Assembly: GCF_949628265.1 (NCBI RefSeq)
Contig: NC_088787.1
Span: 28,014,501-28,078,500 of the forward strand
DNA length: 64,000 nucleotides
Direction: 5' to 3'
DNA from: Cloeon dipterum
Taxonomy: Eukaryota; Arthropoda; Insecta; Ephemeroptera; Baetidae
The position numbers were made by a program, and so were the translations under genes. Under the pieces are notes generated by a model. It was not told the origin of the DNA. It saw nothing but the letters and a program-made list of their open reading frames with translations, and made no database searches. This document shows positions 1-64,000 of the stretch, piece after piece (within the stretch, counting starts at the first letter, position 1; each line of letters starts with the position of its first letter).

Positions 1-3000
1 ATCGCCCTCCATAACATACCCAGTGAAGTGTCACATGTCGTTATTGCAAGACCTGTAATTTTCTGGCCGAGTATCACACTTTGTGTTTATTGAAAAGCAC
101 TTAAAATTTCGCTGGAAGTGGCGTCAGTGGCGGACCGAATGGTGGTGAGGAAAATATTTCTTTGCATCGAACTCAGGGGGATTGGAGAGTGATGGTTGGC
201 TGAAATTGGCTCCGAGTTTGAGAGGCAATCTCACTGCATCCGGCGTGTCCCGTGAGCACCACTGCTGCAGACCGAATGAGTAAACATGGCACGTGTGCAA
301 AATAATGACGCCGCGCTGATAATAATTTATCTGTCGGAGTGCTCGATCCGCAACGGATAAGGTCAAGAGTGACCTACTTGCTCGCCCGTCAAACAATCTT
401 TTGTTTTCATTTTCAGCGCTCGATTGCGATCACTTTTTAAAAACTATTTCCGCTCCACAAAAGCCTATGCTTTGCCTCTGTTTATTCTAGGGAAAGCACC
501 TTTTTACAGGTCGAGCAAATAAGTGCCTTGCGGAAAGTAAAGAAGGTGTTTATGTTTCGCTTTTAGCGTTTTAAAACCAAAGTTTTTACTGCTCAAGTTG
601 CGAGTGGAACTGCCGGGGTTAATGATTAAATATTTCATTACTACGAATTATGGCCGTAAAATGAAAAAGTTTTAATTTCGAACGCGAAGCGCACTCGTAG
701 ATTTATTTCCCACCGTAAAAAGTGCTCGTTAAACGACAATGTGCGCCGAATACCAAAGGATTCGTCATAAAAAGAGGGCGGACACACCTGCCAAACAGCG
801 TTCACTTAATCTTGTGGTGTATAAAAATCACCATCATAATTGGGAAACTTTTGCTCATTAGTCCTAAGTCATACCTTAAGCTAGGCGAATATCTTCGTTA
901 AAGAATAAATTAATGTAAAATATTGATCAGAGCATTAATCATTGAGACCTGCACGTGACTGAATTGATTGTGTTCAGCGAAAATCACAGAGTATTAAATA
1001 ATTTTTCCATTCACAAAAACGCCAACACAAGCTGTTTACATTCAACAGCTCCGGCAGGTGAGGACGGGGACGTTGTGATAAATGAAAATAAATTTAAAAA
1101 AATAGTGCTGGAAACAATTTACTGTATTAAAACGAAATGAGAGTAAGGTTTAAATATTTATAACGGGGAAAATGAGTGAAAATCGTGAGTTTGAAAACTG
1201 AATTGACGCACGTGCAATATTAAATTCCTGTTTCCTGTTCAAACCCTTCATGCTCTAGTGACTCAGCAGAAAATATGCAGAAGCCCTTTTGAAGACAGAA
1301 ACACGACAACTTTTGCCGTAAAAGTTTGCGAAACCACGGAGGAATTCAATTGAAACTGATCCACGCCGTAAGTCAAAATCAAGAACGACGTCGTCGTGGC
1401 GTGGCGCAGGACGGTGAACTCGCGCGCGCTGAGAATGGCATTTTCCTCATGCAATTTATCGCAACCGCGCAATTTCACCCTGATGAAGCAGCTTTCTCAC
1501 TGCTGGCATTCCCCATTTCTGCTCCCGTATATTTTCACATATAATTTGAAATTCCAAGTATGGAGGCTGGCAGATTTTTCGCCATAAAGAGTATCGCCGT
1601 GAGCTGGCGTCGTAAAAGCCAAGTTTACGAGAGCGACCACGTTTTCTTCAGCGCGCACATATCTGCGGCAGGGGCGGCAGATTGCATCGGCAAATTGATT
1701 TGCTGCCGACAATATTTCCGCGGCAAATTGCGACCTAATGTCCCCGCGGCATCTCGCCGATAGGGAAGAGAAAAATGGTCCATCCACTCTTAACTTAGCT
1801 TCAAGAGTAAAAGAAGACATCGAAAAGAATTCTTTTGATTTTAGGCTCAAAGTTAGTAACTTGTATTTTCATAACTGACAATGTATGGGCATCACATCAG
1901 CAGCTTTGGCAAATTAGAAACATTTTTTTCTTTTTAAACTTCTCCGTGCATAGTAGAGCCATCCAGTTTATTTAAATTAAATTTCTTTTTCACCAAATTC
2001 GTCCCATAATCCCATCAATAACGATTTTTATTAGTAAAATTAATTTCGATTTGGAATTAGGATCGCTGGAGAAACACTTTATAAACAGCACCTTTTAGGA
2101 TATTTTCTTGTAAAATCAACCTTTGACACGCCCCTTGTATGCGATTCCATAAAGTCGCAGTTTAATGATTTTGGGGTAAATCGTGTTAGGTGTTAGAGTC
2201 GGATCGATATACGTCGGATGAATGATTGGCACAGGAGACGCGACCCTCTCTTCTGCACCCCGCGATGGTAAGCACCCTATTCCTGCAAAACACCCGCGTG
2301 CATACAAACTAGCTGTCTTTTGTTGACTTTAAACTCCTCTCCGGCAGTCGTCACTTGCGTGAGGGGCTGTGCAAGCAAAGTACTTTTCTTTCTCGCAGTC
2401 GCCTTCAAAGTTTGTTATCATTCTTGCGAGAGCGAAGTGGGGCAGACCGACGCCGTGTTTTCTTTGGAATCGAGATGACGGTGCGATGAGTCCCCCATTA
2501 GCGAGAGAATCTGCACTGTGCACGGCTGGAGATATCCAATCCCAATTATACAGTTTCTCAAGAGCTCAACTCGTCCCGTGTCCCTTACAAAGGAACCTCT
2601 TTGACGAGGCTTGCTGATTGTGCATTGCGGATGGATGCGATGATTAAAGAGTTTTGTCTTTAACGGCAGTGGATAATTGTGCTTTATTTGGGAATATCAT
2701 TCTTTCACGTTTGACATCTAATTTCATTTTTCCCGAAACAACATGATTTCGCGACACACAAATTGCACTTCGCGGAACGACTTCATTTAATATGTGAGCA
2801 GTTTTTTTAAAATTTATAATTTAGTCAGAAGTCGTGAAGCAAAACGCGCAAAAACTGGCGGATTTGCACGAGCTCGTCAGAGGGCAGAGCTGAAATCTGA
2901 AGTGGAACAAGTTATGCAAAGGCGCAGGAGCGTAATCCGTCCACGGGCGAAATTTTCATACATAATACACCGAGTAGAAAGTTAGAGCAGCGCGTGTGTA

Positions 3001-3049
3001 CAGACGGGCGGCAATAAACAGCACGACGTGGTGCTTCCTGCTGCCGCTG

Positions 3050-3064
3050 CACACACACACACAC
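3050..3064. repeat. Short CA microsatellite
   Basis: An uninterrupted run of about seven CA dinucleotides. No gene context is visible around it. Confidence 0.9.
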
Positions 3065-6000
3065 GCAAAATGTCAAATTAAGCGGAGCATCAGCCGAGCT
3101 AGGCCCGAAAAAACAGCCCCTGGGCTGTTGGGCGTGATAAATACGTGCGCATTCTTGCCCGTCCGGCCTGATTATCCGGCGTCGGAATAATATTTCGCAG
3201 CAGCCGCGCGGAAAATAGAAAAGTGGCCGGCTGGGGAATGTTGTTAGCTTCCCTATGTGAATCCATCACAACAGCCGCCGGCTCTTTTTCGCTTCCCATG
3301 TTACGAACCTTTGTGTTCTGTATTGCTGATCTGGGAAAATATTTGCCTTGGCGGCTTGGGAAAAGAAAGCGCCAGGACACAGATTGGTGGGCAAAGATTG
3401 CTGCTAATTTGTGGAAAAGAATAGCAAACTCTAAATTTCAGGTTCAAGTTCGATTAATTTAACACGAAAGATAAAACTGAACCTATGCAAAGCGCTAATT
3501 ATAATTGCATTCAAGCACGACTTGTTTGAATTTAAATATTATCCCATCTTGGTATATTTTGCTCTTGGGAATGCTCAATTGACCATGTTTGGAGATATGA
3601 ATATATGATTGATACGTCATCTCATTATAATAAAAAACTGGCTCTTTCCTAGATATGGATGTAAAACTTTAAAAAATAAATCACAAACTATGGGGATTAG
3701 AGTTCTCTTAGACTTACTACTTCAAACCTCTCGCGACCTCTTGCAGCCACGCACATTATCTTGTTTTAGCAAATACCCCGATATATGTTCGGAGTTTAAA
3801 CCAGAGACCAGATTTAAAAGGATCAATAAAGAAGCTAAAGCCGTGGAAATACGACTAAATGACATAATCAAATTTGAGAAAAAATCAGCGCTTTCCCTCT
3901 AACCGACTTTGAAAAAACTCCATTAACGTGCCAAGGGGTGAATAAGCTCCCTTTTCAACCCAGCAGGTCTTTTGAAAGCCATTTGCTCTGCCAGCATCAG
4001 CAGTGGTGGTGGCGAGGTATTCAAAACGAAATTTTCCCGTTTCGCTGATCAATACCGCCTTTCCCATTCAGATTGTGCCGCTTCCGAAGCCATTTTCTCA
4101 ATTAACAGGCAATCAAGGGACGCGCGCGACAGTCAGAATTGCGGTGTGTGGTGGCTTGCTTGCTCTGCACATCAAGGGTAGAAACCGCCGTCTCCGGAAC
4201 TCACCGTCCGGAAGAGGGCATCGATCGGCACCGGCCGCAGCCCTGCCGAAATCGGCCGACTCCACCGCCAAATGGACTCTGCATTTATAATTCACGCCGA
4301 ACACCGATTCTGTGTGTGCCGCTGGACGAATTCAGGCTGGATTGATTTTCTATTCCATTACCGCGTGGTCGTCGGCGCCGCTTGCTCTCCGTTTGCAGTA
4401 AAATTAGATTGAAAGTCAATATTTGACCAGCTATTGGCAAACAATTTCCCATGGCCGGACACTGATATTTTTCACGCAAATTGTTTAATTGTTTGAAGCA
4501 AAATAATCAATACAGCTCACTATTTCATAATTAGAAATCAATAATGTAAATTGCATTTTCTTGTTAGATTTTAATATTTCAGAAGGAGATGTAATTTCAA
4601 TCCAAATTCAGGTTGGAGATAAAAAGGGTATGGGATGCGTTTAAACGCTCTTAACTAACGTGTCCTTTAATTTTTTTAAAATAGGTTTCGAAGCATTGAT
4701 TGAGTCCTTAGACCAAAATTAGAACCTAACTTTTAAAAATACTGTTGTACTGTTTATGGAAAATACTATATTTAGTACCACTTCATACCAACGGAAATCA
4801 ATAACTCATGTCCTGCTTTGAATCAAACGAGAAGTCAATCGACAGTATTTTTCATCCTACATTTCATTGTTCCGAAATTGAAATCTTGACAGCCCGGGTC
4901 AAATTAGGCGTGGATAACGTGATTTTGCGATCTGCCGAGTGGCCGAATCTGCAAGCGCGGCGCGATGAACCGGGGAAAATGGGTAGATCGTTCAGGGGTG
5001 GGCGTGCATGACGCGAGAGGGTGGAAAACGGCCGGCCGAAAAGCGACTAATTACCGTAGTGCGAGGCTCGAAACAGGCAGCAGCAGAGGCCAAAAGTTGA
5101 AATTCGGCCGTTTATATTCATTCGCGGGCACTTTGCATTATTCATGGTGTCGCAGGCGCCGGCCGGGGTGCTCTGCTGCAAATTGAGTCTGCTCTCTCTC
5201 GAGTCGACTGACTGACTTTTCGCTCTCAGCTCGCTTCAAATTGGCTCTTTTCGCTAGAGCGCGGCACCGAGAGCTGCTGATAAATGAATTATACGCCGTA
5301 CACTCCATCTCGATGGTGCGATAAATCTTCCGACCTCGTCTCATCTTCTGCTCCGGCCAAAAGTTGCTGCTTGCGAACCGACTCGCTTACTTTTCTTTTC
5401 CGCCGATTTAATCGATGATTAGTCTGCCGTCGTTTGAGGAACGGCCGCTGTTTTATTTCCGCAGCAACCGCTCTATTGACTCGGAACCCTGCGAGATTGA
5501 AAGTCGCCGCAGCAGCCGCCACCGCGGATTGCTTTGCGAAAATCTCGAGGGGATTTCGTAAAGCTAGGCCCGCGACTCCACCGCAAAATGGGGGTGTGCT
5601 TTGAGGGGTGACTTTCACTTCGAGAAATTCCAGCTCTTTGGACACACACATATATGTCCTATGAGTACTTACGCTTAAAAACCTTACTCGCCTATGAGCT
5701 AGGACAGACATCTCTAATTAAACTTCAATATAAAGCTCTAATCAAATATTCATTCGTCTAAGTCAACTACTTTATCTGAAGAGTAAAATATTATAACAAA
5801 GATTATTTGTAAGATGGTTTTTAATGTTGGTCAGGTTATTTGACATGAACGTGCTATAAGAACGAATTTGTTTGCTCAATTTAAGCTTAAAAAGTGATAA
5901 AAACCAGGGTAAATCCGCGGTTCAGAGAGTTTTCGAGGGAGTTGCAAATGTGATCAAATTAAATGGTTTTTCTGCGCGAGTTAACAATCGCGACACAGTC

Positions 6001-9000
6001 GGTGCATTCATCACAGCACGAATCATCATTCACAATTCGTACACTCATAATCTCTTTCTGAGACGCTGAATTTCTTTTCTGCTTTCATCATCAGCCAGAG
6101 AGGCAAAAACGTCTAGAGCAAAGGAACGGCAACAAATTTCGCGTAATTTCGCGGTGCAGAGCAATTTAGCACGCAAGAACAACTTCTCTGATGTAATTTT
6201 GCGAATTACCAGCGTTCCCGACATTATTTTGTTCCGTTCGAGTTGGTTTTGGTCGCGACAACCGTTCTTCAGTAAAATGTAAATGCAATATTCTGGGAAA
6301 CAATCTAGTTTTGATTTCATTTTGCATCAACGAGTAACGGTCGAGAAGCGGAATTTAATTTCACAGGAAAATCGTTTCCGAGAGCGAAAACGCATCTCGG
6401 CGGTCTCGCTTGGTCGGCTTGCATTTCTCATCTCCAATCCTTTCTCTCTGCACCATTGTAAGGTCGACAAGGTGACGTCACGTTGCTTCTCTCTGTCACG
6501 TAACCCTTCAAGGATGTTCTCCGCCAGTCTTTCTTCCTGAGATTGGTTATTCATGCGATGAACGGTAGAGGGACTATGGCGTTGCTACTAAAGGGCAATT
6601 CATGCCATTAACTTAGTTTTCCCCTTAAAAGAATGACGAAGTTTTGATCTGCGATCGCATTTTTGTCAAGTTACATATAATCAAATCAATTTGAATCTTT
6701 TCACACGTACAAAATTTGGCATTTAAGTGATCGTCAGAGGCAATATCTACGAGAACTAATTTTATGTGATGTAGATTGACGAAACAAAATGTGGAATTTA
6801 AAATTCAACCAGTAAAAAATTGCCATCGAATGAAAGGGCAATTGCGTTGTAAGCCAACATTCTAGCTAGCAGTTATTCTGGAGGTATATAGCATTATGGC
6901 AAAAGCACTCGGCAGACCTCTTGTTTTCACGTAGAACAATCAGTCCTTCTTTTCCAGTCCGCCTGACAGACCGGATTTCGCACAACCTTCTCGCCAAACT
7001 AGCGAAGATATCTTTGACAGAGATGAAATTTCCCACCCGCTAGTGGCGTAGTACGTGCGGCGTTGGAATCCTCTCGTACGCGCGGCGCAGCTGGGAAAGT
7101 TGTAAAAGCGAGAGCAGTCAAAAATCCGCTTAACTCGCTTCTTCGCGGCGGCCGTCGTAAAAAGAGTGCGTGAAGTTGCAAAAATCCAAATCCGCCGCAC
7201 AGCGGTACGGTGTAATGACTGACGTGAGAGAGCACAACATTGTTGGCGCGAGAAGCATTTCATTTTTGCTGCTCAGCCAGCGGGCCGACGTCCTTTTATT
7301 TCGCCAACAAGAGCGCGGGGGCTGTAATCGGCTTTTTCATTAGCCAGTTAACGCAGGAGCGTAAAAGCATTCGAAAAGCAAATGCACCTTTTAGCTCGAG
7401 AACCTTAGACACCCTTTGTGGAGATCCAAAGACCGAAAAGTTGACAAATACCTATTTTAACACAACACTTATTCCTTATTCGCGATAGTGAAAAGTATTA
7501 ATTTTTTTCTCTTGAATGTGATACAGAACTGATCAAATTTTGAGATTGTAAATATGATTACTTTTTTAAAAACCTGGTAGCCGAGTTTATTCTTTTTTTA
7601 GCAAGTAAAACTACAGCTTATTTTCAGGTTTGCGAACCTCCATTTCGGGAGCCGTGGATTTTAACAACGCTGACGTAGTAAAGCCAAATAATAAAACACT
7701 TTCTCGCTTAATTTACAGCCGGATTAAAGGCAGGTCACGTATACATTGTGCCGAATCGCACCTCTCTAAAGGCTATGAATAATTTTATCTCACCACTTCC
7801 GATAAAATACACGCCGTTGTGCCTCTGTTCCTGCTCCCTTGAAGAGGTTCTCCTTTAAGAAAAGCCTCTCAAAAGACAGCTGCAGCTCGCGGTGTCTAAT
7901 TTGCATATTGAACAACATTGTTGAAAGCCTCAAACATTTGGAAGCTGTCGGGAGCATTACTTTTTCCTCAAGAGACAACTCGGAAACATTTTCCGCCAAA
8001 AGAGAAAAAATGGCTGAGCGCACATTTTTTCTCAATTCGGATTCTGCTGACAGCCGCGCACTCTTCGGTCTCGCGGGAGATTCAGTTGAAAACTTGGGCC
8101 GAGAAATTAAAAGTATTCCGGAGTAAATTCTATTGCAGACTTTCCCCCTCACTCGATGTTGAAAGAGGGGTTTTGGCAAATAAACTCGGCATTTTTGAAT
8201 TAGCAGCGTCGGTGGAATGAAAATTTCTGGTGCAGTCCTTTATTTCGCATGCGAAAACTGCTCTCGTGGAAGTGAATAAACATCAGGGAGAAAAAGAGAG
8301 GAAAACCTACGTTGCTGGGCGAGGCGGTGGAAAAATGAGCAAAAACGCCGTACGCGAGAGCGGAAAAAGAAAAAAAACACGACTATAGACTTGGTAAGTA
8401 TATGGTCCGGGTTTTAAATTTCCGCCTTTTCATAACAGAACAACTCTGCCTTTTTTTTGCCGCGGCGGCAATGAATTCGTAAAAAAATTAGTCGGACAAA
8501 CAGTTTGCCCAAATTCCACGAAAGTAACAGCACAAAACTTTTAACCTCTTCCAACGGCCAGTGTTAAATTATATATGGAGTCCATTAATGTTGCCTCATT
8601 AGGAGGTCAGTCAGAAAAAACATATTTGAGAGACGGTGTCAAAATTTAGACAAAGTATCATTTATAATTGAATATATACATATTTTTCTGTCCAGATTAA
8701 CAAATAATCTAATGAGCTAGTTTTGCGTCTGTTAGACGGCGTTTCATTCTAATATTTTTTCATCGTCTATTTAAGTCCATGCGAATGTTATAAAAACGAC
8801 AGTCGTTTCTGCAAAGTTCCGCTTTCAACTCGCACCGCTACAGTGTCATCAGTCGCCGTCCAGCAGTGACAGAGGCACAGAGCATAATTTTTCACAACGA
8901 GGAGTTGAAGTGCGGCAAAGCAAATCAGACGGCGGCGCCGCTGGTTTTGAATTACCAATTACTCCTAGCGCGGAAATCGCTCGCCGCAGCATCCACTGCG

Positions 9001-10527
9001 AACTTTTAATAAACGCGCGTGGGCGGCTGTTTCGTGATAGGCGGAAAAAAACAACCCGGCCGCAAATTGATGGTGCTAAGGGGATTTTGACCTGGGAAAG
9101 GGATGGCCGAGTAATTGGTGCAATTTCGGCCGCCTACGGAGCGACTGCGCTCTCGATTATTGCACGCAAGTCCAGAAATATATATGATTTTCCCCGTTCC
9201 CTTTGTTTGCCGATCGCTGGGGTGCAGGAGTCGAATCGCCGGGAATATTGTGAGACTGTCCGGCATCATAAGTATATTAACCTAGTAGAATGATTTTGAA
9301 AAATATGATTTGAAGAAACACTTGGGAGGGTGAAAAATATTAAGATTGATTCTACTAAAAAAGCAACCATCTCGACATAAGTTGAAGTTACATAGCAGGC
9401 GGCAAGCAGTAAAAATGAATCCAAATCAGATTATTATGCTTCTTGTAAAAATGAATTAAAATTTCTAAAATTTGCAAACGAGGACACTGAAAATAAGAAA
9501 CCAGAGTTTCTGAAAAGGAGAAAACAATGCCTCTTAAATATAGACTATACTGGCGAAATAAGCTAAAATAAAAATTAAGTTGAAGCCAAATGTGGTGTCT
9601 GCTCTGATCCCCAGTGTTTCTCATTCTTGTCCAGCAGTCTTTGAAATAAGAGGTCTGCTTGCTGCTTAGTAATTCTCGTCAGAGAGCCCCTTTGTTCGTA
9701 TCAAGATAGGGCATTAATTGAGTGCATCACGGTTCAGGATCCGCAACCCTAAGTTATTTTTCTGGTTGAGTTGGCGGCCTGGCTTTCCTCCTTTTCAGCC
9801 TTTTTCTTCTCGCTCTCGATTCTTGCCAGTGCACCAGTCTCTTGCTGTGATTACAAACTCCCCAAAACTTCTTCGTCTTATTGGATTGGAACTTCTTTCC
9901 TTTTGGCTTGTTGATTCATTGCCATTACATTCAGGGGGCTTTCTTTGTCTGCCACAGCTGGATTTTCCTAAGAATTTTATACACTCTCAGGAAGAAAAAG
10001 GGCCGTGTTTGTACCGCTCGCTGCGCTGTTTTTCACTCTTTGCTGCCCACGTTCGTCGATCCCACGCGTCATCTCGCCACGGAGAAACTAACTGCTGCTT
10101 TACGTATTGCGCAGAGCGAGATTGTGGCTGGTTGCACAACAATCTCTTTTGCATCCATAAGAACAAACCGAGTATTGTGTCTGCCGGGCACAAGAAAAAA
10201 CCGCAAAGACTACAGGGAAATGGGACAGAATAAACTCTCATTCTGACTCGATTTTGTGCCAACAAAAGGGATTTTCTAGAGACTATCTAAATGCAATTTT
10301 GAACGTGATACATTTGCGCGCGATGTGTCAAAAAGCCATATTTTTCCCTCTCGCTCTCCAGAGTATCCTTGTGATCAAAAGCAAATTTTGACGTGCGCAT
10401 CCGTTTCAGCCGCGGAGCTACGGTTAAAATTATCCAGGGAGGCGCACCATCGGCGTTTTTGCCCGCTGAATAAGCAATGCGGGGTTTGGAAGGCGAGTTT
10501 GCGGCTTAATGCGCGCACATCAAGCCG

Positions 10528-10550
10528 ATGGATGGACGGATGGATGAATG
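10528..10550. repeat. Imperfect GATG tetranucleotide repeat
   Basis: About five degenerate copies of a GGAT/GATG unit in a row, inside non-coding DNA. It creates overlapping short open frames that should not be taken as genes. Confidence 0.75.
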
Positions 10551-11204
10551 GCGCTCCGAGAAAAATTTGGTTGAGCCGCAGGTGCCGCTAACTCTGAAAC
10601 GCGACTATCCCACGCAGAAAAGTTTCCAAGCCCAGAGCAGTCACATTGCAAAAAACGAGAGACGCTCGACGCCTGCTTTACGGGAATCACGTTTGCCAAA
10701 CCGACGAATTGACTCATCTGAAAGTCGTGATGCTTCGGAATTCCCCGCTCGGCTCAATTTGACGCGCAGGTGTTTTTCAGAGAGAAGAGTGGACTGAGAA
10801 TAATTGAAAATTTACGTCACGTTGTCTTTTGGCTTTTTCGTATCAATTAAAAAATTCTGCTGATTATTTCTGGGAATGGATTCAGTGACCAGTCTGCCGC
10901 TGTACTTTTATGTTTCCCTGACGGCACTTTGCGCAACAAAGCCAAGCCAATTTATGGTTGGGGATGCTGAAAGCGTCGAAATCATAGGCCTTCTTTCAAG
11001 TGCACCCGCATAAAAAAAATTCCGATATTCGGCCTGCTGGTGCATGGACGCGTATGCGAATCGCAAAAATGTCACTGGCTCAGCGACAAGAGCCTCTCCA
11101 GCCTCGAGTTTTAATTGCCGTGTGGAATTTGCACTTGAACAATCGCGCGCACTGCAGCAGCAGCGAGAGCGAATAAATTTTCATTACATTGTACACGGGA
11201 GGGG

Positions 11205-11212
11205 TATAAATA
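11205..11212 (+). promoter_or_regulatory. Candidate TATA box with GC-rich flanks
   Basis: TATAAATA is flanked by GGGG upstream and GCCCGC downstream, a strong match to a core TATA element. An ATG at 11241 opens a frame of about 54 codons, but it starts too close to the expected transcription start for a normal 5' UTR, and the protein is not recognisable. A second TATAAAA lies near 11401. This could be an unannotated promoter or chance. Confidence 0.25.
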
Positions 11213-14200
11213 GCCCGCTCGCTGCAATAACTCACAAAATATGAGCCAGCGAAACAACAGGCCATTGTTTTTCCACCACCGAGTGCGTTTGTTGTCAACA
11301 TTCGCTCCACAGAGTGCACAACTCGCTCGCTACCTCATGATTGGGCGGGTGAGAAAAAAAAGCGCAAACAAAACTTTGCTGCGTTTTGCCTCTGCGCGCA
11401 TATAAAAACAGCCGCCGCTTTGTGCACGAGTAATATCTCACGCAAATGTTTGCGAACTCACCGCCACTTTTTTGCGCCCGAATTAATCGTTCCTGTCAAA
11501 AAGTGTTTTCAGCACTCCTGTTTCAGACAACTACTTTTCGCTCGCCGTGCTTTTCACTCTCGCAAAATGGCAGCCCGGCTCTGTGGGAGGGATCAAATGC
11601 TGACCGCAACTTGCAAATTTGGATTTTGTCTGTGAATATTTTCATAAATTTTACAATATAATGGCTTGAATTCAGCAAAATATACGATGCTTTGCTGAAG
11701 CATTTTGAAATTTATTTCCCATTACATTTCTGTTGTTTCCACTTTTAATCCAATTTATGAGAGACTGGGACACATTGCAATATGTCATATTGGCCATTGG
11801 GATAGGCATTTTTTTAATCGGTGAAATTTATTGCTGTGCTGCTACGAATTTGTTCAATATAATAGGTATGCTGGTTTTTGGTTCAAATTCTTTGAACTTT
11901 GGATTTTTTCACCTGATAACATTTATTACGCCTAGTTTTCCAGAATATACAGGGAAGGGTTACATCTTACCACCCTTTTTTATTTTACCATTCGCTCTGC
12001 AACTTAATCACATAACAGTTCATATCAAAATTGCTCTCCACTGGGAATTGATTTAACAATCCAAATATATAGTGCATGCAGCACATCACATCCCACAAAC
12101 CTAGCTGCTGGTTTAGTCAAACCTTTGCTTAAGCTAGAGTAATTACACTGCGTATGACATGTTCCGCATAGCTCAGCTATTACGTGTAGGTCCCGATATT
12201 GAATTTCATCAGTGCATAGCAGGGCTGGCATAATTTGCTAAAGCGTAAACACACTCTCGCCACTTAATTACGCATCGGCGGGCCAAAACTCCGGCTACCC
12301 TGGGGCTCGAAGGCCGGCCAAGCGGGTGGCTTTCCATCAATATGGCGGCGACCAATCTCTCGTTGCTGTTTGTGCACTCATTGACGAGATAATTATTCCC
12401 GGGCGGTGCACTTGACTCGACCGCCTATTTACCTCCGTAGCCATAGATACGAACGCAGCGTGCGCTGCACCCACAGAGGACCACGTCCGTATCATCCCTG
12501 CTAAGCCAGAGAGACTCAATGGACGGTCGAGTGAGTGCTGGCCGAGTTTGAGGAGACTTCCAGTAGCTTGATGCATGAAACGTATCTCAAGAGCGCACTA
12601 TTCCGGCTTGTTTGCTCTGCATAATGGCAAATAGACGCTTAGCATTTGGCATCAATCGCGGATGGGCAGATGCGCCAATATGAGGCTTTCAGCGCTTGAA
12701 TGCTGCCGCTTGAATCGTGAAAAGCATGAACCCACTCAATCCAGGGAAAGAACAGAGAGCAGAAACACAAAAGATTTGCAGATTTCACCACAAGTTTTAT
12801 CTCTAGTGGTTGCGGAGCCGAGCTCCCACTCCTTTTTCACTTTTGGTCTACGGTTTTGTTATTAATGATTGTTAGACAATATTTGTTAGAAATTCGTTAA
12901 AGCAACAGAGCGAGATTTTGAATTTAAATTTGTTTTCGCCGGAAGCACGAGCCAACAAGTCGCATCTTAAGAGTTCCGAGCGTTTAATTGAGAAGGACCC
13001 GGTTCATTCGGGTAAATTCTTTTCTAATTTTAAATTGTTCTTCAAGTCAATTCTCTTAAACTGTTAATTCTAAAGTCGAATATGAATTCTGTTTAAAGGT
13101 CCTTGTATTCTGTTAGACTTAGTCGCCAAGTGACTGTCTTATAAAAGAGAAGAATTGTTCAAGATCCCGCAAGGTTTTATTTTCACCTCCTAACCCCCAA
13201 AGATCTAATGGAGAGAACTAAACACAAATTAAAATTATTACGCACTATTTTTTGTAGGTGATACATGACGCGCTTGGCTTCGCAGAGGCTTGAGCAGGAG
13301 GGACAGTAAACATAGCGGAATTTGGTCGTGGTAATAGATGTTTTTGGCTAAGCACTTGCGGGGGCAGAAGAAGTGGCGCAAATGACTTTATAAAACGCAT
13401 TTTACACACTCGGCGGGTTAACGGGTCCTGGCGATTGGCTCCGTTCTCCGCGCCGCCTTTCTATTGTGTTTGTGAGTTGAGTGGATTTGCAGCAAAAACT
13501 TAGCAACTAGGAAGATTTTTGTGGGGTGATTTTGTGACACTTTGGCATTGCAGTAAATTACTTTCGCAATCGATTTTCCCTCACGCTTTGCAACGGATTA
13601 AAGTGAATTATGTCGGGCAGGACAACTCGTCGTTGAGTGCAAAAATATTTGCAATGCAAATCACGTGGCACAGAATTTTTCCTCAACTATGGACTTCATT
13701 ATTCATCCAAATGAGACGAGTATGTAGCAAAAAGCAATTATTTATTAGCCGTCAACGCTGCCTAGGGTAATGCTAATAAAAGCAGCACGCACTCCACTTT
13801 GATTTCACTCTCCGGTACCATATTCAGCCGATTAATGGGCTTTTTGCAAAAGCGAAAAAGACCTAACATGGTTGGTAATTAGTAGTCAGAGGTAAAAAGC
13901 AGCAGAACTGAAACTCTTTCCAATTGGAGCCCACGGCACTAGCGTCAGTTATTTCGCTATACGAGCGCACAAATAAAGGATCAAAACTTCGCTCCTTTTC
14001 ACGAGTCAATTATTATTGTTGTTTGTCCGTGCTTTTGCTCTCTTTTGTCTGACCTTAAAGGAAGCAGTAGTGATTACGCCAATCGGCCGCGAGGCTCACT
14101 TTTTATATCGTTTCTTTCTATCGCTGAGAATTTTCCCAGTCGTCTAATTAACAGAGCTCAGCAGACGATTTTCGATCTGAGCTGACTTGGCAGTTTGAGT

Positions 14201-16609
14201 CGAGCTAATTAATTCTTCATCTCATTCAAAACTGATTGAAACCACTCTTGGCATCGCGGACAACTCATTATGAATGCGATAGGCAATTTAATTAAAATGT
14301 GTTCGAGATTCGAGAGACAATTAGGTTTAATAGTATTCAATTCAGTTATTGGGAAAGCACTCAGCTGCCTCGATCGACTTTATAACTTTAAATTTCGTAA
14401 GTAAATAAACGCGTTGTTTTCGTCATACAGTATCAGTGGGCGGAATTTCAAGTGATTGATTGTAGGGGCGGAAATAGGGATAACTGAAGGCGTTGATCTG
14501 CTTCATATCATGCTACGGTCCACTGATGCTCATCAAAACAGATGGCAAACCGAATAAAATTTAATCTCACGATTTTTTCATATTTAATCAAACTGATTCA
14601 TTTTGCATCATGGACGATCGTTTCCATATGCGTTGAATCCGCCAAATGTTTGGACAAAGCCGGATAACGAGGAGCTGGACAAATATTTCACGTGCCCCAG
14701 GCAGCGCTTTTAATTTCAGCCTTTGTTATTACGATCAGTGGAATGAAATTGCTGCTCGACTGATCGCGATTGATCGACTCGGTGTTTGCAAAGCGGCAGG
14801 TGCGGCAAATAGAGCAAACAAGTCGACTTTTACGGCAAAAATGCACGACACACACGGGCAGACAGAATATTGTAATTAATAAACGGCGTTAGCTTAGAGA
14901 TAAATGTTTGTTTAATGCTGGGGGCTCGATCTCTGCTTTTGCTTGGCGACTGTTTCCAACAAGCGAACTTGTAATTAATTCGGTTGTACTCAGTGCGAGA
15001 TGAGGATTACTAGGCGAATAAGAGCTAGGAATTAAATGCGCAGCCTGCGAGCACATCGTTGAAATTTGTTCCTGGCTAATGGAGATGGAATTTCATCCAG
15101 GTGGTTCAAAGGGATTGTCAGCGTCATAAAATCCGCTCTGCTATGTACGGTATTTTCAATTAAATCCTGCTTGTTGGCTATCGGTTTGTGTTCTCGGTCC
15201 TTACTCTTTGAAATAAATTTCTAAAGGACTTGCATCGAATTTTAAATTTCCAATGCGGAACCACAAAAAATTAAAAGTATCCAATCAGGTTCTCTTTTTA
15301 ACTAAAAAACAACAGACCATTGATTAGTTGGAATAGCTCTGATTTTTTTGTGTCAAGCCATACACATTCAGAAAAAAACACGCTTAGGCTTCTGCATTTT
15401 TTCCAGTGACGTTTTTTTACCGATTGCTGTGGCAACACAAATAGCTTCATCGTCATGATGGCAATAAACGGAACCCATCAACGCAAGAGAAGTATGTGCA
15501 GACAGAAAAGCGACCTGAAGCGAAATCAGTACATATACGAGACAAAATGTATTCTAGCCGCAATCAGCAGTGCGAAATACTATTAGACAAATAGTCAGAG
15601 AGCGTTAACCGCGGAAAAGATGCAAACGGAGCCCATTTGTCTCATTTTCGACATGCAAACCCTCCCTGGTTGGAAGTCAAAGTGCCTCTAATCTTCGACT
15701 ACTCCGTCAGCTTGCTTGCTCGCAACTTTGAGTGTGTTCGACTTCGGAGAACACAAAGACTTTGTCAGCGTAATGTGTGTGCGCGCGTGCCACCAATGTA
15801 CACAAGATACATACATACATTTAATGGTGTATATGCACTCTGATGAGCTGAGAGTGTAGTTTGGTTTTCACTCTGGGTGCTGCTCAAGCCACTACATTAG
15901 CAGTACTTCCATCACAGGTCTTGCTGTAATTTTAAACCACATGCCGCTGAGAGAAGAGTAGAACAAGAATTGTTTCTGCTTGTTTTAGATTTCTCTGATC
16001 ATTTAAAACTCGGCATTCTGCTTTTTTTACAATCAAGCTTTTTTTAACAGAAAGCACTAGTTTAGTATTTCTGTTGGTACTAAATTTTAACCAATTTTGT
16101 GCTGGAGTAAATAATTTTAAAGGAAGGGCCAGAATTATTTCTTGGTGGAATGCCGATGCAGACTATTTCATAGGCTTACCGTGAAAAAGTTACCCAGCAG
16201 AATCTTGGTTGGTTATTCTTTGAAACAAATCGAGCCAACTTCTAAAGACCATTCCCGATTACCAGACCGGATCGTAGTTTCTGAAATCCATTTCCTCGCC
16301 TCTCTGCTAAAGGTGTCTGGTTTGCAGAGGCTTTTGATCCGCGAGTGGCTGCTTTTCTAGGAGGGGAGATTTTCAGCGGCGATTAAACGGCGGCAACAAC
16401 TTTGGGGTCGGAAGTGTAACGCACTCTAGAGCAGTGCTTTTGCATTTGAGTGCTCTCCAATTCGCAGCAGGCGAATGAAAAAGCGAAATGAGCAAAAAGT
16501 TTTGTTTGGCGCGTTAATTTGACCGGCGTTGTTTGTTCGCGAACGAGAAGCAGTCTGATTGGCAAAAAGCTGTCGTTGTGTGCTAAGTCGAGACTTTACT
16601 CCCCAGCGC

Positions 16610-16644
16610 TATAAGTCAGGGCAATCGATTCGGAATTCCCAGTT
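16610..16644 (+). promoter_or_regulatory. Candidate TATA + initiator core promoter
   Basis: TATAAG at 16610-16615 is followed 31 bases later by a CAGTT initiator-like motif (16640-16644). This is the normal TATA-to-start spacing for arthropod promoters. An ATG at 16666 then opens an 89-codon frame to 16935 with no recognisable domain. The spacing is what one expects, but both motifs are short and could be chance. The frame is not called as a gene. Confidence 0.3.
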
Positions 16645-17819
16645 CGCCAGCGCCAGCACACCATAATGCACCATTATTGCCATCGCGAGCGCTCTGAGCA
16701 CCGGGATGCCATTCGCGTTGACAGCCAATTTTGCGCACCAAATTCCACAGACCTCGATTTCGAAACTTTGGCAAAGGACGCGCGAAGGGGCGGCCTGCTG
16801 GGAGACGAGTGCGCTCTCCAGGAATTTATACCTGTCCTCTCCGAATTATTGAAACTGGCTTTGAAAGGGTCTTGGCTGACCGTCAAAGCCATAACCATAA
16901 ATAAGGAAATTTGCGCGCCACCTTTATTTCCCTGAAAATAGGGAGGTGGGAAAGGGAACGATAACATGATTTGCATACTTCGTTTGCAAATTTTAGGGTG
17001 TTTTTTGGCGTCTGTATTATGTAGCAAATTTTAATCGTGCAGAAAGTAAGTTTCATTGGAACAGGCGTGGTTTTGTTAGACACAATGTGGTTTAAAATAA
17101 GGTTTTTGTTAAAAATTCAGCTAAGTATGCAACTTCAAGCTCAAAATGCAATCCAATTCACTTGTTTGATTTGATTTCATAATATATGAAATAATAATGC
17201 AGTTCATTTCATTTCAAGACTATCGTGGAAGAGGAATTGAGCACATTACACATTCTCTTTCTGGAATATTGTCTTTTCCTTGTTTATGTTTGCCGTTAAA
17301 TAGAACATTGAATCCCGTTGATGTCCTCCGCGAAATAGACGAAATACACATCAGCCCACTTTTCGTGTACGCCTTTTAGTTGCATATAAAACTCATATAA
17401 AACGTGCTCAATAATGTTGCACATCCTGCGAGACTAATTACTCAAGCAACAAAGGCAACTGACATAATGCAATAGAGATTAACTTTATTATGAGAAGAGC
17501 GACGGTAATAATAGTTATTACAAGAGAAAAATCAAGTGGCAATTTCTCCTCGCCTTTGTCTGCAGCTGACAAAAACACAGCGACGACTGTTTCACAATGA
17601 CACAATCTCGAGCTCATCCAACGATCAGTCTTTTCCGTGCTAGCCTCGGATATAATAAAGCGCTCCACGCGCGACGACGGCAGATTTTAATTGTTTCGCC
17701 ATCACGCACCGGCCGCCGGAAGTTCTCCTCTTTTTCCTGCATTGTTTGGTACGATGATAAAAAAGGTGCAACGTACTCTACACAGCCGGAGAGATAGAGA
17801 AAAAGAGGGAGAAACGTGC

Positions 17820-17835
17820 ATTAATTAATTAATTA
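17820..17835. repeat. ATTA repeat (TAATTA cluster)
   Basis: Four tandem ATTA units give overlapping TAATTA cores, the usual homeodomain recognition sequence. It may be a regulatory cluster or a simple repeat; the sequence cannot decide. Confidence 0.6.
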
Positions 17836-20800
17836 CGCTACCCACACGCACGATATCAGCGTCCTGCTGCTGACGGATGTAATGAATGCAGCACTGAATG
17901 CATGAAGTGCTGTTGCTGACTTTGCTCGATTTCGATTTATTACGCGCGCCCTGCTGACCAACGCGTTAATTACAATGGACGTGCGAAACTGGCAAGGTCA
18001 CGCGTAGACAAAAAGGTAATTCAAATTTTAAATTAACATGCTCTTTCAACCAGTTGCGCTCATCATATTTATTTAATTGTTTATCTACCACATCAAAATT
18101 GGTTTTAATAAAAATAAAGTGGGAAAAATGCTGAACTCTTTTTGCATATATCTTAACGTTGTCAAACATCACCAAAATACGAATCAAAATAACATATGCA
18201 AGCAAAGCGCATAAAAAGTGAAGCTGAGATTTGGACGTAAAACTTTCAACCAGTGCAAGTCAAACAGACAAATAAGTTCTCCGTCTCGCATTGGCATGCT
18301 AGCAAGCCCTTCAGTTTTTGCCTCCCGCCCTCAAAATAGAACGGAAAAAGTTCAGAGTCGGATCTGTCATTTTATTATTTATCTGGGTGACGGTCGCAAG
18401 AAGAAATTTCCGCGACTTATTTTGCATTCGTAAAGCGTCCCACCAACCAACCTTTTCCAGCACAATATCACATCATTTGTCAACTTTTTACATTTTTCTT
18501 TGACAACTTGGGAACACAAGTTTGATTAATGTTCGCAGACTCAATCTTTCCGCCCCACAGACGACAACTTTTTCCAATTAAACGCAAATAAAGCAAATGA
18601 TTTCACGCTCGAGTTGGTTTTGCATCTCACTTCAGCGAACACAGATTTTCGACACTCACCTGAAACAGAGGAAAACGTGTCATTAGGAAACAATACTATA
18701 CACCACTATTGCGCAACATCATGTTCATAAGAAGGAATCGCATGCATGCTCGCATGAAAGCGCATCAACACGCACAATTAACACGCGCGATTTGCACGTT
18801 TTCTTCAGAGCCAAGGCCGAGCACTCAGTCTGGAAAGTTTAATTAACGAGCAAAAGTGCGAATTTCACGAGGGGCCTTGGATTTTCCGCCTTCGCACTTC
18901 TCCGGCCGCCTCGGCACAATGGCGCCGGCAATATTCAAACTGAGGCAGTGAGCAAGTTGGTAAGGAGGACCGAAACGAAAACAATGGCGGAGGCGGCGAT
19001 ACGTAGAAGCTAGGTCAAGACTATGCAGATTTCGCCCAATAATCTGAGTTATATCACCTAGCATGCACTTTTCAGCAGCAGCAACTGCTACAGCAGCCGT
19101 GGCCTTGAATTGTATAACAACCGTTAGGGCGGAGCGGTTCGGAGAGCATTTTGCCTTTCTCAGTCAGTTACGCTGCACTCGCTGGCCTACTTTTTGCTTT
19201 TGCGCCAACACAACTTGCAAAGACATTTATTTTGTGCATTATATCACTCTTCTCGAAACGATCCCTCCTGTTGATACAATAATAATTCAAATATTATTTA
19301 ATTAAACACAGCACCTGATGTAATTTACTAGTTTCACATCGATTGTGCTGCTTGCAAAATAAAATTAAAATGGGTAAAATGCAAATTACACAGCAAACCA
19401 AATGTTGCTTCCGATTTGAAAGTTAAAAGTTTGCATGCGAATTACAAGCACTCATGCGATTCATGAGTGAGCCGAGTTCTCCCCGTGTCCGCCATATTCC
19501 GCCGGCGTTAATTACACGGGCAAACAAGCATAATAAGATACAAACGATGCCAACAGGACACAGGACGTTGCTCAAATTTATGCAAATCCGAAAGCAACTG
19601 ACACCACCGATCGATAAAATTCAAATTTGGCGTCGTGTCGCCAGCATGATTATTGCGCTACGATGCAAAATACATAAGTATTATGAAAGTTGATATACAT
19701 ATTTAAAGCGTTTAATTATTTTTTAATTTCTCATCCGCCGAATTCATTACAATTCCCAGGCCACGTATGCAAATGTGCGTTACAATCGAAATGAAACGCA
19801 ATTACGCTGCATTTCAAAGAGCGAAGGCCATTTGGCTCGAGTGAAAAATACCTCTTGAACCTGGAGACCTTCACCTTAGGGCAATTATTTGCGGCAGATG
19901 ATGTCTGTCAGGTGTGCGTAAAATTTTTCCCAGAGGCGCGAGTGATGTCACCGCGGGCTCAAGTCATTATATCGGAATTTGTTTCCGTGTTTTGGCAGTG
20001 AAGTATATTCCATTTTGCCGCCATTTCTTTAGGAATCATCAAAAATATTGTTAATGCAGATAAAAACTATTGAACAAAAATTATTCACAACCTGATTCAA
20101 TGAGAGTTTTGTTCTCTTTTCACACCTGCAATTATATCTGAATTAATTGGAGAAACAAGTCTAGTCGACGAATAAATTGCAGCTCTTTAGCTCTTTTGTC
20201 TACTAACTCAAAAGAGACGATAAACATAATTTTCCTGTTGCAATATTCCCAGAAATTCACCGCTTTTAATTATCATCATGCTAATGAGAGGGTAGAATGG
20301 AGAATCCCTTGTTTACGAACTAATTAACTCTCATTCAAGGGCTTCGAAAGGTTTGCAAATTTGATCAGGCGAGATCCTCTAGTGAGTCTTTTCGCTCACG
20401 TTGCAATCTGATGTAACTTGCTTATGTTTTACGCTTTCGAAAGTCAAGTTCACTTTATTGGATGTGGCAGTGCCAGCAGTAAACAAACGTATTATAGCAT
20501 TTCCGTATCAAATTACGTGGCCAAATATTGAAAGCCGTTCTGCAAAGTAATCATTGGGAAGGACGTCGGCGCACAAAGAAAGTGATGTCACCAAGCAGCG
20601 ACTTTGAAAGAGCGCGACTTCATTTTCTTCAGTTTGCTGGTTTCAATTGCAAACCAGCGAAGGTAAAGCCATTGCAAATAACACTCACGAATCGGCACGT
20701 TCAGTATTGGAGAGTAATTACAAGTGAGTTATGCAGTTCGCTCGCTCAACGAAATGGAAATCGCAGGATCACTTATGTCGCTTGCTAAATTTCGCGTGCT

Positions 20801-21016
20801 CGCTCTACTGCGCGTGATTACGAGTGCTGAGTGGTGGAAAATAAAATTGCTGCAATATTGATTTCTTCCTCGATTTTTGTGCAGAGAGCGAAACGCATCG
20901 CTTGTTTGATAGAAAAAAACTTCCATCTTTTCAAAGCGTGCTTCTCCTTTAGCTCGAGATATTTGATTTAATTCTGATTGTCAGCTGTACGTCAGAACCT
21001 TTGTAAAGACCGAGTT

Positions 21017-21031
21017 TATATATATATATAC
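21017..21031. repeat. TA microsatellite followed by CT-rich tract
   Basis: About seven TA dinucleotides, followed about 25 bases later by a short CT run near 21055-21064. Simple-sequence DNA in a non-coding region. Confidence 0.85.
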
Positions 21032-23678
21032 ACAGACACCCATACACTTATTGCTCTCTCTCTCTGTCATTTGAATATTCGTTTATCAAAGAAAGTAGGT
21101 CCGCTTCTAATGATTTTGCTGTTTTCAAATGTATTTATGCAGGCCAGGAAAAACAGTTAAGGCAAACCTTGATTGCGAGTTGAGAGCTGGCAGGAAACAT
21201 TGATGTGCTATTTCATTGCTTTATGGGATTCTGCTGTCAAGCACAGTATACCTATTAATAGCAGCGCATTTATCCCGCATAAATGTTTTATTAAGGCTTA
21301 TCTGCATACAAGCTGAACGACAGATAAATCAGAAGCAAAGAATCAAACTGATTTCCTGTGCAGGTACCCGATTTGCAATGCCAATTAGGACGATTTATTT
21401 TTCCACAGACTCCATCACTAAGGCTTTTAAAACATCAGATTTGCAGTAGATATTTCAAAAGAATGCAACCCTGAATTCAAGATTGTGTTACGTTGTCCTT
21501 TATTAGGTGAAAACCGTAAAGGCCTTGTTAATCACCAGAATTTGCAGCCTTTCAAAGGAGCATGACGGCGTTTGTTGCAGTTTCAGGCAAGAAAGGCCGT
21601 CGCAGCAGCCTATCAGGAGGGAGGTCGCCTAGCTGAAAATAAATAATGCACCGAGTCGCTTCCTCTTCAAATTATCTCCAGTAAACGCATGAGGAGTCTC
21701 TCGCCCAAGTTCACGCACGCCAACAGACAAAAGCAACGGATTTTCGGGCGTTCTCTACGATTTAAGCACAGTTCGCTCTTTTGTTGCCGAGAGAGTGTAA
21801 TCCTCACTTGGCAGCAGGCAAATTCTTCCTTATGCAACCGATTCGGACTGAATGGAGAGCACACGTGTGATAAAATATTCACCCGGCCGTCGGCCATTAG
21901 AGGAAAGCCAGAGAGAAGGTTGGAATGCATTATGGAAGAGAGACCGTCCATTAATATTCTTGGGCTGTACCGGCGCAACCTCCCACAAAACGCGGCTTGT
22001 TAGGCCCAATTTGAATAAAATTAATATTATCATCGTTCCCCGTGCACTTTTCTCTTAATTGCCTCCATAAACATTGCATGAAGATGGTCTCCATGCAACC
22101 CTGGCGCTGGTGATTACTTCCAAGGAGTGAGTGGCTCTTGCTCTGTTTGCGAATGTGCTGCTCCGATTGGCTCGACGCATATTTATGATCGCATCAACAG
22201 TGGAAAATTATTGTTCTATTACACTATTGGCTTTACTCGTACTCATAAAATGACCGTTTCATGCGTTAAAAGGAGCATTTTGTGCTCCTTAGATAGCTCC
22301 TGTTACAATTCATATTCTTGCGCATCTCATCCTTTTATGTTAAATTTCAGTTCATTTTTTTTACAAAGTAAATTAAATACACCCAAATCATGCAAAAATT
22401 AAATTTTTCGATTCTAACTTGCATTATCTAAATAACATTAATGATAAACGGTAGTAAATCAGTTTGATCGAACATGGCTGTTAAATTCACGAGATCAAAT
22501 TAATTGTTGATTTCAAGCAAAATGATGAAGTAGCAACGGCTATTTTAAACTTACAGGCAAGCAAAATAGTTTGCAATTATAAAGCTCAATGTAGTCTCAA
22601 AATGAGTATAACTCTCCAAAGTTTGATGTGAATTCTATAGAAGAGCTCTTTTAATTTATTTCTGCAGTCCACACAGCGTTGAGTGGAAATATAGCTCCTT
22701 AAAAGTGAGTCGACAGAAATCCTAATGATTGCAAACATAAAAGAGGATTGATGATTAAAAATGCTTCAAACGCAGCGATACATCTCTTTTGAAGCGCTAA
22801 CTAGGCTGCCGCAGTCATCGGCTCGTAATTAAACCCCGACGTTCAGAATTACATCTCTCGAGTTTGCAAATAATCAGACTCCGCCTCCGCAGGCACCATG
22901 CTGGTAATGAAAAATCGAACTTCCGATACAGTGCGGAAAAAATTGCACTCGGCTGCTGCAACTTCTAATATACTAGATTCTGCACGTGGTAGATATGGCG
23001 GGCGTGGCTCGGTCGTGATCGGGAAATGTGGGCCGCGAGATAAATAAATCAGAGTGAGAGACGAACGAACCGAATGACAATAATAGAAAAAAAAACACTG
23101 TAATAGGACATACGCAACTTGTGCAGGCAGCAAATAAGTGAACCAGGAAACCAAGACAAAAGCGGATAGAGGAATTCCGTTGCTGCCTCAGTCTCCCACA
23201 ATGCCATAGAAATCATCTGCTGGGAATGGAAAGAAAGAAGCGCCCTTTGATGATAAATCTCGCGGCTGCCATAAACAAAACAGCCAGGCGTTTATGTAAC
23301 TGAAAGCGGCGGGCGTGCGACTTTTGTTGGAGCATTTCTTCGCCGATTTGGAGCTCTTTGTGCCGAATGGGTTATTGTTGCGGGTGAAAGTGAACTGGAT
23401 GAGCTCAATCTTGTTTCCCAGTCCAAAGGTGAACTAGAGATTTCGGCAGGAAAGTTGCTAATGGCATTCTCCAAGGTAGCATGATTTCTTTGTTGCTGCA
23501 TATCAAAGACTTCATTGTTGAGCAAAATAGCATGTCGGAATTTTTTCAAATTGAATTTAGTAACATTCAGAAGTGAAAAATATTATAATTTGTAAAAATG
23601 TAGTTTTTCATTAAAAAAATCCAAATTAAAAATTGTAATTTTTTTTATTTCCGTAAGATGCAACATTTTAATTCTATC

Positions 23679-23682
23679 ACTC
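23679..23682. repeat. 5' target site duplication of the gypsy element (ACTC)
   Basis: ACTC sits directly before the 5' LTR and again directly after the 3' LTR (31021-31024). Four-base duplications are normal for Ty3/gypsy integrases. The exact pair supports a single intact insertion event. Confidence 0.9.
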
Positions 23683-24738
23683 TATAACGATATGTGGTAA
23701 ATTAAATAATGATTGTGATTTCCATATCCCCTGTCCCTACATTTTTTTTAATAAATCGCGCCGCGCGTACAACGAGTGAAAAACAGTGCGTGCAGAGTGC
23801 AGTGAGTGCAACCAGAAGGAGAAGACTCCCACACCTGAGCTGCGCGCGAAATAGGTCTACCACGGGGGGAAAGGTTGCGACCTCTCGCACGAAAGTCAGT
23901 CAGTCGCCCAATAACCTTTGTCCGCCGACCTTCTTGATGGTGTCAACAGAAGGCTTCGGCAAATGTTTCGTCCGTAGGAAGGACGGATTTAACAGAAGCT
24001 CGGTCACGAGTGAAGTAAGTTAAAAACTTATTCAAAACATATTTCTGGGCGGCTTATAAATTGAGCAACTCTCTGTGTGCTCAATTTTATTTTTATTTGG
24101 CGCGACTGACGGTAGACTTTGTGCGTTATTTCCCTCAGGTAGCCCTGGTGGGCTCCTTCGTTACCCCTGGTGCAGCCCCGTCTTTTGGTGGTCCGTTTCA
24201 GACGTTTAGGCTGGCACCTCCCCATCCTGAAGTGGTCGGCAAACAACACCTTGCCTGGACCCTTCGTGTGTAGCAGCTCCCTTCATCTTGCGCGACTACG
24301 GCACGGGAGACGTCCTCGGTTTGAGCGTCACCGTTCGTCGTCGTCGGCGCCGTCATCGACTCCTTCTTCACCCATCGTATAGATCGTCAAACGTTAAGTA
24401 CAATATCAGACTCGTGTGCGCGCGTATTTTCCGTATCTTCCGATTCCGAATATTTTTTTTTATTGAAAGGCCTATTCCCCAATTATTGTAAACCCCAAAT
24501 TGTTCTATATCACAATTATTATCAAATTACCATTATCTCGTTACATTATCAATATTCTATTTAATAATAATTATTCTACAATTTAATTGTTTAATGTTTA
24601 ATTTATCCGTACACACCAGCAACACTTTAACTTCATTTTAAAGGTCGAATTTTCCACGAACTGAGAGTTGAGCTAATTTGAGTCCGGAGTTTGTTAGTTT
24701 ATTAGATTTTGAGTAATGACGACTTTTGTGTCGTTATA
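23683..24738 (+). repeat. 5' LTR of the gypsy element
   Basis: 1056 bp, matching 29965-31020 at a fixed offset of 6282. Inside it, TATAAAT near 24055 is a possible TATA box and AATAAA at 23750-23755 a possible polyadenylation signal; which of these is used is not clear. Short open frames inside are repeated in the other LTR and are not genes. Confidence 0.97.
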
Positions 24739-24740
24739 AA

Positions 24741-24751
24741 TGGCGCCCAAC
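24741..24751 (+). promoter_or_regulatory. Primer binding site, tRNA-Lys type
   Basis: TGGCGCCCAAC begins two bases after the 5' LTR. It complements the CCA-bearing 3' end of a lysine tRNA, the same primer class as Drosophila gypsy. The match length beyond these 11 bases is poor, so the tRNA species is an inference. Confidence 0.8.
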
Positions 24752-25022
24752 ATTAAATTATTTATTGAAGTTGCTGTGTGATGATTTGGCGTGTTGAGAA
24801 TTTAAGAATTTCGGCTAGTGAGGATTTCTAGCGTAATTGGATGCGAGGATAGGAATGCGTAACGTTTGAGCAATTTTATCTCTCATATCGAAAGAAAGTG
24901 CCAATCATCCCTCTGAATATTTATTGGTGAATTTTTAGAACTTTATCGTTACATTTTTAGAAATTTCTTGTTGAATTTTTGTCATTTGTGTTAGAGTTAT
25001 TTAGATTTGTAAGATTTTTAAG
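24752..25022 (+). other. Untranslated leader of the retrotransposon
   Basis: About 270 bases between primer site and gag start. It has no open frame of note and would carry packaging signals by analogy with other LTR elements; none can be identified by eye. Confidence 0.6.
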
Positions 25023-26783
25023 ATGGCACAAAGCATGGATTCCATTAAGCTGGAATGGGATCGCTTGCCCAGAGAGGATGTTGAGGCAGAATGCAAATTT
25101 CGTGGCATAGAGGGCGAAAGTTTGTCTATTCTGCGCGATAATTTAAAGAGCGCGATTGAGAATGAAGCGGCCGCAGCGGCTGCTCCTCTGAAGGTAGTAG
25201 GCAAAGAGGCAGTAGATGCAGAAGCTAAATCATTAGCTGAGTATTTAGTTTCGGTGAAACAAGCAGTCAAATTGTGTTGCGAATCGAAAAAATCAAGTGA
25301 GGCACGGAAGCTGAGATCGAGAATCGCGTATGCTTTCATGCGTATGCAGCGCATCGAGCTGTATGACGACAGGTTAGCCGACTCGATTACGAAGCTGAAG
25401 GTCCATTTGCAACAGAGTTTTGACTGGTTGCGAAGCGGAATATTAGATACTGAGGAGCCCAGCACGAGTAACGCAAAATCGCTTTTAGAGACATTAAATG
25501 ATTCATTTGAGCAGCTAGATCAAATTGGTGCACCGAGCGATTTTGGGTTTGCAGCTGCAGCGCACGGGCCGCAAATGCAATACTTTGTTCCCGTGTCGCA
25601 CGGTCAAATTCTAAATCAAGCGTCGTTAGAGAGTCGTCAAAATAGCGGCGTCTTATTGGTGCCAAATTGTAACTCGAAGCGGAGGATTTACACAAGGGAT
25701 TGGAAAGTGTCATTTTCGGGCGAGCAGTCCAGTAAAAGGTCACTGGCTAGTTTCTTGCGGGAAGTCGGACTTAAGCGAAAAGAGAGCAATTTGACAGACT
25801 CCGAGTTTTGGGACACTGCCCATCATTTATTTGAGGGTAGGGCGAAGGCTTGGTTTCTCATGAACCACAAGAAGTGGCACTCGTGGGTGGAATTTGAGCC
25901 GCATCTGATTGCAAATTTCAAACCTCCAGATTATGATGACCGGTTATGGGATCAATTGCGTTCGCGCAGGCAAGCCCGCGACGAAAGGCTTAATTTGTTT
26001 TGTTCGGAAATGGAGACATTGTTTTCCCTGCTTAGCAATCCTCCATCCGACCGGGAAAAATTGGAATTCGTAAGAAAGCGATTGGCCCCATATTGGTTGC
26101 AAAATCTGCCCTGGGGGGACATTCACAGTTTAGATGATTTGCAAGGAAGAGGTTTAAATTTGGAATCAGTGAAGCACTTGATTGACAAGTATAGAGATCC
26201 GCAGGCGCAGGAAGATCCTGTTGAGCCAGAATTTGCGTATAGAGTTAGTGAGAAAGCGGACAAGAAAGATGAGAAAGGGAAAGTTAGTGTGGCAGAATTG
26301 TGTTGTGTTGGTCACACGCCTGGTGAGATTTGCTGTGCTGCACTTTCGTACCGAAATGCAGGCGCGGGCGCTCGTTCAGGTGTTCGGCCGGCGCACGACA
26401 ATTCGCAGCGTGCAAATGCGCATTTTTCTGCTCGCGCGCGGCAGCAGAATGTGGGCAGTAGTGTTTCTAATGGGCAAACTTTGATTCACGCGCCACAGGG
26501 AAATGCATCGCAGCAGTCAAATCTCGCTGTTGCGGCCAAGGTGTGTTGGAACTGTTTCCAGCAGGGACACAGTTTCAGAAATTGCGCACAGCCGCGCAGG
26601 GGAGCTTTCTGCTGGGGATGTGGGAAAGACGGGATCGTGCGTAAAAATTGTATTTCTTGCACGAATTCAAAAAACCCGTCGGGGGTCGCTCGTCCGGTAG
26701 CGCAAAGCGACAGCAAACCCCAAAATGTGAGTCAAGTGCAAGGCGCTCAAACAAATCTTGGCAAAGGCACATCTGGAAACTAA
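25023..26783 (+). CDS. gag: Gag polyprotein of the gypsy element (586 aa)
   Basis: Structural protein that forms the virus-like particle and binds the RNA genome. The start is the first ATG after the leader (AAGATGG context). The middle part (roughly residues 200-400) resembles the retrotransposon gag capsid region, with tryptophan-rich helices. Near the C-terminus are two zinc knuckles. The first, C508 to C521, is a normal CX2CX4HX4C. The second, C530 to C543, keeps the cysteines and spacing but has isoleucine where histidine should be. The 3' part overlaps pol, which is reached by -1 frameshifting at 26669-26675. No stop or frame break is present, so the gene looks functional. Confidence 0.95.
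   Translation: MAQSMDSIKLEWDRLPREDVEAECKFRGIEGESLSILRDNLKSAIENEAAAAAAPLKVVGKEAVDAEAKSLAEYLVSVKQAVKLCCESKKSSEARKLRSRIAYAFMRMQRIELYDDRLADSITKLKVHLQQSFDWLRSGILDTEEPSTSNAKSLLETLNDSFEQLDQIGAPSDFGFAAAAHGPQMQYFVPVSHGQILNQASLESRQNSGVLLVPNCNSKRRIYTRDWKVSFSGEQSSKRSLASFLREVGLKRKESNLTDSEFWDTAHHLFEGRAKAWFLMNHKKWHSWVEFEPHLIANFKPPDYDDRLWDQLRSRRQARDERLNLFCSEMETLFSLLSNPPSDREKLEFVRKRLAPYWLQNLPWGDIHSLDDLQGRGLNLESVKHLIDKYRDPQAQEDPVEPEFAYRVSEKADKKDEKGKVSVAELCCVGHTPGEICCAALSYRNAGAGARSGVRPAHDNSQRANAHFSARARQQNVGSSVSNGQTLIHAPQGNASQQSNLAVAAKVCWNCFQQGHSFRNCAQPRRGAFCWGCGKDGIVRKNCISCTNSKNPSGVARPVAQSDSKPQNVSQVQGAQTNLGKGTSGN
26669..26675 (+). promoter_or_regulatory. -1 ribosomal frameshift slippery site A AAA AAC
   Basis: AAAAAAC lies in the gag frame as A|AAA|AAC, the classic XXXYYYZ arrangement, and pol is in exactly the -1 frame. 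Nine bases downstream, GTCGCT (26685-26690) can pair with AGCGAC (26706-26711) across a 15-base loop. Flanking GGGG (26681-26684) and CCCC (26717-26720) could extend this stem or make it more complex. Spacing and geometry fit known frameshift stimulators. Gag has 37 codons left after this point (26673-26783), so most ribosomes would make Gag and a minority Gag-Pol. Confidence 0.9.
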
Positions 26784-29700
26784 GAACTGATTATGTTCGC
26801 GAAAAATTAGGCGGAATTTTACTGAAATGTAAAGGGGAGACGCTGAGCGAGAGTAGCGATGAACTGGAGGTGGACAAATTTGATAATAGATTATTTTTGC
26901 GTGTGAAAATATTGGATAATCCAGTTGTCGGTTTACTTGATTGCGGCGCTTCTGTTTGCATTTTAGGCAGGTTAGGCAAAGAGCTCATTGATAGATTAGG
27001 CATTAAAATTCAAAATTGTTGTGTCTCTCAAGTAGAGTTAGCTGATAAATCTTGCCAGCCTGTGTTAGGTCAAATAGATTTGCCGATTACGCTGTCAGAC
27101 CAGAATTTCATAATTAAGTCATTAGTTGTGCCATCAATTGAAACTAGTCTAATTTTGGGTCTGAATTTTTGGTTTGAGACTAAATTTGTGCCAGACGTGA
27201 GCTCAGGTCAATATATTTTGGGTGGCAATTCAACCTCCTGCGATAGGGACAATGTGATGCCAAAAATTAGTTTAATTTCAGACTCTTTGCAGAACGATTT
27301 TGAAAATTTTATTGCTCGCATAAAGGCTGATTTTCCTAAAAATTTTGGTCGATGCAATTTCACACAACATCACATTGAGACAGGTGCAGCATCTCCTGTC
27401 AAGAGTAAACAATTTTATTTGCCCCCAAAATCATTAGAAATTTTGCACAAAGAGGTTGATAAGATGCTTGAGTTAGGCGTGATTGAGCCATGTGTCAGTC
27501 CATGGTCATCACCGGTTTTCCTTGTTATGGATCCGGACAAGAAGAAAGAACCAAGATTTGTTATTGATATGAGAGAAGTTAATAAAGTAACGGAAACGGA
27601 TGCGTATGGAGTGCCATTAATTGCGAATATTATTGATAATCTCGCTAATTTTAAGTACTTGTCCACTATCGATTTAAAGAAAAGCTATTGGCAAATTGGG
27701 TTAAATGAGGAGAGCAAAGCCAAAACTGCATTTTTCGTGCCAGGCAGAGGACAGCTGCAATTTACTGTAATTCCGTTTGGTGCGAAGAATAGCGGCCCAG
27801 GATTTGTTCGCGTCATTGATCGAATTGTTCATAGTTCTTGGATTGCGAAATATGTACACACGTATATTGACGATTGTTTCATCGCAACGCCAAGCTACGA
27901 GTTACATAAAGATGTCATTCAAGAATTTTTGCGACTGTTAAAGAATGCGGGAATGACTCCAAATTGGGAGAAAAGCAAATTTCTGAGGGAATCCATAAAA
28001 ATTCTCGGCTATATCCTAGACCAAAATGGATTGCGGACCGATCCGGAGAAAGTCGCATCAATTTTGAATTTGGCACGTCCGAAAAATGAAAAGGGTGTAA
28101 GACAATTTGTTGGCGTAATGTCTTACTACCGCCGCCTGTTTCCCAAGTTGAGTGAGATTATTGAGCCAATAGTGCGACTCACTCGTAAGAAAATTCCGTT
28201 CATGGGGGGAGAAGAGCAAGAAAACGCATGGATAAAGAGTAAAAATATACTCGCATCTGATCTTGTGGTTCGTTTGCCAGATTTCAATAAGCCGTTTATT
28301 CTTTCAACTGATGCTTCAGATTACGGTATTTCAGGCGTATTGTCTCAAATTTTTGATGATGGCGAGAGACCAATTTATTATGTTAGCCGCTTGCTAACTG
28401 ATGCCGAGAAAAATTACCCCACAATGCAGAAAGAGGCTTTAGCGGTAATTTGGTCAATTGAGAAGCTTGAAGGTTACTTGTCTTATAATAAGTTTTTGAT
28501 TGTGACGGATAATAAGCCTCTGAAATTTATTCAGGACCTTAAAAAGCCTAAAGGTCGCCTAGCCAATTGGAAGTTCAAATTGCAACAGTTTGATTTTGAA
28601 ATTATGCATAAGCCAGGAAAATTGAACGTCGTTCCAGATTTACTTTCACGTTCTTTTGCTGATAACGTTAAAGTGGCGCAGTTAAATATTAGAAGTCCAA
28701 TAAATGACCGGTGGTATGTGAATCTCATGAATGCAGTGCAGCAGAATCCAAGTAAATTCCCTTTGTTTAAAGTCGTGCAAGACAGACTGTACAAAATAGT
28801 TAAATCGTGGAATCCGATAGAGGATGCGTGTTACAAATTAGTCGTGCCAAAATCTACACGCAACGAAATAATGCAGAAAATGCACAATCCACCCGAGGCA
28901 GGTCATTTTGGTTTTTTCAAGACGTTCAATAGAATTAGCGAGCAGTATTATTGGCCGAAAATGAAAGCTGACATTTCCAAATTTGTAGCAAATTGTCACC
29001 AATGTCTGGCGCAAAAGCCTTGTCAGTCTGCAAGTGCAGGATTAATGAATTCACGCGTGGTGGATCGCCCCTGGCAAGTTGTTTGCACAGACTTGGTTGG
29101 TCCATTTCCAAGAAGCCTTAAAGGTTTTACTTATGTTTTGTCTTTAGTAGATTTTTTCACTAAATTTGTCATGCTGTTCCCTTTGAAAGACGCCACAGCG
29201 AAATCAGTATGTAACGCTATTGAGTCAGCTATTCAGCAATATGGTGCACCAGAATTATTAGTACAAGATAATGCTAAAATATATCACAGCTCAACATTTA
29301 AAGATATGGCTAGAAAATACAATGCTAGGTTACAGTACACTCCTCGTTATCATCCCGCGGCAAATCCGTCGGAGCGTACGAATAGAGTGTTTGAGACGAT
29401 TTTACGTTGTTACATAAGCGATAACCAGAAGGAATGGTGCCGCAACTTGCCTCAAATTGCGTTTGCTATTAATTCTGCAGTTCATGAAACAACGCGATAT
29501 TCGCCTTATTTCCTTTTTATGGCGCGACAGCCAACCTTTGATGGCTCAGTAGCAATTAAAGAGTGTGATTTTTCAGCGCCTAATTTAATTGAAAATTACG
29601 CAGCTAGATTTCCCAAGTTAAAGAAAATTCATGAATTGGTTAAGGTTAAAATGTTTGAAGCTAGCCAGAAAAATAAACGCCATTACGATTTGCGTCGTCG

Positions 29701-29926
29701 TCCTTCTGATTTCAAAATAGGAGATTTAGTAATGAAAAAGAATTACGCCCTATCAAAGAAAGGTGCTGGAATTACTGCCAAACTTTTGCCATATTTTGTT
29801 GGTCCGTATTTGCTTCAAAGACAAGTGGCAGATAATATTTTCAAGTTAGTTGATCCATCTAATCATTCTGTTAGTTTCGGGGAATTTCATGTGAAGGACT
29901 TAAAACACGCAGGCCAAAGACAATAA
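26669..29926 (+). CDS. pol: Pol polyprotein (protease, reverse transcriptase, RNase H, integrase)
   Basis: Expressed as Gag-Pol through the -1 frameshift; the frame is open back to 26648 and its first in-frame ATG is not needed. Domains in order: aspartic protease with a DCGAS active site near 26940; reverse transcriptase with YIDD at about 27863; RNase H with an STDASD motif near 28310; integrase with an HHCC zinc module (about 28875-29010) and a D,D,E core (D near 29091, D near 29268, E near 29372); and a GPY/F-type C-terminal module near 29790-29810. No chromodomain is visible. About 1085 residues follow the slip site, normal for Ty3/gypsy without env. There are no internal stops or missing catalytic residues. 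Confidence 0.96.
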   Translation, partial: KKPVGGRSSGSAKRQQTPKCESSARRSNKSWQRHIWKLRTDYVREKLGGILLKCKGETLSESSDELEVDKFDNRLFLRVKILDNPVVGLLDCGASVCILGRLGKELIDRLGIKIQNCCVSQVELADKSCQPVLGQIDLPITLSDQNFIIKSLVVPSIETSLILGLNFWFETKFVPDVSSGQYILGGNSTSCDRDNVMPKISLISDSLQNDFENFIARIKADFPKNFGRCNFTQHHIETGAASPVKSKQFYLPPKSLEILHKEVDKMLELGVIEPCVSPWSSPVFLVMDPDKKKEPRFVIDMREVNKVTETDAYGVPLIANIIDNLANFKYLSTIDLKKSYWQIGLNEESKAKTAFFVPGRGQLQFTVIPFGAKNSGPGFVRVIDRIVHSSWIAKYVHTYIDDCFIATPSYELHKDVIQEFLRLLKNAGMTPNWEKSKFLRESIKILGYILDQNGLRTDPEKVASILNLARPKNEKGVRQFVGVMSYYRRLFPKLSEIIEPIVRLTRKKIPFMGGEEQENAWIKSKNILASDLVVRLPDFNKPFILSTDASDYGISGVLSQIFDDGERPIYYVSRLLTDAEKNYPTMQKEALAVIWSIEKLEGYLSYNKFLIVTDNKPLKFIQDLKKPKGRLANWKFKLQQFDFEIMHKPGKLNVVPDLLSRSFADNVKVAQLNIRSPINDRWYVNLMNAVQQNPSKFPLFKVVQDRLYKIVKSWNPIEDACYKLVVPKSTRNEIMQKMHNPPEAGHFGFFKTFNRISEQYYWPKMKADISKFVANCHQCLAQKPCQSASAGLMNSRVVDRPWQVVCTDLVGPFPRSLKGFTYVLSLVDFFTKFVMLFPLKDATAKSVCNAIESAIQQYGAPELLVQDNAKIYHSSTFKDMARKYNARLQYTPRYHPAANPSERTNRVFETILRCYISDNQKEWCRNLPQIAFAINSAVHETTRYSPYFLFMARQPTFDGSVAIKECDFSAPNLIENYAARFPKLKKIHELVKVKMFEASQKNKRHYDLRRRPSDFKIGDLVMKKNYALSKKGAGITAKLLPYFVGPYLLQRQVADNIFKLVDPSNHSVSFGEFHVKDLKHAGQRQ

Positions 29927-29953
29927 TTTTTCCTTCTGAAAAATTATTCTTTC

Positions 29954-29964
29954 GGGGAGGGGAG
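29954..29964 (+). promoter_or_regulatory. Polypurine tract
   Basis: GGGGAGGGGAG immediately precedes the 3' LTR, the expected place for plus-strand priming during reverse transcription. Confidence 0.92.
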
Positions 29965-31020
29965 TATAACGATATGTGGTAAATTAAATAATGATTGTGA
30001 TTTCCATATCCCCTGTCCCTACATTTTTTTTAATAAATCGCGCCGCGCGTACAACGAGTGAAAAACAGTGCGTGCAGAGTGCAGTGAGTGCAACCAGAAG
30101 GAGAAGACTCCCACACCTGAGCTGCGCGCGAAATAGGTCTACCACGGGGGGAAAGGTTGCGACCTCTCGCACGAAAGTCAGTCAGTCGCCCAATAACCTT
30201 TGTCCGCCGACCTTCTTGATGGTGTCAACAGAAGGCTTCGGCAAATGTTTCGTCCGTAGGAAGGACGGATTTAACAGAAGCTCGGTCACGAGTGAAGTAA
30301 GTTAAAAACTTATTCAAAACATATTTCTGGGCGGCTTATAAATTGAGCAACTCTCTGTGTGCTCAATTTTATTTTTATTTGGCGCGACTGACGGTAGACT
30401 TTGTGCGTTATTTCCCTCAGGTAGCCCTGGTGGGCTCCTTCGTTACCCCTGGTGCAGCCCCGTCTTTTGGTGGTCCGTTTCAGACGTTTAGGCTGGCACC
30501 TCCCCATCCTGAAGTGGTCGGCAAACAACACCTTGCCTGGACCCTTCGTGTGTAGCAGCTCCCTTCATCTTGCGCGACTACGGCACGGGAGACGTCCTCG
30601 GTTTGAGCGTCACCGTTCGTCGTCGTCGGCGCCGTCATCGACTCCTTCTTCACCCATCGTATAGATCGTCAAACGTTAAGTACAATATCAGACTCGTGTG
30701 CGCGCGTATTTTCCGTATCTTCCGATTCCGAATATTTTTTTTTATTGAAAGGCCTATTCCCCAATTATTGTAAACCCCAAATTGTTCTATATCACAATTA
30801 TTATCAAATTACCATTATCTCGTTACATTATCAATATTCTATTTAATAATAATTATTCTACAATTTAATTGTTTAATGTTTAATTTATCCGTACACACCA
30901 GCAACACTTTAACTTCATTTTAAAGGTCGAATTTTCCACGAACTGAGAGTTGAGCTAATTTGAGTCCGGAGTTTGTTAGTTTATTAGATTTTGAGTAATG
31001 ACGACTTTTGTGTCGTTATA
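29965..31020 (+). repeat. 3' LTR of the gypsy element
   Basis: 1056 bp, apparently identical to the 5' LTR. It is followed directly by ACTC at 31021-31024, the second copy of the target duplication. Confidence 0.97.
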
Positions 31021-31024
31021 ACTC

Positions 31025-34000
31025 TAAACGTTTTTTCAACAATTTTTAATAAGGAAAGAGCTTAAAAAGAAAGAGTGGCCTAGAGAAAAGAAGGCAGAAG
31101 ACCTTTGCCTTATGCCTGTGGTTGGAACTGGAAAAAAATACAAAACGCGGAAACACGCCGACTCGATCTCGGCCTGGAATTCAATCTGATTTGCATGGCG
31201 AGAAGAGGCATTCATTCGTTCTGCCCTTTGGCAAGGGTGAATGTGGGTGAAAGAATCCCGATCGATTAGTAGAATAGAGTGCGTGCCTTGTTTGTTTTTA
31301 TTGTAAACACGAGCGAATACAGCACGTGCTTGTTTTGCTTACCCATCTGCAAAATGTTGCAATGGCGGGGAGCGATATACAAAACCTTATTTTTTCCATG
31401 AGTGAACGCAGGCTAGCAGATAGGAGATAAAAAGGAAATAAACTTTGAAAAGTTTTAAAAATTAATAAATAAATCAATGGCTATGTGTATTAATTGGTAT
31501 TTATTTGAACGAAATTAACCATTTAAGAGTTTCCAAACAAACATATTCAGGCAGCATAAAACAGAATTATGGTCTTTTGAATTAATAGTGAAGCTTTAAA
31601 CTGACATTCGATTCCAGGGTCAATCATCTCATTTGGAGCGTAAAAATTTACAACAAGGGCCTCTAGGTAATTCCATCGGATCGCAACAATTGTCATTTCC
31701 AGTCACGGTGAGGATGCAGCCGAGAGCCGGCCGAATGGCAATGACCCCTTCCTATTACATTCTTGTTCTCGCAGGAAATAATAATGCTCTTGCGTTCCTC
31801 CTTCTCGCCCACCTTTCCGTTCCTTACTGAGGCACACACAAACCGGCACGCATGAGGTTAAAAGATCACAAACTCTCGGTCGAGTTCTTTGATCTCCACT
31901 TGATGCAGCAGCGAGCGAATTATTTAATTGCAAGAAGTGCTGGACCGCACGTAAAGTGCAAACTCGCGAGTTATTAGATTAGGCAAAGAGGCGCTGCGTC
32001 GATGCTAATTTGCAGCCGCCCCGCGTAAGCAGATTTGACGCGAAACTCTCACAGCCTGCGCGTTTTGCCAGCCCGACCCCGTAGGGAAATGAGAATTTCA
32101 TCTCCGTCGGCGAAAACAGCCAGACGAACAAATCAAGCCCTGTCCGCAGCATAAAGCTCCGAATTTTTCGCGAGCCTTGCATTTTCCATTCTCGGTGTAA
32201 GCTGAGGGTCGTGCAAGTGACTGGAGCCTTATTAATAATTTCGCATATAAAAAGCAAGTAAAAATAAAAGTCTGCATAGACAAAGAAAATTTTGTTGTTA
32301 AATTATGAATTTTTCATTTGAGAGTAGATTGTTAGCAATAGTATTTTGTTACGTTGAATTCAGTTATCATAAAAGTTATTCCTACGTTCAGGTGCCAGTG
32401 AGTATGCCACTTAATTTAATATGAATATTGAATAAAAGGCATTGTCCACATTTGTTTTGAAACAATATGGGTCGGCTGTGATTTTGTATAAAATTTAATG
32501 TATTAAAATAACGTTAAAATAAATAAAACATCACGTAGGCAAACTATAAACTAACTATAAATTATTTAGTTAAATGTTTGTATACTATGAACTCTCTCAA
32601 GATAAGTTATTATTTCCCTCGTGTCGATAAAAAACGCTTTCAATGTTGGATTTTATTTAAAAACCATACACACGCGCGTGCATGGTTCTCTGGTAACATT
32701 TTTAAGTTCCTCATTCGTCGTGTTGAACCCCTAAAATGACCGATAATTGGGTGGCACATATTTGCTGTGCGCAAAAAAAGGCAAAGCAGCGGGTCGACAT
32801 TTAATTTTTCGCCGTTTATTTGCATCCAGAGCCACGCGACCGACATTGGCCCACTCGACTTTTCCTTTCAAAGAGGCATTGTGCTGTTGGGGGAAAAGCA
32901 GTCTTTGAAGTGCTGCTGCTTTCCCGTTTGTTTGTTTATTTGTTTGAAGTTTATGCATATATATTCTATGCGTGCTGCTTGGTATGCAAGTGCATGCGAG
33001 TAGACGAAGGAGGGCGAGTTTTTAATGAGTAATTGGGCACCTTTCGACGCATCAAGGCCAACGATTTTCAAGTGGGTTTTATTTTCAAATTAATGGAAAT
33101 TTAAAATAACAGTAAATTGCTAGCAGGCTGCTAAGAAACTCATTAATCACCAGTTCAAAAAGCACCTCTGCGGCTGCTGCTCTTTGTTTTTTGTACAGGC
33201 AATTCAAGCTCTGATAAAAATGGAACATCAAAAGCAGCACCAGCCCTAGATTGATTGCTGCTGCAGCAGCAACAATGCTCTCTGGCGAGCCAAATTCGTG
33301 TATGAACAAGCATGGTACACTCGAAAAAGCCTCTCTCATGTTTCATTTCCATCAACTCAATTCGATAAAGTGCACATTTGGGCGCTTCTTCTACAAACAA
33401 AAGCGCTGAATTATGCAGCATGACATTGGGAATTCGGACCAAATGAATGTGTTAACCATGAATTGTCTCGCGTGAAAGTGTTTGAGAGACTCGTTTTGTG
33501 ACCAAAAATAAGAGAAACGTTTGCGTTATTTACTTTGCGGTCCACATTGCAGCGCTCACGTGTTTGTAAATGTATTCCGTTTCAAGATGATTCACGCCAA
33601 ATGCTAATCGCAGGCTGCGTCTTTGGAAAGAAATATATATCGAGAGCGCTGAGAATCGTGATTAATGGTCGCAAAATGATAATGCACAATGCACAGTAAT
33701 CCTTATTTGGTAGAACCGTTTCTTGAAAGTCAAGGTTTACAGAATTTTAACGTCAAGATCAGCTATACGCAGTTTCCGACATTGTTTCGCTAGAAAATTC
33801 TTGTTGGTTTACCTATTCCCCATAGCCAACGATTCTGAACGGCATAAAGCACCTGAAAAATATTATTCATTGTAATGCAGTTTGACTTAAATTCCCGTAA
33901 TATGGCGCTTGAGTTGAAGAAAACGCTCGCAATTGATCCAAAATCTGCATTTCTGCCTCCGCAAATCCGCCACACATCAACACGAGATTAGACCGAAAGC

Positions 34001-35392
34001 CGCACACAAAGTATAATCCGTGCGCGGCTGTTCCATATTCCATCAGCGGCAGAGGTTTAACGATTTTCCTCGAATTTCGGGGCACTTTCATTAATCAGGC
34101 GAGCAGGTCTGAGTTGCCCTCATCCGAATCTGTGGGAAACTCCTTGACATTTTGATCTGGCGGCGGTAAGACACCACACACGCACCTCCGAGAGAGATGA
34201 GCACGCACCCAAACTGATGATTATATTTTGTGATAAATTATTTAAGGGCCTGAATTGTGCCGAGAGGATTATATTTTCCTCTTCCTTCTTTCTTCGCATT
34301 GTTCCCAGATGCTATCTCGGCGCTCGGCATCTGCTCAGGTAGAAAATTTCGGTACCTGAGCGGCGTTGTAGCTTTACCCTGCGGCGCGGCATGTGTGTTG
34401 CTTTGAGCCGGAAAGATTCGAATCTGTTGGCGGTGTAAATTTCAATTTCGCTCTCTTTGCACGTGTGCATTCGTAGTTCCGACGGGCGCGGATTTGCATT
34501 TTGATTGTCACGCCTGCTAAAACGTGTTTCGCGCGCCTCGGAAATAATAATTATTGTCAAAGTTGTGATGCGAGCAGCTGCCGAGAACAATTGTCAACTC
34601 GTTGAATAGTTAATTAGCTTGGCCTCTACCCATTTTGAGGGGGAAATTTCATTTAAACTTTGGCACAGGGATGAAATCCCATCTGTGAATTCAAACTCTA
34701 TCGATTTTATCCGCACGAGGCTGACAGAAATTTATTGAGAAATCAGTAGCGAGATAATATCAATGCATTTTTCATGATATTTGAACCATTTTTTTAAAAA
34801 CCCAATTGTGTTAAGTTCAATCAATGAAACAATAATTGACAAGTGAACGTAATTGAAAGAGCCAATTATACTGTCCATACTGTCGTCATAAATTAGATTT
34901 TGCTAATACGTTACAGCATTTATATGCGCAGAATAACATTCATAGCGATCACGCAATATCAGCTTTGTCGTATAACACATTTAGTTTTGGTATTGGTAAC
35001 CGGATAAAAAGTACGCAATTTGCATTTGAGTGTATAGAAAAAATCGGTGACAAAAGCTCATTTTGAGCTAATGGAGCGCGTGCAGCGAAGCCCCGTAAAA
35101 ACTAACGACGGCTATTTGTGAATGCCCTCTTGGTGTTTTCCAGTTAAGCCCGATGCAGAAATAGCCATTTGGGTAGTAAAATTTAGTGTTGCGGAAAAAG
35201 TGCTGAAGTGAAAAATTTCGCAAAATATGTAAAGCACCCGAAATTCAACATTGGCAACATTTTTGCTAGGCTTTTCCAAACATCTAAATAGAAATTCCTC
35301 CCTTTCATAAGGATGCAAAAAATTCATAAATGTAAAAAATAGCGGAAAAGCTTGACTTAAACACAAAACGCTCTCCGACAAATTGTTCGGAC
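31025..35392. other. Non-coding host DNA between the two transposable elements
   Basis: About 4.4 kb with the same texture as positions 1-23678 and no supportable exon, RNA gene or repeat. Open frames near 32.1, 33.2, 34.4 and 35.2 kb are short, lack domains and have no splice-consistent partners. Confidence 0.6.
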
Positions 35393-35396
35393 TTAA
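35393..35396. repeat. Left TTAA target site of the DNA transposon
   Basis: TTAA abuts the left inverted repeat, and the same TTAA abuts the right one (44760-44763). TTAA duplication is typical of the Kolobok and piggyBac superfamilies. Confidence 0.9.
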
Positions 35397-35581
35397 ACCA
35401 ATTGGCAAATTTGTACCATTTCTCTTCACAATAATATAGATTAGGACAAGTAGAATCGAATGACATATCTTAAAAATGCATCATGCATCGAAAAAATGTT
35501 CAAAAAAGCAAAATAAAATATGTACCTTTTTGAAATTGGCGCCGCAGCGAGTGTTAAAAGAGGTGTTAACGTTCTCGCAAC

Positions 35582-35764
35582 ATGGCCGCCGAACGACTGC
35601 GCGCTCCCCGTGGTTACACGGTAGCACATTCACGTCAACAACAGCGTTTTAACAGTTCTAAGAGTTTTCTTCTAGTTCAAAAAGACATTCTGTGCACCGA
35701 TATTCTCATTAAAAATATAAAAACACGTAAATTGGGTCGCATCAGACACCTAAAAGCCAAATAA
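35582..35764 (+). CDS. Small basic frame in left TIR (60 aa), hypothetical
   Basis: The ATG lies in a good context (AACATGGCC) and opens a 60-codon frame rich in Arg, Lys and Gln. The identical frame is in the right arm at 44392-44574 on the minus strand. Identity between arms is explained by their common origin and is not evidence of selection. I do not recognise the product. It could be the first coding exon of a TIR-driven transcript, or it could be chance. Confidence 0.3.
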   Translation: MAAERLRAPRGYTVAHSRQQQRFNSSKSFLLVQKDILCTDILIKNIKTRKLGRIRHLKAK

Positions 35765-35774
35765 TCGGTACCAC

Positions 35775-36107
35775 ATGTTTCACTATAAGTCGTTTCGTGA
35801 GTATGAAAAAGTGGAAAAAGTAAACAACGTCAATACCGTAAAGATTTTTCGACGCAGAAAGAATTTGGACATCAAGAAACTCAACAAACAACGTGTGAAG
35901 AACATTTTGAGGTCAAGCGGTGCCTTTCTAGCTGAAATAAATGTCAGACTCGAATCTGGAGCGTGTTTTCTTGCTGGCAGGTGTGTGACGCCAAAACAAG
36001 TTTTGGAGAAAATCGTTTATTGTCCGAGTAATTTCAGAATCAGCAATGCGTGGACAGCCTGGTGTGAAGCTGCACGTGTCCAAGAGCAGCCCAGAAATGG
36101 TAAATGA
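35775..36107 (+). CDS. Second small frame in left TIR (110 aa), hypothetical
   Basis: Starts ten bases after the previous frame, in another phase, and is duplicated at 44049-44381 on the minus strand. The product is basic in its first half, with a Cys-containing C-terminal half. I recognise no family. A potential donor (GTAAAT) lies at 36099, just before the diverged first unit of the splice-site array. The two frames could be remnants of a captured host gene. Confidence 0.3.
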   Translation: MFHYKSFREYEKVEKVNNVNTVKIFRRRKNLDIKKLNKQRVKNILRSSGAFLAEINVRLESGACFLAGRCVTPKQVLEKIVYCPSNFRISNAWTAWCEAARVQEQPRNGK

Positions 36108-36207
36108 CGCTGGACGAGCTCTTTGTTCGACCAGCGACAAGTGTTCTGCCAGAAGAGAATTGAGTCCATGGGCGGTTGTTGCACCAGGATTTGCATGGAA
36201 TGGTGCG

Positions 36208-37797
36208 TGCCTGTCAGGTGAGTCAGGGGTGACAGTGGTTGTAACCATTTATTTGATTTATTTTCAATTTTAGGCCATTTTTGATCTGGCTGACTGTTGT
36301 TCGACTAGCCACAAGAGTTGCGTCTGGACCAAATTTAGTCAATGAGCAGTTGAGGCAACAGGATTGGCATAGACTGATGCCTGCCTGTCAGGTGAGTCAG
36401 GGTTGACAGTGGTTGTAACCATTTATTTGATTTATTTTCAATTTTAGGCCATTTTTGATGCAGCTGACTGTTGTTCGACTAGCCAAAAGAGTTGCGTCTG
36501 GACCAAATTTAGTCAATGAGCAGTTGAGGCAACAGGATTGGCATAGACTGATGCCTGCCTGTCAGGTGAGTCAGGGTTGACAGTGGTTGTAACCATTTAT
36601 TTGATTTATTTTCAATTTTAGGCCATTTTTGATGCAGCTGACTGACTGTTCGACTAGCCAAAAGAGTTGCGTCTGGACCAAATTTAGTCAATGAGCAGTT
36701 GAGGCAACAGGATTGGCATAGACTGATGCCTGCCTGTCAGGTGAGTCAGGGTTGACAGTGGTTGTAACCATTTATTTGATTTATTTTCAATTTTAGGCCA
36801 TTTTTGATCTGGCTGACTGTTGTTCGACTAGCCACAAGAGTTGCGTCTGGACCAAATTTAGTCAATGAGCAGTTGAGGCAACAGGATTGGCATAGACTGA
36901 TGCCTGCCTGTCAGGTGAGTCAGGGTTGACAGTGGTTGTAACCATTTATTTGATTTATTTTCAATTTTAGGCCATTTTTGATCTGGCTGACTGTTGTTCG
37001 ACTAGCCACAAGAGTTGCGTCTGGACCAAATTTAGTCAATGAGCAGTTGAGGCAACAGGATTGGCATAGACTGATGCCTGCCTGTCAGGTGAGTCAGGGT
37101 TGACAGTGGTTGTAACCATTTATTTGATTTATTTTCAATTTTAGGCCATTTTTGATCTGACTGACTGTTGTTCGACTAGCCAAAAGAGTTGCGTCTGGAC
37201 CAAATTTAGTCAATGAGCAGTTGAGGCAACAGGATTGGCATAGACTGATGCCTGCCTGTCAGGTGAGTCAGGGTTGACAGTGGTTGTAACCATTTATTTG
37301 ATTTATTTTCAATTTTAGGCCATTTTTGATCTGACTGACTGTTGTTCGACTAGCCAAAAGAGTTGCGTCTGGACCAAATTTAGTCAATGAGCAGTTGAGG
37401 CAACAGGATTGGCATAAACTGATGCCTGCCTGTCAGGTGAGTCAGGGTTGACAGTGGTTGTAACCATTTATTTGATTTATTTTCAATTTTAGGCCATTTT
37501 TGATGCAGCTGACTGTTGTTCGACTAGCCAAAAGAGTTGCGTCTGGACCAAATTTAGTCAATGAGCAGTTGAGGCAACAGGATTGGCATAAACTGATGCC
37601 TGCCTGTCAGGTGAGTCAGGGTTGACAGTGGTTGTAACCATTTATTTGATTTATTTTCAATTTTAGGCCATTTTTGATGCAGCTGACTGACTGTTCGACT
37701 AGCCAAAAGAGTTGCGTCTGGACCAAATTTAGTCAATGAGCAGTTGAGGCAACAGGATTGGCATAGACTGATGCCTGTCTGTCAGGTGAGTCAGGCC
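36208..37797 (+). repeat. Left tandem array: ~174-bp units each with splice donor and acceptor
   Basis: Ten copies of a donor-bearing unit. Each has a ~118-base exon-like part ending CTGTCAG, then GTGAGTCAGG (strong donor), a 56-base intron-like part, a pyrimidine-rich stretch and TTTTAG|GCC (acceptor). Donors occur at about 36216, 36389, 36563, 36738, 36912, 37086, 37261, 37434, 37608 and 37783. Copies differ by a few bases, mainly around the GCTGACTG segment. The outermost copy is strongly diverged. The exon-like part is open in one frame over 39 codons, but its length is not a multiple of three, so serial splicing would break that frame. Confidence 0.9.
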
Positions 37798-37928
37798 TTG
37801 GTGTGTTTCTAATATGAAACTTCATTATCTACCGGTTTTAAATATTTTTTTTGGTGTAGTGGAAGGTTTAGTTTGAATAAAATAGGTTGTTTTTAGATGC
37901 AATGCCTTTCTTATATAAAGAAAACTTT
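37798..37928. other. Junction between left array and transposase 3' end
   Basis: AT-rich unique sequence. It holds the downstream region of the minus-strand transposase mRNA. No separate gene is seen. Confidence 0.6.
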
Positions 37929-40672
37929 TTATTCAATTTGATGTTCTGCGGCTCTCATTCTGATGTTCCTTCGGAGTTCAAGTTCCTCACGGGATGGAAG
38001 TGGGACACTGTTGATATTCCTAGGGACATCATGCGGGGGGGACAGAATCAGAATTTCCTCCTCTTCTGTTCCTAGAAGACCTGGGCTCTTTGCATACTTT
38101 TCAATCTCCTCCAATAAATTTGCCCTCCACTCATTACACTTTTCCTCGTATTTTGTTTCCAACTGATAGGTCTTTCTCAGTTTTGAGAACGTAGTTTTGG
38201 TTCCAACCGAAGCCCTTCCGGTGTTATGGTTGTGGTCCAAGACCGCAAGAATGGTCTTGAGAAGCATGTTCTCGTAAAAAAAATGGACTCTCTTTGATGC
38301 GTACACAAGAATGACATTATGGAAGCTTTCCAAGTTTCCGGTGTGGACGAAGTGTTTGCAGTGTTTCAGTTGGTTCAAAAATCGCGTATTGTGAGTAACC
38401 TGTTGATTTAAAAATTTTAGTAACTGAAAATAATTATTTGCTAAATTCAACTTTTTTTAATGCTGCAAAGGCAGATTCATCAGTAATCCAATCAATTTTC
38501 GCTTCACTTTCATCCTCATATGTCCTGTGATCGCAGGTTTTTGTTTCTTTTCCTTCTTTCCACTGATGTTTTCCTCGAATGTGATAAAGCATGGAATTCC
38601 ATTTTTCTAATAGGGTATCTGAATCTCCTCCACAAGTGCTGCTAACATGCCAAATGTGGTTTACTATGGCCTCTATCCATCCCTCAATTTGCTTGTGTTT
38701 TTTGGCCACCGCTATTAGTTTTTTCCTCAGCCCTTTGGCCAGATGCCAGACCTATTTAAAAAGTGGAATATTACTTATATATTGCAGCTAGTTTACTTAC
38801 GTCAAAAGCATGCTCGACATCCTTGAAGTTTTCTCGCATCATTTTTGCTACTGAAGGATTCCGATCTGTGCAGAAGATTCGGACTTTACCAACTCCCAAC
38901 TTTTCTACCAGTCTATTGAAAACGTAAGCACAAGATTTAGACTCCATTTCCCCTGGTAGAAATCCCTTTTGCCACAGCACGAAATCGATAATTTTGTTGT
39001 TGAAGTTGCTCATAATCGAGTAGAGGGCATATTTTGCGCTGTGTCCTGGGGAGTCGAAGCGTGCGTCTCCGGACACAACCAAGTCATCTTTACTTTGAAG
39101 ATCTTTGAAAATTTCCTCTCTCATCCTAATCCACGAGTGTCGCAAGATCGGGGCCGTGAAGTTATTGATATGGCTGTAGAACGTTTGATGCGAGAAGAAT
39201 GCGAGTCCAATAGCGTCTGTCATTTTGCGAATAGTTGTGTATCCAATTCCAGCGCAAAAAATAGCTGCAGCCAAGAGAATGTTGAAAATGGGGGTGTTTT
39301 TTTCTTTCGGAGTTGTGCTCCAAGAAAATTGATGGTCATGCTTAAAACACCTTGTGTGATATGTAATCACTGAGCCTACTCTTTTGCGCTCAACGGAATT
39401 TATGCTGGCACACACAGAACAATGTTGCATCAAAGTGTCTAGCTGACAAATGTCCACAATGACAAATTTAATTCCTATCATGTTGCTCTCCAGATCTTCT
39501 TCAGTGAATGATTCGTCTGCAGTGGATACAATTGAGGAATCAAGCTCAGGCTGCTCATAATCATGATCAAGTTCGTCAGCATCATCAAAAATGGTCGAAG
39601 GAGGAGAAGATGGAGGTGATTTGAAAATCTGTCCCCTGTCTGAAGAGTCCGCTGTCTCAGGCACATGGAGAGGAACATTTGATGTTGGTAAGGAGCTATG
39701 GGATGAAGATGTTCCTGCTGAAAACCAAGATGTTGATTTTGACCTTTGCTGGCTAGGTGCACAGCTCTTGGGTTTTTTTACTGGTATATCGGGCTTGTGG
39801 ATCCCTTCAACTACTTTCACTGGAGACAAGATCTTTGGCTCAAACGATTGTTTGCGCTTGGACGTTGTTGGCGCTGGACGAAATGAAATTTGTTCGGAAG
39901 ACGATGAGTCTAATAAGATCAATGCAGCAGGTGACGATGGTGATTCAAGTAATAGCTGGTTAGAAGATGAAGTACTTGCAGTAGGCGTTGTTTTTCCTAT
40001 TTAGATTGATATTTATATAGCTTTAGAGGTCAAGGTAACAAAATTAATTTGAAACATTTTGGTAAGTCATTATTATATTATGCAATGGGTCGTTTGAAAC
40101 AAAATATTATAAACATATAAATAAATCTTAATTAACGTTAAAAGGTTGTATGTATATAAATATGTTTGTTCCGTATGTTAAGTTAAAATATTTTTAAACC
40201 ATTCAGTGCAAAAACCTTATTTATTATATCATAGGAAACCCAAAAAAATTCCCTTCTAATCCATCTTGATTGAAATCATTCCCAAATACAAAAACGTGAT
40301 GAAGTGTTTTATTTATTACCTATCATATTTTGGGTAGGTAATGCAGCTGAGTTGAGTTTGGGTTGTTTTGTCTCATCATCATCTTTCTCAAAATCGTCGT
40401 TCACAAAGTGATCAGAACATACATGTTTGTCAATGATACGGTTGAACTTCCTCCCAACATTTTTTTCCCAATTCTGAGTGCTAATTAATGTACATATTAT
40501 ATAAATTAAAATGTATAATAAGCTAATGATCCATACTAATTGTATGCACATGCTGTTAATATACATAAAATACTCACAGCGTTTGGTCAGAGTATGGAAT
40601 TTTGTAGAAAAATCGCTTTTTTCCACCTTTCCCAGAATAAGCTGAACATACGCAACAACGGCTTCTTCCCAT
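37929..40672 (-). CDS. THAP-domain DDE transposase, Kolobok-like (5 exons, 740 aa)
   Basis: Exons (minus): 40672-40578, 40480-40320, 39996-38801, 38751-38452, 38399-37929; phases agree at every join, giving 2223 nt. Exons 1-2 form a complete THAP zinc domain: C-x2-C at residues 6-9, a KIP motif, the tryptophan, CSDHF, and a terminal AALPT. A serine-rich linker follows, then a Cys/His cluster (CSVC ... C-x2-K-H) around residues 278-305. The DDE core is suggested by D396 (with D400 in GDARFDSPG), D463 (CTDRN) and E608 (HTGNLESFHN), plus FDVWHLAK across the exon 3/4 border. Family members I recall share these motifs. The product would bind the element ends, cut and join at TTAA. The last intron (52 nt) has a weak donor (AAA|GTTGAA); otherwise a frameshift would have to be assumed. 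The stop codon overlaps an AATAAA signal at 37928-37933. Confidence 0.88.
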
Positions 40673-41122
40673 TTTGTATGTATTTCAAAAATCAAACGAC
40701 ACGTCACAATTTTGTTAATTATAGAAAAAGAATGACAGTGGTGTACATCTGGTTCATTTGGTCATCTAGTTCTCCAGCAAATATGATACCCCCACCACTT
40801 GCGTTGCAATAATGAAGGTTTTTAGTATTGAACCCCCTGCAAGCGAGCTCACAATATGTGTATGTGGAAGAAAAACTAGCAAAATATCAGGCTGAAGACA
40901 TCGCCTATTGGCAATCCGTTTGATTATTGATATCAATTGTGTAAGTATATATAATAAATTTCCATCATATTTATAACTTTAGTTCATATTGGATAGAAAT
41001 GCCAAATTTTTCCTGCACCTACATTATCAGAAATAATAAAATGTGTATGTCTAAAGACAGACTTAGAAAATTTGAATTATTCAGAAAATCGAATTAGCTA
41101 TAGCAATTATTTTTTAATTTCC
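40673..41122. promoter_or_regulatory. Divergent promoter region of the transposon's two genes
   Basis: About 450 bases separate the transposase ATG (minus) from the likely ballast-gene start (plus). Divergent transcription from here is the simplest reading. An alternative start for the right-hand gene, ATG at 40807, runs only 28 codons before a stop and would need splicing. No clear TATA element was identified. Confidence 0.5.
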
Positions 41123-41692
41123 ATGGTCACTCAGGAATGCAGAAACTCAATGCTGCGAGGTTGCGATGCTCGGGATCTGGAGCCGATTATGACTCAAGAG
41201 CGAAAATTAGAAAAAGAGCACGAAGAAAATCGTAAAAAGGCTCTAATTGAAAGAGGAAGTCAGGAAGTTCAATTCTGGTGCTCTTGTGAACTGTGCACCA
41301 ATTCAGGATATCCGTTGGAAAATGTGTGCTGCATGGATATGGATGATGGTTATGGAAGTTGGAAACCGAGCATTCGAACCAGATGTATAACCAAGTCAAA
41401 AGGATTCAAGTGTACTGTATTGAACATGCATGTCCTTAGAATGATGAGGCACAATCTCCTAATGTACACTAAAGACAAAGGCCAAAGGGAACGCCTAAAG
41501 TCTAATTCAAACTCATGTAACAGATTCATTGCGTATAAAAATTTTGTGAGTTGGATTTCATCTGGAAAGAAATTAGGAAGGTCAAACAGAATCATTATTC
41601 CTGCATGTGTTGTTAATAAAATCAGGGAAAAGTGGCCTGAAAATTCAGGGATTTACACAGGATTCCGACCCTCAGTTGATATACAAGATTAG
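41123..41692 (+). CDS. P2X7 C-terminal (ballast)-domain protein carried by the transposon (189 aa)
   Basis: The frame is open from 41072; the first ATG is at 41123, but an upstream exon cannot be excluded. After a charged helix (about residues 20-45) comes a Cys-rich module: WCSCELC, an LENVCC pair, CITKS, then a conserved HVL helix, AYKNFVSW, LGRSNRIIIPACVVNKIRE and a terminal YTGF. These features in this order match the cytoplasmic zinc-binding ballast domain at the C-terminus of vertebrate P2X7 receptors (P2RX7_C family). There is no channel domain or membrane segment here. Its role in the transposon is unknown; zinc and nucleic-acid or partner binding are guesses. An AATAAA signal lies at 41723-41728. 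Confidence 0.87.
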   Translation: MVTQECRNSMLRGCDARDLEPIMTQERKLEKEHEENRKKALIERGSQEVQFWCSCELCTNSGYPLENVCCMDMDDGYGSWKPSIRTRCITKSKGFKCTVLNMHVLRMMRHNLLMYTKDKGQRERLKSNSNSCNRFIAYKNFVSWISSGKKLGRSNRIIIPACVVNKIREKWPENSGIYTGFRPSVDIQD

Positions 41693-41961
41693 CTATTATT
41701 TAATTTCATTGTAAAGAGTTCAAATAAAAAAACATAAAGCAATGTATTTCATGTAAATTTTATTGTTATATATAACTAGACCCTGAATTTATAATAGGAG
41801 CTATAAACAAGTTTTGAATATACTTGAACTATGTCCTGTTCTGACATAAAAACCAATTTCTTTATATCCTGTAGCCGACCCTGCCCTTCCAATCCTTTCT
41901 TACTGGCAAGAACTCGACTCTTGTCGCTTGTCGAGCAAAGAGCAAGCTGGATATAAAATGG
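41693..41961. other. Ballast-gene 3' region and a diverged array unit
   Basis: Holds the 3' UTR and polyadenylation signal of the ballast gene. From about 41880 to 41960 it contains a partial, strongly diverged array unit (reading inward on the minus strand) that resembles the outermost unit of the arrays more than the inner ones. Confidence 0.6.
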
Positions 41962-43951
41962 CCTAAAATTGAAAATAAATCAAATAAATGGTTACAACCA
42001 CTGTCAACCCTGACTCACCTGACAGGCAGGCATCAGTCTATGCCAATCCTGTTGCCTCAACTGCTCATTGACTAAATTTGGTCCAGACGCAACTCTTTTG
42101 GCTAGTCGAACAGTCAGTCAGCTGCATCAAAAATGGCCTAAAATTGAAAATAAATCAAATAAATGGTTACAACCACTGTCAACCCTGACTCACCTGACAG
42201 GCAGGCATCAGTCTATGCCAATCCTGTTGCCTCAACTGCTCATTGACTAAATTTGGTCCAGACGCAACTCTTTTGGCTAGTCGAACAGTCAGTCAGCTGC
42301 ATCAAAAATGGCCTAAAATTGAAAATAAATCAAATAAATGGTTACAACCACTGTCAACCCTGACTCACCTGACAGGCAGGCATCAGTCTATGCCAATCCT
42401 GTTGCCTCAACTGCTCATTGACTAAATTTGGTCCAGACGCAACTCTTTTGGCTAGTCGAACAGTCAGTCAGCTGCATCAAAAATGGCCTAAAATTGAAAA
42501 TAAATCAAATAAATGGTTACAACCACTGTCAACCCTGACTCACCTGACAGGCAGGCATCAGTCTATGCCAATCCTGTTGCCTCAACTGCTCATTGACTAA
42601 ATTTGGTCCAGACGCAACTCTTTTGGCTAGTCGAACAACAGTCAGTCAGATCAAAAATGGCCTAAAATTGAAAATAAATCAAATAAATGGTTACAACCAC
42701 TGTCAACCCTGACTCACCTGACAGGCAGGCATCAGTTTATGCCAATCCTGTTGCCTCAACTGCTCATTGACTAAATTTGGTCCAGACGCAACTCTTTTGG
42801 CTAGTCGAACAACAGTCAGTCAGATCAAAAATGGCCTAAAATTGAAAATAAATCAAATAAATGGTTACAACCACTGTCAACCCTGACTCACCTGACAGGC
42901 AGGCATCAGTCTATGCCAATCCTGTTGCCTCAACTGCTCATTGACTAAATTTGGTCCAGACGCAACTCTTTTGGCTAGTCGAACAGTCAGTCAGCTGCAT
43001 CAAAAATGGCCTAAAATTGAAAAAAAATCAAATAAATGGTTACAACCACTGTCAACCCTGACTCACCTGACAGGCAGGCATCAGTCTATGCCAATCCTGT
43101 TGCCTCAACTGCTCATTGACTAAATTTGGTCCAGACGCAACTCTTTTGGCTAGTCGAACAACAGTCAGTCAGATCAAAAATGGCCTAAAATTGAAAATAA
43201 ATCAAATAAATGGTTACAACCACTGTCAACCCTGACTCACCTGACAGGCAGGCATCAGTCTATGCCAATCCTGTTGCCTCAACTGCTCATTGACTAAATT
43301 TGGTCCAGACGCAACTCTTTTGGCTAGTCGAACAGTCAGTCAGCTGCATCAAAAATGGCCTAAAATTGAAAATAAATCAAATAAATGGTTACAACCACTG
43401 TCAACCCTGACTCACCTGACAGGCAGGCATCAGTCTATGCCAATCCTGTTGCCTCAACTGCTCATTGACTAAATTTGGTCCAGACGCAACTCTTTTGGCT
43501 AGTCGAACAGTCAGTCAGCTGCATCAAAAATGGCCTAAAATTGAAAATAAATCAAATAAATGGTTACAACCACTGTCAACCCTGACTCACCTGACAGGCA
43601 GGCATCAGTCTATGCCAATCCTGTTGCCTCAACTGCTCATTGACTAAATTTGGTCCAGACGCAACTCTTTTGGCTAGTCGAACAACAGTCAGCTGCATCA
43701 AAAATGGCCTAAAATTGAAAATAAATCAAATAAATGGTTACAACCACTGTCAACCCTGACTCACCTGACAGGCAGGCATCAGTCTATGCCAATCCTGTTG
43801 CCTCAACTGCTCATTGACTAAATTTGGTCCAGACGCAACTCTTGTGGCTAGTCGAACAACAGTCAGCCAGATCAAAAATGGCCTAAAATTGAAAATAAAT
43901 CAAATAAATGGTTACAACCACTGTCACCCCTGACTCACCTGACAGGCACGC
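41962..43951 (-). repeat. Right tandem array: 12 units with splice donor and acceptor
   Basis: Same unit as the left array in inverse orientation. Donors (seen as CACCTGACAG on the plus strand) recur every 174-176 bases, twelve times, from about 42015 to 43938. Left and right arrays therefore differ by two copies, although the outer arms are identical. Units vary mainly between two forms of the GCTGACTG segment. Confidence 0.92.
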
Positions 43952-44759
43952 ACCATTCCATGCAAATCCTGGTGCAACAACCGCCCATGGACTCAATTCT
44001 CTTCTGGCAGAACACTTGTCGCTGGTCGAACAAAGAGCTCGTCCAGCGTCATTTACCATTTCTGGGCTGCTCTTGGACACGTGCAGCTTCACACCAGGCT
44101 GTCCACGCATTGCTGATTCTGAAATTACTCGGACAATAAACGATTTTCTCCAAAACTTGTTTTGGCGTCACACACCTGCCAGCAAGAAAACACGCTCCAG
44201 ATTCGAGTCTGACATTTATTTCAGCTAGAAAGGCACCGCTTGACCTCAAAATGTTCTTCACACGTTGTTTGTTGAGTTTCTTGATGTCCAAATTCTTTCT
44301 GCGTCGAAAAATCTTTACGGTATTGACGTTGTTTACTTTTTCCACTTTTTCATACTCACGAAACGACTTATAGTGAAACATGTGGTACCGATTATTTGGC
44401 TTTTAGGTGTCTGATGCGACCCAATTTACGTGTTTTTATATTTTTAATGAGAATATCGGTGCACAGAATGTCTTTTTGAACTAGAAGAAAACTCTTAGAA
44501 CTGTTAAAACGCTGTTGTTGACGTGAATGTGCTACCGTGTAACCACGGGGAGCGCGCAGTCGTTCGGCGGCCATGTTGCGAGAACGTTAACACCTCTTTT
44601 AACACTCGCTGCGGCGCCAATTTCAAAAAGGTACATATTTTATTTTGCTTTTTTGAACATTTTTTCGATGCATGATGCATTTTTAAGATATGTCATTCGA
44701 TTCTACTTGTCCTAATCTATATTATTGTGAAGAGAAATGGTACAAATTTGCCAATTGGT
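41962..44759 (-). repeat. Right terminal inverted repeat (about 2.8 kb)
   Basis: Mirror image of the left arm, with the array inside and the unique part (about 44040-44759) outside. It contains the inverted copies of the two small frames at 44392-44574 and 44049-44381. The TTAA at 44760-44763 follows directly. Confidence 0.9.
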
Positions 44760-44763
44760 TTAA

Positions 44764-45262
44764 GAGATCCCTAAGATGTTGAACTAATTAGCTAAATATA
44801 TTTAAATATTTTCAAAAAGTCGCAGAACGTGAACACACATAACTTGATTATACAAAGAAGCTATTTTAATTAATTTGATGCCTAATTATTACTTAACATT
44901 TATTTTTCAGGACCCTTTTTGCAAATTAATATTTTCTACAAATCGTAGAAACAAAATCAATATCTAACTCAGCGCACAAATTTTACTAAATAACGTGCCC
45001 TAATTAAATATTCAGCTTCCGTGTTGCGGAGTGAAGCGCAAGTTCGCACGCAAAACGGTGCCTCGGCGAATGACAACTTAAGTATTACTGGGACTGAAAT
45101 CGACACTGCCGTCTATTTGTTACCGCGATCAACGTGCGAATTTTGAATGAAAAGCGGCGTCCAAAGGCCCAAAACGACCCGCAAACGCCACGTAGGTCGC
45201 TCCTCGCCGAGGACAGTCACCCTGCGGTGAGTCAGGTCGACCCTGAGCGAGAGAGTGCTCAC
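44764..45262. other. Non-coding DNA right of the transposon
   Basis: AT-rich up to about 45000, then GC-richer. It would be the start of the first intron of the minus-strand gene whose exon ends at 45263. No other feature is seen. Confidence 0.55.
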
Positions 45263-45353
45263 CTGTATCAGCTGTGACGGAGAAGGTGAGAAGCAGCAGC
45301 AGGGCGGCCCACAGCGCGGACAAGAGGGTGCTCGGCGGCAGACATTGCACCAT
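45263..45353 (-). CDS. First coding exon (signal peptide) of an unidentified secreted or membrane protein
   Basis: ATG at 45353 opens a 30-codon exon. It begins with a short polar segment and continues as a hydrophobic core of Leu and Ala (ALWAALLLLLTF), followed by a plausible cleavage region SVTA|DT. It ends in phase 1 at CAG|GTGAGC, a strong donor. A GC-rich 5' region lies upstream (45354 to about 45660). The rest of the gene must lie to the left (minus strand), across the DNA transposon and perhaps beyond, but no following exon is identifiable in the window. A signal-peptide exon cut in phase 1 before a long intron is typical of immunoglobulin-type surface proteins, but that is only a guess. 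Confidence 0.6.
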
Positions 45354-47167
45354 GGCGACGGGGGTCGGGGGTCGCAGGGCCCTACCAGCCCCTGAAGCGC
45401 ATTTCAGGTCGGCTCTTCGCCCCTGGGTCTGATCGATCCCGTCCTCAGCGGCCGCGACGCATCCCTCGCGGGACAGGGTCCGCTCGAGAAGACGGCAACC
45501 TGCACTCACCCCTGCACGAGCATCGCACACCCCAAACACAAACACAGACCGTCCGTACGAGAGAGTTCGTGTCGTCCACCGTCTCGGTTCTTTCGACGAA
45601 TACGGACGGACTGCTGGCTGCTGCTTGCTGCGAGCACCACGGTGGCGCTGTCACTCTTACCAACCTGACAACACCAAAATATTGCAGGGGGGGTGGTGAT
45701 TAGCTGTGCTTTCATTGTTTTTGGCAATTTAAATCGTTCTATGTTTGATCTATTTGGCACCAATTAGATTTCCTAAATGTTTGGATGATTTATGCTTGTG
45801 AAATAATGAACGGATGATTGAGTAGCAGAGATTGAATGGTCCTATATTCTCTACAGAGGTTGGCAATGGATCTTAGACTTGATGGTTGATTTGTTGTCGT
45901 GTAGAGGCAGCACGTGTTCGGAGCTTGGAGTGAATGATCGAAGAGTTTCTGGTTGCTGGCTGGTGCGCTATGCGGTGTGCGCTGCTCCTTGTGCTCATGC
46001 CTCTCCAGCTTGTGAATTTGTCAGCATCCATACTAATCATCTGTTGCCCAACGTAATTAGTGTCAGATGTCATAGTTGGTTGAATCTATTGAGGAAAAAA
46101 CTAAAAATTTAAAGAAGCCGCTGTAGTATCTTTTTTATTAGGAAAATAATTATTGTATTCAGCTCAGGAGAAAAACGAAAAAATATATTGGAAAATATTA
46201 AGCAGGCCGCGGGTATTTTTAAGATATTGCATGTTTCATAAAAAATTAAACATTTATGAATTAAAAACTAACAAATACATGGTTCCCAAAAAAAACTTAT
46301 TTTCCCTTTTCAACTCTGTTTATTCGTCAAAAAGGCCAGTGCACGTGCACATAAGATCTTAGGATCCAAAAATCTTGTAACCACGCGGCTTAAATGCAAT
46401 TTTTGTGGCGGCATATATTTAACAAGGATATATCTTGACCTAAAGTTGGATCCTTATCTCTCTTATCCTTGATCTAACTTTTACTGTAATAATGGGAATA
46501 TTCAAGATGTTCTTTAAAATTCTCGCGATGACTACGGTCTGTTTTATCGGTTTTCCGCTAGCGTTGTAGCCTTTTTTCATCTGTAATTATTGACCTGTAC
46601 ATTGTATATGTATTTTTGACTTAGATGAAAATAAACAAGTATAATAATAATAAAACTATCATGGAAGAATAATAAGCCATGCTTAATTAATAATTACCCT
46701 ATACCTGATTTTGAAACAAAATCAAGTAAAATGTGATTGTGAAAAATATAAAATGTCTCAAATTAATCTCATTTAAAATAGTTTATTGAAGGGGTCATCA
46801 ATTTTGATACAAATTGAGTCATTCATTGATTTTTATGATAATAAAGTATTGAAACGCGTGTTATTTCTGAAAAAATTTTCTTTCATCAATATTTATTCTA
46901 GTCACGAAAAAAGCAGGGTTAGATATTTTTATTTAACTATCTATTTTGTTAGCTAAATAGACACGACATTGCGTGATGCATGCTAAATCTTTGCTTGGGT
47001 TAAATACATTAATAAAAGAGCAGTTATGTTTTGGAAAATTTATAAAATTTAAAAATGGGTTATTAAAAAATGTGCAGCTGCCAAAGCTATGAAATTTTTG
47101 TGATGAAAAATGTCCTTGTCGTTATGATAGTATACAACGGTTTGTGATATTTTAAAATAATATTTGT
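45354..47167. other. Upstream region of the signal-peptide exon and AT-rich intergenic DNA
   Basis: 45354-45660 is GC-rich and probably 5' UTR and promoter of the minus-strand gene. From 45700 to 47160 the DNA is AT-rich, and I see no exon, RNA gene or repeat. Confidence 0.5.
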
Positions 47168-47262
47168 GATGCCCCACCTAGCTGCGTTGAACTAGGTCCT
47201 AAATGTTCACTCAATTTAATAATGCAGAAACTGCACAATCCACCTGAGGAGGGTCACTTATT
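47168..47262 (+). pseudogene. Relic of a gypsy integrase zinc-finger segment
   Basis: Translated on the plus strand, this stretch reads as a degraded copy of the segment just before and within the HHCC zinc module of the intact element's pol (about 28820-28912). The best part, 47221-47259, matches 28870-28908 at the DNA level with few changes (codons for MQK-HNPPE-GH). Homology fades on both sides. It is a fragment of a related, older element, not a recent copy. Confidence 0.75.
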
Positions 47263-48809
47263 TATTTTCTGATCCTATATTATCAATTATATTTATCATT
47301 AAAAAGTCACTATACAACACGATCAACGAAGGGGCCCTAGCATATAAATTTAATTGATCTAATTATTTGCTACCACTAGAAACCATGATAACAGTTTTAC
47401 CTCATTTGTTTAATTGGCTACTTGAGCTTTCAGATTGCGAACCTACAACACAGAACGCACTTTATAATGATATTATATATTTTGAATGACACACGATGCA
47501 CACTTTGGAGACAAAAGGCTTCCAATTAGTGCAACGCATCATTTTAGAAATTGTGCGTGCTGAAAATAGATCTCATTTCGTGAGCATGTGCTAAGATATC
47601 TCTATACATAGCTGGCGGACGTGCACATTGAAATGTAGGGAATGATGTGAATGCTAATTGGATGCGAATTCTTTAGGCAGTACAGTGTACGTTAAAAATG
47701 TTATTATTTCTTGTTGAGAGGTCTTATATGAGCTCTACGTTGTGACCTGAATTCAACTCTTTTTAAACAACGATAAAAAAAATATTGTAATTTTATGCAT
47801 AGTAGGAAAAAGGGAGCTGATAAAATTTTTAACTAAAATCAATTAGGATAGAGGTAATTTTTTTATTAAAATATCCATTAAGTTAAAAAAGAAATAAATT
47901 GACTTTTAAAGTTTAGGCATGGATGAAATTATATGACCCCTCATTCAATCTAGCCTGTAATGCCTGTACGGTTCCAAGGCAGAGGCGCATTTTCAAGCAG
48001 CTCATATTGATACAATGCGCAAAATTGTTAGATATATATTTTATTTTTTTATCATAGCGCACTTTAAGTATATACAGTTAATCGGCAATGCGGAGATCTA
48101 AAGTGGAAATAGAATTAAGTTTGAACGTATTTATCAAGATGCTCTTCCACTTTTACTTAAAAGCACGACTTCCCTTTCAAGGCAGATATGATACAGAACA
48201 TGCTTGTGAGAAATCCCCTCTCGCAATTAAATGCAACGATCAAGCAATTTCCCTCATTTGCACCTTTCCTGCGCGTCCATTTTTTACACACATACAAACC
48301 GCGACTCTTATTTTCACTGCACTGCATTCTCTATTGTGCGCATTTCACCGACTTAATTTTACTTTTCGTACTTTCGCTGCCAGCGATGGCGAGATGCGCC
48401 GGCGTTGATTGCTCCCTGGCTAACCGCCAACAACAACATATCGCAAAAAAAAAAAATCACGATGATTGATACACATACACAAAGAAAACGATGCTAATAA
48501 TGCAAATCGAAGAGGCAGCAGAGCACGCGAGCGTTCGACAGTGAAAGTAGCTCTATTATTAGTTGGTATTGTACACGCTTAAGTCAGCTCTGGCGGCGAA
48601 TTAGCCGCGTCAAGAAAGGTTGGCTTGTCCAGCAGGCGCCGAGGGAATACAGATGTAGGTTAGTGGTTCAGTCAGCAGTGTCTCCCTGAACGCGGTTGGG
48701 CTCGCTGAGAGCGCGCTCTTGCTTTCCGTTTATTTACCTGACGGCCTTCGCGGCGGCTACACCTCAAGCACACCTGCCGCCAGCCGGAGTGACACCTCCT
48801 TCGTCCGGC
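47263..48809. other. Intergenic DNA and protease 5' region
   Basis: AT-rich to about 48080, then a more mixed stretch leading to the GC-rich 5' region of the serine protease gene (about 48560-48809). No exon or RNA gene is recognised in between. Confidence 0.5.
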
Positions 48810-51800
48810 ATGTCCAGTCGGTCGATGCTCCTCGCGCTTGCCGCCGTCTTACTACAGACACCGGCGCTCACACTGGCCTTTCAAGGTGACATATCATTCT
48901 TACTTTAGCTAGACGATTATCCAATTTATTCATTATTATTGTTTATGTTGTTTATAAATAACATTAACAATACTTCTAAATGGAGAAGAAGTGAAGATTA
49001 TCTTGTAATGAGAGCAAAGCAGTTAGTTAATATATTTTTCTTTCGAAAGTTTAGTATAAAATATATTAAATAATGCAGTCAAATTTTTACAATTGAAAAA
49101 TGTTAACTTTAAAATAGCATTGAAAAAATATTGATATGTCGTGTATCAGGAAAGTTTATTGAAAAATTTTACTATAAGAAAACTTCATATAATGCAGTTA
49201 TTATAAAATAAAGTTATTAATTATAAACCATTATTAAACATTAATAATAAAGTTAATTATTTACTGTATTTACAATTGCTACTTCCATACTATGGAAGGC
49301 AAAATAAACAACGAATGCAAGGCTCATAAGAAAAAAAATTGTAAAAAATAATACCGCACGCTCGTGTTGTGAACAGTATATAGCTGCAAGACTTTTTTGA
49401 ATTATATAAAAAGTTGAAAAGTTTTGCGCGTGAAAAAACTTAAAATGATATTTGACTCTAAACTCATTCCAAGCGCTATATGATAGTATTTCTTGTCATT
49501 AACACCATCAATTTGAAACCTAATCACAGAATTCCATGCATTATTTCTTTAAAATCAAAAGTTTAAATTTAGAATTCGCTTCAAGTTTATAATGACACGT
49601 GAATGAGCATCGAAAGTTAACTATAGCATGATTGATTTGTCAGATGTGATAACAATGTATTTGTCAAAATGCTTGGCAAGAAAAGAGCCTAGAGATAAAA
49701 GCGCCGACAGCGTTTTCTCCTTTGTGTCAAGAGAGCTAAATCTAATTACTCGGCTGAGGTCCAGAATCCAATCAATAGTGTCTGCCGTCGAGAGAAGCAA
49801 ACTAAATTACTCCTTTTTCCCTTTGCACAAATGACATTTCTTTCATTCGCCGGGAGTCTGCTGAGACAAAAAAACGTGTGCACGAGCTCGAATTCCATGA
49901 AAAATCGGACTGATTCTTCTCGTCGCCTCGAGTCGCTTCTCTCTCTCGCTTTTTCAATGATTGGATTATGCTCGCTTTCCTATAATTTAGGTCTCTTTGC
50001 ATCGACTGCTGGTGTAATGCATCAAATGATTTTATCTCTTCTGCCAGATGATCTGCTACAGCAATGCGGCACGACTACAGTTTTTTCCAACCACCGACAG
50101 GGAAGGTTGCGGCAATCAGGAGTTAGCAGGGTGGTCGGTGGCATCCCTAGTCCTGAAGGTTCATCACCTTGGATGGTATGTTAAAGTTCTTGCTTCATAT
50201 ACATATACAAATTTCAAATAAAAAAGTTTCCGTAGCGATTTGTTAATAAACATGATTGTAATATAATAAAAGTAAAAATAAAAACTGCTGCTAAAGGTTC
50301 ATCGGAATAGGAAATATTTAAAAAAATCTTAAGTGCGATGAGCAATAATTTTTTACCACTTGTTTCGTTTAATTTTACTTCGAGTCACCACACTTGCTAT
50401 AAAATATATTTTTAAATCAATTGAATTCTTTCAACAGTTTTCGAATAATACGATAATATCTACAACAAATAAGATTATCTGTAATCAAAATTGTCAAGTT
50501 GATTGAAGATTGTAACGCATTGATAGACTTTTTGAGTTCATTTATCACATCAAAAATATTCAGCATAATTTTATATAGAGGCATATTATATACTCCATGT
50601 TAGAAGGAGTTCTATGATTTGTGGCAGTTTCAAACCTTGTAACTAAATGCGATGCAGGTCTCACTCCAACTTTTACACCCGGGGATGGGTTACGTCGGCC
50701 ACATTTGCGGCGGAGTTTTAATCCACCAAAGCTGGGTTGTCACGGCCGCACACTGCATCAAGAAGTAAGCTCTCGTAAAGTCCCAAATGTACTGAAACTC
50801 ATCTACATGTTTGTGGCACACTTCAGCGAAAAGTACGCTCTGCCCATTTCGCATCTGTGGAGCGTCCAATTCGGTCCCGAGTTGAAGAGGTTCGCAATCA
50901 AGGAGATCGTTATCCACGAGATGTTCGCCGGCTACAACCACGACATTGGTGCGTAATATACACATGCATATAATTAATAGCCCGAGTGCCGTTGGACAGC
51001 GAAAAGATCGTGAGAGAGCAGTGCATTTCATATCGGGAGCATTGCTAAGGTTGAAAAATTCAAAGCCCAGCTATATAGTTATTATTCAGCTTCAATGAAT
51101 TCAGATTTAATAGCAGAGTGTGCTGCGAGAACAAGCTTTTCTAAATCAGAGATGAAATTGAACGCTCCACAATTATCCGCAAACCGCATCTCGCGAGAGT
51201 GCACTCAATTAAAGTGCCGATCGGCAAAAAGTCGAGACAACTAGTGCGGCTGTTTGTTTTGCTCGGCGCATGGACCAATAATTGTTTTGCGTCCGCGAGG
51301 AAGAAAGAAAGCGAAAAGCCGTTTGTCAGTGCGCAGTCAATCTGCATTTGAGCGAGCGTACGTGAGTCGCGTGCAAATCTCCGTGAAGTGGTTCACCTTT
51401 GAATAACTCGCGGAATGCATAAAAAATGCTGAATGATGACTCACCTCTAAAAAGTCGTGCTTTTCGGCAATTAAATATCGAAACACTTTCTTCATTTCTT
51501 TCCGTCGCGTAGCTCTTCAGCAAAATCCTATTATACGCGCCATCAAACACTTTCTCTAAGCTATTTTGACTTATTCGCGCGGTCGCATGAGTCGAGGACC
51601 CACCTGGTTAACTAGAGAATCTCCTTTTTGTAGCGTGTTTTGAAATACATAAAATTTCTCAGCCAGTAATTTATTTATTTATAGAATAGCAATTAATGAG
51701 TCTAAACTGGTGATCTGTCTTCCAATCGCCCGCGTAAATGTATCAAATTCATTTCAGCATCATTTTTTAGTTATTATTTCACAAACTCTCTAAATGCAAC

Positions 51801-53719
51801 TACTTTCGCGGTCACTTATTAAAACGTTGACCCAAATCCCAGCAAACTTCAAGAATGTTTTTGCGGTTGACAATATACCGTATAAATGAATTGCAAATTG
51901 ATTCTCCTCTCATTCCATTGTGCTAGCGAAAGTGATCTACATTTTATTTGTACGAATTTATTACAAGAATTAGATGAAAGTTATTCATGCGAGTCTGTTC
52001 GTTGGCTGATTTCTAAATTATAAAGCAAATTAATTCAAATTTCATACTCAGGACAATACAAGTAATAAATAATTCAGTGACTCTTTTTCTGATTGAGATT
52101 TTTATTTCATGCGACATAATATATGCAAAAAATGACGTTTTGTAAAAAAAGTTTAAAGCTCAAATTATTTACAAAGTCAAAATATATATTTGTAAAACTT
52201 AAGGCTTTTACTTAACTGGACGGATTTGAAAAAAATTATCTCCGCAAAATTTCAGCTTTGGTGCAACTTTCCAACCCCGCTCCGTATGTGCCGGTGTGCT
52301 TGCCAAAGAGTGGCCAGGGTTTCCAGGGCATCCGCTGCGTGGCCAGTGGCTGGAGCACCACCTCCGCCGCGCCCACCAGCTTGACCAGACGGATGGGTAC
52401 CCCTGGTCCCAGGGCTCACGTCCACCTGAGCGTGGTCTCAAGCAGCGTCTGCCGCAACCGCTACCTCTCAGCTTACAATATCACTCTGAATGCGGGTCAT
52501 CTTTGCGCAGCGGGAAAGGGGCTGTTGACGTCGGGAACCTGCTTGGTAAGCGAGCTCATTCAAAGAAATACAGTATTTTCAGTTTTTCCCCCAAATCCTT
52601 TGTATTTTTAATGATACATTAATTGTGACAGTTTGCTAGGTTAAAAAAATGGTTTCCATCAATGCGAGAATCGTGGCCGAAAATTTCTTTGTTTGTTATT
52701 TTGTTGTTTATTATCTTGAATTGCGTGTTTTAACCAGCATTTTCCTGTTTAAAAAATGCGAAAAATAATTATTTTCACTAACCTTAGAGTAAAAACTAGA
52801 GGGGTGTACACATTTTTTTAATGAATTACACTCTGGCTGTCAGTGCTAGTACACGATTTCCTGGTTCTATAAATCACATCTTTCATATATTTTAGGACTT
52901 TCTGTTTTATTCATAGGGTTGCATGGACGTATTCAAAGTGTTTTCAACGCATTTTACCGGACTAGGACTCCATTTAGTAACTAAGAGTTTCTGAACAAGA
53001 AAAAAATAAGAGTCCAACTCTATATAATTATGTTTTGGAATAATAACCACTCATGCACTGATTTAAAATTGAACGAATTTCTGCTTTTTCAATGCGCTCA
53101 ACAAACAGGAATTCAAATAACATATAGCTAAAAAAATTTATAATCTGTAAAAAAAGTTGGTCAAATGTTGAAGTATGTCCTATTGATAATGGGGATAATT
53201 TGATCCGATTAAAAATTGAATTTGAGAGGGGATTTCAGTAAAAATATTTTGAAATAATATTTTGTCAAATATCTGGTAAAATATTGCAACATTTCGGCAA
53301 AAAATTTTATTTTAGTTGATTCCTGGGAAAGTTAGTTTTTTGTGCAGCAAAATAGATTACTTTAAACATTGGTTTAAATTTCTCAAAATTCCAATATTTT
53401 TGCTGATTTCAGCATTAATTCATTGCACATATCAGAAAAATTAAAATTAAAACACGCATTCCTGGCCCCGATCTTTTAATATATGACAAACAATCGGAAA
53501 TAATAATAATTATTGGAATTTTAGGGTGACTCTGGCGGACCCTTGCAATGCAACATGGCGGATGGCAGATGGTACCTGGCTGGGATCACCGCTTTTGGTT
53601 CAGGTTGCGGCCGTCCTGGCTACCCTGACGTGTACACACGACTCGCATACTATTTGCCATGGATCAAAGTACAAATCAAGAGGCACGAAAGCGCTGAGAA
53701 AAACGGAAATTATTTGTAG
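48810..53719 (+). CDS. Secreted chymotrypsin-family (S1) serine protease, 6 exons, 305 aa
   Basis: Exons: 48810-48885, 50048-50175, 50658-50764, 50827-50948, 52256-52545, 53525-53719; 918 nt with consistent phases. The first in-frame ATG gives a signal peptide (residues 1 to about 24). A ~29-residue propeptide with one cysteine (C32) ends at R53, with cleavage before VVGG (V54). The catalytic triad is H100 (TAAHC), D143 (HDIAL) and S244 (GDSGGP). The pocket is unusual: the position equivalent to chymotrypsin 189 is Gly238 and that to 226 is Asp276, as in crab collagenases (brachyurins), which cut after many residue types. A digestive or immune role is possible. AATAAA signals lie at 53992 and 54016. 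No clip domain is present. Confidence 0.95.
48886..50047 (+). other. Intron 1 of the serine protease
   Basis: Begins CAAG|GTGACA and ends CTGCCAG|AT. AT-rich in its first two thirds. Open frames near the 3' end run into exon 2 and are not separate genes. No other feature is seen. Confidence 0.85.
50949..52255 (+). other. Intron 4 of the serine protease
   Basis: 1307 bases, starting ATTG|GTGCGT and ending TTTCAG|CTTTGG. Nothing else is recognised inside. Confidence 0.85.
52546..53524 (+). other. Intron 5 of the serine protease
   Basis: 979 bases of AT-rich sequence between the exon ending in TGCTTG and the exon carrying the catalytic serine. Nothing else is recognised inside. Confidence 0.85.
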
Positions 53720-54436
53720 TTTATAAAAAAGTGTTTGTTTACAATAGTGATATGAAAATAATGACAAGCGTGATCGAACTCTGGATATAGCCCTATTGGC
53801 GCGTAGTGTGAAAATGAGTTTTCCAATCACTTAATTTTGCAATGCGTTAAAATTCCAGGGTCTATATTTCTATGTATTTTCTGCTCGATCAATCTCAATA
53901 TTATTCGAGAATCCTTATATAGAGGACTCTAATTATTTCTAGTCAGCTGCTGAGGTTACGTAACGAAGCCTTTACAAATGTTTTGCGGTATAATAAAAAC
54001 TGTATTTATTTAGTGAATAAATGTTAATTGAAAGTACACTAGTTACTTTAAAATTTTAATAATATTACGATAGGGATGTGAAACTTGGAATAAAGTGAAT
54101 AGTTTACATGTTGGGAAACACATACGAAACATTAGTATATGAATCTCTCTTTGAGGATGCTTCACACTGATGTATTTCCTGTCGACAGTGACGTAGGGAC
54201 CCAACGAATATTCTTGGTCCATATGCTATACAATGCGGGAGAGCCATCACGGCGTCCCAACATGGCAGATTTTCCGCTTTTAATTGTCAAAGCAACCTTG
54301 ACGCTTGATGCCGACGGAAGCACAGTACGCTGGCATATTTTTCCGAGTTTTGGCTACCGACTGATGAAAGTGCAGAGTGTCGCTCCGTGGGACAATTATT
54401 GCATGTTAATAGCGTGCAATGCACGCTGCATTTAAC
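53720..54436. other. Intergenic region: protease 3' UTR and lectin promoter/5' UTR
   Basis: Contains two polyadenylation signals of the protease (53992-53997 and 54016-54021). A 17-base inverted repeat, AGCGTGCA-A-TGCACGCT, at 54411-54427 ends ten bases before the lectin ATG. It could form a small hairpin in the mRNA leader or act as a palindromic protein site. Confidence 0.6.
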
Positions 54437-57400
54437 ATGCGACACCATCATGCAGCCGTCTGGATTTTCACCGTGCTGATAGCGGTAAGAAAAATTAAAT
54501 ATTTTGCACTGAACCATTGCCACTTCAACAGGCGCTAAATTAACTAAAATGAATCATAGGCTTCAAAATCGAAAATATATATACAAATGAATTCGATCAT
54601 TTTTCATTAAACATCCGCTAGATAGGAAATTTTGATCGCAATATAATATTCAGAAGATGAGTTACAATTACAAGTAGTTTAAAGATAAAACCACCTGAAA
54701 ATAATTTATTTTTATTATTTAATAGGAATAAATCCCAAAAACATTCACCTAATGAGTAATTTTTAGCTGTCTGGAAAAACGTTTACACAAGAGTATCAAT
54801 ATGGCAATTCTGAAGAAGACTACAAAGAGTCTGGGAGCGATTCTGATGGTTTGCTGTAATTTTTGAACTGCTCTCATGAGAGTGATTTGTTCTTTTGTAG
54901 GCTTTGCTGTAGCGATTGATCAATCGGCGTATGATTTAAACTTCTAATAGTTTTTTAAATGTTAAATTTTTTACCTTTAATCAAAATGATGTAGTTCTGG
55001 AGGTAAGATATTAGCTAGCTATTAATTAATTAAAAACTAATGTGTCGAACAGCAACTGGTGCAACCTGTCCAACTTGCCCGATAAGTCCTAGTTGCAATA
55101 CTAAGGTAAGTGTTTGTTTTGATTTTTTGGTTAATTTCCTTAAATATACCGGAAATTGATTGTTTTAATACTACAAGCTCTAGCAAAGATCGTTTTAGTT
55201 TTATTAGCACGTAAATAAGTAGGTCATGTTATGCAACTGATTTGCAGGCAGAATCTTTCAATGCGTCATCTGGACAAAGCTTAAGTGAGCGAATATGCAT
55301 GCTTGCAACAATTTGTGAAACAAACCAATTTCCACAGATATGGCGATCAGAGGGAATTTCCGAAATGGTTGCAACAAAACATATTTCTTCAGCAGTGAAT
55401 CTGTATAAATCAACTAAAACTTTTGCACGGGTTTATAAAAATTCCAAACAGGCGAAATTTGAGGAAGCGCAATCTAAGTGTTGCTCCTTGGGAATGCGGA
55501 TTCTAAGCGTTGAGTCGAAAGATGAATTGAATTGCATTAGTCGAGTTCGGAAGGGTAAATATAAGGTTCATTGTAATTTTCTTACGTTTGAGCGAGATGA
55601 GTAGAAAAAACGGACGACTATGATTTTTACTGGACAAGTGGACGATTGTCGAGCGATTGCAGCCAGTCGGTTGCTTGGTGTGTAACCGGCAGAGTTGCTG
55701 ACAAAGATCCTTTGTGGAAGAAAACTGGTTCGACTAACCAATACGGCGATTGTGTTGTTTTGAAGTTGTACGGCGCCTCTACTGAATCTAACCAACTATC
55801 TGGTCTCGACCGCATGGCTTGCGACAAAAGAATGTCTTTCATTTGCGAGGTTACGAAAATTTTAATGATTACGCCTTCCAGTTGATAATTGTGGTATTTA
55901 ACAGCCCAGAGCAGTAAAACACGCCTTGCAAGATGTGGCACGTTCCAAACAAGGAGGCTGTTCACAGCCTGTGTGTCCAGTCATTACTTGCAAAAGAGGA
56001 GTAATTAATAAAATAATTAGTTGGAACCAACTAATTTAACTCTAATTACAGAATTACTTTGACTCAATCGGAAGATTGAATTGTAATAATATACACCAGC
56101 AATATATTAACTATACCTTACTTAAACACATTTTAAACCAGTGCCTGAATCATTGGGATCGCTTCAAATCATCAAAGGACAGATGTACGCCATCAGCAAG
56201 GTCAAAGTAAATGCAAATAATTTGTACTGGCCCCTTGGCTACTAAGGGAATGAATTAGAAAACCTTCAAAGAGGCGGCAGAAGCGTGCTGCTCAATTGAC
56301 ATGCGTCTTATCAGTATCGAAAACAAGGCTAAAGGAAACATGCTAGAGGATTATCTGGAAATTAACGAGCAATACTGGACGAGCGGATCAGACTTAGGGT
56401 GCGAGGGTAAATTTGGATGGTGCAGTCAGGGTGGGGTGGAGTTTGGAGACAACATTCCGTGGCTCTACAATGAGCCCAACAACGGCGATGGAAACGAGAA
56501 CTGCGTAAATATCGACATCATTGCATGGGACAGCGTGAAATTCAAGCTCAATGACAACAACTGCGACAAAAAAATGAAATTCATTTGTGAAGTATTGACC
56601 AAAAGGTATTAAAAAAGGTTCGAGCTTACTTTTAAATATTCTCAGAGCAAAGTAATGGACATCAACCCAAGGGTCACCACCTTGGCACCACCTGTCGTTC
56701 CGACCATTGCGCATTGCACCAAAGGTGTTTGTCCTGTTCACGATTGCAACACGAAATCGGTTTGAATAATGAGTTTCAACAGTTCTAGCACTTATTCAAA
56801 ATTATTTCATAGGACCTTGAAGTATCATTTGATGATATGGAATTTGGTACGCATTAAGTTTTATTTGAAAACGTGTATTTTCAAAATTAAAGTTTGAAGT
56901 GAATTTGACATTTGGGGTCCCTCGGAAAGCTTGTGGAAAAACATTCTACTTCAGCAAAAATAGGGTTTGCCTATTAGTACTTGATTGAAGGAAAACGTAT
57001 GGAGAAAAATTGAATTTGCAGACAACTTTTGCCAACGCCGGCAGGGCATGTGAATGCTCAATGAAACTAAAACCGATTTCTATTGAAACTGATGCAGATA
57101 TCAAGTGCTTCACTGACGTTGTCCGCCGTAAAATATATTTTGTTATTAGCACGAATTCCCAATCGCAACCTTTCAACTTTGCAGAGGAGTACCGCAAGAA
57201 GAACGCGACTTTGTGGACCTCGGGCAGCGATGAAATGTGTCCTGGCAAGTACACGTGGTGCAACACAGACAAGCTGATGGCCCCTGGGGCAAAGTGGCGT
57301 ATTGGGGAGCCCAGCAAGAGCAACTGGATGCAGGCCTGTATTGCGATTCACATAGGAAACAACATGGACGAGCTCAACGGCCTGGCTGACTACAAATGCA

Positions 57401-57498
57401 CTCGGAAATTCCGTTTTGTCTGCGAGGTGAGTGGATTGTTTAAACAGTTAAAAAACAGAATAAATAATTTCGACCAATTTTAGTTGATCAACACCTAA
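54437..57498 (+). CDS. Secreted multi-domain C-type lectin, three CTLDs (16 exons, 642 aa)
   Basis: Exons: 54437-54484, 54767-54848, 54901-54928, 54995-55002, 55053-55105, 55248-55554, 55605-55849, 55905-56000, 56052-56082, 56142-56206, 56259-56591, 56646-56759, 56813-56846, 56900-56964, 57022-57426, 57484-57498; all phases agree (1929 nt). A short signal peptide is followed by three repeats of a Cys-rich linker (C-P-x-C ... C-x-T/R-K style) and a C-type lectin domain. Each CTLD shows the paired-Cys segment (CCS/CEC), WTSG and a terminal F-I/V-CE. CTLD2 has an EPN sugar-binding triad (393-395), which suggests mannose-type ligands; CTLD3 has EPS, and CTLD1 has none. Such proteins recognise glycans in haemolymph or gut. 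The weakest joins are the 8-nt and 31-nt exons and the acceptor at 56900. Confidence 0.8.
54995..55002 (+). other. Predicted 8-nt micro-exon of the lectin gene
   Basis: TTCTGGAG sits between a TAG acceptor and GTAAGA donor. Including it takes the phase from 2 to 1, exactly what is needed to join exons 3 and 5 in frame; skipping it shifts the frame into a stop. It is predicted from sequence only. Confidence 0.6.
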
Positions 57499-57767
57499 AT
57501 AACAAGATTTTCCACCAGTATTGGGATAATGCTAATTTTTGATTATTTTGTTTGCAAATGATACGGATTTCTCCTGTTTTAATCTTTTAAGATCTACTTG
57601 GATTTTGGAACTTTTATATTTGATGTGATTTGGTATTTGAATTGGTCATTCACGTTCCAAAAATAAATGTTAAAGTGCCGATAAAAATAAAATATTATTT
57701 TTTCCACTAAAGCTCCTGACTTTTATGATCAAAGAAAACTTACAGCCAATATTTATTCAACAGAATT
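57499..57767. other. Convergent 3' ends of the lectin and glucosylceramidase genes
   Basis: Only 269 bases separate the two stop codons. The plus strand has AATAAA at 57661-57666 and 57685-57690 for the lectin. The minus strand has AATAAA at 57757-57752 for the glucosylceramidase. The 3' ends would come close to touching, so transcripts may overlap. Confidence 0.8.
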
Positions 57768-60700
57768 TCACCAGTAAATTACAGTGTGTACAGAGTGTTT
57801 TGTCGCTGTAAATCTGATGGTTCCTCTCTTCGGGTCAACCAGGATTAGAGGCACGTCTAATCCCCTCCTGCAACAAATGAAGGATACAGACGTTAACGGA
57901 TAGCTGTACTTGCTATAATGATACTTTAATATAAACCGACTTCATTAATTGCCAAATCGCAAGTCACGCTGTCACTTGAACGGACAATTCCAAGTTGCGA
58001 ATAAAAATGTCAAACGACAAGAGCACTGTGAAAGTAGGCTACTTTGCATTAATCCGGTGGCTACAATGAAAACGTGTTGTGAAGCCACTCAAATTTAAAC
58101 TACTTTTTTACGAAAATCAGGGTCATGCAACCAGCTGTGTATGCACGCAACGCGAGTTGCCTAAAATCGCTCACCCGTTAAACACGACGACAACCATCGC
58201 CTGATCGGGTCGGAGGAAAGCGACCGTTTGTAGAGCGCTGGGGCCCTTCTGCCGCTGCAGGTGTACCCTTTTCGAGCCCTCGTGGATAAACTTGGAGAAG
58301 TGGCCGAGAGCGTAAAACATGGGCTGTTTGTAAAACTCTTGCTTCTCCTCATCCACGATGATGGCTGAATCAACAAAGTTGTTAGCCCAGTTTGGCCCAC
58401 CTGTCGGGTTCAGAGCGAAATTCCAGTCGATCCATCCTGTGACCCAATGGTTCAAATCCTACACAAAATAATTAATTTATCGTTTTGGAAACATTTTAAG
58501 GGTGCATACCTCAATTATGTCTTTAATGTACATTTCTCCTCTAGTCCATGAGCCCAGCATCACTTTTTCTCTATCCCAGGGCTTGTCGCCTGGAAGAGGT
58601 TAAATTTAAACCAACGTTTACATTAATATATTTTAATCTCTACCAACGCAAGCTTCTGTTGCTAAAATAAATTTTTCTGGGTATCTCATGTGTGTTCTGC
58701 TGAGAGCTGTTGCAGGGTAGAGTGTGTCCCAATACCAATGTACACCAACACCGTCGATGTACGATTTCGCATCTTCATTTTGAAACACCTATAGACAATA
58801 TATTATTTGTTTCTAAGCTCCCCTGAGGACGAATATATAATGATCATACCAGCTCGAGCCACCAAGGTAATAGGAATCGCTGGTCGTCCAGAGCTAGTAG
58901 TTTGGTAGCGTTGTGTTCTGAATTTCGCAAAAGCGGCCCTAAGTTGTTGCCAATCCATTCCCGGTGACCCTGCGGACTCCAGCCCAGCGAATTGAAACGA
59001 TTGATTGGGACAATACCATTGAGTGGTTCGTTTCCTGTCGTCAACCCCCAGAATTTTAAACCGTTCTTTTTATATTCATCTAGGAACCTAGAAGATATAA
59101 AGGTTCTTAAATTGCCTCTCTTTAAAAAAACATATTTTACTTTATGTGGTATTTTGCCCAAGCATCATAAAACTCTTCGTGCAAAAAACCAAAGCCTGAA
59201 AAATCGTTGTTAGTTTTCATCCAGACTGGGGGTGACCAGGCCGATGCGAGCAATTTTAGCGACGAGCCTCTGAATTTTTGTGCTCGTTTTATGATCGGAA
59301 TCTACAAAGAAATTTTGGTTTTCAACAAAAGATGATCTTCTGTATAATACAAACTTTAAACGTGTCATCTTCCATCGTCAGGCTAAAATTCGAGAGGTTT
59401 GTATCGTTTTCAACGTCATCATACGAATAGGTGTGTGTTGAAAAATCGCAGCCCCCAATAGGAACTCTTCCAAAATTCAGCTCAATTCCTTCAGACGAGA
59501 AATAGGCCCTGAAAATTTCATTACCATATTAGTTATAATCATTTTTAGATGTTTTATTTTTTCAGTCTTTAAGTTTAATTTTGTAATCAATTTTTTACGG
59601 TTTTACTTTAGTAGTTTATCTTGTGAGTCTGTGGAATTAAGTTTCAGCAAATTGATGCCAGCGGCATCAGTAAAAGCAGTTCCAAATCCGAATATTTTTT
59701 GATATGTCCTATTCCTGTCAATGGTGTATTTAACTCCTGCAATCAATCATTTGCATCCGTCGGTTAATTTCAACTCGATGCAAGCGCGACAATCAATGAA
59801 CATCGTCATTTGAATATAATTACCGCTGGGAAGTGTGCTGTCGGAGAAATTCCCCTCTGATTTTTCCAACCGCAAGCCATCAATGGACGATGAATACACA
59901 AGGTATTTTCCTGCGGTAACTCTTTCTGCTGGCTCGATTGTGTCGCAGTAAGTTGAGTTGCACACGCATACGGTGCCGCCTTTATCGAAATCGCGAGGAA
60001 CACACGGGTATCTAGCTGCGTTTTAGGACATATTTAAATGAAAATATTTTAAAAGGGTAAAAATTAATTATTGAGATACGAATGTTGTTAAGAATAATAA
60101 AAATTAAATTTACGTGAAAAAACTATTTTTAACGAGGAAAATAGTAGGAAATTGATCTTGATAGCTAACTTAACAACGAGCACACTCTCCAATAATATAA
60201 TAAAATTCATGGGTGAACATGTTTTTCCACATTATAATTGTCAGAAGGGTTTAATTAATATAATAACATATGCATATCTTTTTAGAATGCTCCTTATAAT
60301 AAATAGATAAATACTAAAACTTTTGCTTTCCTCATGCCCCATATATTATTTAAGTTTGAAGTGGTTGATTATTTTATTTTCGTTAACCTAGAAGCTTTAA
60401 AAACTCAGGGTTTCATACTATTTTTCTTATAATCTGTAAGATTACAATATTTAATTTCATTGTCCCCACAGCAGAGAAAATAAAAATAAAAATTGATAAG
60501 TAGAAAAATATCTTAAAATATAAAACATAATAAATGGTATAATTCTTTTGATCGAGAATCAGTAGGACAAATATACAGACATTCAAGAATTATAAAATGT
60601 CTACAGATTTTTGTAATCTTATAAGAGCGCGAGAGGTGTTAGGCCTTGACACATTGAAAGTCAGTTCGACACACCAAAAATACGCCCCAGGAATTTATGT

Positions 60701-60855
60701 TAAACATTAATCTCTATATGATGACATAGCCATTTACGTTAGAAAATATGGGTAAAACGTCAAGTAAAAATACTAGAAAAATATTTACCTTGGACAGGAA
60801 AATATACCGACGCAATTCCACACGCAGTCAAGAACAGCTTTGCAAAGCGCGTCAT
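57768..60855 (-). CDS. GBA1: Lysosomal glucosylceramidase (acid beta-glucosidase, GH30), 10 exons, 516 aa
   Basis: Exons (minus): 60855-60789, 60015-59824, 59736-59607, 59508-59355, 59301-59141, 59087-58850, 58788-58644, 58589-58510, 58458-58175, 57867-57768; phases agree (1551 nt). The enzyme hydrolyses glucosylceramide to glucose and ceramide in the lysosome. Exon 1 encodes a signal peptide. The N-terminal cysteine cluster (CVCNSTYCD), the FGFG-AFTDAA motif, [10 protein letters not shown], the acid/base E255 (GNEP), nucleophile E359 (ATEAC) and the NHWVTGW-DWN segment all match human GBA1. The two glutamates are 104 residues apart, against 105 in the human enzyme. The short last exon restores the usual C-terminal beta-strand region. 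Length is close to the human 536. The gene looks intact. A TGACGTAA site lies upstream near 60946. Confidence 0.96.
60016..60788 (-). other. Intron 1 of the glucosylceramidase gene
   Basis: 773 bases of AT-rich DNA between the signal-peptide exon and the first mature-protein exon. No exon or regulatory site is recognised. Confidence 0.85.
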
Positions 60856-61685
60856 ACTTCACGCGAGTCGCAGCGCGCTTCCCATAAAAACGTCGCGCCG
60901 CGCTGATTCTTCTATTTAGTGTGATTAATAATGAAATAAAGCAGTGACGTAAGTACAGCAGTCAATAAATGGGCTGCGCTCAATGTCAATGACCGATTCA
61001 CTTGATACTATACGTTAGAAAGATGTTCAAATCACATTTAAACCTTGACGAATAGAGGATTACAGTCGAAGAGTTGAACTAAAACACTCATTCAGGAGCG
61101 AATAACAGTTGCAGACTAAACTGTGCGTGGACTACTGCGTGACTATTAAAAGTGAAAGTGGTCACTGTATGGCGGCTCTAATCACACATGCTGAATATGT
61201 AATTTGCAACCAGTGACACGACGCATTACCTAAATACTCGATCCTTGCACTCGTTTCCTCAGCTTTTCACTGAAGTGATCCAAATAAGCCTCGATAAAAT
61301 TGAAGAATCTGCGTACTAAATTAACTTGCGAGGGTTAGTTACACTTGATTCAGGTTCACTGCTGGGCGGAGTCGAGTAAGCAAGTGATCGTCAGCCCAGT
61401 TCCCAAACGTTTTAGGCTCCAATATTTTTTATTACCCAACCCTGACCACATATTATATTGGGCAACAACTGGTTTACTCATACTCTTCAACTTATCTCAC
61501 GAAGTGTAATCAACTGCTGGGTCAAAATTTTTGTACAATTTTGGACATTAACTGAGCTATGATATTTATTAGGCTTCACTTTGCAAAAATAAATATAAAT
61601 GCAACAATAGAAGTTCCAACATTTTTTTATTCTTTTTTGAACTTACAAAATAATCTAATTTAGTCAGCCTTAAGAATGAACAGAC
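60856..61685. promoter_or_regulatory. Glucosylceramidase upstream region and GON4L-like 3' region
   Basis: 60856 to about 60910 is GC-rich leader sequence. TGACGTAA at about 60946 resembles a CREB/ATF site. No CACGTG (CLEAR-type lysosomal) element was seen. Toward 61686 lies the 3' UTR of the next gene, with AATAAA on the minus strand at 61631-61626. Confidence 0.4.
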
Positions 61686-64000
61686 TTAATTGTTCTTTCC
61701 ATGAATGTACAATTTCCAAGTAGGAGGTAGTGCACTCTCAGGTTGCTGTGAGGGAGTGATGAAATCCACAGGATACACTTGATGAACCAGCTGTGGGGTT
61801 GTACTTGTAGTTAAGAACACCTAGAAACTTGGGTCACAAAAAGCGCGATACTAGAAGCTCAATTTCATACGTGAATAGGATTGTCTGGCAACTCTCGTCT
61901 GGCCAACTTGATGCGGTGGTAAATTGATCTAGCACTCTTCACAGGAAGCATGAATTCGCCAATCAGCTGACTGGCGTTCATCAAAGTTGCCTTTTTCTCT
62001 CCACCCTCCTCCTGCAGGTGAGGTAAAAACTGCTCGAGACCAAGTGATATCAGACTGAAAAGCGAGAAATTGCATATTATCAAACGTAAAATATTAATTT
62101 TGGTGTATTACAAGTCTTCTGATGGAAAAAAGGTTTGGTGTTTCTGCATTGGATAAGGGTTGAATCCGCAGTTGGGCAGAAGAGCAGGGTACACAAACGC
62201 AGCACTTGAGCAGAGAGCTTTCATGAAATGCACGTTTAAGCTGGGGCGATACAGGAGCTTCGACTTCTTAAAACTATCACACCTTGATTTTTCTTGGAGA
62301 TAAAACCTGGCAACAAAAATTGAATTATTAAAATTGATTTACACTTTAATTATCACTGTAATCTGTTTTGCGATTACTTTGCGACCTCTTGATAGCGAAA
62401 ACTCGATTCCTGAAAACATGGTCTCACATGCCTCATTGAAGGAAATCCAAGTTGGTCCAGTAAAGGACCAACTCGTGTTACTGCCTCCGCAACAAAGTAT
62501 TTTATTGAAACACTAGACATTCATTCCATGAAATTTATTCTTGCATGCAGGAAAGATGCGATACAGCAAGTAGCTTTTGCAATCCTCCCAAATAATATGA
62601 AAAGTCTTGTCAGTCAAACAAAGGCGCATTATATCAGCCAGCAATATACCCCAAAACGTCACTAAGTTTCTCACATTGCAAAAGCACACAAAGCATTCAC
62701 TTAACACTGCCAACGACTTAGTTTTCTGGGCTACTTACTGATTCATTTCCTTCTTGACCTGCTCTGTCTTCCTGGACTTGTCCCACTTTTCTACAGTTTC
62801 AAGCATCAGATCCAAATTCTGGGCATAGAACCCTGATTTAGGGTTTGTTCCTCCAAGATTTCTGAGCACAAACTAAAATGTTTAATTATTCAAAGAACGG
62901 TAAACTCATTAATTAAAAAGTATAGTATTACTAGGTTTTCCTTCATCTCTGTAGCCTGTAGCGCCATGTCTGGATTGATGGTGCTTTGCATGTAGTGTTG
63001 TCCAAGCAATTGGACATGCTGCATCATTTGCTGGTTCAGCAACAATCTTTGGTTGACATCAAAAATTGGTTCCGGAACATACAGAGCTTCAGCAACAGTT
63101 TGCTCTGCTTCAGCAGCGACGGGCTGGACCTGCAAATCGTGACAAAATAAATTACCAGTTCTGGTGACATTTCTGCTAAACTCTTTAGTTTTATTTTATT
63201 TGATTTAAACAGGCCTAGCAAAATGCATAAAAATGTAGAATGTGCAAAAGATTATGTCAACTGTGAAGATGTATGTAGATGATTTAAAAAATGTTAAATG
63301 TAATTTCATATTTTGATTTTTTTATAATGATATCATATCTATATATGTACTTGTTAACATAATATACCACTCTCTCTGATAGAATTTAATAATGATTTTC
63401 CATTGATCCAAACTAAAATCGAATTCCCGCCATGTAACGTGACAAGCAAAAGAGAATTGAACAAATCATCATTTTCTAAATATTCTTACCACATTACCAT
63501 TTTGTACTTAGTAATAGAAAATTTTTCAGATTGCTTCAGAAAATAATTGATAATGTAAATTTTCTTATGCAGTGATACCTATGAATTAAATAGGCATTTA
63601 CATTTTATATTCTAGAATGTAAAAGGGGTGGCTTTTTCTTCCTCCTCCACACCTTTTTAATATTCAAGTAGCATGATTTTTACTTAGTTTTTAACCATTA
63701 AATTAAACATAATTTTTGTGCTTCAGATAGTAAATAATGAACTATAAAATAGTTTAATCAACGACATAACAGTAATTTATGTACCACTTCTTCCTGTTGA
63801 GCTGGAACTGTTTCAATGGTCGCTGGTCTCATTGAAGGTGGAGTGCCAGGGATCAAAAAGTTGCTGGGGGACAGCTGGATGAGATGAACCACTTGCGGAC
63901 TATTGTACACAACAGGCAATGCGCTCGCGGCTTCAGCAGTTTCAATTTCAGGATCAGGTACACCATCAGTCTGCGTTGCATCTGCCTCATTTTCTTCCTC
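61686..64000 (-). CDS. GON4L: GON4L-like nuclear protein, C-terminal part (6 exons in window, 353 aa, 5' end missing)
   Basis: Exons (minus): beyond 64000 to 63785, 63129-62932, 62872-62739, 62306-62112, 62054-61871, 61820-61686 (stop). Phases agree throughout. An acidic segment comes first. Then follow a QQMMQHVQLLGQH helix, an NL-x(9)-W helix, FVYPALLP, an EDFLISLGLEQF segment and the SA-x(4)-RIKLARRELPDNPI block. In this order they match the conserved region of GON4L/YY1AP1 proteins (Drosophila muscle wasted group), chromatin-linked transcriptional regulators. The protein stops about 40 residues after this block, whereas vertebrate GON4L continues with PAH-like and SANT domains. This may be a short isoform or a lineage with a shorter tail. 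AATAAA follows at 61631-61626. Confidence 0.78.
62307..62738 (-). other. Intron of the GON4L-like gene
   Basis: 432 bases. A plus-strand frame at 62334-62516 is uninformative. On the minus strand a possible extra exon exists around 62380-62480, but using it would need a different acceptor for the next exon. The simple join across this intron already fits the family. Confidence 0.6.
63130..63784 (-). other. Intron of the GON4L-like gene
   Basis: 655 AT-rich bases between GAAGTG|GTACAT and TTGCAG|GTCCAG. Nothing else is recognised inside. Confidence 0.8.

Follow-up and report, generated by a model that had tools for sequence, protein, structure and literature searches.

Kol0 transposons of the Kolobok superfamily encode a transposase and a second protein, KolX, which matches residues 476-595 of human P2X7, a fold that holds two zinc ions and has seven cysteines conserved (Kojima & Bao 2022, PMC9587614). 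The same authors propose that the P2X7 gene arose when a P2X4-like gene was fused with KolX, and in the literature searched the name KolX was found in their paper alone. For the Kolobok superfamily they give a C/DxxH motif between the second D and the E, common to the P-element superfamily, and the background of the paper states the termini as 5'-RR ... YY-3'. As examples of Kol0 hosts that source names vertebrates, annelids, cnidarians and sponges; arthropods appear in its list for the Kolobok superfamily. The host of the window (the whole stretch of 64,000 nucleotides analysed here) is an insect. The paper also reports piggyBac families with a KolX-like C-terminal part, which are likewise TTAA transposons with a related protein. 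However, those parts are said to be without most of the seven cysteines.

Short proteins that, like KolX, end in a Cys-rich ballast domain have been described as ballast/ZCD proteins and NANOR (PTHR36981), with a true bug among their hosts (Rump et al. 2020, PMC7016195). In these proteins, as in KolX, the matches to R546 and R578 of P2X7 are conserved, and beyond deuterostomes only these two are reported as kept among the five GDP contacts. In that paper the ballast genes are treated as metazoan host genes, whereas the window presents such a gene in a mobile context. An Ixodes gene model is said there to carry a 'TAHP' domain, and the main text contains neither 'transpos' nor 'THAP'.

Since Kojima & Bao (2022) already describe both Kol0 and KolX, the element in the window is an insect member of the published Kol0 kind, KolX included, and represents a well-preserved example rather than a discovery. 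It shares with Kol0 (Kolobok-1_XT type; PMC9587614) the TTAA duplications, a DDE transposase with DxxH and a KolX with the ballast fold. The two inferences drawn in the preliminary description, that the ballast protein belongs to the transposon and that the P2X7 domain comes from a mobile element, are thus already in print in that work.

Structure and gene content of the element

The whole element spans 9,363 bp (35397-44759) with TTAA at either side, and its features are collected in Table 1. The placement of the ballast gene within the inverted repeats of a TTAA transposon, and its divergence from a THAP transposase, were noted in the preliminary description; both held when examined, the long arms being real and the transposase, with THAP and DDE matches, lying on the opposite strand, head-to-head with KolX.

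Table 1. Features of the Kolobok element in the window
Feature	Position	Strand	Description
TTAA target-site duplication, left	35393..35396	.	directly outside tip ACCAATTGGC
Left terminal inverted repeat	35397..37812	+	outer ~0.76 kb, then ~9.4 copies of 174-bp unit (36158-37795)
Transposase, DDE part	37929..40000	-	predicted exons 40000-38801, 38751-38452, 38399-37929
THAP domain of transposase	40309..40707	-	PF05485 27.4 bits (cut-off 23.9); second half matched (CSDHF)
KolX gene (P2X7 ballast homologue)	41123..41692	+	ORF, Pfam and PDB sequence matches
Right terminal inverted repeat	41917..44759	-	~11.7 array units (41955-43998) and outer part identical to left
TTAA target-site duplication, right	44760..44763	.	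flank of right end

The KolX reading frame encodes 189 aa and sits inside a longer open frame starting at 40997; translation may instead begin with the second Met, at 41150, which follows an AG resembling a splice acceptor. The identification of this protein as carrying the P2X7 ballast domain was borne out by the profile search, with 72.4 bits against Pfam PF20478 P2RX7_C (cut-off 23.5, E 6.2e-20, profile positions 52-192), and the KolX of a second family found in the genome (see below) reached 87.3 bits; it is by this sequence homology that a second protein with the ballast fold is recognised here. Against PDB sequences KolX matched P2X7 chains only (4 of 4 distinct sequences, E up to 0.1), and a profile of the two families again retrieved P2X7 alone (4 of 4, E up to 10; best E 7e-10), aligned to P2X7 residues 471-592. 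These E-values rule out chance likeness. Thus, in sequence, KolX is homologous to the cytoplasmic ballast of P2X7, from which it differs in being free-standing, with neither channel nor membrane part.

The Cys-rich, zinc-site-like pattern pointed out in the preliminary description agrees with P2X7 for the most part. In the HMMER columns C53, C55, C58, C88 and C162 of KolX correspond to C477, C479, C482, C506 and C572 of P2X7, and KolX, like P2X7, has a CC pair (C69-C70), although its spacing differs, so that all seven zinc-coordinating cysteines of the putative zinc site are accounted for, five aligned by HMMER and the last two paired by eye only. The zinc-site cysteines are kept in the KolX of both families. 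Among the GDP-contact residues (rat P2X7 R546, H547, R574, R578 and K583) two of five are kept, R134 (R546) and R168 (R578), both arginines being present in both families, and the other three are replaced (H547 by F, R574 by V, K583 by E).

Searches for relatives elsewhere were negative. KolX gave five candidates in a protein database search, none at E <= 0.001, and the two-family alignment gave 307 candidates, again none; none of the 114 pattern matches in viral contigs and none of the 80 in prokaryote contigs was confirmed.

The predicted transposase has introns of 49 and 52 bp with GT-AG borders, at the identical two places in the second family. Position 40000 marks where its frame opens and no more than that, and the THAP domain is split by at least one intron; the extent of the first exon is approximate. 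The motifs in the window family are GDARFDS, CTDRN, DVWH and NLESFHN, with CSDRN and QLESFHN as the variants of the second and fourth in the other family. The DDE region scored 36.7 bits against PF20700 'Mutator-like transposase' (cut-off 26.5). When the transposase pieces were compared with Pfam, THAP and PF20700 were over the cut-off and there was no piggyBac match, which sets the element apart from the piggyBac families with KolX-like parts. A THAP domain together with a C/DxxH-type DDE is also what the P-element transposase has. The P element, however, belongs to a different superfamily and has a guanine-nucleotide site within its transposase itself.

The arms of the element are about 2.4 and 2.8 kb long, with no difference between left and right over the outer 714 bp, and the TTAA directly outside the tip recurs on the right side and in both sister copies on C3. 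The array units measure 174-175 bp in the window element, and the arms of the second family hold a tandem array of 182-bp units (L014, positions 1390-4199). Arms of at least 2.4 kb with 174/182-bp arrays, present in both families, are not mentioned for Kol0 in the available text of PMC9587614. When the units of the two families were compared in either orientation, no sequence in common beyond chance was found.

By motif, the window family may be assigned to Kolobok from its TTAA duplications and its DDE with DVWH, a form of C/DxxH. It departs from the published terminus rule (PMC9587614), as its tip starts with 5'-AC instead of 5'-RR, while the second family, homologous in both genes, follows the rule with 5'-AG. 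Therefore, the Kolobok membership of the window family rests on the other features.

Some further observations concern the arms. The left-array units (36218-37786) contain a splice-donor-like CAGGTGAGT ten times and an acceptor-like TTTTAGG nine times, the units of the window family carrying CAG/GTGAGT and TTTTAG/G. A repeat-exon gene was rejected as an explanation of the arrays: the implied exons would be 118 or 119 nt long, with loss of frame, and the unit of the second family is unrelated. A 110-aa ORF is present twice, once per arm (35775-36107, plus strand; 44049-44381, minus strand). It was rejected as a third gene, having no Pfam match and no signal of selection against copy I: compared with the left arm of that copy there were two synonymous and five non-synonymous changes and three gapped codons, with 21% synonymous expected, and compared with the right piece four synonymous and 22 non-synonymous changes, counts inflated by an unrelated 5' stretch.

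Elsewhere in the window there is a gypsy-type LTR retrotransposon (25023-29926, plus strand) whose gag and pol frames are long and open, pol being recognised by eye, and an ORF at 57010-57483 (plus strand) with a weak C-type lectin match, 21.9 bits against a Pfam cut-off of 22.6. In the genome, five exon matches to insect odorant receptors were found at E <= 0.001, among them an Orco-like 7tm_6 gene, which suggests a winged insect as host; an exact five-fold TTAGG was not found.

Copies, relics and divergence in the genome

The KolX protein was searched against the 190-Mb genome, and the match counts are lower bounds. At least nine matches were found. Three KolX genes are identical (window, C3:11.488 Mb and C3:16.504 Mb), the second family has two copies (C1:35.014 and C1:38.378 Mb), and the others are four pieces in three relic places. 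Over a 4,104-bp core the two sister copies differ from the window at four positions and one position; with cores so nearly identical, the elements moved recently. There are five full elements, with TTAA at all ten ends; measured between their ends they are about 9.4, 13.0, 9.4, 12.6 and 17.7 kb long. The number of occurrences of a 13-base array motif varies by copy and by arm (10/12, 15/27 and 8/13 in the first three copies), so array length explains much of the difference in length among these three. Arrays are present in both arms of all five full elements, the fifth judged from self-comparison only.

The association of ballast gene and transposase was borne out in this genome, as every intact KolX found (5 of 5) lies beside a THAP-DDE transposase in head-to-head order. 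The preliminary description had named copies lacking the gene, and ballast genes apart from transposons, as evidence against such an association. What was found is mixed. At C2:30.786 Mb a non-autonomous TIR element, flanked by TTAA on either side and containing a nested gypsy-type element, has lost KolX, and also its transposase; the three broken relics (C1:31.756, C5:0.992 and C2:37.02 Mb) stand alone, with no transposase or Kolobok end detectable in 14.9 kb around each. The intact genes, in contrast, are all in elements. The end sequence also matches five shorter pieces at four other places, with no KolX or transposase within 1.1-2.2 kb around each. A MITE-like relative of the arm ends, ~0.4 kb long and near-palindromic (self-complement 74%), lies at C3:2828329-2828723 without TTAA flanks.

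Seen from the transposase, five of the seven loci found (8 matches) have a KolX. The Kolobok-type transposase loci at C2:36.976 and C2:36.990 Mb have none in the surrounding 6.0 and 3.4 kb, the nearest KolX relic being ~30 kb past the latter. A transposase without KolX may therefore exist, although both loci are possibly relics. The transposase at C2:36.976 Mb is a third, diverged Kolobok-like one (38% identity), with a weak THAP half-domain match (21.1 bits, cut-off 23.9).

Between the two families the KolX protein is 56% identical, and 57% over 178 aligned codons. The transposase is 55% identical over 406 codons, a stretch that begins 60 codons ahead of the first catalytic D and runs to the end, so that the diverged N-terminal part is excluded. 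By NG86, dN is 0.37 for KolX and 0.36 for the transposase; dS is saturated for both and has no value. Codon positions 1, 2 and 3 are kept at 67, 72 and 43% in KolX and at 64, 75 and 37% in the transposase. As KolX and the core of the transposase have diverged to the same degree while dS is saturated, this comparison of two families indicates that KolX is under purifying selection. Such constraint, with divergence equal to that of the transposase, is as expected of a working partner, not of cargo.

Possible roles of KolX

Taken together, we consider it highly probable that the window holds a Kolobok transposon of the Kol0 kind that has two genes and was active recently, in which KolX is a partner for efficient transposition and not passenger cargo. 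Judging from its family and the TTAA flanks, the transposase would cut the element out and paste it into TTAA. KolX would be needed for this to occur efficiently, probably joining the complex on the element ends as a small protein built around zinc; the candidate steps are DNA binding, pairing of the ends, nuclear import and nucleotide supply.

Among these roles we would give most weight to an assembly or DNA-binding helper. It is possible, and we put it forward tentatively, that KolX binds DNA or the transposase and helps in assembly or nuclear import, and the 174/182-bp arrays could be its binding sites. In Harbinger elements a Myb-like second protein serves as such a helper. The head-to-head layout of the two genes is consistent with this, as are the zinc-site cysteines kept in both families and the occurrence of arrays in both arms of five full elements though the unit sequences are unrelated. 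However, no site common to the units of the two families was found.

A second and rather unlikely role would be that the Kolobok transposase receives a guanine nucleotide from KolX in trans, whereas in the P-element THAP transposase a GTP-binding insertion domain serves this purpose in cis. Pairing, cleavage and strand transfer by that transposase depend on GTP, a requirement called unique (PMC7776569), and the P2X7 ballast binds a guanosine nucleotide (PMC7016195, PMC9859053); thus, KolX might bring a guanine nucleotide to the transposase. The ballast has a guanine-nucleotide site and a dinuclear zinc site, whose function is described as not known (PMC9859053). A THAP domain is present in the two enzymes and the C/DxxH motif in the two superfamilies, and R134 and R168 are kept in both KolX families. 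However, as only two of the five contact residues are kept, the probability is low, and the arginines that are kept may have a structural role. In the literature searched, nucleotide binding was not seen reported for any KolX, nor was an earlier proposal linking KolX to a guanine nucleotide, the latter by searches not aimed directly at it.

A reading of KolX as passive cargo, or as a gene that the transposon acquired from a host, is very unlikely. The broken KolX genes at three places without a transposase nearby and the two transposase loci without KolX would agree with it. However, the two families keep KolX in the same place, its divergence equals that of the transposase core with dS saturated, and each intact KolX found (5 of 5) lies within an element, the search counts being lower bounds. 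The opposite direction, in which a vertebrate-type P2X7 gene was the source of the transposon's domain, is extremely improbable: no point in its favour was found, ballast-type proteins are reported for groups ranging from sponges to arthropods whereas P2X7 is assigned to jawed vertebrates (PMC7016195), and a search of the genome gave no P2X receptor match, a weak argument as the control genomes are silent too.

Significance for Kolobok elements and P2X7

To the published claim that the ballast domain is a transposon accessory protein, this locus adds an insect case with near-identical young copies, the long arms of ~174/182-bp arrays, the equal divergence of both genes and the guanine-nucleotide idea. 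Rump et al. (PMC7016195) report that ballast genes are linked with two markers in hosts ranging from sponges to molluscs and sea urchin; such a link could simply reflect an adjoining transposase. If KolX did supply a guanine nucleotide, P2X7 would have inherited its guanine-nucleotide site from a transposition cofactor. Moreover, since one genome holds full-length open copies of two families, a transposition assay could test what KolX does and, with that, what the P2X7 ballast originally served for.
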